DNA of 64,000 bases from NCBI RefSeq assembly GCF_007860125.1, contig NZ_SJPW01000004.1, positions 618,738 to 682,737 of the forward strand. Reading direction: 5' to 3'. Shown here in pieces: positions 1 through 64,000 of this stretch; the first letter of the stretch is position 1, and every line of letters starts with the position of its first letter. The position numbers and the translations under genes are program-made. Source of the stretch: Rubripirellula tenax (GTDB lineage Bacteria > Planctomycetota > Planctomycetia > Pirellulales > Pirellulaceae). Under the pieces are notes generated by a model. It had not been told where the DNA came from. It searched no databases and was given only the letters and a program-made list of their open reading frames with translations.

Positions 1-1502
1 GTGCAATCGCTCTGATCGAATTCGACGCGGGCCACTAACAATCCGAGCAGCTCCGACTGTTCGCGAATCGTCAGCGAGTTCCAAACGCGATCGAAATCGG
101 TGAATGCTTCGGTGACATCAACGGCCGAGACCTTTTGACGGTCGATCTCTGCGATGCGTTTGTTTGCGACGACCAGGCTGCGTTCTGCGGCCTCGATCCG
201 CTGCTGAAGATCCGCCATGCGGGCGGTCGTCGAACTGTTGGCGTCTTGCACCAAGACTACCCGGCGAATCTCGGCGTGGTCGCGACTGAGCTGCCGTGTC
301 AGTTGTATCCGCTGCGTCTCGAACTCCTCCTTCTGGTCAGCGACGGCTTCTGTTGCTTGCCGAACGATCTCATCCCGCAATCCTTCATCGCCGGCGATCG
401 CACGGACTTGGTCGACCACGGCTGCTTCGATTTCGCCCGCCGGCAGCGAAGGATGCTGGCACGCCTTTCGACCGCGTTTGATCGCCCGGACGCAGGTATA
501 GTAGCGGTACGCGATCGATTTCTTCTTGGTGACGTTGTGAACCATCGCCACGTTACAGTACGGACATCGGATCAGTCCCTTGAGTAAGCCGCCGTTCTTG
601 CCAGGGAGCCGATTGCCCCGGTTATGACCATTCGCCCTTAGTTGCGATTGAACTTGCTCAAAGATTCCTTCGTCGATGATCGCTTCGTGCTGGCCTTCGT
701 AGATATCCGTCTTGTGCTTGATCTTGCCGGCGTAGATTGGGTTGGTCAGCATCGCGTGCAGCGAACATTTATCGAACGCCCGGCCACCCTTCGCCGTGCC
801 CTTCTTGGTTTGCCAGACTTTGTTGCACCAGCCACGGCGCTCAAGTTCTTCTGACACCAGCATCAGTGCTTTCAGTTCTAGATACAGCGAAAAGATTCTC
901 CGAACACGAGTCGCTTCGTCCGCATTGACCACCAATCGTGGCGTTCGTTCCCTGCGATCAATGTCATACCCGAGCACGGGATACCCGCCAGTCCATTGGC
1001 CTCGTTTGCTTTGTGCCGCAAGCTTGTCGCGAATCCGCTCGCCGATGATCTCACGTTCAAACTGGGCGAATGACAGCAGGATATTCAGCGTCAACCGGCC
1101 CATCGAGTGCGTCGTGTTGAATTGCTGGGTCACCGATACAAACGACACACCGTACTTATCGAAAACCTCCATCACTTTGGCGAAGTCCAGTAACGATCTA
1201 CTGAGCCGGTCGACTTTGTAAACCACGACACAATCAATCTTGCCGGCCTCGATGTCGTCGATCAATCGCTTGAATGCCGGCCTTTCGGTGTTCCCGCCGG
1301 AGAATCCACCGTCGTCGTACCGTTCCGCGTTGACCAGCCAGCCCTCGTGTTGTTGGCTCGCGATAAACGCCTCGGAAGAATCACGCTGGGCATCGAGCGA
1401 GTTGAACTGTTGGTCGAGCCCTTCCTCGGTGGACTTGCGAGTGTAGATGGCACAGCGGATCGCCGTTGGAGTAGTCACCGTTGTTTGTCTCAGACTGCTC
1501 AT
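1..1502 (-). CDS. Large serine recombinase, partial (3' end outside window)
   Basis: Site-specific DNA recombinase of the large serine (resolvase/invertase) family. About 500 codons are open from the ATG at 1502 to base 1, so the C-terminus lies outside the window. Reading the minus strand gives the N-terminal catalytic block YTRKSTEEG (nucleophile Ser near residue 24), then YDDGGFSGG, VYKVDRLSRS and FEREIIGERIRDK. The recombinase domain and a zinc ribbon (CPYC then a YRYYTC block) follow, then a coiled-coil stretch. The start overlaps the stop of the DUF2924 gene by ATGA, implying translational coupling. It is clearly paralogous, but not identical, to the recombinase at 4081-5643, which has the same gene order in the opposite orientation. 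Function is sure at family level; the target site is unknown. Confidence 0.93.
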   Translation of the reverse strand, partial: MSSLRQTTVTTPTAIRCAIYTRKSTEEGLDQQFNSLDAQRDSSEAFIASQQHEGWLVNAERYDDGGFSGGNTERPAFKRLIDDIEAGKIDCVVVYKVDRLSRSLLDFAKVMEVFDKYGVSFVSVTQQFNTTHSMGRLTLNILLSFAQFEREIIGERIRDKLAAQSKRGQWTGGYPVLGYDIDRRERTPRLVVNADEATRVRRIFSLYLELKALMLVSEELERRGWCNKVWQTKKGTAKGGRAFDKCSLHAMLTNPIYAGKIKHKTDIYEGQHEAIIDEGIFEQVQSQLRANGHNRGNRLPGKNGGLLKGLIRCPYCNVAMVHNVTKKKSIAYRYYTCVRAIKRGRKACQHPSLPAGEIEAAVVDQVRAIAGDEGLRDEIVRQATEAVADQKEEFETQRIQLTRQLSRDHAEIRRVVLVQDANSSTTARMADLQQRIEAAERSLVVANKRIAEIDRQKVSAVDVTEAFTDFDRVWNSLTIREQSELLGLLVARVEFDQSDC

Positions 1503-1987
1503 GCTCGCCTCCCAAGCCGAAAGAAGAGAAACCCATTCGTGTGCGTTCCGCTGACCGCTTTGGCGATCGCGGAAAGCGAGCGATAACGCTGGCCCTCGTA
1601 TTCGAATCCCTCCTGTAAGACGACGACGCGAATCATCTTGCCTTTGTACTGACGCTCAACCATGTTCCCTGGTGGCGGCAGTCGTGGATCCCAATCGACG
1701 AACGCCGATGGCTTGGCGTTAACGACCTCCACGTTTTTGGTGCTGTTTTGCCGGGGAGCAGTGACGCGTGTTTCGGCGTCGACCGCCAACTCCTCCGCTT
1801 TTTTGAGCGTCGATGCTGACAGTCCGCCTTCTTCGTTGGCCTGCAAACGCCAGGCGATCCGGCGGATGAGATACTGTTTGTTGCGACTTCGGCATTCTTC
1901 GCCGAAGACCTGTTCGTATCGCTCCTGCAAGTCGGCGACTCTCAAATCCGGCAGCCGCGCGATCTCGGCGGTGATCTTGGGACTCAT
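1499..1987 (-). CDS. DUF2924 domain protein, left module
   Basis: 162-residue protein of the DUF2924 family, which is typically found immediately before a serine recombinase in planctomycetes and proteobacteria; its biochemical role is not established. The family blocks are visible: CRSRNKQYLIRRIAWRLQ near residues 33-50, VDWDPRLPPPG near 99-109 and FEYEGQRYRSLSAIAKAVSG near 127-146. The start is well supported: GGAGGTGA lies five bases before the ATG. It overlaps the small gene upstream and the recombinase downstream by ATGA each. Its counterpart at 3593-4084 shares all three blocks. I infer a DNA-binding or recombination-accessory role from the fixed linkage only. Confidence 0.9.
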   Translation of the reverse strand: MSPKITAEIARLPDLRVADLQERYEQVFGEECRSRNKQYLIRRIAWRLQANEEGGLSASTLKKAEELAVDAETRVTAPRQNSTKNVEVVNAKPSAFVDWDPRLPPPGNMVERQYKGKMIRVVVLQEGFEYEGQRYRSLSAIAKAVSGTHTNGFLFFRLGRRA

Positions 1988-2154
1988 CGCTCACCTCCGG
2001 CTGGCATGCTGCATTCAGGTGCATGGTCCTCGGTCGATACGTCCTCGCCGTCCGTTGTTTCGACAGCAGTTTGTTCGCGTTTCACCTTTTGCACCCGCGA
2101 CAATCCGCGGATCAACAGCGCAGCGATATTCTGCGTCCGTTTTTCATTCATCAT
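1984..2154 (-). CDS. Small conserved module protein (56 aa)
   Basis: A 56-codon reading frame that starts with two consecutive ATG codons and ends in ATGA overlap with the DUF2924 gene. Its Shine-Dalgarno for the next gene is inside its own 3' end. The N-terminus reads MMNEKRTQNIAALLIRGLSR. This aligns with the N-terminus of the small gene in the right module (MCEQRRSAIAAIFAKGVAR), the same position in the same order, so it is likely a real gene rather than chance. The rest is polar and poorly conserved. Function unknown; a short amphipathic helix around residues 8-25 is plausible. Confidence 0.6.
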   Translation of the reverse strand: MMNEKRTQNIAALLIRGLSRVQKVKREQTAVETTDGEDVSTEDHAPECSMPAGGER

Positions 2155-2386
2155 CTTTCACCTCGCAGTGGTTCTGGTCTCGGCTGGTCTCGAAACCCGT
2201 TGTTTCAGAGACGTCCGTGACAGAGAGCGATGGCGGCGCGACACCATCAAGCCGCTTGGGTAAAGAGTCTGCGAGATTTCCAGAAACTCTTGCCGGTTCG
2301 TCCGGAGACTCGACCGAGTCGTCGGATGCTTCGCGAAGCCGACCGATCCCGCGAGCAAGAATGGCGGCCACCCTGCGCAGCCGCAT
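2144..2386 (-). CDS. Small conserved module protein (80 aa), left copy
   Basis: First gene of the left recombinase module. The frame is open from a TTG at 2413, but the ATG at 2386 is the better start. It overlaps the next small gene by eleven bases. Residues similar to the right-module protein at 3113-3385 are RRVAAILARGIGRL against RRLVAGLLARGVLRW, and LADSLPKRLD against PTDSLPERLD followed by LSV in both. That matched pattern in two diverged copies argues for coding. The C-terminus is acidic. No known family is recognised. Start uncertain. Confidence 0.55.
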   Translation of the reverse strand: MRLRRVAAILARGIGRLREASDDSVESPDEPARVSGNLADSLPKRLDGVAPPSLSVTDVSETTGFETSRDQNHCEVKDDE

Positions 2387-2716
2387 CGCCGGCGGATCAT
2401 CCGGCGAGTCCAAAGAAGATAGAGAACCTATGGGAACACCTCCGCTAGGAAATAATCACGGAAGGCGCAACCATTGCTCCCTCCCGGGACTATCTATGCG
2501 AAAGCGATGACGCGCGTCCCATAACCGGAGCGGCAAAGTTTGATTTCGGTGCCTCGCGACCGAGAGCAACTAGGCAGCAAAAAGAATCCCGAGTGGGCCA
2601 GACGTGCGATAACCCCCACGCCCAAAACCCGTGGTCTCCATCACCCCAGAGAGTCGTGAGAGAATCTCGCCCCAAACGACCCCCACCACCCGTCAGAACC
2701 ACGGCTTGGCCGGCCA

Positions 2717-2740
2717 CCGAGTCTCTGACCCGAGACTCGG
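2717..2740. repeat. Perfect 9-bp inverted repeat
   Basis: CCGAGTCTC at 2717-2725 and GAGACTCGG at 2732-2740 are exact reverse complements around a 6-base loop. There is no T-tract, so it is not an obvious terminator. Being between two recombinase modules it could be an operator or a recombination site; that is inference. Confidence 0.6.
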
Positions 2741-2772
2741 GAAAAGCATGGAATTGCCAGGAAACCACGAAA

Positions 2773-2809
2773 AAAGCCGGCGTTTTGCGAGCTGCAAAAC
2801 GTCGGCTTT
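2773..2809. terminator. Bidirectional rho-independent terminator-like hairpin
   Basis: AAAGCCGGCGTTTTGC (2773-2788) pairs with GCAAAACGTCGGCTTT (2794-2809) through 16 bp with one G-U, around the loop GAGCT. The left arm is preceded by A residues and the right arm ends in T residues, so it could work in both directions. It resembles the hairpin at 55443-55473. Confidence 0.6.
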
Positions 2810-3112
2810 CGGAGTTTACCTTCTGCGGTCAGTTTCCTAACCAAACAGAGAAGTTGTGAGCGAGTGACTCGCGTCAAGGCATTTCTTGATTCTCTGCGAG
2901 GGTGAGAAAACCCCGTTTGTGAACTGCGTACTAAATACTACAAACCGCGATCTGGCGTCAGAATAATGGACCGGGCCGCTCTTGGGGGTGGGAGCGGGAC
3001 GGGTGTTGGGGCTTTGTTGAAGATGCTCGTGCAGGGTTTTGAAAACACGGCATAGGTTACCTGAGAGGGACGATTTGGTTTGTCTCGGTAGCTTCATGAA
3101 TCTTTCAAAAGG

Positions 3113-3385
3113 TTGCGTGTGGGTAAGGCATTGAATGGTGGTGGGACGGCGGATCTTTCTTCGTCGGAGCGGCGGCGGTTGGTCGCTGGGTTGTTGGCTC
3201 GTGGGGTTTTGCGGTGGCGGGCTTCGCGGCTGGCGTCTGTTTCTGGAACTCCGACGGACTCTTTACCCGAACGGCTTGATCGTCGTTTGGATCCAGGGCT
3301 CTCTGTGGAAGACGCGGTCTCGCTTGGTCGAGACGACGCGTCCGGTACTTCTTCTTCTTCCACAGGGAATTCAGAACATGTGTGA
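3113..3385 (+). CDS. Small conserved module protein (90 aa), right copy
   Basis: First gene of the right recombinase module, homologous to the protein at 2144-2386 through RRLVAGLLARGVLRW and TDSLPERLD...LSVEDA. The frame begins with TTG at 3113; in-frame GTG (3119) and TTG (3131) are alternatives and there is no in-frame ATG upstream of the conserved block, so the start is uncertain. The tail is Ser-rich and polar. It overlaps the next small gene by eight bases. No recognised family; role unknown. Confidence 0.5.
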   Translation: MRVGKALNGGGTADLSSSERRRLVAGLLARGVLRWRASRLASVSGTPTDSLPERLDRRLDPGLSVEDAVSLGRDDASGTSSSSTGNSEHV

Positions 3386-3596
3386 ACAACGACGCAGCGC
3401 GATCGCTGCCATCTTTGCCAAAGGCGTCGCGCGGTGCCGAACGGTGTCGCGCGACGAACATCGACAACCGGTGGGTGAACCGGAGTTCGATTCGGTGCTG
3501 GCGAACGCAAATGACGAGACCGATGCAACGTCGGCTTGCAATGGATCGGTGCTTGAGGAAACAGAAGATCTTGGATCGAAGGAGGCGACGCTATGA
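3378..3596 (+). CDS. Small conserved module protein (72 aa)
   Basis: A 72-codon frame from the ATG at 3378, ending in ATGA overlap with the DUF2924 gene. Its own 3' end carries the ribosome-binding sequence AAGGAGG used by that gene. The N-terminus MCEQRRSAIAAIFAKGVAR matches the small gene at 1984-2154; the remaining 50 residues are acidic and low in hydrophobics. Conserved position, conserved N-terminus and overlap on both sides support it as a real gene. Function unknown. Confidence 0.6.
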   Translation: MCEQRRSAIAAIFAKGVARCRTVSRDEHRQPVGEPEFDSVLANANDETDATSACNGSVLEETEDLGSKEATL

Positions 3597-4084
3597 AACC
3601 ATCGACTGAAATTGAGATCGCGAAGCTGGACGACATGACGGTCGACCAATTGATCGCGAAGTACGAAGACTTGTTTGAAGAAGCGTGTCGCAGCAGGCAT
3701 CGCAAGTATCTGACGCGGCGGATCGCTTGGCGGTTGCAGAGTCGTGATGAGGGTGGACTGAGCAACCATGCGAAGCAACGGGCTCGCGAGATCGCGGCGA
3801 CATCGGATGTTCGGACGACGCCCCCTCGAGCGGACGTAATTGATCGCGTTCGGCGGAAGAAGCCGGAGCTGGACGGTTACGTGGATTGGGATCCGCGCTT
3901 GCCGCCGCCCGGCAGCTACGTCGAGCGGTTGTACAAGGGCAAGATGATTCGGGTTTTGGTTTTGACGGATGGGTTCGAGTACGAGGGACGGCGGTATCGG
4001 TCGTTGTCCAACATCGCCGGCGAACTGAGCGGGTCGAGTTACAACGGATTCGTGTTCTTTAAGCTGGGGGTGCGTGAGAAATGA
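3593..4084 (+). CDS. DUF2924 domain protein, right module
   Basis: 163-residue DUF2924 protein, paralogue of the one at 1499-1987. The shared blocks are CRSRHRKYLTRRIAWRLQ, VDWDPRLPPPGSYVERLYKG and FEYEGRRYRSLSNIAGELSG. AAGGAGG lies about six bases before the ATG and fixes the start. It overlaps the recombinase by ATGA. Proteins of this family accompany serine recombinases; the molecular role is not known. The central linker (residues about 60-85) differs most between the two copies. Confidence 0.9.
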   Translation: MKPSTEIEIAKLDDMTVDQLIAKYEDLFEEACRSRHRKYLTRRIAWRLQSRDEGGLSNHAKQRAREIAATSDVRTTPPRADVIDRVRRKKPELDGYVDWDPRLPPPGSYVERLYKGKMIRVLVLTDGFEYEGRRYRSLSNIAGELSGSSYNGFVFFKLGVREK

Positions 4085-5643
4085 CAAAACCAAAATCGGA
4101 TAAGCCCGAGGTGCCGAAGATCCGGTGTGCGATCTACACCCGGAAGTCGACGGAGGAAGGACTCGATCAAGAGTTCAATTCGCTCGACGCTCAACGCGAC
4201 GCCGGCGAGAACTACATCGCGAGCCAGCAACAAGAAGGCTGGGTCGCGATCTCGAAGCACTACGACGACGGTGGGTTCTCCGGCGGGAACCTCGAGCGGC
4301 CAGCGATGAACCGCTTGTTGGCGGACATTTCCAACGGCGAGGTCGACTGCGTTGTCGTTTACAAAGTGGATAGGTTGAGTCGATCGTTGTTGGATTTCTC
4401 GCGGATCATGGAGGCGTTTGATAACCAAGGCGTTTCGTTTGTCTCGGTGACGCAGGCGTTCAACACGACTCACTCGATGGGTCGGCTGACGCTGAACATC
4501 CTACTTTCGTTCGCCCAGTTTGAACGCGAGATCATCGGCGAGCGGATTCGCGACAAGATCGCGGCTCAACGGCGTCGCGGCAAATGGGCCGGCGGGATTC
4601 CGGTGCTGGGGTACGACGTTGATCGGTCGGGGCCGAGTCCGAAGTTGGTGATCAACGCGGACGAGGCGGCCAGGGTGCGGCGTATCTTTGGGATGTATTT
4701 GGAACTGCAAGCGTTGACGCCGGTGGTCGAAGAACTCGATCGTCGTGGGTGGACGGCGAAGCCTTGGAAGACGAAAGCGGGCAAGCCGCGTGGCGGCCGG
4801 ACGTTCGACAAAGCTTCACTGCATTCTTTGTTGACCAACGAGATCTACATCGGACGGATCAAGCACAAAACGGAAACGTTCAATGGCGAACACACAGCGA
4901 TCGTGGACGACAAGTTGTTCGATGATGTTGGAACGATGCTTCGCAGCCACGGTCGCGGCGGAGGCGCGCACTTGGTCAACAAGTACCAAGCGTTGCTGCG
5001 TGGTTTGTTGTACTGTCCGGCTTGCAACCGCTCGATGGTCCACAACGTATCAAAGCGGAAGTCGAAGATCTACCGCTATTACACTTGCGTGACGGCGATC
5101 AAACGGGGGCGGAAGCATTGTCCGTCGCCGTCTTTGCCGGCCGGCGAAATCGAATCGGTCGTTGTGGGCCAGGTGCGTGCGATCGCGTCGGACAACGCGT
5201 TGCGGCGGGACGTGTTGACGCAAGCGATGGAGCAAGTCGGCGACGAGCTTGGCGAATTGCAAACGCAGCGGTCTCAGTTGCAGGACCAACTCGACTCCAA
5301 CGACAGACAGATTCGCGAACTCGTTGGTAGTTCGGGGGTGACCACTTCGCGCCGCCTCGCGGAACTGCACGAACATACGGCGGATCTCGGCCGATCGGTG
5401 GCCCGCGTTGAAGCGGAGATCGAGCGGTTGCAAACGGATCGCATTAGCGAAGCGGATGTCGCGGTCGCATTCTCGGACTTCGACAACGTTTGGAACGCAC
5501 TGAACACGCTTGAAAAGGCGGATGTGTTGGGGTTGCTGGTGTCGCGAATCGAGTTCGATGCCGCCGACAGTTCTCTTTCAATCTCGATGCACCCCGCCGG
5601 CATCAAATCACTCGCCAACAATGTGGAGGATTCGGCATCATGA
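4081..5643 (+). CDS. Large serine recombinase, right module
   Basis: 520-residue site-specific recombinase. The N-terminal resolvase domain (about 14-165) has YTRKSTEEG with nucleophile Ser23, YDDGGFSGGN, VYKVDRLSRSLLDF and FEREIIGERIRDK. The recombinase domain follows (about 190-290, GRTFDKASLHSLLTNEIYIG), then a zinc ribbon (CPAC...YYTC, about 318-345) and a coiled coil (about 385-455). Length is normal for the family and all catalytic blocks are intact, so it is probably active. It is translationally coupled by ATGA overlaps to DUF2924 upstream and to the helix-turn-helix gene downstream. It is likely the integrase of an integrated element or a resident recombinase; attachment sites were not identified. 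Confidence 0.95.
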   Translation: MTKPKSDKPEVPKIRCAIYTRKSTEEGLDQEFNSLDAQRDAGENYIASQQQEGWVAISKHYDDGGFSGGNLERPAMNRLLADISNGEVDCVVVYKVDRLSRSLLDFSRIMEAFDNQGVSFVSVTQAFNTTHSMGRLTLNILLSFAQFEREIIGERIRDKIAAQRRRGKWAGGIPVLGYDVDRSGPSPKLVINADEAARVRRIFGMYLELQALTPVVEELDRRGWTAKPWKTKAGKPRGGRTFDKASLHSLLTNEIYIGRIKHKTETFNGEHTAIVDDKLFDDVGTMLRSHGRGGGAHLVNKYQALLRGLLYCPACNRSMVHNVSKRKSKIYRYYTCVTAIKRGRKHCPSPSLPAGEIESVVVGQVRAIASDNALRRDVLTQAMEQVGDELGELQTQRSQLQDQLDSNDRQIRELVGSSGVTTSRRLAELHEHTADLGRSVARVEAEIERLQTDRISEADVAVAFSDFDNVWNALNTLEKADVLGLLVSRIEFDAADSSLSISMHPAGIKSLANNVEDSAS

Positions 5644-6068
5644 TTAATGTCAAACTGAAAGTAGATTTGCAGCTCAACAAGGTCTCGAAGCAGAAGAAAG
5701 AACCCACGGAGGAAGAGACTGGCGACGATGTCCCGGTCAAACGTCGCGGCAAGATCCCGCGAGTATCCCGTTTGATGGCGATCTCGATTCAGTTCGACCA
5801 GATGCTGCGAAGCGGTGAGGCGAAGGACACGATGCATCTGGCGGACATGCACTCGATCAGTTCGCCGCGGGTGACGCAGATCATGAATCTGGCGTTGCTT
5901 GCCCCCGACATTCAAGAGGCGTTGCTCTGTCTGCCGCGCGAGTTCGTCGGGCGATCGAAGATCAACGAGAAGATGCTGCGACCGATGACGGCTGAAATGG
6001 ATTGGGACCGCCAGCGAGAGATTTGGCGACGGTTGCAGACGGACAATTCTCAAACGCCAGATGAATGA
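5640..6068 (+). CDS. Putative helix-turn-helix protein coupled to recombinase
   Basis: 142-residue basic protein whose ATG overlaps the recombinase stop (ATGA). Residues about 65-110 (LADMHSISSPRVTQIMNLAL, then LAPDIQEALLCLP) look like the helix-turn-helix and following helices of ParB/KorB-like DNA-binding domains. The N-terminus is Lys/Glu-rich and probably disordered. I infer that it binds DNA and assists or regulates the recombinase. It is the last gene of the right module; whether the left module has one cannot be seen because that copy leaves the window. Confidence 0.7.
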   Translation: MINVKLKVDLQLNKVSKQKKEPTEEETGDDVPVKRRGKIPRVSRLMAISIQFDQMLRSGEAKDTMHLADMHSISSPRVTQIMNLALLAPDIQEALLCLPREFVGRSKINEKMLRPMTAEMDWDRQREIWRRLQTDNSQTPDE

Positions 6069-6080
6069 TTGACAAATCTG

Positions 6081-6473
6081 CTAGAACGCGGGTGGTGTGA
6101 CGCCTTTGGCTTTTAAGGCAGCAAGGTATTTGTCTGGTTCGGCGACTAGCTTTTTGGCGCAGCCGGGGCAGCAGATGTAGATGGCTTTGCCGTTGACGTT
6201 CACTTTGCCGGGGACGCCCATGCCGCCGAGTGGTTTGTCCATCAGTCGGCACGTTTTCTGGGCGGCGATCGCGGCGGCATGACTGGCACACTGGTGAGCC
6301 GCGTGGTCGTGCTCGGCGTGGTTGCGAAGTGCTTCTGCTTCTTGGGCAAATACGAACTGGGGTGCTGCCAATAGTGCAGCGGCGCTCGCGATTGCGCGTC
6401 GTCGGCCAACAACTCGGGGAACCGAAATTACCGGACCGAGATGGCGAACGGCAATCTCACGTCTTATCCACAA
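6081..6473 (-). CDS. Secreted YHS/TRASH-like metal-binding protein
   Basis: 130 codons from a TTG directly following a stop codon. There is no in-frame ATG, so the true start is uncertain. After a basic segment RRRAIASAAALLAAP there is a signal-peptide-like hydrophobic run ending FVFAQEA. A His-rich patch follows (HAEHDHAAHQCASHAA), then a YHS/TRASH-type domain at about 75-120: CRLMDKPLGGMG, then IYICCPGCAKKLVAEPDKYL. Such domains bind copper or other soft metals. It is convergent with the recombinase module and divergent from the Cys-rich gene at 6541. Likely periplasmic; metal unproven. Confidence 0.75.
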   Translation of the reverse strand: MWIRREIAVRHLGPVISVPRVVGRRRAIASAAALLAAPQFVFAQEAEALRNHAEHDHAAHQCASHAAAIAAQKTCRLMDKPLGGMGVPGKVNVNGKAIYICCPGCAKKLVAEPDKYLAALKAKGVTPPAF

Positions 6474-6540
6474 CTAGCCGACAGCGGCGGCACAGGCGGA
6501 CTGTTCTTGTGGCAGCTCTGACCTTGCCGCAAAGCGTGTA

Positions 6541-6963
6541 ATGAACTACCATCAGGGAGTGAAAAGTCCTTTACTTGCCTTGCTGTTGATCGTCAATTTA
6601 TTGGCGTGTCCGGTGCGTTGCCTTTCGTGTGAAGCGGATGTGGCGGTGGGTGAGGTATGTGTGCCAGCAGTTTGCTCTTGCTGCTCGCACGGTGATGAAG
6701 CTCCCGAGTCGGAGTCACCTGAACCCTGTGGTGACGATTGCAACTGTCAGAATTGCATCTGTGAAGGTGCGGTGGTTGAGGCCGATGTGGCTTTGCCCGA
6801 CTCGCCAGAACAATCTGGGCAATGGGTGCGTGCGGCGATGATGATCGCTAATCCGACTGCGGCTCTGTTAGTCAAAACATCTTCACGACGATCGCGTGCC
6901 CCCAGCGGGCGTCTTCTCTGCGGTCGTGATGTGCGTGTTGCGCACCAATCTTGGTTGATCTGA
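6541..6963 (+). CDS. Secreted Cys-rich protein of unknown function
   Basis: 140 residues. A hydrophobic signal segment (about 9-23, SPLLALLLIVNLLACP) is followed by a cysteine-rich region (CLSCEADV, CSCC, CGDDCNCQNCIC) at about 28-75 with acidic spacers. The C-terminus is basic (SSRRSRAPSGR). No family is recognised. It has the layout of the small secreted protein at 26841-27353 (signal, Cys/acidic centre, short tail). It is the first gene before the ABC efflux operon. A periplasmic or outer-envelope metal-binding role is inference from composition and context. Confidence 0.65.
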   Translation: MNYHQGVKSPLLALLLIVNLLACPVRCLSCEADVAVGEVCVPAVCSCCSHGDEAPESESPEPCGDDCNCQNCICEGAVVEADVALPDSPEQSGQWVRAAMMIANPTAALLVKTSSRRSRAPSGRLLCGRDVRVAHQSWLI

Positions 6964-7140
6964 ACCGCTTGAACACCTGTTTGCGATCGCCTGCAACCTC
7001 TTTTTGCAAGTGAACGAGTGATCGTCCTGGTCACCGGTCGCTAGGTTCAATCCATGCTTGCTTTCGTCGGTCACTGCTGCGCGCGGTGGTTGCGAGCGAG
7101 AACTGGTTTTCCAATTCACCAATCTAAAATCATCAATCAA

Positions 7141-8295
7141 ATGCTTCTCCCTTGGGAATACGGTGTTCGCAATCTGGCTCGACGGCCCGTGCGGACGGCA
7201 TTGACGCTCGTTGCATTAGCGACGGTCGTGATGCTGGTGTTCGTCGTGGTGGGGTTTATTCGTGGGTTGGAACAATCGCTGGCCGTCAGTGGAGATGAAA
7301 ATGTGGTTCTCGTGTATTCCGTCAATTCGGAGCAGAACATTGAGAACTCGTCGATCGCCGCGCGTAGTCCGTCGCTCGTTGCGGCCAGCTTGGACGGCAC
7401 GGTGAAACGCTTTGATGTGACTCATGTGTCGCCGGAGTTGTATCTGGGTACGCGAGTAAAGACGAATGGAAGTGCTGGCGGCTTGGGGTTGGTACGCGGC
7501 GTTTCGTATGCCGCGCCGCTGGTACGTCGATCGGTGAAGTTGGTCGAGGGCGACTGGCCCGGTGAGGGGGAAGTCATCGTGGGTCGTTTGGCTGCCGCGA
7601 AACTAGGTAGCACTGATGAAGCAGTGATGGTTGGGAACAGCGTCGAATTTGAAGGTCGATCGTGGCAAATCAGTGGACGGTTCGCGGCTGGCGGTGCAGC
7701 GTATGAATCCGAGATTTGGTGCCGACTGGGAGATTTCCAGACGGCAACTAAACGACAGGACTTGAGTCTGGTTGCGATGTTGTTGTCGCCTGGAAGCTCG
7801 CCCGCCGAAGTCCAGTTGTTTTGCAAAGAACGGACGGACCTGGAACTGCGAGCGATCCGCGAAACGGATTACTACGCCTCGCTGCAACAACACTACAAAC
7901 CGGTGCGGTTGCTCGCTTGGTTCGTCGTCGTGTTGGTATCCGGTGCTGGCATCTTTGCTGGATTGAACATGATGTACGGCGCGGTGGCGGGACGGATTCG
8001 TGAGATTGCAACACTGCAAGCGATTGGATTTCGCCGACGGGCGATCCTGCTCAGTTTGGTGCAAGAAGGAGTTTTGTTGGCAGCGGCCGGTTCGCTGCTT
8101 TCTGGCGTGATCGCACTGACGATGCTCAACGGCATGGCGGTGCGTTTCACGATGGGTGCGTTCACGTTACGCATTGATAGCGTCGCAATCTTGATCGGTT
8201 GCGGGGTTGGTTTGTTATTGGGTGTCGTGGGTGCGTTGCCCCCGGCAATCAAAGCGTTGCGAGCCGAAGTCGCAACAAGTTTGAAAGCTATTTGA
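7141..8295 (+). CDS. ABC transporter permease, FtsX/MacB type
   Basis: 384 residues from the ATG at 7141 ([18 protein letters not shown]). An in-frame start 29 codons upstream (7054) adds a segment without the conserved beginning, so I reject it. Topology is that of FtsX/MacB permeases: TM1 at about 14-37, a periplasmic domain to about 260, then three TM segments near 266-290, 312-340 and 355-380. It is the first permease of a split tripartite exporter: this gene, a lipoprotein (8318), a membrane-fusion protein (8839), an ATPase (10399) and a second permease (11104), all on one strand with short gaps. Substrate unknown; neighbours suggest metal stress. Confidence 0.88.
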
Positions 8296-8317
8296 CTACG
8301 TTTCCTGGAGAATTTTG

Positions 8318-8836
8318 ATGAAGATAAATTTGAGTGTCGCCCTTGTCGGTCTTAGTCTATTAGCGGTTGGCTGTGGCCAAACGGAAACTGCGACGACGCA
8401 AAGCAAAACTGTCGAGGTCGATACGCGGTACGCCGCGACAACGGAACCCGCTAATGCCGTGCCCGTTGGGGAAGCTCGCAATAAAAGCGAAGACGGGCAA
8501 GACATCACCTTGGTCGGTGTCATTGGCGGTTCGAACAAACCGTTTGTCGAAGGAATTGCCGCGTTCACCGTGGTTGACCCGAAGGTTCCGTATTGTGCTG
8601 CCGAAGAAGGTTGCCCGACGCCTTGGGATTACTGCTGCACGCAGGATCAAGTCAAAGAAAACGTCGCGACGATTAAAATCGTGGATGATTCTGGCAAGCC
8701 AATCACCAAGGACGCTCGCGAGTTTCTGAACGTGAAGGAATTGTCGACCGTTGTCGTCACTGGGAAAGCCAAACGGGATGACCAAGGGAACCTGACCGTC
8801 GCGGCAAGCAAAGTCTTTGTGCGAACTGAGAAGTAG
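8318..8836 (+). CDS. Lipoprotein in ABC efflux operon
   Basis: 172 residues from the ATG at 8318, preceded by CCTGGAG at a normal distance. The type II signal peptide ends in the lipobox LAVGC (Cys about 19). The mature part has a region (about 55-85) of OB/barrel-like beta pattern, a Cys cluster (PYCAAEEGCPTPWDYCC, about 90-106) and a C-terminal segment STVVVTGKAKRDDQGNLTV. No family is recognised. It sits between permease and membrane-fusion genes, so it probably works with the exporter in the periplasm or outer membrane; the four-Cys cluster could bind metal. Confidence 0.75.
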   Translation: MKINLSVALVGLSLLAVGCGQTETATTQSKTVEVDTRYAATTEPANAVPVGEARNKSEDGQDITLVGVIGGSNKPFVEGIAAFTVVDPKVPYCAAEEGCPTPWDYCCTQDQVKENVATIKIVDDSGKPITKDAREFLNVKELSTVVVTGKAKRDDQGNLTVAASKVFVRTEK

Positions 8837-8838
8837 TC

Positions 8839-10398
8839 ATGGCGAACGCTCCTCTCGATCTCAGCCAGCTCGCTCTCGACCGTTCACCCAGGGAAGCAAC
8901 GTCGTCCAACCGGCCCCGTCGCAAGCGTTGGTTGACTCGCTACGCGCTGCCAATCGGCATTCTGTTGGGCTTCCTTGGCCTGCTGGGTGCTGCGGCGGGT
9001 CGGCGGTTGTTGCCCCAGCCATCGGTGACGGTGCTTCCGGTGATTGTAAAGCGTGCCGAAGTTCAACAAGCGGGAACGACGCTGTTTCAGTCGCCCGGTT
9101 GGATTGAACCGAGGCCGACGGCGATCAGTGTGGCGGCACTCGCTCCCGGAGTGATCGAAGAGCTGTTGGTAGTCGAAGGGCAGCAGGTTGCCAAAGGCGA
9201 ACCGATTGCGAGATTGATTTCAATCGACGCAGAATTGAACGTTGAGCAGGCGAACAACTCACTTGCGATTCGCGAGGGCGAGCTGAACCGGGCGAAAGCC
9301 GAATTGGATGCCGCCAAAATCCGGCGTGAAAATCCGTTGCACTTGGAGATTCCGCTTGCAGGCTCCGAAAGTTCGCTTGCAAAGGCGAAAACTGAGTTGG
9401 CAAAGCTGCCGTTCTTGGTCGATGCGGCCAAGGCGAATGCTGACTACACCCTGAGCAGTATGGAGGGAAAACAGTCGGCCAAGGGCGCGGTCTCTGGAAA
9501 TGTGATTGCACTCGCAAAAAGCGACCACGTTGGCGCGACAGCATTCTTGGAAGAACTTCGCCAGCGCCAGCCGAACTTGCAACGAGAAGTCGACGCATTA
9601 GCCAAGAAGGTCGATGCACTTCGGCGGCAACTTAAATTGCTCGTGGAGGAAACAAGGCAAGTTGAGGAAGCGAAAGCCAAGGTGCAATCGGCGGAGGCGC
9701 TTCGCGACGAGGCCAAGTTGCAAGTCAGGCAGGCCGGATTGGCATTGGAACGCAATGTCGTTCGCGCTCCGATGAACGGGCGAATCATGAGGTTGGTCGC
9801 ATCGCCGGGGACTCGCGTGATGGGATTGGAATCCACCGCCGGGCAAAGTTCCAGCACGGTGGTCGAGATGTACGATCCCGCCCGATTGCAAGTCCGTGCA
9901 GACGTGCGACTCGAAGACGTGCCGATGGTCTCGCGCGGTCAACCCGTGGAAATCGAAACGGCATCCTCCGGCGGCATCATCAAAGGACGTGTTTTGCAAG
10001 CGACCAGTTCGGCGAACATTCAAAAGAACACGTTGGAAGTGAAGGTTGAATTGATCGACCCACCGCCAAACGTCAGTCCTGAAATGCTGGTCACGGCGAC
10101 GTTTCTAGCTCCTGTGCTGGAGAACCAAAAAAGCGAAGCGACGGAAACCGAACGATTGTTTGTTCCCGAGCAACTGATTCAGTCGGATGACTCTGGTGCC
10201 TTCGTTTGGATTGTCGACGCGGATGAATTGGCTCAGCGGCGATCCGTCGAAACAGGAACTCCGATCGCGGGCGGATTGATGGAGATCACGACGGGGCTGA
10301 AGGTGACGGACAAACTGATCGCGAGCGGCGTGGATGGACTTTCCGAAAGCAGCCCGGTCCACGTGACGGGCGACGACCAAACGATGGGAATGAATTAG
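8839..10398 (+). CDS. HlyD/MacA-type periplasmic adaptor
   Basis: 519-residue membrane-fusion protein. One N-terminal membrane anchor (about 35-55) is followed by the first half of the lipoyl (barrel-sandwich) domain around 97-126 (GVIEELLVVEGQQVAKGEPI), then a long alpha-helical hairpin of about 180 residues rich in Ala/Glu/Lys. The second lipoyl half is around 305-325 (NVVRAPMNGRIMRL), and beta-barrel and membrane-proximal domains follow to the end. It links an inner-membrane transporter to an outer-membrane channel. It starts two bases after the lipoprotein stop and its own stop abuts the ATPase start. Confidence 0.92.
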   Translation: MANAPLDLSQLALDRSPREATSSNRPRRKRWLTRYALPIGILLGFLGLLGAAAGRRLLPQPSVTVLPVIVKRAEVQQAGTTLFQSPGWIEPRPTAISVAALAPGVIEELLVVEGQQVAKGEPIARLISIDAELNVEQANNSLAIREGELNRAKAELDAAKIRRENPLHLEIPLAGSESSLAKAKTELAKLPFLVDAAKANADYTLSSMEGKQSAKGAVSGNVIALAKSDHVGATAFLEELRQRQPNLQREVDALAKKVDALRRQLKLLVEETRQVEEAKAKVQSAEALRDEAKLQVRQAGLALERNVVRAPMNGRIMRLVASPGTRVMGLESTAGQSSSTVVEMYDPARLQVRADVRLEDVPMVSRGQPVEIETASSGGIIKGRVLQATSSANIQKNTLEVKVELIDPPPNVSPEMLVTATFLAPVLENQKSEATETERLFVPEQLIQSDDSGAFVWIVDADELAQRRSVETGTPIAGGLMEITTGLKVTDKLIASGVDGLSESSPVHVTGDDQTMGMN

Positions 10399-11088
10399 AT
10401 GGCATTAGTAGAACTACGTGGCGTTAGCAAGAGCTTCCGCAAAGGCGATGAAACGATCACGCCTTTGGACAACATCGACCTGGATATCGAAGCGGGTGAG
10501 TTCGTTTCGTTGATGGGACCAAGTGGCACAGGAAAAAGTACGCTATTGAACCTTGTCAGCGGCATCGACCGACCGGACTCGGGAACCATCACGGTCGACG
10601 GCACGGAAGTCACGAAGCTGTCACGCAGCAAACTGGCTGACTGGCGGGCTGCGAATCTCGGCTACATCTTCCAGACGCACAATTTGATACCTGTGCTGAC
10701 TGCGTACGAGAATGTCGAACTGCCGACGTTGTTGTTGAAGCTGTCATCCTCGCAGCGACGACAACGGGTTGAATTGGCAATGGAGGCAGTCGGCCTGAGC
10801 GACCGTTCCGACCACTACCCGCGTCAGTTATCTGGTGGGCAGGAACAGCGAGTTGGGATCGCGCGGGCAATCGTTGCTCATCCCAAAGTCGTCGTTGCCG
10901 ATGAGCCAACGGGTAGTTTGGACACGGAAACGAGCGAGCAAGTGCAAATCTTGCTGCAAAGACTGAACAAGGAACTCGACATCACATTGTTGATGGTCAC
11001 GCACGACACGGACGCCGCGAGAATCGCGTCGCGGCAGTTAGTGCTCGATCGCGGGAAGTTCATCGAATCACAAATAGCCGTCGCGTAA
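10399..11088 (+). CDS. ABC transporter ATP-binding protein, MacB/LolD type
   Basis: 229 residues. Walker A GPSGTGKS (40-47), Q-loop Gln92, signature LSGGQ (144-148), Walker B VVVADEP (164-170) and the switch His in MVTHD (about 200) are all intact. Length is that of stand-alone LolD/MacB-like ATPases, which drive permeases of the FtsX fold by mechanotransmission. It abuts the adaptor gene and lies 15 bases before the second permease, so the ATPase may serve both permeases of the operon. Confidence 0.95.
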
Positions 11089-11103
11089 CACGGAATATGT
11101 AAC

Positions 11104-12237
11104 ATGTTCACCTACGTCCTGAAAACACTCTGGCGTCACCGCACGCGAACGCTGCTGACCGTTACCGGCGCGGCGGTGGCGATGTTTGTATTTTGCTTCG
11201 TTGGTTCGGTGCAAGAAGGTTTGCTTCGGCTGACGACGGGGTCGGACGCCGACCGAAGTCTGATTGTGTTTCAAGAGAATCGCTTTTGTCCGACAAGCAG
11301 TCGATTGCCGGAAGACTACTCGCGAAAGATCAAAGAGGTGCCGGGTGTTCGTGATGTGATGCCCATTCAGGTCTGGACGAATAACTGTCGTGCGAGTTTG
11401 GACATCGTCGTATTCAATGGTGCCGACCCAGAACAGATTCAAAAGACACGACCTATCAAGCTGACGAGCGGCAATTGGCAGCAGTTCGCATCACAACGTG
11501 ACGCCGCTATCGTTGGTAGGAATGTCGCTCAACGTCGTGGCCTCAAGGCGGGCGACCAGTTTTCTATTGGTGACCTGTCTGTGAAGATCGCGGGTGTGTT
11601 TGAGTCGACGGTTCCATCGGAAGAGAACTTGATTTACACAAGCCTTGCATTTCTGCAATACACTCGCGGGCTTGATGCTGCCGGTTTGGTGACGCAGCAC
11701 GAAGTCATGCTTACCGACGATGCCGATCCTGATCGCGTTGCTACGAAGATCGACGCGAAGCTGCGGGCTGGTTCTGTCGCAACGAAGACCCGACGCAAGG
11801 GAGCGTTTCAAGCCAGTACGCTCTCCGACCTCGTCGACTTGATCGGCTTCGCCCACTGGCTCGGGTACGCCTGTGTCGGACTGGTGTTGTCGCTCGTCGC
11901 AACGACCACCGTCATGAGCGTTCAAGATCGGATCAAAGAGTACGCCGTGCTGCAAACGATCGGCGTCCGTCCGATGCGAACGATGCGTTTAGTCTTAGCC
12001 GAAAGCACGATCCTGTGTCTGGTCGGCGGCATCGCCGGAACCACGCTGGCACTTGCTGCCCTCGGCATTGGCGGATTCGCGATCGGCGCGGAAGGTGCCA
12101 CAATCGCCTTTCGTCCTTCCCTTGGATTGGCGATCAGCGGAACCGTCGTATCGCTGATTGTGGGCATTGCTGCGGGATTGGCCCCAGCCCTTCAAGCCGC
12201 GACTGTTCCGATCGTGAATGCACTTCGGGAGGCATGA
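11104..12237 (+). CDS. Second ABC permease, FtsX/MacB type
   Basis: 377 residues: TM1 at about 17-38, a periplasmic MacB-like domain to about 250, and three C-terminal TM segments ([59 protein letters not shown]). The cytoplasmic loop [12 protein letters not shown] corresponds to the coupling element of the family. Sequence differs clearly from the permease at 7141, so the exporter may be a heterodimer of two permeases. Its end lies just before the CDF gene, whose ribosome-binding site is within its last codons. Confidence 0.92.
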
Positions 12238-12241
12238 TTGC

Positions 12242-12844
12242 ATGACTGACTGCGGATGCGAATTGGAAGCAGAAGGCGACGCACAGCGAAGGACGCTGCG
12301 CGTGGTGCTGGCAATCAACGCTGCAATGTTTATCGTCGAGATAATCGCTGGCGTGCTTGCCAGTTCGACGGGCCTGATCGCGGACTCACTCGACATGCTG
12401 GCCGACGCCAGCGTCTACGCAATCAGCCTGTACGCCGTTGGTCGTGCCGCCAACATCCGCCGCAATGCCGCAACTGCCAGCGGCGTGTTGCAACTGGCTC
12501 TCGGCTTCGGTGTATTGATCGAAGCGGTTCGCCGCTTCATCGGTGGCGGGGAACCGATCGGCGTTGCGATGATGGCGATGGGCTTGATTGCTTTGATCGC
12601 CAATTCCTTTTGCCTGTGGCTGATCGCCAAGCACAAAGGCGGTGATGTCAACTTTCGAGCGTCCTACATTTTCTCAGCCAACGACGTGATCGCCAACATT
12701 GGTGTCATCGTCTCGGGCCTGATCGTTAAACTCTCTGGCTCGCAAATTCCCGACCTGGTCATCGGAATCCTGATCGCCAGCGTCGTTGTGCGAGGTGGCG
12801 TCAAGATTCTCAGGATGGCCGGTTCCGGCGAGGAAGCGAGTTAA
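12242..12844 (+). CDS. Cation diffusion facilitator-like transporter
   Basis: 200 residues from the ATG at 12242, chosen because GGGAGG lies nine bases upstream (an in-frame ATG at 12218 lies inside the permease gene). Five or six membrane segments are visible. Membrane metal-site motifs of the CDF family are DSLDMLADA at about 45-53 and SANDVIAN at about 150-157, where the Asp residues are the expected ligands. The family exchanges divalent cations (Zn, Co, Cd, Fe) for protons and exports them from the cytoplasm. The usual C-terminal cytoplasmic domain is missing, so this is a short form. N-terminal CGC may bind metal. Confidence 0.82.
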   Translation: MTDCGCELEAEGDAQRRTLRVVLAINAAMFIVEIIAGVLASSTGLIADSLDMLADASVYAISLYAVGRAANIRRNAATASGVLQLALGFGVLIEAVRRFIGGGEPIGVAMMAMGLIALIANSFCLWLIAKHKGGDVNFRASYIFSANDVIANIGVIVSGLIVKLSGSQIPDLVIGILIASVVVRGGVKILRMAGSGEEAS

Positions 12845-12871
12845 GCGGTGACGGTAGGTTCCTTCGCTGCG

Positions 12872-13603
12872 TCAACTGACGGTAAGAGATGGACTTCCCA
12901 AAGCTGTTAGGCTTGGTGGTGGTCCGTCCATTCTGATTGGGCCGTTGTTCGTGGGTGGACTGCTTGGCTGTGCTGGACGGTCGCGAGGAGCTTCGTAGCG
13001 TGGAAGCTCGGGAACTGCATTGCGGTTGGGAAGCGTTGGTGCAGTCATCGGCTGACGATCAGGCGTGCCGAAAGTGACGGCGGGGTTTTGGAGACTCGGA
13101 TTCACTGGGCCGTGTGAGTGCCCATCGTGTGAATGGTCGCCATGATCATGGCCATCGTTGGCATGGTGGCCCCGGTCATTGTAGGAACCCGTCGCGCCGT
13201 TTGGAATTTCATACTGACGGGGTGCGTCGAGGTAGGGTGCATCCTGATAGGGTGGATTCTGTTGGGACAATTCACCAAGCGCGGGCTGGTTGTACTGCAA
13301 CGGGCAACCGACATCGTCGGGGCAGTACACGCTGTTGTTGCTGTGATATTGGTTCAGCGGCATGTCGACGTATCCGAGAGCGATCGGGGCGTGACCGTGA
13401 TGGCTGTCTTGGTAGTGGTACGAGTCGTGCGCATAGTGATGACCGCCCTGGTAGTGCCCGTAAAAATGTCCGTGGTCGGTATAGTGATGAGCTCCATGAT
13501 GACCATATCCATGCCATTGCTGAGCAGTTGCTGGTTGCATTTGCGAAAAGGCAGCGATAGCGAATGCGGCGAGCGCGACGACGTGTTTCGGCATGTTTTT
13601 CAT
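12872..13603 (-). CDS. Secreted His-rich protein
   Basis: 243 residues from the ATG at 13603. The signal peptide (PKHVVALAAFAIAAFSQ, cleavage after ATAQ) is followed by a His/Tyr/Gly-rich segment (WHGYGHHGAHHYTDHGHFYG and more). A middle part has two Cys (YCPDDVGC), then a second His/Asp cluster (HHANDGHDHGDHSHDGHSHG) and a Pro-rich tail. No catalytic family is seen. Composition suggests a periplasmic or extracellular metal buffer. It is convergent with the CDF gene with only 27 bases between stops. It and the next gene (13708-14073) are on the same strand with a hairpin between. Confidence 0.7.
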   Translation of the reverse strand: MKNMPKHVVALAAFAIAAFSQMQPATAQQWHGYGHHGAHHYTDHGHFYGHYQGGHHYAHDSYHYQDSHHGHAPIALGYVDMPLNQYHSNNSVYCPDDVGCPLQYNQPALGELSQQNPPYQDAPYLDAPRQYEIPNGATGSYNDRGHHANDGHDHGDHSHDGHSHGPVNPSLQNPAVTFGTPDRQPMTAPTLPNRNAVPELPRYEAPRDRPAQPSSPPTNNGPIRMDGPPPSLTALGSPSLTVS

Positions 13604-13633
13604 TTCGTTGTAAGTTTTGCACAGAGACAAGAA

Positions 13634-13660
13634 GGACGGACGAGACTTGCTCGCCCGTCC
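13634..13660. terminator. Hairpin between two His-rich genes
   Basis: GGACGGACGAG (13634-13644) and CTCGCCCGTCC (13650-13660) form an 11-bp stem with one mismatch around ACTTG. On the minus strand it follows the gene at 13708-14073 and precedes the gene at 12872-13603. The T-tract is weak, so it may be a partial terminator or an mRNA-stabilising hairpin. Confidence 0.5.
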
Positions 13661-13707
13661 AGTTGATTTAGAACGGTCGGTAACATTCGCAAGCGAACAA
13701 CGCTTGA

Positions 13708-14073
13708 TTAGTGATGGCCGCCAGCACCTAAAACATGGAAGCGTCCGATATCAAGGTGCAATCCACCGCGTTGACGATAGGGTTGTGATCGGTAGGTAGG
13801 AGAGTACTGTTGCTGGTATTGCGGTTGATAGCTCGGTTGGTACGTTTGGCCGTATCCATAACCGCCGTAGTTCGATGAATAGCCGTAATTGCCATAGGTT
13901 TGAACGGGTGCTTGAGCGTAGCCGCCATGGTGACCGCCACCGTGATGGCCGCCGGAGTAGGCGTGGTGTCCGCCATGACCACCATGAAAGTAGTCGCTAG
14001 CGGTGGCACCGGTATTTCCGGCAAAGGCGAACAATCCTGCTGCGAGAGCGGCAATTGCGAAGGCACGATTCAT
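13708..14073 (-). CDS. Secreted His/Gly/Tyr-rich small protein
   Basis: 121 residues. The signal peptide NRAFAIAALAAGLFAFAG is cleaved probably after GATA. The mature protein is nearly all low complexity: GGHGGHHAYSGGHHGGGHHG, then Tyr/Gln/Pro repeats (SYQPQYQQQYSPTY), ending GRFHVLGAGGHH. There is no Cys in the mature part. A His-rich metal-chelating or envelope-matrix role is inferred. A sigma-54-like promoter lies about 63 bases upstream of its start. Confidence 0.7.
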   Translation of the reverse strand: MNRAFAIAALAAGLFAFAGNTGATASDYFHGGHGGHHAYSGGHHGGGHHGGYAQAPVQTYGNYGYSSNYGGYGYGQTYQPSYQPQYQQQYSPTYRSQPYRQRGGLHLDIGRFHVLGAGGHH

Positions 14074-14135
14074 AAGGTGTCAGTCCTGAAATTCGAGGGG
14101 AGGTTCACGGCAAGTGCCGCTGGAAACACATCTAA

Positions 14136-14152
14136 CGCATTGCGTGTGCCAA
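14136..14152 (-). promoter_or_regulatory. Candidate sigma-54 promoter upstream of His-rich gene
   Basis: On the minus strand TTGGCAC is followed by ACGCA and ATGCG. The -24 GG and -12 GC are separated by exactly ten bases, as required for RpoN promoters, and TTGGCAC is a perfect -24 element; the -12 element ATGC differs from TTGC by one base. It points at the gene starting at 14073. Confidence 0.5.
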
Positions 14153-14264
14153 ACCGAAAAACCAGTGAATTCCCAGGTTTGACACCAGATGCCTGACGTC
14201 AAGTTGAATACATCGCGACCTCATTACGATCTCATTTCAAGATAAGTCGCAGCAGATCGACGCG

Positions 14265-14293
14265 ATTGCACCCCTCGCGTGGGATGGTACAAT
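14265..14293 (+). promoter_or_regulatory. Sigma-70-like promoter with dyad symmetry
   Basis: TTGCAC at 14266-14271 and TACAAT at 14288-14293 are separated by 16 bases and lie 80 bases before the ATG at 14374. The whole element is also an imperfect palindrome (ATTGCACCCC left arm, GGTACAAT right arm) and resembles the site at 23464-23493. Confidence 0.55.
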
Positions 14294-14373
14294 AACCCTT
14301 AGCGGGCGATGCGAACAATTCGACGGATTTGCATTGTCCTTCACAGTTTGCCCCACGTTAGGAGTTTAGACCA

Positions 14374-14967
14374 ATGAAATGTTTCCTCTCAGCATTCGCC
14401 GTTTTGGCTGTCGCGACCACCGCACAAGCCCAGTGGAGCGTTCCCCACACGACCACGCACATTGACCATGTGCCACACACGACGACGCACACCGATTACG
14501 TCCAACATGGCAATCACGTTGACGCGGTGCCTCACACAACAACCCACATTGACCGCGTCCCGCACACGACCACGCACGTCGATCATGTGTCGCCGTACGG
14601 CAATTACCCAACCACGACGCAGCCGTATCAGCAACGCTATCAATCGGCCCGGCCCGTGATTCAGGGCCAGTACCAGCAGCAATACCCGCAGCAACAGTAT
14701 ATCCAGGGACAGTCGTATCCGCAGCAAGGACGAGTGATTTACCGAAACGGCATTCGCCAGACTTACACTCAACCGTATCAGTCTTACCGCCCATCGTATC
14801 AGCAACCGCACCTGCATTCGCAAACGCACACCGACTACGTGCCTCACACACAGACGCACATTGATTACCAGCAACATGGCAATCATCTGCACGCGGTTCC
14901 TCACACTACCACGCACATCGACGCCGTTCCCCACACGACGACGCATCTTCATGGTGGCCATCACTAG
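14374..14967 (+). CDS. Secreted protein with His/Thr repeat (VPHTTTHID)
   Basis: 197 residues: signal peptide MKCFLSAFAVLAVATTAQAQ, then four near-perfect copies of a 9-10-residue unit VPHTTTHID(H/R)V broken by YVQHGNHVDA. A Gln/Tyr/Pro-rich centre (YQQRYQ, QQYPQQQYIQ, SYRPSYQQ) is followed by a second block of the His/Thr units ending HLHGGHH. Each unit places His at a 4-5-residue spacing next to Thr and Asp, well suited to metal binding. No known family is recognised. It lies alone between a divergent His-rich gene and the TolC-like gene, with its own promoter. Confidence 0.72.
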   Translation: MKCFLSAFAVLAVATTAQAQWSVPHTTTHIDHVPHTTTHTDYVQHGNHVDAVPHTTTHIDRVPHTTTHVDHVSPYGNYPTTTQPYQQRYQSARPVIQGQYQQQYPQQQYIQGQSYPQQGRVIYRNGIRQTYTQPYQSYRPSYQQPHLHSQTHTDYVPHTQTHIDYQQHGNHLHAVPHTTTHIDAVPHTTTHLHGGHH

Positions 14968-15205
14968 GCTTGTGTCCAAGACAGTTGAATAAATGACGTT
15001 CGCCGGAACGGAATCCGGCGTCAAGCGGCCACCTGTTGGACGCACTTCTGCGGACCTCTTCCGCACCGATCTTCCGTACGACCCGCATCACCCGACCTGA
15101 GCAGGTTGCGATAGGCCGGATTGCAAGGGTACGACGTGAAAATCCCCTCGTCCCTAACCGATAGGAACCAACGGCTGGTCTCATTTTTTCACGGAGGAAA
15201 ACGCG

Positions 15206-16837
15206 GTGATCGCAACACAACCGACCAGCAATCGTACTCGTCAATCGCGGCGTCGGCGGTTGCGTGCGGCTTTGAGTATGACATTGATGCTGGGTTCAGC
15301 GATGAGTTTCACGGCGGGTTGCCAGAGTGTTGGCAATCACGTTGCGACATCAGCTCACAATCCCACAATGCTTCAATCGAGCGAAGCGAACGTCGCCTCA
15401 ACACCGGCGACGGCCATCGTTGCGGCACCCGTGATCACGGTCGCATACAACGACAAGTCGGATGACGACAAACCCGTTGCAACGGAAGAGGACGATTCCG
15501 ATAAGGAGTCCGCCGGTTCCTTGCGAGACATCATGGCGCTGGATTTGCCCGAACAGTCGCTCAGCGAAGTCGCCGTTGTGCCATTCTCAACCGGCAATGA
15601 GTACTACCTCAGCGAACAGCCCGCCGGATTGACGCTCGAAGCGATCGAGTCGATGGCTTTGGCGAACAATCCGACCATCGCTGAATTGGTCGCGACAACG
15701 CAAAAAGCCGCGGGTTTCAAATGCCAAGTCGGGCTGCGTGCCAACCCTGTACTCGGCTACAGCGCTGTCCAACTCGCCGACCAAGGTACCGATCAGCACT
15801 CGGTGTTCATCTCGCAAACAATCATCACTGGCGACAAACTTGCGCTCAATCGCGCCGTGCTCAATGAAGCCTTGCGTGCGCAGCTGATGCAGCTGGAAGC
15901 TCAGAAATACCGTATCGCGACTGACATTCGCATCACGTTCTACGATGCCTTGGCGGCACAGCAACGAGTGAATTTGATCCGCGATTTCCAATCGGTCGCT
16001 GACAAGGGAGTCGATATAGCCGAGCAACTCAAAGAGGCACAGGAAGGCTCGCAGCTGGAAATCGTTCAAGCAAAGGTTCAAAAGAACGAGATCGACTTGG
16101 CTCTCCGGCAAGCCCAGATTCGCTTCGACGCCGCTTGGCGAGAGATGGCCGCATTGGCCGGCAATCCCGACATGATGCCCGTGGCACTACTAGGCGCACT
16201 GCCCAACGCGGATTCCGCCTTGGACTGGCCCAGCGTTGCGGCCACGATGATCGCATCGAGCCCCGAAGTGCAGGCCGCGCAGGCCCGAATCAATCAAGCC
16301 AGAGCCAACCTTTGCCGCCAACAGGCTCAGCCGATTCCGAACCTAGATTTGCAACTTGCCTCTGGGTATGACAACGGCACGGACAACGGCATGATCAACT
16401 TTCAAGTCGGAGCACCGATTCCGGTCTTCAACAAGAACCAAGGCAACATCTCGGCGGCCCGTGCTGAGTATGTGCGTGCGTCACGCGAACTCGAACGAAT
16501 CCAAAACTCTATCAAGGCACGCTTGGCTCAGGTTTCGCGAGACTACGATTCTTCAATGGTTGCAGTTGAACAGTATTCCAAAGACATCCTGCCCAACTCA
16601 GAAGACGGTTTGAAGCTCGCTGAGCTTGCCTACAAAGCTGGCGAGACGAGCTTTGTGCAAGTCCTAGTCGCCCGCCGAACTTATTTCGACACGAACTTGC
16701 AGTACATCGTTTCGCAGCAGCAACTGGCTCAAGCCCGCGCCCGCGTCGATGGATTCGTCCTGACGGGAGCATTGGATGCGGTCGTTGATAACAGTGGCGA
16801 CGATAGCCTGCGTGGTCTGACGTTCAGCCAACAGTAA
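15206..16837 (+). CDS. TolC/CusC-like outer-membrane efflux protein
   Basis: 543 residues from a GTG at 15206, chosen because GGAGG sits eight bases upstream and the signal follows. An N-terminal basic stretch and hydrophobic segment end in the lipobox FTAGC (Cys about 39), so it is probably lipid-anchored like CusC/OprM. A 100-residue acidic linker comes next. From about 140 there are the two repeated helical units of the outer-membrane efflux family (for example LEAIESMALANNPTIAEL and VAATMIASSPEVQAAQARI). It likely supplies the exit duct for the RND pump at 27601-32351 or the ABC exporter at 7141-12237; neither operon encodes its own. Confidence 0.92.
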   Translation: MIATQPTSNRTRQSRRRRLRAALSMTLMLGSAMSFTAGCQSVGNHVATSAHNPTMLQSSEANVASTPATAIVAAPVITVAYNDKSDDDKPVATEEDDSDKESAGSLRDIMALDLPEQSLSEVAVVPFSTGNEYYLSEQPAGLTLEAIESMALANNPTIAELVATTQKAAGFKCQVGLRANPVLGYSAVQLADQGTDQHSVFISQTIITGDKLALNRAVLNEALRAQLMQLEAQKYRIATDIRITFYDALAAQQRVNLIRDFQSVADKGVDIAEQLKEAQEGSQLEIVQAKVQKNEIDLALRQAQIRFDAAWREMAALAGNPDMMPVALLGALPNADSALDWPSVAATMIASSPEVQAAQARINQARANLCRQQAQPIPNLDLQLASGYDNGTDNGMINFQVGAPIPVFNKNQGNISAARAEYVRASRELERIQNSIKARLAQVSRDYDSSMVAVEQYSKDILPNSEDGLKLAELAYKAGETSFVQVLVARRTYFDTNLQYIVSQQQLAQARARVDGFVLTGALDAVVDNSGDDSLRGLTFSQQ

Positions 16838-16864
16838 TGACTCGTCAGACAACCTAGATTTAGC

Positions 16865-19800
16865 CTACGGACGTTGAAGCGCAAACGGAAAAGTAGTGGC
16901 TTGAGACGCCGTTTCGACGGCAGTCGTTTCTTTGCCAGTGGTTGAGTCGACAAAAGTTCGTGTCATCGCATGGCGCGCATCGAAACCACGCACAGAATCA
17001 CGCCAGCGGCAGTCAACAGACGAAGTGAGCGAAGCAGAAGGGTTCTGTTTCAGCCAACCGGACATCGCATCGTAGACGTCGTCCGGCAGCGGCAGTTTCG
17101 TAGTGGAGTAACATGCTTCGCGGACCATTTCGACGTTATAGTACGATTCTGCTAACGAAACGCAGCGGCTGATGCCACGCGGAATGTCGACCAATAGGTA
17201 GGGTTTGCCATCGAGGGTATAGACCGCCAGAATCGGCCTTACTTCATTACCTTTGATATCCAGCTTGCCGAGCGTCGCCTCGGCCTGGATCTGCAACATC
17301 TCTTTGACCTGTGCGTCGCCTAGACTCATCTTCGCATTCATCGCTGTATCGAAGTACGGCCTCAAATACTTGACGGCATCGGATACCTGGAACTCTTGCT
17401 CAGGTTCGTCGTTGCTTGTTGCTTGATAAGAGTCCAACGCAACCCTGCAAAAGCTCAGTAGTAAGTCAGCATCCGCGAGTGTTTGGTATTTGTTGCGACT
17501 GCCAGCGTGTTTTAGCAAGATGTCCGATGCGAAGAGACAAAGTTCAAGCTGATCCCGATGCGGTGTGGTGCCGACTTTATCGCGGTATGCGAGGATACAC
17601 TCACGCAGGTTGTTCTGGTCCGTCAGTTCACTTCCGTTCGTCGTCCCTTTTTTCGCGGTTTGTTCGCATGCTCGGACGCACAATGTTGTCAGGGTTCCGA
17701 CGGCATCCAGTAAACCGCCTGCTTTGTCCTTCTGAGGCAAATAGATTTTGTCGGCAACTTCACACATCTGATTCGCGAGTTCGTGGTCAGTGAACGTCGA
17801 CGGGAGACTTAACGCCAACGCTTGTTTGTACAACAACACGGCAGTGGTTTGATCGCGAGCCGAATCACGTAGCAAATGCACACGCGTCATGGCGCGGCGA
17901 TAGTCATCAAGAGCTTCCTTTAAGTCTCGCACCTCTGGATCGCCAAATAGGTTGCAGTCGCCAAGTCGCTCTTGCGTATTGATAGTCCGACCGATGAACT
18001 GATCTTCGATTGCTGCGTCAGCGGAGTCACTGCGAAACTGACCGAACGCAGATTCAACGCGGTCGGTGAGTTTTCGATACTCGGCGGCTGCCAGTGCCGT
18101 TTCGCCTTGAAAACGCATTCCCATCGCGATTCCATGCAAGTTGTGCAGATAGGCGACCTTGGATGAATAGTCTCGCGACTCGTCAAACGCAACTTGGTTA
18201 GCGACCGACGCATCGACACAGACCATTTCTTCGCTGGATGAAAGCGTGTCGGTGTCATCACCGTTAACGCGGCTCATTCGATTCAAGAGAATCTGGTTGG
18301 ACTTGTGGAAAGAACACACAGCATCTTCGATCTTCCATTGCATCATCTTGCACCAGGCATTCCTCCGGTAGATATGGGCTTCGAGGAAATGGCCCGCAAC
18401 TGGAGACGTGAGGCCGTCTGGCTTTGGCTTCGCTAGCTCTTTTGCTTCATCGAGTAAAGAATCAGCTTGTTTCCAGCGATTGATACCGATCCATGCGTCC
18501 GCTTCACTGCATAGAGTGAATGCCATGAAGAAATCAGCGTAGCCTTTCTGCTTGCCATCGAACGTGAGTTGTTCGATTTCGCGACGAGCTTGCTGGTACT
18601 GTTCCGCTGCGAGTTTGTGCTGTTTCAGCTCGCGTTGCAGAAACTCGGCATAGTCAACACGGCACAGGGCTTGGAGGATCTGTAGCGAGTAATTGAACAC
18701 CTTCTCGTCATCTTCAGCCATGTCATTATTCTGCGGCACTTGCGTTGCACGCATCTCGTGCGCATACATTCGGAGTGCCTGTTTGTAGACGCTATCTGCC
18801 TCAGTTTTGCTGAGTGAGTGTTTAACAACAGCTAGCAGATGAACGTCAGCAGCTTGCAAGTCCTTGTCCATGCTGTTGGCGGGAGCGACTTTCGGAGAGA
18901 CACCGCGTGAGGCTTCGATCGCATTGCTTTTGGGTAACAATGGTTCAAGGTCGGATTCAATCTCTGCTAGTGCTTCCCGCAGCTTTTTCCCATTGTCCGC
19001 GTCAAGCAACAGCGTACCGTGTTTGCGACGTAGTCTTGCGACCTCGCTTTCGCCCTCTTTCAGTTGACGCAGCGCAGAATCCGCAGCCAATCGCAGGCTC
19101 TCGGCATCCAAGAGATCGGCGACCTCATTGCCACGTGCAACGACTCGGTGACTGTCATAGATTTGAACCATTTCGGCCCGAATGCTTGGGATAAACCATG
19201 GACATTCTTGAAACCACCAACTGCCCTGGCGGCTGACCACCATGCTGCGCAAGTACGCCTCTTCCAACTCTTCAACAAGAAACTTTTTGAAGTCTGCTTT
19301 CGTGTTCGGTTTGAACGAGAACTCACCCGCATCACCAGTCTGCTCGACCAAGTTGCGACAATCGGGGCGTTGGCTGGGATCAAAGTAGCCTTCCAGATGC
19401 TGCAAAATCGCATGAGCCGTCACTGGCTGCTTTTGATTCTGTGCTGGAATGCGTCGCAACCCATGCAAAAACGCCGATGTAAACTTCGAGTTGCCGTCGC
19501 GACCGTCGGACGCAAGCTGACTGGCGCGACAAGACGCCATCGCTTGAAACGCGGGAGCATTGAGCAGACTTTCGTCACTACGCCCTCTGCCATCGCTCGG
19601 TGGCTGGAAGGCGGTGGAGGCACGATGTTGATTAAAAATTTCTCCCGAGTGGCAACAGTCGAGTACTAACAGTTTCTGCTTAGCCTTGATCCGCCCGAGG
19701 TCGTCAATCAAGCCGAACGGCAAACCAAAAAGGTTACCGATCGGTTCGCCATTTTGAAGTTCAACATCCATCGCAAGCATCGCAACATTGTTTCCGCTTG

Positions 19801-20317
19801 TGGATTGTGATCCAAGCTTGATTCCGTGACCTGCAAAGAAGAAGAAGACGGTATCGTCCTCGTCCGCTTCCTTGCTGACCCGCAACAACTCGCGTGCAAT
19901 GTTCGATTTCGTAGGCAACCGCTCAGAGTCGGTCCCTTTGTCGTCCGTCAAGACGATGACGTGACTTTTGTCGTAGTCGTAATAATTGGTCAGGATATCG
20001 GCAATTGCCAACGCATCGTTGGCAGCGTTGGACAAAGCGGGCAGGGCGTCACGGCTAAGAAGATCATCGCCGTCACGCAGTTCTTCTTGACGACTGGTGT
20101 AGTTCACGCCGATCAGGATGGCCCAATTCTCGCCGCCACGCAGATCTTTCTTGCCAAAGCCAAGATCATCGTCAGCTAAGGTTTGGCTCCGAGACAGAAG
20201 CGAGATTGCAATGAACAGGACAGCGATCGCAAACGTTAACGCAACGGTCGGAAAACCTACACCGCCCGAGACGCAACGAAGGCTCCGAGAAATGATTGTT
20301 GGGAAAATCTTCTTCAT
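16865..20317 (-). CDS. Membrane-anchored caspase-family protein with helical repeats
   Basis: 1,150 residues from the ATG at 20317 (an in-frame upstream start at 20428 adds a segment before the natural MKKIFPTIISRSLR). One membrane segment (about 20-42) precedes a peptidase C14 (caspase/metacaspase) domain at about 62-270. It starts ENWAILIGVNY, with catalytic His164 in FFFFAGHGIK and catalytic Cys222 in LVLDCCHSG. The remaining 850 residues are alpha-helical and TPR-like, without other enzymes visible. Cleavage after Arg/Lys or Asp is typical of this clan, but the target is unknown. It is probably co-transcribed with the second caspase gene upstream, 187 bases away. Confidence 0.88.
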   Translation of the reverse strand: MKKIFPTIISRSLRCVSGGVGFPTVALTFAIAVLFIAISLLSRSQTLADDDLGFGKKDLRGGENWAILIGVNYTSRQEELRDGDDLLSRDALPALSNAANDALAIADILTNYYDYDKSHVIVLTDDKGTDSERLPTKSNIARELLRVSKEADEDDTVFFFFAGHGIKLGSQSTSGNNVAMLAMDVELQNGEPIGNLFGLPFGLIDDLGRIKAKQKLLVLDCCHSGEIFNQHRASTAFQPPSDGRGRSDESLLNAPAFQAMASCRASQLASDGRDGNSKFTSAFLHGLRRIPAQNQKQPVTAHAILQHLEGYFDPSQRPDCRNLVEQTGDAGEFSFKPNTKADFKKFLVEELEEAYLRSMVVSRQGSWWFQECPWFIPSIRAEMVQIYDSHRVVARGNEVADLLDAESLRLAADSALRQLKEGESEVARLRRKHGTLLLDADNGKKLREALAEIESDLEPLLPKSNAIEASRGVSPKVAPANSMDKDLQAADVHLLAVVKHSLSKTEADSVYKQALRMYAHEMRATQVPQNNDMAEDDEKVFNYSLQILQALCRVDYAEFLQRELKQHKLAAEQYQQARREIEQLTFDGKQKGYADFFMAFTLCSEADAWIGINRWKQADSLLDEAKELAKPKPDGLTSPVAGHFLEAHIYRRNAWCKMMQWKIEDAVCSFHKSNQILLNRMSRVNGDDTDTLSSSEEMVCVDASVANQVAFDESRDYSSKVAYLHNLHGIAMGMRFQGETALAAAEYRKLTDRVESAFGQFRSDSADAAIEDQFIGRTINTQERLGDCNLFGDPEVRDLKEALDDYRRAMTRVHLLRDSARDQTTAVLLYKQALALSLPSTFTDHELANQMCEVADKIYLPQKDKAGGLLDAVGTLTTLCVRACEQTAKKGTTNGSELTDQNNLRECILAYRDKVGTTPHRDQLELCLFASDILLKHAGSRNKYQTLADADLLLSFCRVALDSYQATSNDEPEQEFQVSDAVKYLRPYFDTAMNAKMSLGDAQVKEMLQIQAEATLGKLDIKGNEVRPILAVYTLDGKPYLLVDIPRGISRCVSLAESYYNVEMVREACYSTTKLPLPDDVYDAMSGWLKQNPSASLTSSVDCRWRDSVRGFDARHAMTRTFVDSTTGKETTAVETASQATTFPFALQRP

Positions 20318-20350
20318 GCTACCAATTCCAGTGAATTCAAGCTTTATCGA

Positions 20351-20363
20351 GTGGCAGTGCCAC
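20351..20363. promoter_or_regulatory. Short perfect palindrome upstream of caspase gene
   Basis: GTGGCAGTGCCAC is a perfect 13-base dyad (six bases each side of a central G), 34 bases upstream of the start at 20317. It could be an operator or a small hairpin in the 187-base spacer between the two caspase genes. The rest of the spacer shows nothing I can name. Confidence 0.3.
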
Positions 20364-20504
20364 CACCCAGCGTAGTGGTTGCGATCCGAAACTGCAAACG
20401 ATTCGTTTCGTCCAAAGTTGCAAAACACGCACCTTTACGATCGTTTCCGATGTCCATCACTCAATTGCCATCAGTTGTAGCGATTACGCAGGCTGCAACG
20501 TCAA

Positions 20505-22541
20505 CTATTCCGAGACGACCCAGGAAACCATTGACATTTGAGGCTGCTGCGTTGTGCCCCCGGTGCGAAATTTCTGGTTGCCGAACGTGGCATCATAAAG
20601 CTGCTTTTCAAACGGCGTCTTCGCGACAAAACCTCGCTTCTTCGCGACGACATCGCCAAGTTTTGTTTGTTCGATTCCAACGTAGTTCAATTGATGCTTC
20701 ACCCTACCTTCCTGCGGAATGCCGACCAAGACTAAGCCGTTTTGCCCCCACATCTTCTCATTGATGGTCATTTCAAACAACGCGATCGTTGTCGGACGAA
20801 ATAGACTTTGCGCTGGCTTTATAAAGTCCGACGCTTGACTAGCAATTTGAAAGCGTGAGCTGACAAAGAACACCGCGAAGGCAGCATCGTAGGCACCTTC
20901 GTTAACAACTTCGATTCGCAACACGTCGCCTGCCTTGACCACATCTGTGGTGAGATCACCAGTCACTTTGGTCATCTTCAGCTTGATGTCGTGCGTTGCG
21001 GCTGCGTTGGGTCCATACGCTGCCGCGAGTCGTTGAAGGTTCTCGCAGTTGTACACTCGGCGAAGATCACGCTCGACTGCATCGACAAGTCCGCTGTTGG
21101 CTAGTGAAGATAGGTAGCGGACATGCGGGACGCGTTGAAGTTGTGCTGCGGTCGGCCAGTCGTCGCCAAGCGTCAAGGCGACTTCATTGGGCACTAAAAG
21201 ACGATCTGTCTCAGACACCAAGAGCGTCCATCCTTGGGTGCCTTTTGTTTCAACGACACGGAAAATACTGAGTGGATCGGCTGCCTTTTCTCGAATCGTC
21301 ATCTCAAGCGATTGCGCCGCATCGACTTCGCTCGCTGAGATAGTCAAAGCAATACGCAGTTCGCCAAGCTCTTGGCTGACGACTTGGCATGTTGAGTTCT
21401 TAGGTAGGTCGTCGATCGGAACAGGTTCTGAAAAATCGCCGTAAGCAACACTGTTAATCTCGGCAGTCGTCGCGGATAGATTCGTTACCTGCACGTAACC
21501 GATTGGCGTTATTTGCTTGCGATCCTGCGGAGCAAAGATGGCTACGATCGCGTTCATGGTCAGTCCGGCCATCTGGCCACCGATGATTGACGCCGTGTCT
21601 CCATCGTTTTGCAGGTACATCGGATTCGCCCGTGGCCACTTCTCAAAGCCGAGTACTTCCTGATCCAAGTCACCTTCACAAAAAGGAGTCGGCCAAGTAC
21701 GTCCGAGAGCACGGTATCTTTCGATAATTCCACGTCGCAGATCTTCGTAGGACAAGCTTGCATTGTCGTCAACGGACTGCTGGTCCAAACACTGCAACAA
21801 GCAATACGTAAACAATCCATGCGGCACGGGCTTGCCTGCTGACTTATCGAGCGATTTGTCTTCGATTGCCCGTTCGTAGGCTTGGCAAGCGTAGAACGCA
21901 ACGCAGTTCGATGATCCGTCTTTGGGCAACTCCCACCCAACATCGTCGTTGCTCTTGGGTGCGGCAAGACGTATCGCATCAAGCTCGGGCGAAGCCAGTC
22001 CACGAACCGTTTCATTAGGATCGCCGCCTCGCGTCATTGTTCCAGAGAAACAACTGTCGAATACGATCCAGGTGCGAATCCCTTTTTGATTGAGTGCTGC
22101 CAACCAAACGCCGATTTGGTCGTCCAAGATGACTTCGGTTTCGTCGATCGGCATGAAAAACTCGTCCGTGCCATCTTTCTCCGTATCGCTTCTACGTTGC
22201 CCGCCGTGACCGGACATGTAAATCAACAGCATGTCGGGAGCTTCGTCCGCCGCCCAATCCGCTGCGACAACGGTCTCGAAGGCCGCATGGATATTGCTGT
22301 AGGTGGGAGGTTTTGTCGTGGTGTCAGCGTCACTCAAGACCGTCAGATCGTCTGGTCTGAAACCAAATCGAGGCGTTGCCAATCGCTCTTTCAGTAAGGC
22401 AACATCGACACCGCAACCGTGCAGATCACTCTGCGTTTTATAGTCGGAGCATCCAATCAAGAGTGCATGACGCGCGGCATAGGCTTGATGTTGAGAAAGA
22501 ACAATCCACGCGATCAGTGGAAAAAGAACAAATCGAAACAT
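20505..22541 (-). CDS. Secreted caspase-family protein
   Basis: 678 residues. The signal peptide FRFVLFPLIAWIVLSQHQAYA (cleavage about 22) leads straight into a peptidase C14 domain (about 24-290). It contains ARHALLIGCSDY, catalytic His112 in LIYMSGHGG and catalytic Cys164 in FDSCFSG. The region after about 300 has an all-beta pattern ending in a domain with LKMTKVTGDLTTDVVKAGDV, like DUF4384-type domains that often follow secreted caspases. Both catalytic residues are present, so it should be active. It is in tandem with the larger caspase protein and 73 bases after the His-tailed secreted protein gene. Confidence 0.88.
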   Translation of the reverse strand: MFRFVLFPLIAWIVLSQHQAYAARHALLIGCSDYKTQSDLHGCGVDVALLKERLATPRFGFRPDDLTVLSDADTTTKPPTYSNIHAAFETVVAADWAADEAPDMLLIYMSGHGGQRRSDTEKDGTDEFFMPIDETEVILDDQIGVWLAALNQKGIRTWIVFDSCFSGTMTRGGDPNETVRGLASPELDAIRLAAPKSNDDVGWELPKDGSSNCVAFYACQAYERAIEDKSLDKSAGKPVPHGLFTYCLLQCLDQQSVDDNASLSYEDLRRGIIERYRALGRTWPTPFCEGDLDQEVLGFEKWPRANPMYLQNDGDTASIIGGQMAGLTMNAIVAIFAPQDRKQITPIGYVQVTNLSATTAEINSVAYGDFSEPVPIDDLPKNSTCQVVSQELGELRIALTISASEVDAAQSLEMTIREKAADPLSIFRVVETKGTQGWTLLVSETDRLLVPNEVALTLGDDWPTAAQLQRVPHVRYLSSLANSGLVDAVERDLRRVYNCENLQRLAAAYGPNAAATHDIKLKMTKVTGDLTTDVVKAGDVLRIEVVNEGAYDAAFAVFFVSSRFQIASQASDFIKPAQSLFRPTTIALFEMTINEKMWGQNGLVLVGIPQEGRVKHQLNYVGIEQTKLGDVVAKKRGFVAKTPFEKQLYDATFGNQKFRTGGTTQQPQMSMVSWVVSE

Positions 22542-22564
22542 TGGAGAACCTTTCCGCGAGCGGG

Positions 22565-22589
22565 AGCTGGACCCATGGCGGGTCCAGCT
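22565..22589. repeat. Intercistronic 10-bp hairpin
   Basis: AGCTGGACCC (22565-22574) and GGGTCCAGCT (22580-22589) are exact reverse complements around ATGGC. It lies between the genes at 22615-23334 and 20505-22541 on the minus strand, has no T-tract, and may act in mRNA processing or differential expression. Confidence 0.55.
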
Positions 22590-22614
22590 TCAAAGTTAAA
22601 CTTCTGACCAATTC

Positions 22615-23334
22615 CTACCAGGGGAAGTGGTGAGGATGTGGCGGATCGAGACGGAAGACCCATCGGTGCTGGTGGCCGACGATGTGATCGTTCCAGCGGT
22701 GCCCCTCGTGATCGCGAGCTTCGAGGTAGTGCGCGCTATGCACATGAAATGTGCCGACACTATGACCTTCGACGTGCCCGATCTCACGACCATTGACGTA
22801 GACATGGACTTCGTCGTGGTTCGACCTGTTGTCGATATACAAATCTCCATCGAGATCCTTCGTCGCGTCTCCTTCTTTGGGCATCTTCTCGGCAGCCGCT
22901 TTGGCAACTTTCATGATTTTGTCGCCAAGATCGCCACCGAGCAACTTTGCAGCCGTTGCGATCTCGGTCGGATTTCCGCGATTCTCTGCAAGTGTCACGG
23001 CTTCTTCTTGCAACGCGCTTGATGTCAAAGACGCCTGCTTGCCAGAAAGTGATTCAGCCGCCGACAAAAGTTCCGCTGATAAGAGCAGCTCGATCGGATC
23101 GGCAGCCAATCGTGCTGCGTCGATTTTTTGGCCCAAGTCGTTAATCGCTCCGAGCGAAACGCCAAGCTCGGTACCGAAATCAATGAACTTCGCTTGCTTG
23201 ACAGTTTCCGGCTTAAGTGTGACGACCTTTTCGTCTGCCGCTTGGTCCTGAGCATTTGCTGCCAGACCAGTGATACCCACTAACAGAGTCGCCATAACGA
23301 TTCGTGAGAGTTGTCGGGAAAAGAATTTGTACAT
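22615..23334 (-). CDS. Secreted protein with His-rich C-terminus
   Basis: 239 residues from the ATG at 23334, preceded by GAGG about eight bases upstream; the longer frame to 23439 lacks a signal at its N-terminus. Signal peptide about 1-30 (ending GLAANAQ). Residues 35-170 are Ala/Leu/Glu-rich helices. From about 175 there is a beta pattern (DGDLYIDNRSNHDEVHVYVN) ending in a His-rich tail (HRWNDHIVGHQHRWVFRL). No known family. It is the first gene of the minus-strand group that continues with the two caspases, and so may be a partner, inhibitor or substrate; that is inference. Confidence 0.7.
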   Translation of the reverse strand: MYKFFSRQLSRIVMATLLVGITGLAANAQDQAADEKVVTLKPETVKQAKFIDFGTELGVSLGAINDLGQKIDAARLAADPIELLLSAELLSAAESLSGKQASLTSSALQEEAVTLAENRGNPTEIATAAKLLGGDLGDKIMKVAKAAAEKMPKEGDATKDLDGDLYIDNRSNHDEVHVYVNGREIGHVEGHSVGTFHVHSAHYLEARDHEGHRWNDHIVGHQHRWVFRLDPPHPHHFPW

Positions 23335-23463
23335 CGTGTTTACCTCGTGCCTTAACGGCTGAAAGAAAGGAGTCAATCCATTGAGTGTGTGTCCGTCCTG
23401 GTGTGAAGTCTGGCCGCTTGCATCAAAATGATCGTCCATCTCAAAACAGCCCGCCGCGTGGTG

Positions 23464-23493
23464 ATTGTACGCCCCCCTGGGCGGGGATACAAT
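23464..23493. promoter_or_regulatory. Palindromic bidirectional promoter-like site
   Basis: On the plus strand TTGTAC (23465-23470) and TACAAT (23488-23493) are 17 bases apart. On the minus strand TTGTAT and TACAAT are also 17 bases apart within the same 30 bases, because the element is a dyad (ATTGTA...CCCC / GGGG...TACAAT). It lies between the start of the caspase group (23334) and the sigma-factor gene (23627) and could drive both. Confidence 0.55.
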
Positions 23494-23626
23494 CAGTAGA
23501 CGGCACTGGCGTCAACCAGCACGGAAGCTTCACACCCGCATCCAATGCAATGTCACGGCGGTTGCGGAAAGTAATCTGGAATTTTCGAGATCGAGTCGTC
23601 ACTGAAAGCACAAGGCGCATCCCAAT

Positions 23627-24256
23627 ATGACTCACTTGCACGGCACGCATGTAGACGCCACCTCAACGCCGCCGACGAAAAGCCTTTCAGACTTGCTCGT
23701 CGCGTTGGCCCAGCATAATCCGGACGCTCCGAGTCGCGTGCTGGAAATGTACGGAGACGAGATTCATCGCTTTATTCGTTTCCGAATGCGAGATTCCGTT
23801 CTTCGGAGGCTGCATGATTCCATTGATGTAGAGCAATCGGTCTTTCGTCGTTTCTTTCAGAGGGCGTCGAGCAACGAATTGCGGCTTGCCAATGAAGATG
23901 AGTTGCGGGCGTACTTGTTCACGCTCGCTAAAAATCGTGTTCGCGAATTGAAGCGATCACTGTCCGCAGCGAAACGAAAAGCCCATTTCGTTGAAGAAGA
24001 TTCCACGTTTCAACTTGGCCAGATCGGCGGCAATGCGACGAATCCTGACAGTGCGATCGCGGAGGCGGAGTTGATGACTGAAGTGCGTTCGCTCGTCGGC
24101 ACGGACGACTGGACAGCGGTGGTAGAACGGCTCGACGGTCGAACGTGGAAAGAAGTCGCTGAAGATCAAGGTGTGATGCCAGACACGCTTCGCAAGAGAA
24201 TTCAAACCGCTCTGAACCAAGTAAAGAATCGCCTGATGGGCAACGACACAACATGA
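23627..24256 (+). CDS. ECF-family RNA polymerase sigma factor
   Basis: 209 residues. Region 2 is at about 35-110 (YGDEIHRFIRFRMRD, then DIDVEQSVFRRFF-like helix reading DSIDVEQSVFRRFF, and LRAYLFTLAKNRVRELKR). Region 4 is at about 145-205 (helix-turn-helix WKEVAEDQGVMPDTLRKRIQ). This is the pattern of planctomycetal ECF sigma factors that pair with Ser/Thr kinases. Its last codon overlaps the kinase start by four bases (ATGA). No anti-sigma factor is adjacent, so the kinase is the likely regulator. Targets may include the divergent caspase group. Confidence 0.9.
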   Translation: MTHLHGTHVDATSTPPTKSLSDLLVALAQHNPDAPSRVLEMYGDEIHRFIRFRMRDSVLRRLHDSIDVEQSVFRRFFQRASSNELRLANEDELRAYLFTLAKNRVRELKRSLSAAKRKAHFVEEDSTFQLGQIGGNATNPDSAIAEAELMTEVRSLVGTDDWTAVVERLDGRTWKEVAEDQGVMPDTLRKRIQTALNQVKNRLMGNDTT

Positions 24257-26103
24257 ATGACGATGAATTTGAAAAGCTGCTTCGCGAAACCGAGTTTTTG
24301 CCACCTATCGAAATGTCGTCGCATGTTGCAACTGTGATCGCTCAGCAAGCGGATCGGCTCAATGACAGCCAGAGGGTAGATTTACTTTACTTGGAATATC
24401 TGTCTAAACAATCCAGCGGTGTCAGCGAGGAAATTGGTGATCTTTGTACTCGCTATCCTGAATCCGCCGATAAATTGCTGCGACAGATTGAGGTGGACAC
24501 CGAGTTGTCGCGACTCGACGGCGAGACGGACCCACTAGGTTCGTTTGAAAATCACGTCACGGCGATCGAGCACATCGGCGCATACACGGTGATTGAAAAG
24601 ATCGGCGAAGGATCGCAAGCCGAGGTTTTTCGCGTTATCCATCCCATGCTTCGCTGCGAACTGGCAATGAAGGTCGGCAAGTGCAAGACCGCAGCCACCG
24701 ACCGGATTCTCGAAGAGGGACGTTTGCTGGTCACGGTCAACGATCCCGGAATAGCGCGTGTGATCGACGCGGGTGTATGGCACGATCGGCCTTTCATCGT
24801 ATCGGAATTGATTCGTGGCACGACACTAAAGCAACGTGTGGATGACCGTACTTTAACGCAGACCCAGCTTGTTGAAGCGTTAATACGACTAGCATGCACA
24901 GTCCAAACTTTGCATGAGGCCGGAATCGTTCACTGCGATATTAAGCCCGCGAACGTGCTGGTCGATGCAAACGGACTTCCTAAATTGGTTGATTTTGGGC
25001 TAGCGATCAATCGCGGCGTAGACGTTTGGGACGAGAATGCCACCGGGCGACAAGATCATTCCGGCGGTACGCTCGCTTACATGGCCCCAGAATTGCTCAC
25101 TTCCGATAACAATCGTGATGAAAGACGTTATCGGAAACCCGTATCGGATGTATTCTCGCTCGGTGCGTTGCTCTACTTCGGCTTGGTTGGAAATCATCCT
25201 TACGCTTCGCGCTCGTCGCTCAATGTGGTTGATCTAGTCGCCACCGGGCAATGGGATCGCGATGTCCTTCGGAATGCGGACACACCCAGTCAAGTGATCC
25301 GAATTTGCGAAGCGGCATTGGCCACTGATCCTGGAAAACGTACTGCGTCGGCTAGCGACTTTGCGGACGAGCTACAGTGTTGGCTTGAACAACGAACCAG
25401 CCGACCTCTTTATTACAAAACGATTTTGGCAATCTCGATTGCGGTATTTAGCTTTGTTGGTTTGGTCCTTTGGCGATCAAACTCAAGTCAAATGAATTTT
25501 CCTTTACCGCTGGCTGTCTCGCCATCAAAATGGATTACTGAATCGAAACGCCTAGGACTGCTGGATGTCAAAGTATGGTCCGAGCAATATGCCTTTGAAC
25601 TCGTTCATCGCGTGCCGATAGCCACAGGAGAAGGCTTGCAAGTCAACGCTTCGCTTCGCGGCGGACGGCAGGGTGAGTTATGGATTGTCTCAAGCGAAGG
25701 GAAGCCTGAACGTTTGGCCGGTTTTGCCGCTGAGGATCAACCGCGTTGGGTTCACTACCCCGCCAAGCTTGACCAAGCAGTTCCGCTCACTGGCCCTGCG
25801 GGCACGGAGGTAATCGTTTGGCTTGAACTGCCCGCCTCGAAAGAACTGAGTACGGGCATCTACAACGAGCAAACCGCCGAAATCCTGCGTCCCAGCACTC
25901 AATGGCCGTCCATCGGTGATGCATTGGTATTCCGGATCGTCGATGGCGTGCTGACAATCGAACAGAACGACCGCTCTCTCGGATCACCGCAGGATATCGA
26001 CGCTCCCTTGGCGACTGTCCAAAAGCATCTTAGGAACGCGACGCACGAACTCAACAGTCGAGGGATTGGCGTCGAGATTATTGCTTTCACACACGCCGAA
26101 TAA
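24253..26103 (+). CDS. Membrane Ser/Thr protein kinase coupled to sigma factor
   Basis: 616 residues. An N-terminal helical region of 105 residues precedes the kinase domain (about 110-390): glycine loop GEGSQAEVF (118-126), Lys140 in AMK, catalytic Asp229 in HCDIKPANV, DFG at 247-249 and APE in MAPELL. The catalytic loop reads HCD instead of HRD, marking a non-RD kinase that may not need activation-loop phosphorylation. One membrane segment (about 396-415) is followed by a 200-residue extracytoplasmic domain of beta character without known family, probably the sensor. It overlaps the sigma-factor gene by four bases. Confidence 0.9.
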   Translation: MNDDEFEKLLRETEFLPPIEMSSHVATVIAQQADRLNDSQRVDLLYLEYLSKQSSGVSEEIGDLCTRYPESADKLLRQIEVDTELSRLDGETDPLGSFENHVTAIEHIGAYTVIEKIGEGSQAEVFRVIHPMLRCELAMKVGKCKTAATDRILEEGRLLVTVNDPGIARVIDAGVWHDRPFIVSELIRGTTLKQRVDDRTLTQTQLVEALIRLACTVQTLHEAGIVHCDIKPANVLVDANGLPKLVDFGLAINRGVDVWDENATGRQDHSGGTLAYMAPELLTSDNNRDERRYRKPVSDVFSLGALLYFGLVGNHPYASRSSLNVVDLVATGQWDRDVLRNADTPSQVIRICEAALATDPGKRTASASDFADELQCWLEQRTSRPLYYKTILAISIAVFSFVGLVLWRSNSSQMNFPLPLAVSPSKWITESKRLGLLDVKVWSEQYAFELVHRVPIATGEGLQVNASLRGGRQGELWIVSSEGKPERLAGFAAEDQPRWVHYPAKLDQAVPLTGPAGTEVIVWLELPASKELSTGIYNEQTAEILRPSTQWPSIGDALVFRIVDGVLTIEQNDRSLGSPQDIDAPLATVQKHLRNATHELNSRGIGVEIIAFTHAE

Positions 26104-26210
26104 AACTTTCCGGATTCCTTTCCGCTAGGCGTCCGTTTTTGACTTGTCTTGGTTGTCGGGCTTACTGAAGCCCAAAACAATGTTCTCAACCAAGCACGAA
26201 GGAAACGAAA

Positions 26211-26594
26211 ATGTCTATTGGAAAGAAAATCGTCCCTGCCATCGCACTTGCTGCCCTATTTACGTTCGTCATGGGTAGTGAGGCGAAAGCACAGCACGGC
26301 TCTCATTTTGGAAGCCACCAAAGCAGTCATTTCGGTGGCCATCACGGCGGAAGCCACAGCGGATTTCACAGCGGAGGTCATCACGGTAGTGGGCACATCA
26401 TCCAACCTTCTCGGTACGTGCCGACCTATCCCTCCTACCCGAGCTACCCGACGTATCCTTCGCCGAACATCCATCGCGGATATCACAATACGACACACTT
26501 GGATTACCACGCACCGTCGTTTGTGCCACACAACGGACATCTCGACTACCGCCCCGGCCACTACGATGTTCACCAATCTGGACATTGGCACTGA
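26211..26594 (+). CDS. Secreted His/Gly/Ser-rich small protein
   Basis: 127 residues: signal peptide GKKIVPAIALAALFTFVMG cleaved about AKA-Q. His-rich segments follow (HGSHFGSHQSSHFGGHHGGS), then a Tyr/Pro repeat (YPSYPSYPTYPS) and a His/Asp-rich end (HYDVHQSGHWH). It has the same architecture as the proteins at 13708-14073 and 14374-14967. GAAGGAAA about ten bases upstream supports the start. A metal-chelating surface or periplasmic protein is inferred from composition. Confidence 0.68.
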   Translation: MSIGKKIVPAIALAALFTFVMGSEAKAQHGSHFGSHQSSHFGGHHGGSHSGFHSGGHHGSGHIIQPSRYVPTYPSYPSYPTYPSPNIHRGYHNTTHLDYHAPSFVPHNGHLDYRPGHYDVHQSGHWH

Positions 26595-26607
26595 GTTCAT
26601 TGACACT

Positions 26608-26634
26608 GACACCGTCGCACTATGCGACGGTGTC
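26608..26634. terminator. Strong 12-bp hairpin after His-rich gene
   Basis: GACACCGTCGCA (26608-26619) and TGCGACGGTGTC (26623-26634) are exact reverse complements around a 3-base loop, starting 14 bases after the stop codon at 26594. It lacks a T-tract but is very stable; it probably ends or protects the transcript. Confidence 0.55.
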
Positions 26635-26715
26635 GCGGTCAGGTTGACGACAATCCCGAATTTTATTGAGCGTCGATTTCGCGACTTTTGCCAACGATTC
26701 GCCGCAAATTCGCGA

Positions 26716-26732
26716 TTGGCACAGCTTCTGCA
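26716..26732 (+). promoter_or_regulatory. Candidate sigma-54 promoter upstream of 26841
   Basis: TTGGCAC, then AGCTT, then CTGCA. The -24 GG and -12 GC are ten bases apart and only one base of the -12 element departs from TTGCA. It is followed about 108 bases later by the gene at 26841. Matches the arrangement of the site at 14136-14152. Confidence 0.55.
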
Positions 26733-26840
26733 TTACCCTTCCCGCACAATTTCACTGTAGACCGGACTGCCAAAATTCGATAGTAATACTGCGACGATTC
26801 GTCCCATTGTGCCGATCGTCCGTGTCCCAACAAAGCGACC

Positions 26841-27353
26841 ATGTTTCACAAGCTCCTCACCTACTCGACGATGACCGCCGTAGTGCTTCACGCACTGCTG
26901 GGTTGTTGCGTGCATCACGCTCACGCGGGTCACACGCACAGTCACGACGTTGACCAGGTGATGGTGGACGTTCCGCACGTGGTTGGTCTTAGCGACTCTG
27001 GCCACGATCACGACGGACATTCCCACGAAGGTCACAAGGCTTCCTGCCAACATCAGCACAACGCAGATGGCTCGATCACTTGCGATTGCTTTGATGACGA
27101 GTCCAGTCAGCCATGCTCAGGTTCGCATGGCCCCCATGAATCCTGTGACGAAGCTGACTGCAACATCGTTGCCGATCAACGAGACAACGACGTTTCGTTG
27201 ATCTTGACCCTTGATTGGTCGCCCTTGCTGACGCACTCTTTGTCGGTTTCGTCGCAAGACCTACTCGCACTACGGACGGAGTACGGTTCGCCGCCCGATC
27301 CGCACGACGTGCAGTCACCTCTCCGCATCAAGACTCAAGTCTGGCGTCTGTAA
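26841..27353 (+). CDS. Secreted His/Cys-rich protein
   Basis: 170 residues. A signal-like segment (TMTAVVLHALLGCCVHHAHAG) is followed by dense His/Asp/Cys clusters: HTHSHDV, SGHDHDGHSHEGHKASCQHQ and CDCFDDESSQPC, then CDEADC. The last 50 residues are ordinary (LTLDWSPLLTHSLSVSS). The layout resembles the Cys-rich gene at 6541-6963, which precedes the ABC exporter, just as this gene precedes the RND pump; they may do equivalent jobs. No family recognised. Confidence 0.65.
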   Translation: MFHKLLTYSTMTAVVLHALLGCCVHHAHAGHTHSHDVDQVMVDVPHVVGLSDSGHDHDGHSHEGHKASCQHQHNADGSITCDCFDDESSQPCSGSHGPHESCDEADCNIVADQRDNDVSLILTLDWSPLLTHSLSVSSQDLLALRTEYGSPPDPHDVQSPLRIKTQVWRL

Positions 27354-27600
27354 AGGTCCGCTCTCGTCCGTGTTTGGATGAGAGTGTGCGTGCCTCTATG
27401 CCGTAGCGGAAGTCGTCAAGACTTTCGATCCTCGGGCATCAGCTCCAACACTTTTGGCGAGTTCCGCTAGCACTGATTTGTGCTGCTGGCATTCGCCGAT
27501 CATCTGCCACGGACGCTTCTTCGCGTTGACCTTTCTCTGACCCACACACATTGAATCGTGGGTCGGTTTCTCCGGCAGTTGTTCCGTTGGTTTCGTTACC

Positions 27601-29088
27601 ATGAAAATTCGTATGCCCAAAGTCCCCATGAAGTGGGTTTGGCTATTCGCCACGCTGGCCGTTGTGATCGTCGGTGGTCTGACTTGGAAGCATTGGTTCC
27701 CAGCCACCAATGCCTGGGTCAATCAAACCGCTGCTTCGTTCCGCAGTGGCGGCGGCGAAACACACGACAGCGAAACGGCTGCTGAACCAGATCCTCATGC
27801 TGGACACGATCACGCAGCGCATGCGGGTCACGACGAGGCGACTTCGTTGGAACTGTCAAAGCAGGCGATCCGCAACATCGGATTGTCCGACGAAACGATC
27901 CGCCCGATCAAGTTGGAAACCTTCCGTCGATCCATCACGGTTCCCGCCGTCGTCGTCGAACGGCCTGGTCGTTCACGAGTCCAAGTTGCCACGCCGATGA
28001 CCGGCGTCGTCACGCATGTTCACGCGGTGCAAGGCGAAGCGGTCGAGCCAGGAAGTCTGCTATTTCAGATCCGCTTGACACACGAAGACCTTGTCAACGC
28101 ACAAACCGATTTCCTTCGCACGCTCGGGGAACTCGATGTTGAACAACGCGAAGTCGCTCGCTTGCAACAGGTCACCAGTAGTGGTGCGATCGCCGGCAAG
28201 GTTTTGCTGGAACGACAGTACGCTCGCGACAAGCTGAACGCCAACTTGAGTGCCATGCGTGAATCGCTGCGGCTGCACGGATTGTCGGACAACCAAGTGG
28301 AACAAATCCAGCGTGAGCGACGGTTGCTTCGTGAGTTACAAGTCTTCGCACCGAACGTCGATAGCCACGGCGAAGATGAATTGAGATTGACCCAGCGAGT
28401 CATTCAAGCGGGTTATGTCAAAGACGAGCAACCCAAACACACTGGCCCATTGATCCTGCAAGACTTGGCTGTTCACAAAGGCCAGTCCATCAACGCGGGC
28501 GAAACACTTTGCATCTTAACCGACTACGACGAACTGTTCATCGAAGGGCTCGCATTCGAGCAAGACATTAAGCAGCTTCGGAAAGCGTCCCAGAATGGCT
28601 GGGCAGTTGACGCGATCTTGGAAGAACCAGGCTCCGAATCCCGTGTGATCGAGGGCTTGAAAATGGCGTATCTCGCCAATCAAGTTGATGCCAAGACGCG
28701 AACGCTGAATTTCTATGTTCGCCTTCCTAACGAAGTCGCCAAGGATCATCGCGCCGACGGCAATCGCTACGTCGAATGGCGTTACGTCCCCGGTCAACGG
28801 ATGCAGTTGCGAGTACCAGTACAAGAAATGCCGGAACAAATCGTGGTGCCTGTCGAGGCAGTGGCAAGCGAAGGAGCGGAAACTTTCGTGTTCCAGCAGA
28901 ACGGCAGTCACTTCGACCGCGTGCCGGTTCATGTGAAGTATCGCGATCAGTATTCCGCCGTGATCGACAACGACGGTTCGCTGTTCCCTGGTGACGTCAT
29001 TGCCATGCGTGGCGCTCATCAAATGCAAATGGCTCTCAAAAACAAGTCTGGCGGTGGAGTTGATCCACACGCAGGCCACAACCACTAA
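27601..29088 (+). CDS. CusB/CzcB-type RND periplasmic adaptor
   Basis: 495 residues. Membrane anchor about 12-30, then a His-rich linker (DPHAGHDHAAHAGHDEA, about 63-80) typical of metal RND adaptors. Lipoyl, alpha-hairpin (about 150-245) and barrel domains follow, ending again in DPHAGHNH. The central block RVQVATPMTGVVTHVHAVQG begins the barrel-sandwich domain. It connects the inner-membrane pump encoded 11 bases downstream to an outer-membrane duct (candidate at 15206). Both His ends suggest that it receives metal in the periplasm. Confidence 0.92.
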   Translation: MKIRMPKVPMKWVWLFATLAVVIVGGLTWKHWFPATNAWVNQTAASFRSGGGETHDSETAAEPDPHAGHDHAAHAGHDEATSLELSKQAIRNIGLSDETIRPIKLETFRRSITVPAVVVERPGRSRVQVATPMTGVVTHVHAVQGEAVEPGSLLFQIRLTHEDLVNAQTDFLRTLGELDVEQREVARLQQVTSSGAIAGKVLLERQYARDKLNANLSAMRESLRLHGLSDNQVEQIQRERRLLRELQVFAPNVDSHGEDELRLTQRVIQAGYVKDEQPKHTGPLILQDLAVHKGQSINAGETLCILTDYDELFIEGLAFEQDIKQLRKASQNGWAVDAILEEPGSESRVIEGLKMAYLANQVDAKTRTLNFYVRLPNEVAKDHRADGNRYVEWRYVPGQRMQLRVPVQEMPEQIVVPVEAVASEGAETFVFQQNGSHFDRVPVHVKYRDQYSAVIDNDGSLFPGDVIAMRGAHQMQMALKNKSGGGVDPHAGHNH

Positions 29089-29099
29089 GGAGCCACATC

Positions 29100-32000
29100 A
29101 TGCTTAATTCAATCATTCGTTTTGCGTTGAAGCAACGCATGCTTGTCATCGCCGTTGCCCTGTTCCTGGTGGGATTCGGGACTTGGCAGGCGATGCAGGC
29201 TCCGATCGACGTCTTCCCCGACCTGAACCGGCCTCGCGTAGTCATCATGACCGAGGCACCGGGGTTGGCACCGGAGGAAGTCGAGACACTGATTACGTTT
29301 CCGATTGAAACGGCGGTCAATGGCGCGAATGGCGTTCAAGCCGTCCGCAGTTCGTCGGGCGTTGGTATCTCGGTCGTCTATGTCGAGTTCGATTGGAACA
29401 CGGACATTTACAACGACCGTCAAATCGTTGCCGAGCGGTTGCAACTCGTTCAAGAACGGATGCCGAAAGGCGTAAAGCCAACGCTCGCACCGATCTCTTC
29501 CATCATGGGTCAAATCCTGATGTTGGGAATGTGGAGCGACGACGGTGCAACCGAACCGCTTGAACTGCGAACGCTCGGTGATTGGGTCGTGCGGCAGCGA
29601 TTGCTGACAATCCCTGGCGTTTCGCAAGTCTTCACGATGGGCGGCGGACGCAAGCAGTTTCAAGTGTTGGTCGACCCCGATGCGATGTTGCGATTCGGAA
29701 TTGCGTTACACGAGGTTAAGCAAGCCGTTCAGAACAGCAATGACAACGCCACGGGCGGCTACTTGGATGAACAAGGCCCGAACGAATTGCTAGTTCGTGG
29801 TCTGGGCCGTGTTCAGAGCATTGAAGACCTGCAAAAGGTCGTCGTCACGATGAAGGAAGGCCGCCCCATTTCGCTGGGCCAGATCGCTCGCGTCGTCGAA
29901 GGTGCGCAAGTCAAACGCGGCGACAGTTCAGCCTGGGTACGCGATGAGGACAGAAATTACAGCGGTGGCCCTGCGGTCATTCTTACGATCAACAAGCAAC
30001 CGGGAGCCGACACGCGGCGAGTGACCGACGATGTGATGGCGGCAATTGATGAGTTGCGGCCTTCTTTGCCGGGTGACCTACGCATCGAACCGCTCTACAC
30101 ACAAAAGTCATTCATCGACCGTGCCATTGAAAACGTTGCCGAGGCACTTCGTGACGGCGGCATCTTAGTCGTCATTATTTTGTTCCTGTTCCTGATGAAC
30201 GTCCGCACGACATTCATCACGCTGACCGCGATTCCGTTGTCGCTGGTAATGACCGCGATCGTGTTTTCAATCTTCGATTTGTCGATCAACACGATGACGC
30301 TGGGTGGTTTGGCCGTTGCGATCGGTGAACTGGTCGACGACGCGATCGTCGATGTGGAAAACATCTATCGCCGATTGAAGGAAAATCGGGCCAGCGATAA
30401 CCCCAAGCATCCCTTGCTGGTCGTATTCCGTGCCAGTATCGAGATTCGCAATTCAATCGTATTCGGCACGATGATCGTGATCCTCGTATTTCTACCGCTG
30501 TTCGCGCTCTCGGGCATGGAAGGACGTTTGTTTGCTCCGCTGGGTGTCGCCTACATCGTTTCGATACTTTCGTCGTTACTTGTGTCGCTGACCGTCACAC
30601 CCGTGCTGTCCTATTGGTTGCTCGGTAGCCAAAAGCTTAAGGGGCACGAGAAAGACGGATTCGTCCTGCGAGGCATCAAATGGGTTGGCGACAAAGTCAT
30701 CCGCTTCAGCCTGACGGTTCCGCGATTCAATCTAGCCGTCACAGCGGTACTAGTCGTTTTGTCCGGAATGTTCCTGATGAGTCTCGAACGCGACTTCCTG
30801 CCGCCATTTAATGAAGGTGCGGTTCAACTAAACGTCGTGTTGCCGCCGGGCACTTCACTGGCTACTTCCAACGACATTTCTAGCCGCGTCGAAACTCGAT
30901 TGCGAGAGATTGAAGACATCGAAGGATTCATTCGACGTACCGGCCGCGCCGAGTTAGACGAACACGCCGAGGGCGTGAATATGAGCGAGTTCATCCTGGA
31001 ACTCGATCCCAAATCGCCGCGATCCCGCGAAGAACAGCTCGAAGAAATTCGCGAGGCGATGGCCGACATTCCCGGCATCGTCACTGCGGTCGAGCAACCA
31101 ATCGCTCACTTGATCTCGCACATGATCTCCGGTGTGAAGGCTCAAATTGGAATCAAAATCTATGGCGACGATCTCGATCTGTTGCGTCGCAAAGCGGGCG
31201 AGATGGAAGCGGTAATGAAGACGGTGTCCGGAACGAAGGATGTGCTGGTCGAACCCCAAGTCATCATTCCGCAATTACGGATCGAACTCGACCGCGACAA
31301 GCTATTGCTTTACGGACTCAGTGCCGTCGAAGTCAACGAGTTCATCCAAACGGCCCTCAACGGACAAGTCGTTTCCGAAATCTTGATCGGCCAACGCACG
31401 TTCGATTTGATGCTGCGTCTCGATGAAGATTACCGCGAGAACCTGCAAACTCTAAAGCGGCTGACGATTGACCTCGCCGACGGTGGGAAAGTGCCGTTGG
31501 AATCGGTCGCGAACATCTACCAATCAGGCGGCCCAAACACAATTAACCGCGAAGATGTTCGTCGCCGAATTGTGTTGCAGTGCAACGTCTCCGAGCGAGG
31601 CGTGGTTGACGTGGTGGAAGACATTCAAAAGAAATTCCAACCCATTGTCCAGTCGTTGCCGCCGGGATACTTCGTTCAGTACAGCGGACAATTTGAAAGC
31701 CAGCAATCGGCATCGCGAGTCATCGGCATCCTGTTCGCCGTCTCGCTAGTGGGCGTGTTCCTGGTTCTGTACACGATGTTCCGCAGCGTCAACCTCTCGC
31801 TGCAAGTGATGATGGCCCTGCCAATGGCGTTCATCGGTTCGGTGATCGCGTTGGTCGTCACTGGCCAAACGCTGACCGTTGCCGCAATGGTCGGCTTCAT
31901 CTCGCTTGCCGGAATCGCATCGCGAAACGGAATCTTGCTGATCAACCACTATTTGCACTTGGTCCAGCACGAAGGCGAAGACTGGACAAAAGAAATGATC

Positions 32001-32351
32001 GTTCGGGCGGGTCTGGAACGACTCGCTCCCGTGCTGATGACGGCTCTGACCTCCGGCATCGGCTTGGTCCCATTGGTCATGGCGGCTGGCGAACCAGGTA
32101 AGGAAATCCTCTATCCAGTCGCGACCGTGATTCTCGGCGGACTGATTAGTTCGACGCTACTCGACTTCTTCGTTCACCCGGCGTTGTTCTGGCTGATCGG
32201 ACTGAAATCGGCTGAACGAGTTGTCAACGAATCGAAGACCGACATTCCTTTGTTTGAAGAGTCCGAAGACGAGGAATCTCACCTACCACTCAACCACTCT
32301 CGGTCAAGGACGACAGAGACTTCCCAACCCCTTTCCGAACCCGCAACCTAA
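29100..32351 (+). CDS. CusA/CzcA-type heavy-metal RND pump
   Basis: 1,083 residues, the normal length. Two repeated halves each have a periplasmic loop and six membrane segments. Recognisable blocks are PIDVFPDLNRPRVVIMTEAPG near the N-terminus, GGLAVAIGELVDDAIVDVEN in TM4 with the proton-relay Asp residues, NVRTTFITLTAIPLSLVMTA, and GFISLAGIASRNGILLINHY in the second half. The TM4 motif is closer to CusA (VDAAIVMIEN) than to CzcA, favouring Cu/Ag, but the pumped ion cannot be settled by reading. The C-terminal 40 residues are acidic and disordered. Operon with the adaptor upstream and metal-binding accessories downstream. Confidence 0.94.
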   Translation: MLNSIIRFALKQRMLVIAVALFLVGFGTWQAMQAPIDVFPDLNRPRVVIMTEAPGLAPEEVETLITFPIETAVNGANGVQAVRSSSGVGISVVYVEFDWNTDIYNDRQIVAERLQLVQERMPKGVKPTLAPISSIMGQILMLGMWSDDGATEPLELRTLGDWVVRQRLLTIPGVSQVFTMGGGRKQFQVLVDPDAMLRFGIALHEVKQAVQNSNDNATGGYLDEQGPNELLVRGLGRVQSIEDLQKVVVTMKEGRPISLGQIARVVEGAQVKRGDSSAWVRDEDRNYSGGPAVILTINKQPGADTRRVTDDVMAAIDELRPSLPGDLRIEPLYTQKSFIDRAIENVAEALRDGGILVVIILFLFLMNVRTTFITLTAIPLSLVMTAIVFSIFDLSINTMTLGGLAVAIGELVDDAIVDVENIYRRLKENRASDNPKHPLLVVFRASIEIRNSIVFGTMIVILVFLPLFALSGMEGRLFAPLGVAYIVSILSSLLVSLTVTPVLSYWLLGSQKLKGHEKDGFVLRGIKWVGDKVIRFSLTVPRFNLAVTAVLVVLSGMFLMSLERDFLPPFNEGAVQLNVVLPPGTSLATSNDISSRVETRLREIEDIEGFIRRTGRAELDEHAEGVNMSEFILELDPKSPRSREEQLEEIREAMADIPGIVTAVEQPIAHLISHMISGVKAQIGIKIYGDDLDLLRRKAGEMEAVMKTVSGTKDVLVEPQVIIPQLRIELDRDKLLLYGLSAVEVNEFIQTALNGQVVSEILIGQRTFDLMLRLDEDYRENLQTLKRLTIDLADGGKVPLESVANIYQSGGPNTINREDVRRRIVLQCNVSERGVVDVVEDIQKKFQPIVQSLPPGYFVQYSGQFESQQSASRVIGILFAVSLVGVFLVLYTMFRSVNLSLQVMMALPMAFIGSVIALVVTGQTLTVAAMVGFISLAGIASRNGILLINHYLHLVQHEGEDWTKEMIVRAGLERLAPVLMTALTSGIGLVPLVMAAGEPGKEILYPVATVILGGLISSTLLDFFVHPALFWLIGLKSAERVVNESKTDIPLFEESEDEESHLPLNHSRSRTTETSQPLSEPAT

Positions 32352-32392
32352 GACAGGAAGCGAACGGATCATTTTCCAAAAAGGAAAGTTTT

Positions 32393-33055
32393 ATGTTGAA
32401 ACGAATATCAAGACTGCTGTGCTTCGTCGCACTCGCATCGGTTGGCAGTATTGCCAGTGCCGAAGAGTCGATCGCATTCTGCTTGCCCGAGTGGAAAGAG
32501 ATGCACTTCGACGATTCAGCCAAGGCGCAACAGCACCTTGCTGCCGTACAGAAACTGGGCTGTGAAGCCAAGATCGACAACCACGGTGGGCACACCGATG
32601 TCGTTTACCGATCGCCAAAATGGAAGAGCATGGAAGTCGCTACCGACGAACTCGCTCACCAATGGGAATCGTGGCTCAAGAAAGCAGGATTCGAGACCTT
32701 GCACGGTCACGCGGCGGATCACGGTGGCGACGATCATGCTGGGCATGAAGGTCGCGACCATGCGGCACACGATCACGCCGGACACAGTCACGCGGCAGGC
32801 CAAGTCGAAGAGGTCAACTACCGCATCACCGACTGGAAAACGATACACATTGAAAACCAAGAACAGCTCGCGGAACTTACCGCGATGTTGAAAGGACTCG
32901 GATGCGAGCTGAAAAGCTCACAGCATTCCGGCCACGCCGACTTGAGTTTCCGCTGTCCGCAATGGAAACACATCGAAGTCGGTTCGCACCAAGTTGCCAC
33001 AACTTGGGAACAGTGGCTCGCAAAAACGGGCTTCGAGGCGAAACACGTTCACTAG
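32393..33055 (+). CDS. Secreted duplicated-domain protein with His linker
   Basis: 220 residues: signal peptide (KRISRLLCFVALASVGSIASA), then two copies of an about 75-residue domain (about 25-103 and 140-220) joined by a His-rich linker (HAGHEGRDHAAHDHAGHSHA). The copies align throughout: PEWKEMHF with TDWKTIHI, LGCEAK with LGCELK, HGGHTDVVYRSPKWK with HSGHADLSFRCPQWK, and QWESWLKKAGFET with TWEQWLAKTGFEA. The conserved Cys and the HxGH motif look like metal ligands. I do not recognise the family. It follows the RND pump by 41 bases with AAAGGAAAG upstream. Confidence 0.8.
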   Translation: MLKRISRLLCFVALASVGSIASAEESIAFCLPEWKEMHFDDSAKAQQHLAAVQKLGCEAKIDNHGGHTDVVYRSPKWKSMEVATDELAHQWESWLKKAGFETLHGHAADHGGDDHAGHEGRDHAAHDHAGHSHAAGQVEEVNYRITDWKTIHIENQEQLAELTAMLKGLGCELKSSQHSGHADLSFRCPQWKHIEVGSHQVATTWEQWLAKTGFEAKHVH

Positions 33056-33094
33056 AAACTCTCAGATCAACCAACTCCCTCCAGGAAAAATCCA

Positions 33095-33628
33095 ATGAAA
33101 CGCTCTACAAAACTCTTCACGCTCGCACTCGTCTCCATGACCTTCGGCCTCGTCGGCTGCAAAGACGGGGGAACTAACACCGGAACGACCATCGAAACAT
33201 CGGCACCTCCGGCAACCGTTGACGATCACGCAGAACACGCACATCCCAGCGAAGGACCGCATCACGGCGGATTGATCGAATTAGGCAACGAGGAATACCA
33301 CGCCGAACTCGTTCACGACGAAGACACTGGTTCGGTGACGATCTATGTACTCAACGCAGCCGCGACTGAGCAAATCCCGATCGAATCGACCGAGATCACG
33401 ATCAATGTCAAACATGACGGCAAGCCGGAACAATTCAAACTGGCCGCTTCGCCTGATGCAAGCGACCCGCAAGGCAAGTCGTCACGCTTCGTTTCGACAG
33501 ATGCGGAACTCGGCGAGCACTTAGATGAAGAAGGAGCCGACCCAAAACTCGTCCTAACGATCAACGGCAAATCGTTCCGAGGAACGATCGCACACGACCA
33601 TGACCACGAAGGTCACGACCACGAATGA
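33095..33628 (+). CDS. Lipoprotein with His-rich ends
   Basis: 177 residues with lipobox GLVGC (Cys about 22). After a Thr-rich linker comes a His cluster (DDHAEHAHPSEGPHHGG, about 43-60), a beta-rich central domain (YHAELVHDEDTGSVTIYVLN and ITINVKHDGKPEQFKLAAS) and a His/Asp tail (HDHDHEGHDHE). The domain pattern resembles small copper-associated lipoproteins encoded near RND pumps in planctomycetes, but I cannot name a family. Probably outer-membrane or periplasmic metal chaperone for the pump; inference. Confidence 0.72.
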   Translation: MKRSTKLFTLALVSMTFGLVGCKDGGTNTGTTIETSAPPATVDDHAEHAHPSEGPHHGGLIELGNEEYHAELVHDEDTGSVTIYVLNAAATEQIPIESTEITINVKHDGKPEQFKLAASPDASDPQGKSSRFVSTDAELGEHLDEEGADPKLVLTINGKSFRGTIAHDHDHEGHDHE

Positions 33629-33647
33629 TTTACGAATGATGATCGTA

Positions 33648-33677
33648 GATTGGAGATTGAAATCCAACTCTCCAATC
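33648..33677. terminator. Hairpin after lipoprotein gene
   Basis: GATTGGAGA (33648-33656) and TCTCCAATC (33669-33677) are exact reverse complements with a 12-base loop, 20 bases after the stop at 33628. No clear T-tract; a second partial copy (GATCTCCAATT) lies near 33709. Confidence 0.4.
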
Positions 33678-33738
33678 TGCTTTCGTCGATCTGCGACCCT
33701 CAAATTTTCGATCTCCAATTACCAAGGGAATGACAACG

Positions 33739-34521
33739 ATGAAACGGATTTTCAATCAAACGACAATCGCACTGACGATGACACTGGTAACCGCTTGCTT
33801 CGCGATGGCTCAAACCGCAAGCGCGGCGAGTCCTGCCGAGCAAGCGATTCGTGCGGCCGAAGCCAACAACCAGTTTTCCTTCGTGATGTTCTATCGCGGC
33901 AACGACGCGGCGACAAAAGCGATGCACGGCACGCTGCAATCAGCACTGTCCAATCGACAAGACGCCGTGGTAGTTCCCGTGCAAATTGGTGACGTTTCCG
34001 AGCAAACGCTGGTTAAGCAATTCGACGCAACCCGGATGCCGATGCCAGCAATCGCCACGCTCGCTCCCAACGGTGCGGTGTGCAGTGTTTTTCCACGGAG
34101 GGTGACGGAGCAGCAAATTGCCGCTGCGATCGTTTCGACTGGTCAGACTCAAATCCTAAAGGCGTTGCAAGACCGCAAGCTTGTGTTGCTATGCGCTCAA
34201 CCCACCGCCGGTACCCCGGTTCCTGCGGGAGTTCAGCAGTTTCAAGCGGATCAGCTTTACAGCAATCGAACCGAAGTCGTCACCGTGTTGGCGAACGATC
34301 CGGCCGAGGCTGAGTTCTTGACCAAGATCGGAGTGAAGCCAGGCCAACTGACACCCGTTGTCGCATTCATGGCACCTCCAGGCGTCATGGTCGGCACCTT
34401 CAACGCAAACGTCAGTTTCGATGTGTTGGCCGAGAAGTTAGCCGCCGCTGGCAAATGCTGCGACGACGAAAACTGCAAGCACCACAAATCGGCCCAGGCT
34501 TCGCAACCAGCACGACGCTAG
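33739..34521 (+). CDS. Secreted thioredoxin-fold-like protein without CXXC
   Basis: 260 residues from the ATG at 33739, preferred over ATG 33730 because AAGGGA lies nine bases before it. Signal peptide to about 27 (ending SAA). Two consecutive stretches look like thioredoxin-like folds: [17 protein letters not shown] with a later [16 protein letters not shown], and a second with [15 protein letters not shown]. The redox CXXC of thioredoxins is absent. A C-terminal [11 protein letters not shown] cluster could bind metal. It lies between the pump accessories and the second ABC exporter. Function unknown. Confidence 0.65.
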
Positions 34522-34576
34522 TGCTCCTGGTCGGCAACCTTCACTCCACAACCTTCAATTCAGCGGAACGGAATCT

Positions 34577-35806
34577 ATGAAACTTCGACACTTAATATGG
34601 AAAGAACTTTGGCAGCGACCAACACCGATGTTGACCAGCCTGTTGGCCGTCACGCTTGGCGTCACAGCGCTTGTTGCGATTCAGAACATTACCGTGTTCT
34701 CAGAACGCAAGATCGCTGGTGACATGGAGTCGCTCGGTGCAAATGTCTTGGTGTTGCCGCCGAGCGTAACTCTGCAAGACTATTATGGTGCCGACATGCA
34801 CGGGCACACGATGCCCGAGGAATACGTCACCCGACTCGCGCTCGCTCGATTGCCAGGCGTTGAAAATCTGGCTCCCAAGTTGTGCGTCGAAGCGGAAGTC
34901 GACACGATTCCCGTCACGCTGACCGGTATCCTGCCACGCAGTGAATTTCAAGCCAAGGCCGCTTGGCAGGGTCTCGGAATGTTGGGCAATGCCGTCGGCA
35001 GCGATCGCGGTTGTTGTGCCACCGCCGCTGACACCGGCGAAGGCGATAACGATCCGAACTCGCTGGCCACCACACGCACCATCGCCGAATTAGGCGATCG
35101 CGATGTGATCCTCGGACGCGATCTCGCCAGCCAACTTGGTGCGAAAACTGGCGATACGTTGCCGCTACTCGGTGAAGATTTTACTGTCCTCACGGTGCTG
35201 CCTTCGACCGGAACGATCGACGACGGACGCATGTTCGCTCACTTGCACAGCGTCCAAGACTTGTCGGGTGCGGGGCCAGTGGTGAACGTCATCGAAATCA
35301 TGGCGTGCTGTGAAGACGCCGCTGGCGGTTTAATCACGAACCTGTCCGCCGAACTTCCCGAAACGCGAATCGTCACGATCGCACAAGTTGTTCAAACACA
35401 AATTGCCGTCAACGGATTGATGTCGCGTTTGTCTTGGGTCTTTCTGTCGATCCTGCTGTTGGTCGGTGGAGCGAGCATCGCCAGCGTGATGTATGCCAAC
35501 GTGACCGAACGACGCAAAGAAATCGGAACGCTGATGGCAATCGGTGCCAGTCGCAACTTTGTAACACAAATGTTCCTTGGCAAAGCCGCGATCTTGGGAC
35601 TCGCCGGTGGTGCAGCGGGCTTTATCGTCGGCACCATCGTCGCGGCAGTACTGGGACCGCAGTTGCTGGGCATTCATGTACGCCCGATGCCGATACTGCT
35701 GGGCGTGGGAATGGCCACGGCAACGATCGTCGCGGTCCTCGCCAGCCTACTGCCCGCCCGCCGAGCCGCTGGTCTCGATCCGTGCCTTGTTTTCAACGAC
35801 GCCTGA
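34577..35806 (+). CDS. ABC transporter permease, FtsX/MacB type
   Basis: 409 residues: TM1 at about 20-40 ([18 protein letters not shown]), a periplasmic domain to about 280, then three membrane segments near 285-308, 335-358 and 370-395. The periplasmic part carries unusual Cys pairs ([12 protein letters not shown] and IEIMACCED), rare in this family and compatible with metal or disulfide sensing. The ATPase gene follows after 69 bases. With no membrane-fusion gene nearby it may be a LolCDE/MacB-like mechanotransmission complex or use the adaptor at 8839. Confidence 0.88.
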
Positions 35807-35875
35807 TCGCTGCGTCGCGTAATCGAAAGATCGTACTTCCAATATCAAAAAACACATTTCAAATCGAACCAAGAT

Positions 35876-36559
35876 ATGTATCAACTCAGTTCCGTTACCC
35901 AGACCTACGAACGTCGAGGCCAGATCGTCACGGCGCTCGACAACGCCGACCTCACGATTCCCGACAACGACTTCATTGCGATCGTTGGCCCCAGCGGCAG
36001 TGGCAAAACCACGCTGCTGTCCGTCCTCGGTGGAATGCTCGCACCGTCAACCGGCAACGTAATGCTCGATGGCGAATCGTTATATGACTTATCCGTGGAA
36101 GAACGCACGGCGCTGCGGGGCCGCAAGATTGGCTTCGTCTTCCAGTCGTTCAACTTGATCTCCTGGCTGACCGCTCGCGAAAACGTGCAAATCCCACTGA
36201 TGTTGTCTGGCAAAACGGCCAAGCAACAAGAAGATCGTGCGATGGAGATGCTCGACCGCGTCGGCTTGTCCGATCGAACCGATCACCGTCCGTCGGAAAT
36301 GAGCCAAGGACAGCAACAACGAGTCGCGTTGGCGAGGACGCTCGCCAACGATCCGCAAATCATCCTGGCCGATGAACCGACCGGAAACCTCGATTCAGAA
36401 ACCCGCCAGCAGGTGATGAATTACCTGAATGAATTTCACCAAGACGGGCGAACGATCGTCATGGTCACCCACGACGCCGACACCGCCGCGTTTGCGCACC
36501 GCACCATTCGCTTAGTCGCCGGAGTCACGAATGAAATCGCAATGGCGCGGGCAGCGTAA
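35876..36559 (+). CDS. ABC transporter ATP-binding protein
   Basis: 227 residues with Walker A GPSGSGKT (38-45), Q-loop Gln90, signature MSQGQ (142-146, a variant of LSGGQ), Walker B IILADEP (162-168) and switch His in MVTHD. It is of the MacB/LolD group and pairs with the permease immediately upstream. It differs from the ATPase at 10399, so the two exporters are separate systems. Confidence 0.93.
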
Positions 36560-36661
36560 GCAAAAGATGGGGAGTACGAGAGATGGTCTTCTTGTCTCCC
36601 TCTCTGCTTGTCTCCTAACTCCCAACTTGAAAACTGGCGGCTGCCATTCAGCCGTCAGCTA

Positions 36662-36710
36662 GGTTCCCGGACCGCGTCACTCACCAGCCGACGCACCGGG
36701 AACCGTTTTT
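36662..36710 (+). terminator. Rho-independent terminator after ABC genes
   Basis: GGTTCCCGG (36662-36670) and CCGGGAACC (36696-36704) are exact reverse complements, followed by GTTTTT. The loop is long (25 bases). It lies between the ATPase gene and the methyltransferase-like gene. Confidence 0.5.
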
Positions 36711-36739
36711 CGTCTCCCAATCTGAATACAGAATTTCCT

Positions 36740-37501
36740 ATGGCACTCGTTGAAGAATTTGAACGCACGGGATCCTGGCTGTTCCGCTGGCGCAGTTATC
36801 TGCCCTTCGTGTTCTTACCGTTGATCGTGACCGCCGTGCTTCGATATCCCGTGATTGAATCGCATCCCAATTTGCATTTCGTCTGGAGCATCGTCAGTCT
36901 AGGTGTTTCGCTAGTCGGACTAGCGGTTCGGTGTCACGCGGTTGGGCATGCCGCTGACGGAACGTCGGGGCGCAACACGAAAACGCAAGTTGCCGAAACA
37001 CTCAACACCTCTGGCTTCTACTCCGTCGTCCGGCATCCACTGTACCTCGGCAACTTCTTGATTGCCCTGGGCATCGTGTTGCACTCCGCTGCCCCCTGGT
37101 TGGTCGCGGTCTTCCTGATGGCATTCACGTTGTACTACGAACGCATCATGTTCACCGAGGAAGCGTTCTTGCGAGAAAAGTTCGGCGGTGTGTTCACAGA
37201 TTGGTCTAATCGCACCCCCGCATTCTTGCCAAGACTAAGACAATGGAAGTCGGCGGAACTCCCTTTGGACATTCCCAAAGTCATTCGAGCCGAATCCGCT
37301 GCTGTCGCGGTCATCGCTTTGACTTTCCCGGCACTAGAATTAGCGCTGCACGAAGCTCAGCAAGGCAACGTCGCCATCGAGAAATCGTGGTACATCCTGC
37401 TCGGCAGCGGCATTCTTCTCTACATCATCGCCCGGGTTATGAAACGGCAACTTCGACGATGGCTCAAATACGAGCGAATCTTGTACGAGGCCGCAAAGTG
37501 A
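36740..37501 (+). CDS. Isoprenylcysteine methyltransferase-like membrane protein
   Basis: 253 residues from the ATG at 36740; the longer frame from 36608 runs through the terminator and is rejected. Five or six membrane segments. The C-terminal family signature is clear: VVRHPLYLGNFLIALGIVL (about 98-116), then EEAFLREKFGGVFTDW (about 143-158), which bind S-adenosylmethionine in ICMT/PEMT-type enzymes. Bacterial members methylate lipids or unknown substrates. An extra C-terminal pair of membrane segments is present. It overlaps the next small gene by GTGA. Confidence 0.82.
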   Translation: MALVEEFERTGSWLFRWRSYLPFVFLPLIVTAVLRYPVIESHPNLHFVWSIVSLGVSLVGLAVRCHAVGHAADGTSGRNTKTQVAETLNTSGFYSVVRHPLYLGNFLIALGIVLHSAAPWLVAVFLMAFTLYYERIMFTEEAFLREKFGGVFTDWSNRTPAFLPRLRQWKSAELPLDIPKVIRAESAAVAVIALTFPALELALHEAQQGNVAIEKSWYILLGSGILLYIIARVMKRQLRRWLKYERILYEAAK

Positions 37502-37740
37502 ACTCACACAACTCCAGGCATCCTCCTGCGAATCCCGAACCGCTCAACGTTAGAGTCGAACGCATCATCAAGCGATTCGGCTTTGATGGAGTGCATGTTT
37601 CCAGCGATCAGCCCTGGCACGTAACTCTCACTGGTACTGTCGATGAAGTCAACGATCGTGCGTTAGTTGTCGCGATCGCTCGAACCACTCCGGGCGTCAC
37701 CGTGGTCCGCAGTGATATCGCCTTTTCTAAACAGAACTAA
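37498..37740 (+). CDS. BON-domain-like small protein
   Basis: 80 residues from a GTG at 37498 that overlaps the methyltransferase stop (GTGA); an in-frame ATG at 37459 would add 13 residues. The pattern VRVERIIKRFGFDGVHV, then WHVTLTGTVDEVNDRALVVA and GVTVVRSDI is that of a BON domain (as in OsmY), which binds lipid membranes. No signal peptide is evident, so it may be cytoplasmic. It lies between the methyltransferase and the HtrA-like protease, which suggests an envelope role. Confidence 0.68.
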   Translation: MNSHNSRHPPANPEPLNVRVERIIKRFGFDGVHVSSDQPWHVTLTGTVDEVNDRALVVAIARTTPGVTVVRSDIAFSKQN

Positions 37741-37772
37741 ACGGATTCACCTCTCGAACGGAATCACCTCCC

Positions 37773-39245
37773 ATGAAGTTTGATTGCAGAACCTTTGTTT
37801 GCTACTTGTTTACGTTCGTGATCGCGACGACATCCATTGCGGCGGAACCTGTTTCGATCGAATCTAAGGCGGACGCCGTATTGGCAAACGATCTGTCGAA
37901 GCTTGTTCGCAATGTTGCGGATCGGGTCTCACCCGGAATCGTGACTGTCTACGCCTTGCGTGGGCCAAGGATGACACTTCCCATGCGATTACGTGAACAG
38001 ACGAATCACAGTCATCAACCTACGATATCAAATTTTCGGCATACCACATCGACGCTCGAATCTCCCGACGACCAGGGATCAGGCGTCATTATCGACCGTG
38101 AAGGCTGGGTGCTCACTTGCAGCCATGTTGTTGAAAATGCCAACGCAGTATTTGTGCGAACGGCGGACGGGCGAAAGCTCCATGCCAGCGAAGTCGTTTG
38201 CGATCCAGTATCTGACTTGGCGATAATCAAACTCAAGGACGCAGCCGATCTGCAAGAAGTCAAGTTCGCGGACTCCGATAGCCTGAGTGTTGGCGATTGG
38301 GTCATATCGCTTGCTTCTCCCTACGATCTTCAACGTTCTGTCAGTGCAGGCATCATCAGTTCGACGCAGCGATGGGTTCCGAGTTCACCCTATCCGTTGA
38401 TTCAGAACGACGCCTGCACCAATCCCGGCAGTTCCGGCGGAGCGTTACTGAATCTGCACGGCGAAGTCGTCGGAATCATTGAAGGAGCCATCACGATGAC
38501 TGGCGAATTTCAAGGCATCGGTTTGGCAACACCGATCAGCGTTGCCAAAGACGTCGCAGACCAACTTCGCATGAACGGCTACGTCGAGCGATGCCGTTTC
38601 GGTTTTGAAACCCAACCGCTGACTCCCGACATGGCTAAACTGTTGGAGCCATCGCTTCAGGCCGGGCTGTATGTGAAAGACGTCATGCCGAGATCGCCAG
38701 CCAGCCTTGCGGGTTTGTGTGAGGGTGATGTGATTACCGAGTTTGACGGCAAAACGGTCACGCAATCATTTGCCCCGGACTCAATCAACGCGAACGTGGC
38801 GACTGGCAAATCACACGTGATGAAAGTGCTTCGCGATCATGAGGTCATTGATTTAGAGATTTCGCTGAAACACACTTCGCACACTAGCGCAACACCGGCG
38901 ATGCCCCAGTCGCCGCCGACGGATTCATTCGAGCACTACGACTCGCCCAACCGCCTGGGACTTTCGACGCTAAAACCGTCGATGATTCGCGAGCTTGACC
39001 TTCCACCAGGTTCCCATGGCCCGTTGATTACACATGTTTCTTACGATAGTGAAGCGTATCGTGAAGGCATTGCGGCTGGCATGGTAGTTGCTCGTATCAA
39101 CGATCAGCGAATCGAAAATCTAAGCCAGTACGCAGAGGTCACCAAGGATCTGGAACCTGGAAAGCCGTCGCTTTTTCTATTGCAATCCAATCAAGGCACG
39201 CATCTGGTGATGCTGGAAGCGAATAAGCGAAACGGCGACGAATAA
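37773..39245 (+). CDS. HtrA/Do-like periplasmic serine protease
   Basis: 490 residues. Signal peptide about 1-24 (ending SIAA). Trypsin-like domain: GSGVIIDREGWVLTCSHVV with catalytic His118, VSDLAIIKL with Asp148, and NPGSSGGALLN with Ser221. Two PDZ domains follow (about 265-350 and 390-480). All three catalytic residues are present; the nucleophile motif reads GSSGG instead of the usual GNSGG. It degrades misfolded envelope proteins. It stands between a BON-domain gene and a metal ATPase, consistent with metal-induced envelope stress. Confidence 0.92.
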   Translation: MKFDCRTFVCYLFTFVIATTSIAAEPVSIESKADAVLANDLSKLVRNVADRVSPGIVTVYALRGPRMTLPMRLREQTNHSHQPTISNFRHTTSTLESPDDQGSGVIIDREGWVLTCSHVVENANAVFVRTADGRKLHASEVVCDPVSDLAIIKLKDAADLQEVKFADSDSLSVGDWVISLASPYDLQRSVSAGIISSTQRWVPSSPYPLIQNDACTNPGSSGGALLNLHGEVVGIIEGAITMTGEFQGIGLATPISVAKDVADQLRMNGYVERCRFGFETQPLTPDMAKLLEPSLQAGLYVKDVMPRSPASLAGLCEGDVITEFDGKTVTQSFAPDSINANVATGKSHVMKVLRDHEVIDLEISLKHTSHTSATPAMPQSPPTDSFEHYDSPNRLGLSTLKPSMIRELDLPPGSHGPLITHVSYDSEAYREGIAAGMVVARINDQRIENLSQYAEVTKDLEPGKPSLFLLQSNQGTHLVMLEANKRNGDE

Positions 39246-39268
39246 CTCCAAGTGAGATCGACACACGC

Positions 39269-41743
39269 ATGAAAAAAGAAAAAATCGAACTCAACCTGCT
39301 TCTACCTACCGTCAACGATGCGGACGATTCGTGCATCAGACGTCTGGCGGAGTTGCTGCAAAACAAAGCAGGAATCGACGCGGCACACTTGCTCAAACCG
39401 AGTGATGAAAGCCCTGGCCAAGTCTGCGTTCACTACGACCCGAATGTGGTGTCGACGGGCGAGGTTCGCGATTTGGCACGACGCGCCGGTGCTGAATTGG
39501 ACAAGCAATATGGTCATTGGTTGTCGAAGTCGCCCGCCATCCATGCTCGCCGCGCATCGGCGATCGAGTCTCGCTTGAACCGCATCGACGGAGTTCTCGA
39601 AGCGGTGATATCGCCCGACGGAACCGTGCGAGTCGAATACGATCGAAAGCTGACAAGCGAGTCCGCAATCGCGGACGCATTTCACCAATGGCAGACTTCG
39701 ACAACAGTCGACGCTCACGCGGGTCACGACCATGATGGGCAAACTCATGAAGACGATGACGACCATACCGGACACGACCATGCCCACGGAGGCATCTTCG
39801 GGTCGAAGTCGGAACTGATCTTCGCGATCCTCTGTGGTGCGTTCTTGTTGGTCGGCTGGCTGATTGAAACGTTTGCCGAACTCAACCAGTGGATTCCGGT
39901 CGGTTGCTTCATCGCCGCTTACCTCTTCGGCGGATACTACACCGTCAACGAAGCGATCGAAAAGATTCGTGCGGGCAAGTTCGAGATCGACTTCCTGATG
40001 ATCGTGGCTGCCGCCGGTGCCGCGTCGCTGGGTGCGTGGGCCGAAGGTTCGTTGCTACTGTTCCTGTTCAGCATCGGTCACGCATTGGAAGGCTACGCGA
40101 TGGGGCGAGCCAAACGAGCCATCGAAGCGTTATCCGAACTCGCCCCTAAAACCGCACGTGTTCGACGCGATGGAAATGAATCAGAAATTCCCGTCGAAGA
40201 CTTGGTCGTTGGCGACACCGTCATCATCAAACCCGACGAACGAGTCCCAGCCGACGGTTTCGTGATCGCGGGTGAGTCCAGCGTTAACCAAGCACCAATC
40301 ACGGGCGAAAGCGTGCCTGTCGACAAACAGCCTGTTCGCGATATTGAAGCCGCAGCGGCTGAATCCGAATCACTTCCGCCGGAACATCGAGCCTTTGCCG
40401 GCACGATCAATCAATCGGGATCGTTAGAAATCTGGGTCACGAAGATCGCATCGGAGAACACGCTGGCTCGCGTCGTGACAATGGTCAGCGAAGCGGAAAC
40501 GCGGGTTTCGCCAACGCAAAAGTTCACGAAAAAGTTCGAGCGATACTTTGTTCCGTCGGTCATCACCGGCGTCGTGCTCTTGATGTTCTCACCGCTGGTT
40601 ATCGACGAAACCTTCAGTGATTCGTTCTACCGAGCAATGGCGGTGCTGGTTGCCGCCAGCCCTTGTGCACTTGCGATCGCGACACCTAGTGCGGTGCTCA
40701 GCGGCGTCGCGCGAGCCGCTCGCGGCGGCATCCTTATCAAAGGAGGCGGGCCATTGGAAAGCCTCGGCAGTCTCGATTCGATCGCGTTCGACAAAACTGG
40801 CACGCTCACCGAAGGCGAACCAAAAGTCACCGATGTTCGCACGGCGGATGGCGTTGAAGAATCGGAACTGTTGCGGTCCGCAATCGCAGTGGAAGACCTC
40901 AGCAAACACCCGCTTGCCAAGGCAGTCGTCCGCGATGGGAAGAAGCGATTGGGTGATGGGCAGTCTGGGAGTGGGGGAGAGATTCCAGAGGCAACAGATC
41001 TCAAAAGCATCACGGGACGCGGCATCCGGGCGACGGTCGAAGGGGACGTCGTGCATATTGGCAAAGACGACTTGTTCGCCGAAGTCGACGGTCCGCCGCT
41101 ACCAGACAGCGTTCGCGAGATCGTCGAATCACTAGAACAAAATGGTCGCACCACAATGATTGTCCGCCGTGCCGATCGCTACCTCGGCGTCATCGGATTG
41201 ATGGATACGCCGCGAGAAGCCTCAAAGCGAACCATCTCGCGGCTTCGCGAACTCGGCATCAAGCGAATGATCATGATCTCAGGCGACAACCAAATGGTCG
41301 CCGACGCGGTCGCAAAAGAAGTCGGCCTCGACGAAGCAAGAGGCGACTTGATGCCCGACGACAAAGTCAACGCGATCAAAAAGCTGCAAACCGAAGGTGG
41401 CGTCGCAATGGTTGGCGACGGTGTCAACGACGCTCCTGCAATGGCATCCGCGTCGGTAGGGATTGCGATGGGAGCCGCCGGAAGCGATGTTGCCCTCGAA
41501 ACCGCCGACGTCGCTCTGATGGCCGACAACCTCGACCACCTCCCACTCGCGATTGGCCTCAGCCGCGCAACACGACGAATCATTCGACAAAACCTCTGGA
41601 TGAGTCTCGGCATGGTCGCCTTCCTCGTCCCCGCCACGATCCTCGGACTGAACATCGGCCCCGCCGTCGCCCTCCACGAAGGCAGCACCCTCGTCGTCGT
41701 TTTTAACGCCCTGCGTCTACTCGGTTACAAACCAAAAGCTTAA
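39269..41743 (+). CDS. P1B-4-type metal-transporting ATPase
   Basis: 824 residues. The N-terminal 145 residues look like two degenerate heavy-metal-associated domains without CXXC, followed by a His-rich stretch (HAGHDHDGQTHEDDDDHTGH, about 150-169). Catalytic features are ITGESVP (344-350), SPC in TM6 (464-466), phosphorylation Asp508 in DKTGTLT and GDGVNDAPA. The final segment has HEGSTLVVV and NALRLL. SPC and HEGST identify subgroup P1B-4, whose members export Co, Fe, Ni or Zn rather than Cu. The ion cannot be decided here. Cytoplasmic metal export to the periplasm. Confidence 0.92.
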   Translation: MKKEKIELNLLLPTVNDADDSCIRRLAELLQNKAGIDAAHLLKPSDESPGQVCVHYDPNVVSTGEVRDLARRAGAELDKQYGHWLSKSPAIHARRASAIESRLNRIDGVLEAVISPDGTVRVEYDRKLTSESAIADAFHQWQTSTTVDAHAGHDHDGQTHEDDDDHTGHDHAHGGIFGSKSELIFAILCGAFLLVGWLIETFAELNQWIPVGCFIAAYLFGGYYTVNEAIEKIRAGKFEIDFLMIVAAAGAASLGAWAEGSLLLFLFSIGHALEGYAMGRAKRAIEALSELAPKTARVRRDGNESEIPVEDLVVGDTVIIKPDERVPADGFVIAGESSVNQAPITGESVPVDKQPVRDIEAAAAESESLPPEHRAFAGTINQSGSLEIWVTKIASENTLARVVTMVSEAETRVSPTQKFTKKFERYFVPSVITGVVLLMFSPLVIDETFSDSFYRAMAVLVAASPCALAIATPSAVLSGVARAARGGILIKGGGPLESLGSLDSIAFDKTGTLTEGEPKVTDVRTADGVEESELLRSAIAVEDLSKHPLAKAVVRDGKKRLGDGQSGSGGEIPEATDLKSITGRGIRATVEGDVVHIGKDDLFAEVDGPPLPDSVREIVESLEQNGRTTMIVRRADRYLGVIGLMDTPREASKRTISRLRELGIKRMIMISGDNQMVADAVAKEVGLDEARGDLMPDDKVNAIKKLQTEGGVAMVGDGVNDAPAMASASVGIAMGAAGSDVALETADVALMADNLDHLPLAIGLSRATRRIIRQNLWMSLGMVAFLVPATILGLNIGPAVALHEGSTLVVVFNALRLLGYKPKA

Positions 41744-41858
41744 GAGGACACGGACTAGGTCGACGACGATGACCCCGTCCTGCCTTACCTATCACAATCA
41801 CCAGAAGAATGCGATCTGCGATGGCAAGCTAAACGCAACCCTTCAGTCTCAGAACGAA

Positions 41859-41895
41859 AAAACGCTGACGCCCCAATGTGGGACGCCAGCGTTTT
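41859..41895. terminator. Bidirectional terminator between convergent genes
   Basis: AAAACGCTGACGCCCC (41859-41874) pairs with GGGACGCCAGCGTTTT (41880-41895) with two mismatches, with A residues before and T residues after. It serves the ATPase (plus) and the gene cluster ending at 41997 (minus). The remaining 250 bases between those genes contain nothing else I can name. Confidence 0.65.
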
Positions 41896-41996
41896 GTTTT
41901 GCCGCCGCTTAGTGTTGCCAAGTCATATTCTTCGTCGTCTTCGTAGGACGGTGGCCAGTCAACAAGAATGCCGGGGTGCCTGGGCCGGTCGTCGCC

Positions 41997-42356
41997 TCAG
42001 TCGCTGGGATGGACGACGTGGTAGTCGGGCATGCCGGGGTAGGCTTCGCCGGGGTGACCGGGCGGCAGGTTGTCTGGGGCCGAGAAGCCGGGCGGGACGT
42101 GATAGGGATGGTCGGGCGGTAGTCGAGGCCAGACGTGTATGGGCGGGTAGGATTCGACTACGTTGGGCTCCTCGGGCTCGGGTGGCCATGGGAAGTCTTC
42201 GGGCCACCAAGGCGGACGAGGACCGAAGCTGTCGCTCGAACCATCGTCATCGGTGGAACTGCCTTCAGGCAGGTACGGAGGCTCGCTTCCGGGCGGGTCG
42301 AAAGGCGGAACAAACGGGAACGGTGGCATGTCGGGCTCGATGGAACCATAAGTCAT
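41997..42356 (-). CDS. Pro-rich acidic small protein, last gene of cluster
   Basis: 119 residues from the ATG at 42356, which overlaps the radical SAM stop (ATGA). About a third is Pro, with Asp/Glu and aromatic residues (MPPFPFVPPFDPPG, PRPPWWPEDFPWPPEPEEP). It ends in a His/Pro/Gly-rich segment and has no signal peptide and no Cys or Lys. A disordered peptide of this kind next to a radical SAM enzyme could be a substrate, but there is no leader/core pattern I recognise. Function unknown. Confidence 0.6.
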   Translation of the reverse strand: MTYGSIEPDMPPFPFVPPFDPPGSEPPYLPEGSSTDDDGSSDSFGPRPPWWPEDFPWPPEPEEPNVVESYPPIHVWPRLPPDHPYHVPPGFSAPDNLPPGHPGEAYPGMPDYHVVHPSD

Positions 42357-43204
42357 AGCAATGTACTTCGTTGCAGGGGGTTGGGATGAACGAACTTGGT
42401 GCGGTGAGATGGGCAGAGTCCGCACTGCGGTACGGCCTTGGTTTCGATGAAGGTGCGAAGCTCATCGTCGGTGGCATCGGCAGCGATCGCTTTGTAGTCG
42501 CGAAAGAGTTGCCACTGGGGCAAGTTGTTCAACTTCAGCTTCGACTCGAGTTGGGCGAAGTAGGCCAAGGCAGGGCACTTGAACAAGAATCCGTTCTCGC
42601 CGAGCTGGGTGCAGGTCTTTTGAAGACAGACACGGTAGGCTGCGTTGGGATTGGAATCGAACGGCATCGGCTTACCGTTCTCGATATTGTGCTGCCGCAT
42701 CCAACCGCGATGGGATTGGCGGATCTTGATTTGGATGCCAGGGTGATCCTCGCGCCATCGCCAAACAAGATGTTTGACTTCGCGGAATCGTTTGACGTAG
42801 TCATCGTGCGTACCGTGCTGGCTGACTTCGAGTCGGCAACCGGTTTCCACCAGAACCGCCGGCAGGTCAGGAAATCGATGCAAAAAGAAGCCGTTGGTGA
42901 CTAGCATCAAATCGCTGCCGGTCCAGTGATCTGCCGCGAGATGAATGTGCTGGATCACGTTTGGGTTCAACAGTGGTTCGCCGCCAAGGAGGGCAAAGCG
43001 TTTGGGACGTAAACGTTGCGACCATCGTGAGTAGTCTGCATCGGCTTGCTCGACGGTCGGCATTGAGCCGGCCAGCTTGAGATTCGAATAGTGGCTGCAT
43101 TGTTGGCACGAGAGGTTGCAACTGTGTGCGAGGTGATATTCCAACGCGGGCAGTTCAATCATCGCTTGATCGCCTGTAATGTCAGGAGTGTTTGGCGAAC
43201 TCAT
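42353..43204 (-). CDS. Radical SAM protein
   Basis: 283 residues with the radical SAM cluster motif CNLSCQQC (Cys29, Cys33, Cys36), the SAM-binding GGEPLLNP at about 74-81 and a beta-alpha barrel pattern (LMLVTNGFFL, CRLEVSQHG). The C-terminal part has more cysteines (CLQKTCTQLGENGFLFKC and CGLC), resembling SPASM-like auxiliary iron-sulfur domains found in peptide- or sugar-modifying enzymes. It overlaps the papain-like gene (TAATG) and the Pro-rich gene (ATGA). Substrate unknown; neighbours suggest peptide or glycan modification. Confidence 0.88.
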   Translation of the reverse strand: MSSPNTPDITGDQAMIELPALEYHLAHSCNLSCQQCSHYSNLKLAGSMPTVEQADADYSRWSQRLRPKRFALLGGEPLLNPNVIQHIHLAADHWTGSDLMLVTNGFFLHRFPDLPAVLVETGCRLEVSQHGTHDDYVKRFREVKHLVWRWREDHPGIQIKIRQSHRGWMRQHNIENGKPMPFDSNPNAAYRVCLQKTCTQLGENGFLFKCPALAYFAQLESKLKLNNLPQWQLFRDYKAIAADATDDELRTFIETKAVPQCGLCPSHRTKFVHPNPLQRSTLL

Positions 43205-43707
43205 TAGTGAATCGGCGATCCGCGTAGAAGACGATCCGGGGTGTGCCAGGATTTCGACGGAAGTTGAATGCCAGCCGACGAGAGTGCTCCATGAGCGAAC
43301 TGGCTGCAGTAAATGCGTCCATCGGGGCGAGAGTTAGGATTGAAGAACTGCTTCAATCCGTAACGCAGTCCAACGTTTCGCCGAACATAGTCGCGTATTC
43401 CTTGCACTTGTGTGGGTGTGAGTGGTTCGCTTGGAGGAACGTAACGCACCGTCCAAGGCTTGCCGGCCGCGTAGCGATCGAGTGGTGTGCATTTGGCTCG
43501 CGGAAAGGTCGACTCGCAAACCTTGCCATCAATCACGATCGCTGTGTGCGTGTAGTGCGTTCCGGTCACGCGAGAAAGGAAGTTGCCGAAACGTCCTTTC
43601 AAGCGGGACATCACTAACGTGCCATCGGGGTAGGTTTGGCCTGAGCACTCGGCGCAGACAAAGACCAAGAACATCAATACTGTGAGGCATCGCATGAACG
43701 CGTGCAT
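43204..43707 (-). CDS. Secreted permuted papain-like amidase (YiiX/NlpC type)
   Basis: 167 residues; GGAG seven bases upstream supports the ATG at 43707. Signal peptide about 1-23 (CLTVLMFLVFVCAECSG). The mature part shows the order His54 (HYTHTAIVIDG) then Cys134 (RIYCSQFAHGAL), which is the circularly permuted arrangement of YiiX/YebB-like NlpC/P60 enzymes. Such enzymes hydrolyse amide or ester bonds in peptidoglycan, peptides or lipids. It is exported, unlike most proteins of the cluster. A gap of 110 bases separates it from the glycosyltransferase genes. Confidence 0.72.
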   Translation of the reverse strand: MHAFMRCLTVLMFLVFVCAECSGQTYPDGTLVMSRLKGRFGNFLSRVTGTHYTHTAIVIDGKVCESTFPRAKCTPLDRYAAGKPWTVRYVPPSEPLTPTQVQGIRDYVRRNVGLRYGLKQFFNPNSRPDGRIYCSQFAHGALSSAGIQLPSKSWHTPDRLLRGSPIH

Positions 43708-43817
43708 GTGAGAACTCCATTTCGTGTCAGCGAGATTTACCAGAGACGCCGTGACTGAATGAATCAGTGATTGGCTGGGTGGTCGGCTCTATGGATGGTT
43801 AGAAATGAATGACAGCG

Positions 43818-44531
43818 TCAGCGCCACATGACTCGGTCGAGTCCATGCTTCCGAATGGCTGTTGTCAAGAACTCGGGTCTTCGCCGCTGGTAGCCGGGTG
43901 GGTCGATGTGTTCGTGCCTAAAGGAATGAGACACATCGCAGGCGACGTTGACGCCGGCGAGCTTGCATCGCCAGAAGAAGTCCCAGTGCTCTTCGACTTT
44001 GAGCGATTCGTCCCAGCGGATCGCTTGGAGGATGTCTCGATAGGCCACGAAGCAATTTCCGACGTAGTGACACCATCGCATGGAGCCGCGTCGCTTGTAG
44101 TGCCCATGCGGAATCCGCAGCGTCCGACCATCAGACTTCATCAGCTTTGGACGTTCTTGAAGATTTGATAGACCGGCCAAGAGATCCAGGTCATGGTGAC
44201 GGTTCAACTTGACAGCCAATTCCGGCAGACGCGTTTGGTTGGTAACCAAGTGATCGTCGTCAGCAAAGACCACCATCGGGGTGTCACCAGCGTCGAGCAA
44301 CCGGTTGCGACCGGCCGACAAGCCAATGTCGTACTCGGTTTCAATAAGTCGATCGACCATTGCCGCCTCGTCGGGACAACTCGACGAGAATCGCAACTCC
44401 GGTTTTCCATCGTCGAGCACGTGGATTGCCGGTCGTTCTTCGCCGTAGAGTTGGTAAATGCTGCGGACGAGCGCGGCACAACACTGCGGGCGATGAATCG
44501 TCTTGATGCAAAAAGTGATTTGTTCACGCAC
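43818..44531 (-). CDS. Glycosyltransferase, GT-A fold (copy 1)
   Basis: 237 residues. The beginning QITFCIKTIHRP and the block HVLDDGKPELRF are the nucleotide-sugar-binding strands. FADDDH (about 90-95) is the metal-binding DxD-type motif, and a later acidic EEHWDFFWRC segment corresponds to the acceptor region. It is clearly paralogous to the gene at 44524-45288 (shared ITFCIKTIHRP, DDDH, EHW-FF and a C-terminal RKHG). It overlaps that gene by eight bases. The sugar and acceptor are unknown; it has no membrane segment. Confidence 0.85.
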   Translation of the reverse strand: MREQITFCIKTIHRPQCCAALVRSIYQLYGEERPAIHVLDDGKPELRFSSSCPDEAAMVDRLIETEYDIGLSAGRNRLLDAGDTPMVVFADDDHLVTNQTRLPELAVKLNRHHDLDLLAGLSNLQERPKLMKSDGRTLRIPHGHYKRRGSMRWCHYVGNCFVAYRDILQAIRWDESLKVEEHWDFFWRCKLAGVNVACDVSHSFRHEHIDPPGYQRRRPEFLTTAIRKHGLDRVMWR

Positions 44532-45288
44532 GGACGATTTGACCTCCTGGATAACGCATCGAATGGAAACCGTGCTTGCGAAGCCCTATCGCACGGAACT
44601 TCGATCTTCCCCGCAGGTTGCCGTAGCCAGTGCCGGCCACGTGTGCATGGACGACTGAACAATCCGTCGCGACCGCGATTTGCAGATTGGCAAGGTGACT
44701 CGCCCGGTAGAAGAACTCCCAGTGCTCGTAAGTTTTCAGGGCTTCGTCCCAACGGAGCGTCGCGATCTTTTCTTTGCGAGCGAGAAACGCGTTGCTGACC
44801 ATGTCGCACCAAGCAACGGTGCCGACACGTTTCTTCTCGCCCCGATGCATCCAGATGCGTTTGCCGTTCATCAGCGGCGAAAGCATCGTGGGTCGACCGC
44901 CTCCACCTTGTCGGACGGCAAGGATGTCGAGTTCGTGCTTCGTGAAGTACTCGCAAACGCGGTCGATGTGAAAGTCCGGCGTGACAACATGGTCGTCGTC
45001 CAGCAGAAAAATGAACTCGGTCTGCGCCGCGTCGATCGCCGCGTTACGTCCTACTCCAACGCCCACATCGTGCTGATCAAGGTTGATGACCGTGCAAAGC
45101 TCAGCGGTTTCTGGATATTTCTCACTGAATCGAAGCTCGGGCCGACCGTCGTCGACAACAACAATCCTTGGATCGGCGATGTGCTCGCGCAGCGATTTGA
45201 CCAGGCGATGGCAGGACCAAGGTCGGTGAATCGTCTTGATGCAGAATGTAATGTCTGCTGTTGAGATGCTATTCACCATGATGCTCAC
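44524..45288 (-). CDS. Glycosyltransferase, GT-A fold (copy 2)
   Basis: 254 residues: ADITFCIKTIHRPWS, VVVDDGRPELRFSEKY, the donor-binding FLLDDDHVV (about 93-101) and KTYEHWEFFYRA. Paralogue of the gene at 43818-44531. It overlaps the GT25-like gene (ATGA at 45285-45288). The two paralogues probably add successive sugars or act on different repeats of a shared acceptor; the Ser-rich protein encoded upstream is the obvious candidate acceptor, by inference. Confidence 0.85.
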   Translation of the reverse strand: MSIMVNSISTADITFCIKTIHRPWSCHRLVKSLREHIADPRIVVVDDGRPELRFSEKYPETAELCTVINLDQHDVGVGVGRNAAIDAAQTEFIFLLDDDHVVTPDFHIDRVCEYFTKHELDILAVRQGGGGRPTMLSPLMNGKRIWMHRGEKKRVGTVAWCDMVSNAFLARKEKIATLRWDEALKTYEHWEFFYRASHLANLQIAVATDCSVVHAHVAGTGYGNLRGRSKFRAIGLRKHGFHSMRYPGGQIVRA

Positions 45289-46619
45289 CCAAACTTCCTA
45301 AGATCCGGATTGACGTGTTCGATCGCTGACTGGATTTCATCCTGGGTTGGCGTGATCCCGAGGAACTCGACCAGATTGCTGATCACCTCCTCGGGATACG
45401 TCACCAGTTCGGCGAACTCGATCCGGAATACCGGCACTTCGGGATGGTCTGCGATGAAGTTGTCTCGGTGATCGCGGAGACTGCGTTGCAGAACCTCACA
45501 GTCCTCGTCGTTCGCCGCGAACCATTGGCCACGATGTTTCGCGCTGCGATTCTGCAGTGAACGAATCGACGCTTCGATGTCTCGTTCGACGGAGATGATT
45601 CGCAGTGAATCGCCCAGTCCGGCGTGAAGGTGATTCACGAAGCGACATAGATGCGGATACTTTGCGCCGGAGACAGTCTTGTCGCGGTTGGCTTCCGATT
45701 TGCGACTGACGATCCACGACTTGAGCATTTGAGTCAGTTGGTCGTCGCTGACATTCGGATCGGTGGCAGGGAAACGCATCACCTTTTCGCAGAGCTGTGC
45801 CAACCCGAGTGCCTCTCCGCCTCCGGTCGCTTCGTAGCCGCCAAGCTGGTTTCCCATGTGAACGCCGAGATGATGCATGACCATGGCGACGCATGATGTG
45901 CCGGCGCGGTGCGGGCCGAGGACGGCAAAGAACGGTGCGTCGGAATGATCGGCGTTCTTCGCATCGTTGAAGAACCGCGTTTGACTCCATTTTCGACCGC
46001 AGATGTTGGACTTGGTCGGCAGTTGTCCAACGAGCCAACGATCGGGCGTGTAAACTGCGATGGATTCCTTTTGGATGTTCTTTCCTTGAACGAGTGCTTG
46101 GTAGCGACGCTGAATCAATCGACCGAGGTGATGGTCGATATGATGCTTGGTGTGCCAATCGTTCCAAGTGAGATGGCGATAGAGTGTCTTCATCGCCTCG
46201 CGTCCTCGCACCATGAACGCATGAGTGCGGTTCACGTTGTAGGGCCGGTAGACGTGTTCACTGACTTTGTGTGGCGGGTTCTTGCCGGCGTAAAGGTGTT
46301 GTCCGCCCAGGTAGGCCATTCCCCAGTCGGCAGGCAGTTCCGCGATAAACTGTTGCAGCCGTTCGCAGAAGTCGTCGCCGAATCCCGCGTCGTCTTCAAA
46401 GACAACGTACGAGTCGATGTGTTCGAGCAGACACTTTTCGAGAATTAGTAAGTGAGATCGGTAGCATCCCCACGCTCCGTTTCCTGCACGCCACTGCGGG
46501 GGTGTTGCGACGCGGCGGCCGTCGATCGCGGCGAACCGCTCCGGTTCGGGGAACGGCCAGGGATCGGGGAGTTGCCTCATCCATTCTTGCATTCGATCAT
46601 CGCGACGATCGAGGTTCAT
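45285..46619 (-). CDS. GT25-like glycosyltransferase fused to sulfotransferase-like domain
   Basis: 444 residues if started at ATG 46619. The frame is open upstream to 46838, and the conserved beginning CFLMNLDRRDDR suggests a slightly earlier start (ATG 46760 overlaps the upstream gene by 128 bases), so the N-terminus is unsure. The first half resembles family 25 glycosyltransferases (GAWGCYRSHLLILEKCL, VVFEDDAGFG). From about 225 a P-loop sulfotransferase-like domain begins (FAVLGPHRAGTSCVAMVMHH, PAPS-binding loop; then RIISVERDIEASIRSLQNRS, 3'-phosphate loop). A glycosyltransferase-sulfotransferase fusion would build a sulfated glycan. It overlaps GT copy 2 by four bases. Confidence 0.82.
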   Translation of the reverse strand: MNLDRRDDRMQEWMRQLPDPWPFPEPERFAAIDGRRVATPPQWRAGNGAWGCYRSHLLILEKCLLEHIDSYVVFEDDAGFGDDFCERLQQFIAELPADWGMAYLGGQHLYAGKNPPHKVSEHVYRPYNVNRTHAFMVRGREAMKTLYRHLTWNDWHTKHHIDHHLGRLIQRRYQALVQGKNIQKESIAVYTPDRWLVGQLPTKSNICGRKWSQTRFFNDAKNADHSDAPFFAVLGPHRAGTSCVAMVMHHLGVHMGNQLGGYEATGGGEALGLAQLCEKVMRFPATDPNVSDDQLTQMLKSWIVSRKSEANRDKTVSGAKYPHLCRFVNHLHAGLGDSLRIISVERDIEASIRSLQNRSAKHRGQWFAANDEDCEVLQRSLRDHRDNFIADHPEVPVFRIEFAELVTYPEEVISNLVEFLGITPTQDEIQSAIEHVNPDLRKFG

Positions 46620-46632
46620 TAGGAAACAGCGT

Positions 46633-47205
46633 TCAACGATCGAATTCGTCCTCCGGATCGTCTTGGTCTGGTTCGGGTGCCCCTTCAGGGAATTTTCGCT
46701 CGTACTTGCGGATGGCAGTGTTGACGAGACTGCGGGCGACTGTTGATGTAAACCTTCCATGCGGGAGTCCTCTTGCTTGGGCTTCTTCGAGTAACCAATC
46801 GACGATCGTGTCAATGTTTTGGCGGCAACCGTCGGCACCCCAGTCGTTCATCGTGTCGACACGGGTTTCGCAGTTGCATGTTTCGCTTGGCTTTGCAAAC
46901 CAAGCGATCATCTTTTTGAGTTCGTTACCGGGACCGGGCCGGTAGCTACTCATCTTCAGCGTCGCCGGCATCGGGTCTTCGTCCGGCATGTAGTTGCGAA
47001 GAAGTGCTTCCAACTCGATGACGTTTTGTTTGCGTCGCTTCTTGTTGACCAATGCCATGCCGATGGTGACGACGTTGATCGCGCACGGGTTATCGTTGAT
47101 CTGGCACGCGTTGCACGCGGTCGGCGTGGTTTGCACGCGACACCCAGCGAGTTGGCATGCCACTTCGCATTGGTTGTCGGGTGTTAGATGTGGACAATGC
47201 ATCAT
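46633..47205 (-). CDS. Cys-rich protein of unknown function
   Basis: 190 residues. The N-terminal 45 residues hold eight Cys (CPHLTPDNQCEVACQLAGC, then CNACQINDNPC), a layout suggesting one or two zinc or iron-sulfur sites. A middle helical part follows (RRKQNVIELEALLRNY), then a CNCETR...GCRQNID segment and a helical basic region (TSTVARSLVNTAIRKYERKF) with an acidic tail. No signal peptide. Its start overlaps the stop of the Ser-rich gene (ATGA), so the two are translationally coupled. I do not recognise the family. Confidence 0.72.
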   Translation of the reverse strand: MMHCPHLTPDNQCEVACQLAGCRVQTTPTACNACQINDNPCAINVVTIGMALVNKKRRKQNVIELEALLRNYMPDEDPMPATLKMSSYRPGPGNELKKMIAWFAKPSETCNCETRVDTMNDWGADGCRQNIDTIVDWLLEEAQARGLPHGRFTSTVARSLVNTAIRKYERKFPEGAPEPDQDDPEDEFDR

Positions 47206-50200
47206 GCTGTCATCCCCGCTACCGCGCCATCGAATGAACCGGACGAACTGGGTGGGTCGCCGGGGTCTTCACAATCGCTGCTCACCAACTCCCAACCGCA
47301 CGACCAAATCCACGTGCTGTTGCAAGGTTCACTGGATCCGCTGCTGTCTTCGGATGGTTCCTCGGTTGAATCGCTTTCACTCGGCCGATTGGAGCCATCA
47401 CTGCTATCGGACGCACTTCCGCTCGGGCGATCGGAACCATCGCTGGGTGGGTCTGAGTCGGATGTCGAGTCGTTGCTCTCGGATGGTTGATCGCTGTTGC
47501 TTCCCGATGAATCGCCGACGCTCGGGTCGTCGCTTTCGCTGGGCCGATCACTGTCAGAACCTTCCGATCCCGAGTTGCTAGTCGACCTTGAAGTTGAATC
47601 GGAACCAGAGACACTTGATGACGTCGGGACACTGGTCGAGTCATCGCTTCGCGAGTCACTGCCAGAATCCGATGTGCTCGTTGATCGTGAGTTGGAGGCC
47701 GATCCGCTATCGCTGTCTGGTTCGGATGCACTTACGCTGCCTGATCCTGAATCACTGCCGGAATCCGATCCGCTGCCTGATGCAGAACCACTTTGGCTCC
47801 CACTGGCGGAGGCACTATCCGAGTATGATGCCGAAGCACTCGCTGAGTAACTTTGCGAGTCTGAACTGCGGTCGATGCTTGATTCGCTTTGGGAATCGCT
47901 GCCCGACTCGCTGGCTGATGGCGACGTCGAGTCGGATTCCGATTCGGACTCACTTGATACGGAATCGCTTTCGCTACTCGCTGACGAATTCCAACTAAAC
48001 GAAGGCACGCTCTCCGAGTCTGACTCGCTACGTGACTCACTTTCTGATGTGCTTGATACGGACTGGCTGGATTCAGATGTCGATGATTCGCTGGTCGATG
48101 ACGCACTCTTGGATGTGGACGATTGCGAACTGCTAATGGATGGCGTGCTGGCTGATTCGCTTGATTGCGAGGTCGATGAATCGCTCGACGAACCGGAATC
48201 GCTTGATTGCGAGTTGCTCGTCGACGAATCACTCGCCGATGAACTGGACGCGGACACGCTTGGCAGGCTGATCGACGTACTGGAATCGCTCGATTCGCTT
48301 GTCGATGAGTCGCTGGACTGGGAGTCGGACGAACTATCTGACGAATCACTCGATGCGGACGACGACCCATCGGAACTTGATGAACCACTGACGCTGGGCA
48401 GGCTGGTCGATGTGCTCGAGTCACTAGACTCGCTGTTGGATGAATCACTCGATTGTGAGTTTGACGAGCTGTCCGACGAATCACTCGAGGCGGACGATGA
48501 CCCATCGGAGCTGGATGAACCACTGATGCTGGGCAGACTGGTCGAGTCACTTGAATCGCTGTTGGATGAATCGCTTGATTGAGAATTCGACGAACTGTCT
48601 GACGAACCGCTCGATGAAGACGAGGAACCGTCGGAACTGGATGAACTGCTTACGCTCGGAAGACTTGTCGAGGTGCTTGAATCGCTGCTGTTCGAGGAAT
48701 CGCTCGATTGACTACTGCTGACGCTACTGGATGAAGACTTGGAACTGTGGCTTGAATCGCTGCTGCTGGATGCAGATGAACTGAGGGAGGAATCGCTGCT
48801 GTCGGATGACGACGAGTTTGAGGATGAATCGCTGCTCGAAGATGACTTTGATGAAGACGACGAACTGCCGGAACTGCTGCTCGATGACGAGCCGCTGCTT
48901 GATGAGGACGATGGGCTGCCGGACGACGATGACGACGATCCACTGCTCGAGGAACTAGAACCGGATGAGCTGCTACTGGAAGATGACAGAGAACTGCTGG
49001 AACTTGACGACATGCTCGATGAGCTTGAACTGCTCATGCTCGAACTACTCGATGAACCACTGATGCTTGATGAGCTTCCCGATGACGAAGAAGAGGATGA
49101 TGACGAGGGAGACGACGAGGAACTGCTGGACGATGAATCGCTGCTAGAACTGCTACTGGAACCTGAACTCGACGAACTGCTGGAGCTTGATGAACTGCTC
49201 GAACTACTGCTGCCATCACAGCATCGGCAACCGATCGTCAAATACGCCGACGTGTCTTCGTGGAAGTGACAGACAATCTGTTGGCTTGCCAGCAATGCGT
49301 AATCGCACACGTTGTAGACCGAGACGGCAGGGCCAATCGGTTTCCATCCACCATCAAACCGAAGTTCGCGAGCCGTTCCCCACGACTTTGCTTTGATACG
49401 TTTCGCTGGCTTGCACAGAAGCGTTTGCTTGGGCGGGTCGATCACCCACGATCGTTGACCGTCGAACTGCACTTCCAGGTATTGTTTCGGCGAATCCGCG
49501 ATCGGTCCGCGAATACGCTGCGCCGAGTGATTTCGAGCGGTGATTCGTACCGTGTCGCCAGCCGGGTCGGTTACCGCATTGATCTCGCCCGCTTTGTCGA
49601 GTTGATACAAGTCGCAGTCCGCGCTGCCCGTTCGCATCCCTCGCCGGCCCGCGATGCCACCAATCGGAACCTCGACGAGGTAAACTGGATCAGCGGGCCG
49701 GCCGACTCGAACGACCGCCCACTGCAGACCAGTCGTTGAGAGATCTTTCCGCCACAGGATCTGTGCCGAACCGTCGGGCTTGGATTGCAACGTGTCGCCA
49801 CCGGATTCGGCAACGTCGGCGAAGCGATGCCACGTTTTGGTGACGTCGACCTGCGCCGCGACGACACCATCGAACACGACTCGACCAACTTGGTCCGCCG
49901 CGATCGGTTCGATGGCGACGCCAACGCGACCGCTGTGTTCGTCTTCGGTTGGCGTGATGCACTCGATCGTGGCATCACGAACGAAGCGGGCCAGTTCGAC
50001 GGGGCCGGCCGTTGGATCGGTCAGCGGCGTTTCAAAGCCGACGATGCCGCCGATCGGAACGACCGCGCCGGACTTGTTGTGAACGCGAACCGTTGATGCG
50101 TTTCGCAGGTGCGTCCGCGGTCCGCCGCCACCGGGAAGCCGGTTGCGGTGCGACGCATCGGCCGCGGCGAGCAGTCGGTTGTACTCGGTCGCCGAGATGC

Positions 50201-50234
50201 GAAGCTGATCACCTGGGCGAACGCGTCTTGCCAA
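47202..50234 (-). CDS. Ser-rich repeat protein with structural N-terminal domain
   Basis: 1,010 residues from a TTG at 50234 that directly follows the stop of the upstream gene. Residues 1-340 form an ordinary folded region (for example VVPIGGIVGFETPLTDPTAG and GRVGVAIEPIAADQVGRVV), a pattern I associate with phage virion-type proteins, from memory. Residues about 345-960 are almost entirely Ser with Asp, Gly, Glu and Thr (long runs of S, then SDSSDSS and SESDSES units). The end has a Cys/Trp cluster (CNSTWIWSCGWELVSSDC). No signal peptide. The Ser tract is an obvious O-glycosylation substrate and the next genes encode glycosyltransferases. Confidence 0.8.
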   Translation of the reverse strand: MARRVRPGDQLRISATEYNRLLAAADASHRNRLPGGGGPRTHLRNASTVRVHNKSGAVVPIGGIVGFETPLTDPTAGPVELARFVRDATIECITPTEDEHSGRVGVAIEPIAADQVGRVVFDGVVAAQVDVTKTWHRFADVAESGGDTLQSKPDGSAQILWRKDLSTTGLQWAVVRVGRPADPVYLVEVPIGGIAGRRGMRTGSADCDLYQLDKAGEINAVTDPAGDTVRITARNHSAQRIRGPIADSPKQYLEVQFDGQRSWVIDPPKQTLLCKPAKRIKAKSWGTARELRFDGGWKPIGPAVSVYNVCDYALLASQQIVCHFHEDTSAYLTIGCRCCDGSSSSSSSSSSSSSSSSGSSSSSSSDSSSSSSSSSPSSSSSSSSSGSSSSISGSSSSSSMSSSSSSSMSSSSSSSLSSSSSSSSGSSSSSSGSSSSSSGSPSSSSSSGSSSSSSSGSSSSSSKSSSSSDSSSNSSSSDSSDSSLSSSASSSSDSSHSSKSSSSSVSSSQSSDSSNSSDSSTSTSLPSVSSSSSSDGSSSSSSGSSDSSSNSQSSDSSNSDSSDSTSLPSISGSSSSDGSSSASSDSSDSSSNSQSSDSSNSESSDSSTSTSLPSVSGSSSSDGSSSASSDSSDSSSDSQSSDSSTSESSDSSTSISLPSVSASSSSASDSSTSNSQSSDSGSSSDSSTSQSSESASTPSISSSQSSTSKSASSTSESSTSESSQSVSSTSESESRSESDSESVPSFSWNSSASSESDSVSSESESESDSTSPSASESGSDSQSESSIDRSSDSQSYSASASASYSDSASASGSQSGSASGSGSDSGSDSGSGSVSASEPDSDSGSASNSRSTSTSDSGSDSRSDDSTSVPTSSSVSGSDSTSRSTSNSGSEGSDSDRPSESDDPSVGDSSGSNSDQPSESNDSTSDSDPPSDGSDRPSGSASDSSDGSNRPSESDSTEEPSEDSSGSSEPCNSTWIWSCGWELVSSDCEDPGDPPSSSGSFDGAVAGMTA

Positions 50235-51029
50235 CTATGAGATTCCTAAAGCGTTAAAGTTGCCTTCGGGGTAGACCTGCTCGACATAAGCCGCCGCCGG
50301 TGTTTGCAACACGCGGTCGCCGACGACCTCTTCGTCGTGCTTCACCCAAAGGTAATCCCAGCCTCGTTTATTGACGGTACCGATTTCACCAAGTTGCAGT
50401 GCGGCTTGGTTGGGACGAGCGGCGAAGTGATAGGTGATGTCGACCCAGTTGTTGTCGTCTTCACCTCCTTCACCGCCGAGGAACAAGGCTTCGCCGGGGC
50501 CAAAGATCGACCAGTCGGTTGAGTTGGTTCGCCCCGTCATCGCGACGACGGCCAGCAAGTAGGACGTCGAGACGAACTCGAACTTCTTGCGGACCGAGAA
50601 CTCGAAAGCGGGTACGGTGATGTCGACGCCGGACACGCCGGAGTCACTCACGCCGATCGCACCGCGATAATTGGGTGCGGTCTTGCCAGGAGCGGCGTAA
50701 ATGCCGCGGGTGCCGAGCGACTGATTGACGTGGGTTGTCGCGCCGGTGGTGTTGAACGAAACCGGATCGAGTTTGGTCTCGTTCAGGTTCGCGGTGACGA
50801 GTGCGTATTTCTCGTTGATGTGTTCCGCGTCGATTCGCAGGAACGGGATCGTTTCCGGTTGGGTCGTGCGGAAGTGTTGCAGCAACGCGGCGGCAGCGGC
50901 GGCCGGATCGACTCCGCCACCACCGGAATTTGCCACGTAGGAAACCGTGTCGGTCGTTTGCGTTCCACGAGTTGCCTTGGGGGACAACGCCGCGACCTCG
51001 AAGTTGTATCCGCCAGCAGAGATGCTCAT
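50235..51029 (-). CDS. Putative structural protein of the Ser-rich cluster
   Basis: 264 residues. It begins MSISAGGYNFEVAALSPKAT and has Ala- and Gly-rich linkers (SGGGGVDPAAAAAALLQHF), then predominantly beta-strand segments (VDITVPAFEFSVRKKFEF, WDYLWVKHDEEVVGDRVL). No signal peptide, no Cys. Its start shares a base with the stop of the upstream gene (TGATG) and its stop abuts the start of the Ser-rich gene. I recognise no family. Size, beta content and position suggest a structural (phage-like or appendage) component; this is inference. Confidence 0.6.
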   Translation of the reverse strand: MSISAGGYNFEVAALSPKATRGTQTTDTVSYVANSGGGGVDPAAAAAALLQHFRTTQPETIPFLRIDAEHINEKYALVTANLNETKLDPVSFNTTGATTHVNQSLGTRGIYAAPGKTAPNYRGAIGVSDSGVSGVDITVPAFEFSVRKKFEFVSTSYLLAVVAMTGRTNSTDWSIFGPGEALFLGGEGGEDDNNWVDITYHFAARPNQAALQLGEIGTVNKRGWDYLWVKHDEEVVGDRVLQTPAAAYVEQVYPEGNFNALGIS

Positions 51030-51844
51030 CAGCTAAACACCAGCCCGCCGCCGCTGGACCGTTCGGCGAGCTTGCGGGTGTTGTGAGCGGTTTCGACGAT
51101 GGCTCGTTGGACGTCTTCGCTTAGTCCGAGGCCGGAGCGTTCGCCGGTTTGATCGAGGTTACTGCTTCCGCCGGCGAGCAATTCGTTGGACTTCATGAGG
51201 TATTGTCCGATGGAGATAAGTCGATCGTTGAGTTGTTGTAAGCCCGATTCGATGTTGTCGGCGGGCAGTGGTTCAGCGAGCGGTTCTGCGACAAGGGATG
51301 GTTCTTCGATGGCGACGTTTGCATCCGCCTCGGGTTCTGGTTCCTCGATCACCAATTGCGGCGCGGCGATCACTTCGGGCTCGTTGTCGAGCTGGATTGG
51401 CTCCAGTTTTTCCGCAGGTTGTGGATTGCCGAGCGGTTCGATGCGCCGGGCACCGCTGCCGAAGTCCAGTCCGCGGGAATCGAATTTGCCGGTGACCGAT
51501 TCGCCGGTGGATTCACCAACGTCGGTACCGGCGAAGTTGTCGATCGAGGCTTGGGCCTCGCGATTCAGTTCCAAGGCAACGGCATCGTCTTCGAGCGTTG
51601 CTGGCGGGAGGTCGACCTCGCTGGCTGCCCCCGCTTGGTCGCTAATCGCGGCAGCTTTGGCTTCGATTGCGGCGATGCCGGCTTTCAGCTTTTCGATACG
51701 TTCGTCATCGGGTTCATTTTCGCCGGGGATTCCCACTTCGGCTTGAGCGGCTTCGAGGGACACTTTGGCTTCGCCGATCGCGGCAGCAAGGTCATCGGAG
51801 ATTTGTGGTGAATCGTTCGTCTCGCTATCGAAAGGTGGTTTCAA
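51029..51844 (-). CDS. Acidic Ala/Glu-rich protein, first gene of cluster
   Basis: 271 residues from a TTG at 51844; a stop lies four codons upstream, and no ATG is available near the N-terminus. Residues 15-75 are helical and coiled-coil-like (EAKVSLEAAQAEVG, KAGIAAIEAKAAAI). The centre is acidic and Pro-rich (LVIEEPEPEADANVAIEEP), and the C-terminus has a helical segment (LQQLNDRLISIGQYLMKSNE) and the end AERSSGGGLVFS. It looks like a disordered scaffold with helical ends. No family recognised. Upstream (51845-51949) there is no gene I can support; a promoter was not identified. Confidence 0.55.
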   Translation of the reverse strand: MKPPFDSETNDSPQISDDLAAAIGEAKVSLEAAQAEVGIPGENEPDDERIEKLKAGIAAIEAKAAAISDQAGAASEVDLPPATLEDDAVALELNREAQASIDNFAGTDVGESTGESVTGKFDSRGLDFGSGARRIEPLGNPQPAEKLEPIQLDNEPEVIAAPQLVIEEPEPEADANVAIEEPSLVAEPLAEPLPADNIESGLQQLNDRLISIGQYLMKSNELLAGGSSNLDQTGERSGLGLSEDVQRAIVETAHNTRKLAERSSGGGLVFS

Positions 51845-51949
51845 ACCCGATGGTCAACTCTCTGGCGAAACTTGCCGGGTCGGCTGTCCGCGAACCGCAG
51901 CAACATCGATTGAATCTGCTCGCCGAAACACTCTGACCAACGCGCAACC

Positions 51950-52366
51950 TCATGGTAGCGGCGGGAGACCAAGCTCTTTGAGGTAGCTGTTGTGTTCTGA
52001 CTTGGCCTTTTCGATCTCGGCTTCAATTGCGACAAGCTTGCGATGTGTTTCGGCTAAGTCGATTTGGACCTCAGGTTCGGCGGTGCTGACGTAGCGGGAG
52101 ATGTTGAGGTTGTAGTCCTCTTCGTCGGCGATCTTCGACATCTCTATGCGGGCGGAGAAGCGGTCTTCGATCCGGCGATGCTGGTAGGTGTCGATGATCT
52201 TGTCGATGTGCGTGTCTGACAGGAAATTCTGTCGCTTGCCTTTCTTGAAATGTTTTTCGGCGTTGATGAACAGCACGTCGTCGGTTCGCTTGCACTTCTT
52301 CAGCACCAAAATGCAAACGGGGATTCCGGTGCTGTAAAAGACTCCGCCGGAATTACGGCGTCGGGG
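51950..52366 (-). pseudogene. Truncated hsdM (type I DNA methyltransferase) C-terminus
   Basis: The last 138 or so codons of an HsdM-type adenine methyltransferase, out of a normal length near 500. The frame opens after a TAG (52367-52369) and reads FYSTGIPVCILVLKKCKRTD, then DVLFINAEKHFKKGKRQNFL, DTHIDKIIDTYQHRR and DYNLNISRYV, all characteristic of the HsdM C-terminus. It ends KELGLPPLP. The catalytic NPPY-type motif and the N-terminal half are missing and no hsdS or hsdR lies nearby, so it is a remnant. The break point coincides with the 5' end of the divergent reverse transcriptase gene. Confidence 0.85.
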
Positions 52367-52385
52367 CTATCGTCATTTTGACGAT

Positions 52386-53642
52386 GTGTGGCATGGTCTG
52401 GACAACCAGACTCAAGAATTCAAGCCGAAGGATGTCGCGATACATCCTTTCTTGCCGTTCATCGGCCGGACCAAGATCGAGCGGCGTTACAAACGCGACC
52501 TCGGTAAGGTGAAGCCGAAAGAACGGCCGCTTCGTTATGCGGCACACAAAGATGCCCGTATCTATTCGCGTTACGCCCAGATTGTCAGTCAACTATACGA
52601 GCATCAACTAGCGGAGCTTGGCATCGCCCAGTGCGTGCTTGCCTACCGCAAAACGGCAGCCAAGGCCAGCAACATCACCGCAGCCAAAGAAGCCTTCGAC
52701 TTCATCGAGACCTTTGGCGAATGCGATGTCGTGACCGTTGATGTAACGTCGTTTTTCGAGAACCTTGACCACGAACGGCTGAAGGAATTGTGGTGTCGAG
52801 TGCTGGGCTGCGAAAGAATTCCATCTGATCACTTCGCGATTTTTAAGCAGCTTACTCGTTACCGATTCGTCGACCTGGATCGTTTCTTGGACGAAGCCGA
52901 AATCAAGAAAGCATCGCTATCGCGAAAGTCGCAACCGGGCCAAACGCGGAAGCGACTAAGTGACATGGATCGCCTGCGTGAGCTGTTTAAGCGGGAGGGC
53001 GTCGTCCAAAAACATGACGAAACGGCCGGAATTCCCCAGGGTTCGCCGGCGAGTGCTGTCTTGTCGAATTTGTACATGCTTGATTTCGATGCGGCTCTTG
53101 CTTCGTACGCTGACGAGATCGGTGGACTCTATCGCCGCTACTCGGATGACATCTTGATCGTTGCTCCGGTAGGCATGGCGAGCGATGTGATTGCCCGCGT
53201 TCGGGACGAGCTTGAAGCAGTCGACTTGAAAAGCAACAAGGACAAAGAGAGTTTTCACGAGTTCCGGGTAGATGATGAGCTCGCACTTCGGGCAGATATT
53301 CCTGTCGAGTATTTAGGCTTTGAGTTCGATGGGGCTCGAACGGTGCTGAAGCAAAAAACGATCACTCGCTATCAACAGCGAGCAACACGTTTGGTCAAGA
53401 ATCTTCGCCGCGCCGCACAGTGCCGCGGCAAGAAGCGTGTCAATCGGAAAAAGATCTTTGATCGCTGCACACACATCGGGCGTCGGAATTTTGTTTCCTA
53501 CGCTCGCCGATCGGCGAAAACCTTCTATCCCGATAGCCCGAAGCGGAATCCAATCATGCGACAACTTCGCAATCATGTGAAATTCGTCGAAAAACGGATC
53601 GAACGAGCTGAGGTATGGCTGGGCGAAAATGTTTCGACGTAA
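52386..53642 (+). CDS. DRT-type reverse transcriptase, start missing or atypical
   Basis: 418 codons from a GTG at 52386. Motifs are motif A VTVDVTSFFENLDHERL (Asp119), IPQGSPASAVLSNLYML (216 onward) and the catalytic YSDD (252-255) in GLYRRYSDDILIV. The N-terminal block RPLRYAAHKDARIYSRYAQI and YRKTAAKASNI resemble the defence-associated (unknown group) reverse transcriptases, closest from memory to DRT2. In frame upstream the sequence continues RRRGYRHFDD, the usual N-terminus of that family, but without any start codon before the TAA at 52335. The gene therefore probably lost its start in the rearrangement that also cut hsdM. Confidence 0.8.
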   Translation: MWHGLDNQTQEFKPKDVAIHPFLPFIGRTKIERRYKRDLGKVKPKERPLRYAAHKDARIYSRYAQIVSQLYEHQLAELGIAQCVLAYRKTAAKASNITAAKEAFDFIETFGECDVVTVDVTSFFENLDHERLKELWCRVLGCERIPSDHFAIFKQLTRYRFVDLDRFLDEAEIKKASLSRKSQPGQTRKRLSDMDRLRELFKREGVVQKHDETAGIPQGSPASAVLSNLYMLDFDAALASYADEIGGLYRRYSDDILIVAPVGMASDVIARVRDELEAVDLKSNKDKESFHEFRVDDELALRADIPVEYLGFEFDGARTVLKQKTITRYQQRATRLVKNLRRAAQCRGKKRVNRKKIFDRCTHIGRRNFVSYARRSAKTFYPDSPKRNPIMRQLRNHVKFVEKRIERAEVWLGENVST

Positions 53643-53672
53643 TTGCCGATCTTGCTCTGGTCTGGTTCTAGC

Positions 53673-54050
53673 ATGACAGCCGTCTCTCGTTTTGTCATCT
53701 CGCTGCTATTCATCGCCGCCGGCGTGAATCACTTCGTGTCGCCGGACATGTACTTGAAGATCATGCCGGCGTATTTGCCTTGGCCGTTGTTTTCGGTTTA
53801 CGTGTCGGGGTTCTTTGAAATGGCTGGCGGGATTGGCGTTGCGGTGCCGAAGCTGCGGCGGGCGGCGGGGTGGGGATTGATCGCGTTGTTGGTGGCGGTG
53901 TTTCCGGCGAACGTGGAGATGGTTTTGCACGCGGATCGGTTTCCGGAGATTCCGTTTTGGGCGTTGGTGGCTCGGTTGCCGCTGCAGGGCGTGTTGATCG
54001 CTTGGGTTTGGTGGGCGGCGGTGAAGCGGGTGGGGGCGACGGATGAGTGA
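53673..54050 (+). CDS. DoxX-like membrane protein
   Basis: 125 residues from the ATG at 53673 (an earlier in-frame start at 53643 adds an unlikely segment). Four membrane segments: FVISLLFIAAGVNHFVSP, LFSVYVSGFFEMAGGIGVAV, WGLIALLVAVFPANVEMV and a C-terminal one. The beginning RF...AAGVNHF and the EMAGGIG motif fit the DoxX/DoxD-like family. Role unknown. It overlaps the ZIP-like gene by eight bases. Local sequence is noticeably G-rich at third positions (GCGG, GTGG) compared with its neighbours. Confidence 0.8.
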   Translation: MTAVSRFVISLLFIAAGVNHFVSPDMYLKIMPAYLPWPLFSVYVSGFFEMAGGIGVAVPKLRRAAGWGLIALLVAVFPANVEMVLHADRFPEIPFWALVARLPLQGVLIAWVWWAAVKRVGATDE

Positions 54051-54759
54051 GCTAATTCAGGTGTTGGTGATGACGACGATCGCGGGGGCGGCGATGCCGG
54101 TCGGTGGCGTGCTCGCGATGTTCGAGCGGATTTCGCCGCAGTGGATCGAGGACGAGTTCCGGCACAGCGTGATCGCGTTCGGCGGCGGCGTGTTGATCTC
54201 GGCGGTCGCGTTGGTGTTGGTGCCTGAGGGCGTGCGTGAGTTATCGCTCGGCTGGATCGTGCTGGCGTTCTTGATCGGTGGCATCGCGTTTTGGGGTTTG
54301 GAAACGGTGCTGGCTCGATCGAAGAGTTCGGCCGCTCAGTTGGTCGCGATGGTGTCGGATTTCGTTCCCGAAGCGATCGCGTTGGGCGCGGCGTTCGCTC
54401 ATGGCGAAAGCACGGGCGCGTTGCTGGCGCTCTTGATCGGGTTGCAAAACTTGCCCGAGGGTTTCAATTCGTTTCGAGAGTTGAAAGCCAGCGGCGGAAG
54501 TTCCGATTGGAAGATCGTCGGGTTGCTGTGTGCGTTGGTGCCGCTGGGGCCGATCGCCGGTTGGATCGGATTCAGCTATCTGTCGGCGTACCCCAAACTG
54601 GTCGCATTCATCATGCTGTTTGCCGCCAGCGGAATTTTGTATCTGACGTTCCAAGATCTCGCACCGCAAGCCAAAGACGGCGACCGCAAGCTGCCCGCCG
54701 TCGGAGCCGTGCTGGGGTTTCTGCTCGGCGTCGTCGGCCAAGTCCTGCTGGACGGCTGA
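54043..54759 (+). CDS. ZIP-family-like metal transporter
   Basis: 238 residues, about eight membrane segments. Family signs: HSVIAFGGGVLISAVALVLV in TM2, DFVPEAIALGAAF in TM4 and GLQNLPEGFNSFRE in TM5, where the HNxPEG motif of ZIP proteins appears as QNLPEG. ZIP proteins move Zn or Fe into the cytoplasm. The first His of the canonical TM4 site is replaced, so transport specificity or activity may differ. It overlaps the DoxX-like gene upstream. Confidence 0.8.
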   Translation: MSELIQVLVMTTIAGAAMPVGGVLAMFERISPQWIEDEFRHSVIAFGGGVLISAVALVLVPEGVRELSLGWIVLAFLIGGIAFWGLETVLARSKSSAAQLVAMVSDFVPEAIALGAAFAHGESTGALLALLIGLQNLPEGFNSFRELKASGGSSDWKIVGLLCALVPLGPIAGWIGFSYLSAYPKLVAFIMLFAASGILYLTFQDLAPQAKDGDRKLPAVGAVLGFLLGVVGQVLLDG

Positions 54760-54788
54760 GTGTTCATTTCGCCGCGACGAAGCCCTGA

Positions 54789-55103
54789 TCAGGCGTCTCG
54801 TTCTGCCCACCATTTGGCGTAGGGTGTGTTCTCAACCAGGCACCGGGTGAAGTCGGTGTCGTCATCCCACCAAGTCGGGCCGCGTTCTCCGAGAGAAATT
54901 TTGGCGGCGTTCACGCGGGCACGTGCGACGGTCAGGGCGGCATCATCGTCGGCCCGTTTGGCGACGCCAACCTGGCGACGAGCGGCCATCAATTCATTCA
55001 CAAACCTCTGACGCTCGGCCTCGTCAAGGTTCGGATTCGTGCAACGCCACAGACGTTCTTGGTGGACAAAGTAGCGGCCGTCAGGGGTAGTCGGATACTT
55101 CAA
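54789..55103 (-). CDS. Conserved small protein of unknown function
   Basis: 104 residues from a TTG at 55103. It reads KYPTTPDGRYFVHQERLWRC, then NPNLDEAERQRFVNELMAAR, KISLGERGPTWWDDD and NTPYAKW. I recall this pattern as a widespread uncharacterised family in bacteria. No membrane segment or signal. It is convergent with the ZIP-like gene. Confidence 0.75.
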   Translation of the reverse strand: MKYPTTPDGRYFVHQERLWRCTNPNLDEAERQRFVNELMAARRQVGVAKRADDDAALTVARARVNAAKISLGERGPTWWDDDTDFTRCLVENTPYAKWWAERDA

Positions 55104-55516
55104 CAGCGGCTCTCAAACGCGAAAACACTTTTCTCGGCTTCTCCAAATCAACTTAACGCTATCGGGCGATTTTGAGCGACCGTCTGGCCGTCTCAATCGG
55201 TCACGACCCAGAAAGACAAACGATTTGCAGCGTCAGATGCGTTTCCCAACCCGACCCAAAGAGAGAACCGAACAGCTCGTAACCCAAGAGGCCTAAGAAA
55301 CGGAGAACGTAAGAAATCCGCCCCAGAACCGGTTCCAGCCGCCACCGACCCGTTCTCGGGTCATCTCTCAACTAGAACCGAGAAAGAAAACCGCCCCCGG
55401 CCAATCGGCGTAAGTCGTTCGTAGATAACGGGATAAAACGAAAAAAGCCGACGTGCAAAACACGTCGGCTTTTCGTTTACCCGACGGTCGGAACTAGTTC
55501 CAACCGTTCTAAGAAG
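55104..55516. other. Intergenic region with terminator upstream of tRNA 3' side
   Basis: About 410 bases without a supportable gene. It contains a GAACCGGTTC palindrome near 55327 and the tRNA terminator at 55443-55473. The rest shows nothing recognisable. Confidence 0.5.
55443..55473. terminator. Perfect 13-bp terminator after initiator tRNA
   Basis: AAAAGCCGACGTG (55443-55455) and CACGTCGGCTTTT (55461-55473) are exact reverse complements around CAAAA. Read on the minus strand it lies 43 bases past the tRNA 3' end and ends in a T-tract. Works in either direction. Confidence 0.75.
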
Positions 55517-55590
<74 letters not shown>

Positions 55591-55873
55591 GTGATGTTTT
55601 CCGAAACAGTCCCGAAGACTGCCTCGACTGACGCTTTATCGGATATCGGCTCCTGATTGTCAACGGCCGTACGGGGTTCTTGAAAATGATTGTTTTTCGA
55701 TACCCGCGGATCCGGTTTATCCATCATAATCGGGTTGGCTTCGCTACCAAGTCCGTCGAGTTGGCTTTCGATCGACTCTGGCCTTATCCTAGAGCCAGCC
55801 AAAATGCGAAATAAGCATCATTGGCCCTTTTCCTCTTCTCTTCCCACTGGCTGGTCACTGACCGATCGAAACG

Positions 55874-57682
55874 ATGTCGGAAACAGACTTTCATCGCGAT
55901 CCGACGTCAACCGATTCGATCGGACATGGACAGACTGGCATCGGACGCTCGGCGCCACCTCCACCACCCGTGATGGGTCCACCGATTTCAGCGGCTCCGC
56001 CGCCAGTCGAACAACCGGTGATCCCGGCACCACCGCCGGTAGCCCCCAAGCCTGATGCCGGTCCGCCTGCGCCGACGATCAAGCGCAGCGATGTGCTGCC
56101 GGCCAATCGCGCCTCGGTGGTACCACCGCCTCCGCCGCCTCGATCCACTCTTCCGCCGGTACGCCCGGCCACATCGGACACTCGCGTCGGCAATGGCATC
56201 GGATCGGCGAAGGGCGTCCGTTGGCGGGGCGAGTTGGAACCGATTCAGACGCGTACGAAGCCATCGTCGACGGTGGCGGACTCTGATCAAGTCGACGATC
56301 TGAGCGATCCGGGAACGGACCGGCGCGGGTTCACTGCACCGCCGTGGTTGGTCAGCTTGGTGATCCACCTGATCTTCTTGCTGGTGTTGGCACTGATCAC
56401 CACACCCGTTGGATCAGGCATCGGAAAGATGATCCTGACGATTGGGCAGAATGACGGCGACAAGAAAGATGAGATTGTTGAGTTTGAAATTTTGTCCAAC
56501 GATACAGAGTTCGAATTGGATTCCATGGTCGAATCCGACTTCGATACAGAAGTCGATACAGAATTACCAACTGTCTTTGAAACTGCTGCGACGGAAATGA
56601 CGCCTGAGTTGGTGCCGTTGGCGTTCGGAGACTCTGCATCGGAAATCGCTCAACCGATGTTCGGCGGCCGCACCGGTGCGATGAAGGCGTCTTTGTTGGC
56701 GAAGTTCGGCGGAACTGCGGAAACGCAAGAAGCGGTCAAGCGAGGCCTCGAGTGGCTGAAACGCAATCAATCGCGTAAAGGCGGTTGGAGCATGAAGGGT
56801 CCGTACCGTGACGGCAACCACGCCGAGAACGAAGCATCGGCAACCGCGATGGCAATGCTGGCGTTTCTGGGTGACGGACATACGCATCGCAGCGGCGACT
56901 ACACCGACGAGATGGAAAAGGCGATGAAGTACTTGGTCAGCCTGCAAGACCGAAGTGGCTTCATGGCGGGAAAAGCACGCGGACACGAGCAGATGTATTC
57001 GCAAGCGCAAGCGACGATCGCGCTATGCGAGATGTACGGCATGACGAAGGATTCCTGGCTGCGTCCGCGAGCGGAGCTGGCCGTCGAATTCGCGGAAAAA
57101 GCGCAGTCGAGCCAGGGCGGATGGCGCTACACGCCGAACGAAGATTCCGATACGTCGGTGACGGGTTGGTTTCTGCTGGCGTTGATGAGTGCCAAGAGTG
57201 CGGGCCTTGAAGTCAACGATTCAAAGCTGCGAGCGGTCGGCAAGTATTTGGACACCGCAGAATCCTATGAGGGTGCGGCGTACTCGTACCAGCCTCGAGG
57301 CAACCCGTCGCCGGCGATGACGGCGGAAGGCTTGCTGTGCCGCCAATACCTGGGTTGGCGTCGAGATGATTTGCCGATGATTCGCGGAGTCGAGGCTTTG
57401 TCGATGGATTATCCGTTCGACGTGAACGACCAGGATGTCTACTACTGGTACTACGCGACGCAAATGCTGCATCATTTCGGCGGTTCCCCTTGGCGAAACT
57501 GGAACGAGACGATGAAGGTCGAGTTGCCAAAAATGCAAACTCGCGGTGGTCGCGAAGACGGAAGCTGGCCGCCGCAGGGCGATGCGTATGGTTCGTATGG
57601 TCGCATCTACACGACGTGCCTGTCGATCTATTGCTTGGAAGTCTACTATCGTCACTTGCCGCTTTACCAAGTCCAAGAGTAG
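55874..57682 (+). CDS. Membrane protein with Pro-rich tail and terpene-cyclase-like toroid
   Basis: 602 residues. The N-terminal 160 are Pro/Ala/Val-rich and disordered (PPPPPVMGPP, VVPPPPPPRSTLPP). One membrane segment (about 160-180, LVSLVIHLIFLLVLALITT) follows, then an acidic linker. From about 270 there is an alpha/alpha-toroid of the squalene-cyclase/prenyltransferase fold (KRGLEWLKRNQSRKGGWSM, AMKYLVSLQDRSGFM, SSQGGWRYTPNEDSD, SWPPQGDAYGSYGRIYTTCL). The catalytic DxDD of squalene-hopene cyclases is not evident, so enzymatic activity is doubtful. Planctomycetes have many such proteins of unknown role. The layout recalls TonB-like proteins up to the membrane segment. Confidence 0.8.
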   Translation: MSETDFHRDPTSTDSIGHGQTGIGRSAPPPPPVMGPPISAAPPPVEQPVIPAPPPVAPKPDAGPPAPTIKRSDVLPANRASVVPPPPPPRSTLPPVRPATSDTRVGNGIGSAKGVRWRGELEPIQTRTKPSSTVADSDQVDDLSDPGTDRRGFTAPPWLVSLVIHLIFLLVLALITTPVGSGIGKMILTIGQNDGDKKDEIVEFEILSNDTEFELDSMVESDFDTEVDTELPTVFETAATEMTPELVPLAFGDSASEIAQPMFGGRTGAMKASLLAKFGGTAETQEAVKRGLEWLKRNQSRKGGWSMKGPYRDGNHAENEASATAMAMLAFLGDGHTHRSGDYTDEMEKAMKYLVSLQDRSGFMAGKARGHEQMYSQAQATIALCEMYGMTKDSWLRPRAELAVEFAEKAQSSQGGWRYTPNEDSDTSVTGWFLLALMSAKSAGLEVNDSKLRAVGKYLDTAESYEGAAYSYQPRGNPSPAMTAEGLLCRQYLGWRRDDLPMIRGVEALSMDYPFDVNDQDVYYWYYATQMLHHFGGSPWRNWNETMKVELPKMQTRGGREDGSWPPQGDAYGSYGRIYTTCLSIYCLEVYYRHLPLYQVQE

Positions 57683-57685
57683 TCG

Positions 57686-59323
57686 TCACGAAACGACTTT
57701 TCGCCGCTTGATGAAGAATGCGGTGACGATAACACAGCACCAGGCGGGGATGTCACCGATTTTGACGTAGACGGTGTCTCGAGCATCCGCTCTCGGAGTC
57801 GCAATCAGTGTTTCGTTGACTCCCGTCGCCAGCCGCGCGACGACATTGCCGTTGGAGTTGATTTGCGCGGTCGGCCCATTGTTGGCGGCCGAGACGATGG
57901 GCCGGCGAATTCCGACGGCGACCATTTGTGCACAGCGAAGATGGTGTTCGATGATGGACGAGTCATCGAACCATCCGTCGTTGGTGACTGTGACGACGAC
58001 ATCGGGCACGGCGCCGGTACGCGACAGGGCGCGCATTTGATTGACGGTGACTCGTTCGACGGCGGTTTCAATGCAAATGTTTGGCGAGACATCGATGCCA
58101 GCGATATGCATTCGCTTGCCACCTTCGCCGACGTTCAAGTGGGGAATCCAGGATCCGATCACCGGCAACTGGCTGATCCATGGAATGTTTTCGCCGACGA
58201 GAACCAAGTGGGTTTTCCCATACCAGTCCGCCAGATCTCCATCGGCGCCGACATGAACCACCCCGCTATACAGTTCGATAGGATCGTCGTAACGGATGAC
58301 TCCGCAGCCGGCCAGGAACTCGGGAGGTTTTCGGCCGGGTTTGGCGGCGATCATCATTTGCTGAATCGAACGCGACCGTTGGTTGAAATACTGTTGGTGT
58401 TCGACGATTCCGGCTTGGAATTCCGCTGGCGTCATGGAAGCTTCTTTGGGAACCGGCGCGTTGGGCGGCGCGGTCATCCATGTTGCTGAACCGGTAAACA
58501 TCGATTCGGGCCAAACGACCAGATCGATCGGTTTGTCCGATTCGCCGACGGCTTCGATAGCTTGCCGGGCATAGTTTCGAAAGATCTCTTCTTGGCGTTC
58601 GCCGCTTTGTTCGTAGACGACTTCTTCGTCACGCTGAAGTAACGCGATCGTCGCGAGTGGTTCACCGAGCGGTTGCGAGAGTCGCCAGTACCCGTATCCG
58701 CACGTTGCGATCAGAGCTAACGAGGCAATCGATGTCGCGATCAGCATCGACCGGCGATCGGCGTTGCCCCGGTACCGCCGGAACTGCAGGAACGTCGCGA
58801 CGTTGCAACACATCAACACCATCCCGATGCCGTAGGACCCGAACAGGTCGGCGATTTGAATCATCATGGGCACGCCAACCAAAGCATGACCGAGCATGGC
58901 GGCGGAGATCCCGGTGAGGAAGTAGTTGCGAATCAACTCGGTCGCGACCCATACGATCGGAGCGGCGACGTAGAGCGGTATCCGACGAGCAACTGCGCGA
59001 CGACAAATGCCGACGAACGCAACATGGTAAACGGCTAAGTAGGCGGCCAAGAGGATCCAGCAGAGATACATCGCCGGGTGGGCATGACGGAGTCCTTGGA
59101 GCGTGACCAACCAATAGACCGTCGAGGTCAGCCAGATGGCGAGGTAACCACGACGATCCAACGGAGTATCCGTCGCGATCAAGAACAACCAGGGGATCAC
59201 GGCGACGAAGGCGACTGGCCACCAACCCAGCGGCGGCCCCGTCACCCAAAGCATAACGGCGGAAATCATCGCGATTTGGGCGATTCGTTTGGGCGGCGCG
59301 GAATTTGGTTTTTCTTCGTCCAT
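57686..59323 (-). CDS. lnt: Apolipoprotein N-acyltransferase
   Basis: 545 residues. It transfers an acyl chain from phospholipid to the N-terminal Cys of lipoproteins, the last step of lipoprotein maturation, with its nitrilase domain on the periplasmic face. About seven membrane segments occupy 1-215. The nitrilase-like domain has the catalytic triad Glu273 (VVWPESMF), Lys370 (WYGKTHLVLVGENIPW) and Cys417 (NICIETAVE). The motif GKTHLV...GENIP corresponds to the KxHLVPFGEY of E. coli. Convergent with the upstream gene with four bases between stops. Confidence 0.92.
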   Translation of the reverse strand: MDEEKPNSAPPKRIAQIAMISAVMLWVTGPPLGWWPVAFVAVIPWLFLIATDTPLDRRGYLAIWLTSTVYWLVTLQGLRHAHPAMYLCWILLAAYLAVYHVAFVGICRRAVARRIPLYVAAPIVWVATELIRNYFLTGISAAMLGHALVGVPMMIQIADLFGSYGIGMVLMCCNVATFLQFRRYRGNADRRSMLIATSIASLALIATCGYGYWRLSQPLGEPLATIALLQRDEEVVYEQSGERQEEIFRNYARQAIEAVGESDKPIDLVVWPESMFTGSATWMTAPPNAPVPKEASMTPAEFQAGIVEHQQYFNQRSRSIQQMMIAAKPGRKPPEFLAGCGVIRYDDPIELYSGVVHVGADGDLADWYGKTHLVLVGENIPWISQLPVIGSWIPHLNVGEGGKRMHIAGIDVSPNICIETAVERVTVNQMRALSRTGAVPDVVVTVTNDGWFDDSSIIEHHLRCAQMVAVGIRRPIVSAANNGPTAQINSNGNVVARLATGVNETLIATPRADARDTVYVKIGDIPAWCCVIVTAFFIKRRKVVS

Positions 59324-59484
59324 GGCGGGGCAATCGTAGCAGAGTGCGGGTAACGGTCGAAGATCGGTTGCGGGCAGCCGATGGAAGGTATTTGGGCTGC
59401 GGCGTCGCGAGGCTGACGAGGGTGGTTTAGAATGGCACTCGCACGGAACTGCGATTCTCTATGCTTCTCTTTTTGTGATGAACG

Positions 59485-61386
59485 ATGCCGCCTGACGAAT
59501 ACCTAGGCCCATACAAGCTCGGCGAATTGATCGGTCGCGGGGGTATGGGCGTTGTCTACGCAGGACAGCACATCAAGAGCGGCGAGCGAGTTGCGGTGAA
59601 GTTGATCGCGGCTCACGTGTCGGATGATCAGCGTTTTCGGCGTCGATTCGCGGCCGAGATTCGGGCTTTGAAGATGCTGCGGCACAAGGGCATCGTTCGT
59701 ATCATCGGCGAGGGCGAGGACAACCAGGGTCGGTTGTTCTATTCGATGGAGTTGATTTCGGGCGAAACGCTGCAGGCGTTGATACGGCGGCTCAAGAAAC
59801 TGCCGGTCCCGATGGTTCTTGACCTTTCGGTCCAGATCGCATCCGCATTGAAGCACGCACACGATATCGGCGTGACGCATCGTGATTTGAAACCTGCCAA
59901 TTTGATTTTGACCGACGACGGCACCATCAAGCTGGTCGACTTCGGCATCCCGAAGGTGTTTGGTGACAGCAGCGAACAGACTCAATCGGGGTCCGTGCTG
60001 GGTACGCCCGATTACATGGCGCCCGAACAGGCCGTTGGTGGACCGATCACTCCGCGGACCGATCTGTATTCGCTTGGCAGTGTCATGTACGCGATGTTGC
60101 TGGGACGTGCGCCGTTCAAGGGACGATCATCAACGGAGGTGATAGACGCGTTGATGCGAGACCGTCCGATCCCGTTGGATTTGGTCAACTCGGCTTTGCC
60201 CGAAGAGTTGACCGCGATCGTGCACCAGATGTTGGAAAAGAAGCCCGAGGATCGTCCACCGACGGCATTGTCGGTGATGAAACGGTTGAAGTTGATCCAA
60301 TCAACGTTTGCGCGGGACGCGACTCTTTCATCCGATTCGGCTCTGACCGACGCGGGTAAGAAATCGGCAACATCGGATACCAATATTGTCGACCCGGTCA
60401 CCCATGGTTCGGGCGACGTCGCCAAGGCAGCCGCAAAACGCGACTCCGTCAGCACCGCGCCACAAGACCCGCGCAGTGACTCCGGTAGATCCGATCCGAC
60501 CAGCAGCGATGTGGCGGCGGACCAGTCGACGCGGATGGCGGGTGAAACCAACCACGACCGTTCGTCGCCGGTCGCGCGAACGGTCGTCTCACGCGGCGGC
60601 AACACCGTTCGCGCGGAGGCTTCAGATTCGTCTGACACGTCCGCGACGGCACCAGGCGGTTCAGAATCCGAAACGAGAGCACGGTTTACCACCGTGGGCA
60701 ACCTTGGCACCGAACACACCACAGCGACGGACGCAAAGAGCTCTTCACAATCGCTTTTGCATGGATCGCTTCTCGTCGTGATGGTCGTGGTCCTGCTTGC
60801 GATCGGATACACGTTTTACCGGTCGATCCAACCGCCTACGCCAGAAAAACTGTATGCGTCGATCCTATCGTCGGGCGATCTGGCGAAGATGAACGCGTTC
60901 ATACGACAGTATCCTAACGACGGTCGGATCGAAGAAGTTCGCGACCTTGCCAACGAAGCGACGTTGTCGGCAACATTGAATCGACTACGGGTGCAGGCAA
61001 AAATCGGTTTGGTTGAAATGGGACCGGCCGAAGAGGGTTTCATGGTGGCGATGAAGAATCGAAAAACTGAACCGATCGAGACCGCAGAGCGGATCGAACA
61101 TTGGATCAACGCGTTTGAGAACTCCATTGCCGATGATAGCGAAAGTCTCGGCGAGCTACTTCAACTCGCTCGGCACGAACAGAGAGTCTTGCGACGTCGA
61201 TCGCCAATGATTGTGATGGATCCGCGAACCAGCAAACTGATCGAAGACATCCGTGCGGCGGCCGAATTCCTTGATGCTGATGAAGCGAAAAAGAAGCTCA
61301 ACGGCATCGTTGAAACATTCGCAAACGAGCAGTGGGCTAAACCGGCAGTGGACGAAGCCCGTCGGCGTCTTGAATTGTTGAAATAG
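59485..61386 (+). CDS. Membrane Ser/Thr protein kinase
   Basis: 633 residues. The kinase domain (about 10-275) has GRGGMGVVY (18-26), Lys39 in VAVK, catalytic Asp134 in HRDLKPANL, DFG at 152-154 and APEQ. A long Ser/Thr/Asp-rich disordered linker (about 280-420) leads to one membrane segment (about 427-446, SLLVVMVVVLLAIGYTF) and a helical extracytoplasmic domain of 185 residues with no recognised family. After DFG the sequence is IPKV where most relatives have IAKV. Stands alone; targets unknown. Confidence 0.92.
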   Translation: MPPDEYLGPYKLGELIGRGGMGVVYAGQHIKSGERVAVKLIAAHVSDDQRFRRRFAAEIRALKMLRHKGIVRIIGEGEDNQGRLFYSMELISGETLQALIRRLKKLPVPMVLDLSVQIASALKHAHDIGVTHRDLKPANLILTDDGTIKLVDFGIPKVFGDSSEQTQSGSVLGTPDYMAPEQAVGGPITPRTDLYSLGSVMYAMLLGRAPFKGRSSTEVIDALMRDRPIPLDLVNSALPEELTAIVHQMLEKKPEDRPPTALSVMKRLKLIQSTFARDATLSSDSALTDAGKKSATSDTNIVDPVTHGSGDVAKAAAKRDSVSTAPQDPRSDSGRSDPTSSDVAADQSTRMAGETNHDRSSPVARTVVSRGGNTVRAEASDSSDTSATAPGGSESETRARFTTVGNLGTEHTTATDAKSSSQSLLHGSLLVVMVVVLLAIGYTFYRSIQPPTPEKLYASILSSGDLAKMNAFIRQYPNDGRIEEVRDLANEATLSATLNRLRVQAKIGLVEMGPAEEGFMVAMKNRKTEPIETAERIEHWINAFENSIADDSESLGELLQLARHEQRVLRRRSPMIVMDPRTSKLIEDIRAAAEFLDADEAKKKLNGIVETFANEQWAKPAVDEARRRLELLK

Positions 61387-61405
61387 CGAAAACGCACGGA
61401 CATGA

Positions 61406-63796
61406 TTAGGTCAACTTCGCCGCACGTAGCCGCAGTGCATTGGCGATCACGGAAACGCTGCTGAGACTCATCGCCGCAGCTGCAACCATCGGGCTTAGCA
61501 GCACGCCGAAGACGGGATACAGCAGACCCGCAGCGATGGGAATTCCCAGTGCGTTGTAGACGAAGGCAAAGAACAGATTCTGGCGAATGTTGCTCATTGT
61601 CTTGCGACTCAAGTGGGCGGCCGCCGCAACACCGCGCAGATCGCCGCCAACCAGGGTGATTCCCGCCGATTCGATCGCGACCCCCGTACCCGTTCCCATC
61701 GCGATGCCGACATTGGCTTCGGCAAGTGCGGGCGCGTCGTTGATCCCGTCGCCGCACATCGCAACGGTTTTGCCTTTCTTTTTGAGCTTGCGAATGAAGT
61801 CATGCTTGTCGGCAGGTGAAACGCCGGCATGAAATTCGTCGATGCCCAACTTCGTCGCCACGGCGTTTGCAGTCGGCTGGGCGTCGCCGGTTAACATCAC
61901 GATCTTAAAACCGAGTTCATGCAGCGACTTCAACGCAACTGGCGTGCTGTCCTTGATGGGGTCCGTGATCGCTAGAACCGCCGCCAGCGTTTTGTCGATC
62001 GCCACGAACACGACCGTCGCGCCTTCGGCCTGATGCGATGCCGCGAACTCTTGTCCCCCATCCACGCCCTCGATTTTCTGTCCGTTTAGCAAGTCCGCGT
62101 TGCCGATCAGCACTTTGTTTTGGCCGACATCAGCATGTACGCCGCCGCCGGTGATGCTGTTGAATCGCGATGCTTCAACGACTTCCAAGCCATCGGATTT
62201 CGCACGGCGAACAATGGCTTGGGCCAACGGGTGTTCGCTCTGAGTTTCGACGGCCGCGCACAGTTTTATTACGTCTGCTTCGTTCCAATCGCCAAACGTC
62301 TTGACGCGGGTCACCTCGGGACGCCCTTGTGTCAGCGTCCCGGTTTTGTCAACGACGATGGTGTCGACATTCTGCATGAGTTCCAGTACTTCGGCATTTT
62401 TGATCAGCACACCTTCGGATGCGCCGCGACCGACACCCACCATCACCGACATCGGCGTTGCCAACCCCAGTGCGCACGGGCACGCGATGATCAACACCGC
62501 AACGGCCGCCACGAACGCGTGCGCAAGTCGTGGCTCGGGACCGAACATCGCCCACCCGATGAACGCCAGGATCGAGCACGCGATCACGACGGGCACAAAG
62601 TAACGAGCGACGACGTCGACCAGTTTTTGGATCGGCGCGCGGCTGCGCTGCGCATCGGCGACCATTTGGACGATGCGGTTCAAAACGGTATCGCCGCCGA
62701 CACCGACAGCTTCCATCACCAATGCGCCCGTCTGGTTGAGCGTCCCACCGGTGACTTCGTCACCTTCGACCTTGGTCACCGGCATCGGTTCGCCGGTCAA
62801 CATCGACTCGTCGACGCTGCTGGCCCCGCTGAGAACTCTTCCATCGACGGGGACCTTTTCGCCCGGACGAACTCTCAATCGATCGCCCTTTTGGACGGCA
62901 TCCAACGGGACGACTTCTCCGCCATCGCCGACAATTCGGTGGGCGGTTTCGGGTGCCAGCTTCATGAGTTCGCGAATCGCGCTACCGGTCTGTTGTCGTG
63001 CTCGCAATTCCAACACTTGCCCTAGCAACACCAGCGTGATGATCACCGCGGCGGCTTCGAAATACAGCGGCGGCACGCCATGGTCGAAGAACGCCTTCGG
63101 GATCACGCCGGGCACAAGCACGACCACCAGACTGAACGCGTACGCGGCCAGCGATCCCACCGCGATCAGCGAGAACATATTTAAATTCATCGTTCGAAAC
63201 GACTTCGCGCCGCGAACCAACAGTGGCCATCCGCACCAAAACACAACTGGGGTCGCTAGCGCGAATTGAATCCAACCCGCAACGCTGCTCGACATGAAAT
63301 CGCCGATCCGCAATCCGGCCATCGGCCCCATCGCGATTACCAATAGCGGCACCGACAAGGCGACACCCGTCCAAAAACGCCGCTTCATGTCGGCATACTG
63401 TTCGTCATCGGCGTCGCTAGACAATGTGACGACGGCTGGTTCCAAGTCCATCCCGCAGATCGGACAATCGCCGGGTCCGATCTGTTCGATTTCCGGATGC
63501 ATCGGACAGGTGTAGATCGCGGACGCGTCAGCGGGGGCCAACCTATTTCCGTTTGTCTTGGTCGCGGATCCGCCGCAGCAAGAATGAGCCCCGTCTGCTT
63601 GGCTGCCCGTTGTTCCCGCTTGTTTCTTGGCGGCGAAGGCCGAAAGAACGTTCACGGGATCGGCTTCGAATTTTCGCTGGCAGCCCTCACAGCAAAAGAA
63701 GAACGACTTCCCACCGTGGTCGCTGTGGCGCGAATCCGCCGGATTGACTGTCATTCCACAGACCGGATCAACGGCGGTGATTTGTATCGAGTCCAT
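61406..63796 (-). CDS. copA: CopA-like P1B-1 copper-transporting ATPase
   Basis: 796 residues. The N-terminus has a YHS-type metal domain ([14 protein letters not shown], then [16 protein letters not shown]), a CC-containing linker (HSCCGG) and a second metal-binding motif ([20 protein letters not shown], about 95-114). Catalytic features: TGEPMPV (334-340), CPC in TM6 (439-441), Asp483 in DKTGTLT and [11 protein letters not shown]7 YNALGIP and TM8 MSLSS complete the P1B-1 signature, which transports Cu(I) (or Ag) out of the cytoplasm. The classical CXXC HMA domains are replaced by the YHS domains. No regulator gene is seen nearby. Confidence 0.93.
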
Positions 63797-63883
63797 CGTT
63801 GAATCCTTCGGTGTCAGTTTGGCAAGTCGCGAGTGGCCCCGTATGAGTACGCAAGTTGTATGCCGCGGCTAGCTAGTGTCTGT

Positions 63884-63978
63884 CCGGAAATCACTCCGAG
63901 TGCGATTTCCTCGGGGTGAGCTTACGAGTTTCAGTCGCGAAGATTCGGATTCCGAGTAGCGGGCGAAGTGATTTCCGG
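63884..63978. repeat. 12-bp inverted repeat at right end of window
   Basis: CCGGAAATCACT (63884-63895) and AGTGATTTCCGG (63967-63978) are exact reverse complements 71 bases apart in the region upstream of the copper ATPase. They could be ends of a small element or an operator pair. The stretch 63797-64000 has no gene. Confidence 0.45.
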
Positions 63979-64000
63979 CTTCTCTACATGTTTTGCGAGC

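Follow-up and report, generated by a model that had tools for sequence, protein, structure and literature searches.

Several described systems come close to the locus analysed here, in which a serine-rich protein is encoded next to glycosyltransferases and a sulfotransferase. The serine-rich repeat (SRR) glycoproteins of Firmicutes carry an LPXTG wall anchor and an N-terminal signal, while actinobacteriophages have glycosylated virions and chloroviruses encode the glycosylation of their capsids, so that virus-supplied enzymes place sugars on the virus's own structural proteins. It is well known that glycosyltransferases of prophages can alter O-antigen, and the acceptor of the procollagen galactosyltransferases is hydroxylysine. 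Among decoration proteins, the head fibre gp8.5 of phi29, gpD of lambda and gp87 of P74-26 are grouped as beta-tulip proteins (PMC7602432). A cultured planctomycete phage, ZRK32, is extrachromosomal with 21.9 kb, and the string "glycosyl" is absent from the available part of its description (PMC10945688). Within the literature on planctomycete phages, on Ser-rich proteins with glycosyltransferases and on virion glycosylation (subscription journals and preprints aside), no description of the present module was found.

The window, i.e. the whole stretch analysed, comprises 64,000 nt of the chromosome of the planctomycete Rubripirellula tenax (contig NZ_SJPW01000004.1, assembly GCF_007860125.1). 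A preliminary description had listed ten minus-strand genes here and had read them as encoding a sulfated glycoprotein appendage, possibly derived from a phage structural locus. Ten open reading frames (ORFs) are indeed present, but that called at 51029-51844 (minus strand, as are all features below unless stated; 271 aa) is not a gene of its own: it is the last fifth of a tape-measure gene, with homology by tblastn over 51029-51811 and none beyond. The phage connection can be worded more strongly than it was, since, on sequence comparison, a broken planctomycete prophage has left its tail-end module here and lost its upstream part. In the reading we consider probable, though well short of certain, the genes downstream encode the enzymes predicted to attach O-glycans and sulfate to the roughly 600-residue Ser arm of a likely virion protein. 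What the sequences show directly is a piece of the tape-measure gene, a homologous copy set in a prophage, a conserved gene order and an association of Ser tracts with glycosyltransferases; the sulfated appendage is reasonably deduced from the set of enzymes and the way they co-occur, glycan and sulfate both being predicted.

The tape-measure assignment depends on relatives in which the gene is complete. Residues 1062-1308 of a 1308-aa protein of locus L023 match window positions 51811-51032 at 65% (tblastn), and its 1178-aa counterpart in L021 scores 1.5e-78 against PHROG tape-measure families and 1.6e-46 against PF10145. Such a full-length tape-measure-like gene is present in ten close relatives, and Rhodopirellula rubra CECT 8075 and Roseiconus nitratireducens JC645 have it together with the cassette. 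A second copy in the same genome shares a stretch of about 45 kb with genes for tape measure, head-tail joining, portal, terminase and serine integrase; one copy was checked for phage genes, with matches for the L022 portal (1e-62), the L022 terminase (7.5e-30) and the L041 integrase (2.8e-120). Beside the window copy, portal, terminase and integrase are absent: homology ends at 51811 and the eight flanking proteins scanned are not phage structural proteins, from which it follows that this copy is a remnant. At the other end, nucleotide similarity with L027, L028 and L031 stops at 41847-41853, close to a terminator-like inverted repeat (41857-41895, no strand assigned). The phage group gave no match in 50,697 phage records and many in planctomycete genomes and viral metagenomes.

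Gene order was compared across 40 loci, comprising ten chosen by place, 25 best genome hits and five (L066, L070, L072, L077 and L216) chosen because the cassette had been seen in them. Order and strand of seven genes are preserved in 33 of the 40 (28 of 35 if those five are left out), so the cluster is not a chance assembly; rather than occurring separately in related genomes, as an objection to the preliminary description would have it, the genes travel in conserved order. The cargo varies. Within the clade, L028 has a GT11 enzyme and a second sulfotransferase, while in other clades the same place is taken by a GT4-like protein, a radical SAM protein and a GT2/GT4 protein (L078, L082) or by the Mannosyl_trans3 family (L083, L115, L117, L176).

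Adjoining the tape-measure gene, in the position of a distal tail protein, is the gene for a conserved 264-aa phage protein, i (50235-51029), and the next gene encodes the Ser-rich protein h, of which the N-terminal 345 residues (49200-50234) are likewise conserved among phages. The closest solved folds to h are capsid decorations and the base of the phi29 head fibre, although Foldseek against the PDB alone gave no significant match, and residues ~43-179 are predicted to form a beta-tulip-like virion base domain. Judged from these models the N-terminal fold could be of capsid-decoration or head-fibre type, for which a position on the head would be equally possible. A place for h on the head, as a fibre or capsid decoration, instead of on the tail is what its nearest folds would suggest, but this reading is unlikely, if far from negligible: in most loci listed h directly follows protein i and a tape-measure-sized gene, and the relative L144 has two separate upstream cement proteins (PF09956).

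The arm of h (residues 342-955; 47370-49211), the predicted glycosylation substrate, bears out the claim of some 600 residues of Ser, Asp and Gly, its 614 aa including 382 Ser, 56 Asp and 33 Gly. Tandem repeats of 126 and 135 bp lie within it at 48256-48711. With repeats looked for by the tandem-repeat scan, a diversity-generating retroelement was considered and rejected, as the best models identify the reverse transcriptase at 52386-53642 as Drt2 (433.6 bits against a curated equivalog cut-off of 390). Selection on Ser codons was judged on close pairs only, distant pairs (with many TCN-AGY switches) being set aside because alignment of low-complexity sequence forces Ser against Ser. Against L146 there are 86 synonymous changes and 10 from Ser to another residue, and by this codon count serine in the tract is kept despite synonymous drift in that close pair. 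The C-terminal tip (47202-47369) carries a motif, CxSTWIWSCGWEL, found by scan near the C-terminus (final 150 residues) in 25 of 43 Ser-rich proteins, with the looser form CCCPCYYQWNGIGW in three of these, and in one of 1493 other ORFs of at least 200 aa, for a pattern derived from those same Ser-rich proteins. The partner of h, the Cys-rich 190-aa protein g (46633-47205), is found in 37 of the 40 loci and matched no family in Pfam, PHROGs and NCBIfam scans.

Most of the enzyme calls made earlier are borne out by Pfam. One enzyme is a fusion (45285-46838) of a GT25 glycosyltransferase (PF01755, 1.4e-9; EDD at residue 148) and a sulfotransferase (PF13469, 1.3e-6; GPHRAGTS at residue 308). It has 413 homologues at E ≤0.001, and of the 120 listed many carry both domains. 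The start at 46838 is probably too early: close relatives, 444-461 aa in length, span residues 60-517 to 97-100%, and the true start probably lies near an ATG at 46619. It is followed by a GT2-family glycosyltransferase (44524-45288; PF00535, 9.9e-14; DDD at residue 97) and a GT2-like one (43818-44531; PF00535, 1.5e-4; DDD at residue 91) that falls just under the Pfam cut-off (22.1 against 23.3 bits). The next gene (43204-43707) encodes a C92 papain-like amidase (PF05708, 3.2e-6) with a hydrophobic N-terminus; of the 40 loci only L146 also has one, 92% identical. The radical SAM enzyme (42353-43204; PF04055, 5.9e-9) has, with its CxxxCxxC motif, Cys 29, 33, 36, 193, 261 and 264 in all 37 aligned sequences, the window's included, and the additional cysteines likely bind an auxiliary Fe-S cluster. 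Viperin gave its best NCBIfam/PADLOC rows and was rejected at 41.4 bits against a cut-off of 180. The module closes with a Pro-rich peptide gene (41997-42425), for which tblastn found matches, some partial, in 30 of the 40 loci.

A further approach is to ask whether Ser tracts and enzymes go together across loci. Protein i occurs as an ORF of more than 200 aa in 133 loci, of which 79, the window among them, retain at least 4.5 kb downstream, and 53 remain after dropping those at least 97% identical. Genes were taken from a crude longest-ORF caller; a locus was classed as Ser if Ser made up at least half of any 60-residue stretch in one of the first four same-strand ORFs, and as Hint by a short motif without a domain search. 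In counts that ignore phylogenetic kinship and use transferase models seeded from Ser-bearing loci, a downstream glycosyltransferase is found in 36 of 43 Ser loci against one of ten no-Ser loci (Fisher, 2.2e-5), or 15 of 22 against one of nine for distant loci only (p 0.006). Pfam scans lessen this bias without removing it: 82 proteins encoded downstream in the 18 loci of no-Ser or Hint type gave five Gly_transf_sug and two GT25 matches, and 47 downstream proteins of 11 Ser loci lacking window-type transferases were also scanned. No transferase was detected in 3/35 Ser and 4/8 Ser-Hint loci, and two are present in L173, a no-Ser locus. For radical SAM, counting any hit within 10 kb on either strand, the figures are 23/35 Ser, 0/10 no-Ser and 0/8 Ser-Hint (p 1.4e-6 against the combined 0/18); a stricter count (best hit, same strand, 8 kb), which misses fusions and farther genes, gives 17/35, and in the distant loci alone 3/22 against 0/9 (p 0.54). 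Sulfotransferase domains occur in 24/35 Ser loci, in the GT25-sulfotransferase kind of cassette, and in 0/8 Hint loci, so sulfation would not be general.

These associations also bear on the proposal that the transferases alter a host surface polysaccharide (lysogenic conversion or receptor masking), their location behind the Ser gene being incidental. PHROGs does class related glycosyltransferases under "moron, auxiliary metabolic gene and host takeover", but the transferases track the Ser tract and lie on the same strand directly behind h and g in 33/40 loci, among the ten proteins a membrane-like segment is confined to the amidase (the others peak at a 19-residue hydropathy of 1.16 or less), and flippase and polymerase families are absent among the ten in Pfam, PHROGs and NCBIfam, all of which makes the proposal improbable. 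With its ORFs open and the rest of the prophage gone, the window copy is a remnant of recent date, or else it has been kept for some other purpose. Also improbable is the earlier suggestion that the host has domesticated this appendage for its own adhesion, for while the open ORFs and the dN/dS of 0.04-0.18 against L146 would suit it, h has no export signal, a recent deletion also predicts open ORFs, the window branch has a mild excess of amino-acid changes, mostly in the orphan tape-measure piece (14 vs 4; radical SAM, 9 vs 2), and the ten close relatives have the tape-measure-like gene at full length.

If the virion-glycoprotein reading is adopted, the beta-tulip-like domain would trimerise and anchor h on the virion, near the tail tip if gene position is a guide. 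In the cytoplasm, before assembly, serines would receive their first sugar from the GT25 domain or from a GT2 enzyme, the remaining transferases would lengthen the chain, and the sulfotransferase domain would move sulfate from host-made PAPS (the host encodes APS kinases), while the radical SAM enzyme would modify a sugar or the peptide. The product would be a stiff brush of negatively charged glycans ending in an aromatic tip, serving adsorption or shielding; the sulfated-sugar arm would probably help the virus to reach or grip its host. It seems that this phage group makes a sulfated glycoprotein of its own on the particle by means of an exchangeable enzyme cassette. If so, new Ser-directed glycosyltransferases could be drawn from it, along with a natural pathway for protein-linked sulfation, a radical SAM enzyme with a role in virion maturation, and a testable idea for phage adsorption to planctomycetes, whose phage biology is little known. 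A bolder and quite improbable extension is that the brush mimics the sulfated polysaccharides of algae and the virus is reeled in by planctomycetes, which are thought to capture and take up polysaccharides whole and which here have about 150 sulfatase matches; the swappable transferase/sulfotransferase cassette would then be a host-range dial made of sugars rather than protein, with a brush fucosylated in some phages.

Compared with known systems, h would resemble phi29 gp8.5 and other beta-tulip proteins (PMC7602432) in having a base domain, here of predicted beta-tulip-like fold, followed by an extended spike off the particle, but its arm is a Ser-rich stretch of ~600 residues instead of a helical supercoil, and it is encoded behind a tape measure with its own enzyme set. 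The Firmicutes SRR glycoproteins (PMC7948813) share with h a long Ser-rich arm beside glycosyltransferase genes and, with the pathway proposed here, glycosylation inside the cell as the first step. The parallel drawn in the preliminary description holds for composition, whereas h is a phage gene product in which sequence and hydropathy scans found neither LPXTG nor a hydrophobic, signal-like N-terminus, Pfam and NCBIfam found no accessory Sec component or GtfA/GtfB-type pair among the ten proteins, and the module adds a sulfotransferase and a radical SAM enzyme. With the procollagen galactosyltransferases it has in common the GT25 family and, as predicted here, protein side chains as acceptor, at a very great distance (E 0.013-0.025). 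From actinobacteriophages and chloroviruses, finally, it differs in host phylum and in target architecture, and in its GT25-sulfotransferase fusion and linked radical SAM enzyme.

All ten minus-strand ORFs first described at 41997-51844 are present. Pfam matches were obtained for the radical SAM protein, the C92 amidase, the GT2 enzyme, the GT2-like protein and the GT25 glycosyltransferase fused to a sulfotransferase (GT25-ST); for five products, namely g (rich in Cys), h (rich in Ser), the 264-aa phage protein i, ORF j of 271 aa and the Pro-rich peptide, neither Pfam nor PHROGs nor NCBIfam gives a family (the best PHROGs/NCBIfam row for j being an unknown family, E 0.061). The motifs that we take to be catalytic look intact: CxxxCxxC in the radical SAM protein, which has further conserved Cys residues; DDD in each of the two GT2 enzymes; EDD in the GT25 domain; and, in the sulfotransferase part, GPHRAGTS where a PAPS loop would lie.

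That the module is a prophage remnant is firm: the proposed derivation from a phage structural locus is borne out by the tape-measure homology of j and by the gene context of relatives. What does not stand is j as a separate gene. In the ten closest loci encoding protein i homologues (L021, L023-L031), it is part of a 1,047-1,308-aa protein immediately upstream of i, the L021 version of which is identifiable as a phage tail tape measure (PHROG 1.5e-78; PF10145 1.6e-46), and in the window homology to the full-length proteins ends at 51811. Between this fragment and the antiviral reverse transcriptase Drt2 (52386-53642, plus strand, GTG start, 433.6 bits against a cut-off of 390), which begins some 570 bases from the truncation, lies a C-terminal fragment of a type I restriction N6-methylase (51950-52309, minus strand, PF02384 6.2e-17), where we would assume the upstream RNA of Drt2 to be. 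The N-terminus of Drt2 may be altered, since the first 24 positions of its model are unmatched. The remnant's flanks (37773-41743 and 53643-54759) hold trypsin/PDZ protease, P-type metal ATPase, DoxX-like and ZIP-like genes; two related prophages (L028 and L031) likewise adjoin related ATPases, and another relative has two tandem phage cement proteins (PF09956) upstream (L144:690-1379).

All ORFs of the window copy are open, and NG86 dN/dS is 0.04-0.18 against the Rhodopirellula rubra locus L146 and 0.06-0.27 against L144, highest in j in both comparisons; when changes are polarised, slightly more fall on the window branch, and the surplus is greatest in j (14 vs 4). Taken together these fit a fairly recent truncation, and do not demonstrate domestication. 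The same contig (on which the window is G000:C4:618738-682737) carries a second, apparently fuller prophage of the group (L021, L022 and L041; ~769-815 kb), in which genes for tape measure, head-tail joining protein, portal, terminase and DNA methylase come after the cassette (~769-779 kb) and a serine integrase gene lies at 812.7-814.3 kb. GT25-ST is 96% identical between the two copies but protein i only 72%, which points to mosaic exchange of the cassette.

A co-occurrence search on gene order, as the preliminary description had proposed, found i, h, g, GT25-ST, both GT2 genes and radical SAM on one strand and in that order in 33 of 40 loci, comprising 29 distinct i sequences. Ten of the 40 were chosen by place and 25 for ranking among the top genome hits; the remaining five were already known to hold the cassette, and without them the figure is 28/35. 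As to the seven exceptions, L025 and L147 represent a single contig with arsenic genes, truncated by the limits of the retrieved stretch (in L058, which bears on this pair, a radical SAM homologue lies further along), L150, L155 and L159 are either short or cut off at an end, no radical SAM was seen in L151 over the 10 kb retrieved, and L164 lacks h and all genes after it. L146, the nearest match over the cassette, has all nine genes besides the tape-measure piece, amidase included (h being tested by its N-terminus), and a 1,308-aa ORF upstream. In relatives, the cargo between the fixed genes has been swapped: it includes a GT11-like protein, a second sulfotransferase, a 341-aa protein that matches no Pfam family and shows a DxD motif by eye, and others without a family. 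One prophage has arsenite efflux genes (ACR3, ArsA) between i and h (L025:7821-12202).

Protein i marks a large and widespread planctomycete phage group: it occurs in 14 genomes out of 60, one of them the window's own, and is encoded on 254 genome-contig stretches and at least 582 viral-contig stretches; of the 80 genome loci kept, 74 are titled as planctomycetes, two carry only the word "bacterium" and four (all MAGs) name another phylum. Neither i nor the N-terminus of h gave a tblastn match among 50,697 deposited phage records, so that within this collection the group has no deposited phage relative.

The Ser tract of h comprises 614 residues, 382 of them Ser. Random single changes in Ser codons would mostly change the residue, yet at 323 aligned positions with Ser in either the window or L146 the codon is the same at 227, synonymous at 86 and specifies another residue at only 10; in this close pair, therefore, Ser itself is kept by selection. 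The arm ends in the tip motif CxSTWIWSCGWEL, or a near form, in 22 of the 24 Ser loci that also have a sulfotransferase domain, among them L216 and L077, whose protein i shares only 45-46% identity; in L151 and L172 it is absent from the ORF as called.

Association with enzymes was counted over 53 dereplicated loci (35 Ser, 8 with a Hint-like motif in a Ser/Gly-rich protein, 10 with neither). A downstream glycosyltransferase is found in 32/35, 4/8 and 1/10 respectively (Ser-bearing vs not, Fisher 2.2e-5, the loci being related and the models seeded from Ser loci), and the link holds where i is <60% identical to that of the window (15/22 vs 1/9, p 0.006). Radical SAM lies within 10 kb, on either strand, in 23/35, 0/8 and 0/10 (23/35 vs 0/18, p 1.4e-6); on a stricter first count this link was not seen in the distant loci alone (3/22 vs 0/9, p 0.54). 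The composition of the enzyme set varies from clade to clade: GT25-ST plus GT2; GT4-like plus radical SAM plus a GT2-GT4 protein; Mannosyl_trans3; Gly_transf_sug. That such differing enzymes collect at the same site behind a Ser-rich virion-module gene is the best argument, though not proof, that these enzymes act on the Ser-rich protein. In one phage with a Ser-rich h, a single ORF (L078:7161-8552) has a GT-A-like stretch (by eye) followed by a radical SAM domain. L197, L211, L131 and others, mostly Phycisphaerales, have the Ser/Gly-rich proteins with the Hint-like motif in the same place, which suggests self-processing of a virion protein; the gene in the 4/8 counted is of Gly_transf_sug type.

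The data establish the prophage origin, the gene order, the co-occurrence and the selection on Ser; sugar and sulfate on h are predictions. The protein would be fixed to the virion through its tulip-like base, the arm would be glycosylated by the transferases within the cytoplasm and sulfated by the fused sulfotransferase domain using PAPS, and the radical SAM enzyme would modify sugar or peptide. The host can probably make PAPS, given two APS kinase matches in its genome. Such a brush might serve adsorption, shielding or bait. The bait idea draws on planctomycete biology: Rhodopirellula baltica is reported to degrade sulfated polysaccharides, and pili that draw whole polysaccharides into the periplasm have been hypothesised (PMC12078418). 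In the window's genome 153 sulfatase matches were counted, from 150 of 207 candidates scored, a few of which may be pieces of one gene. On this reading the module would combine two known kinds of system, the Ser-rich glycoprotein and phage-encoded virion modification, here in a widespread group of planctomycete phages.
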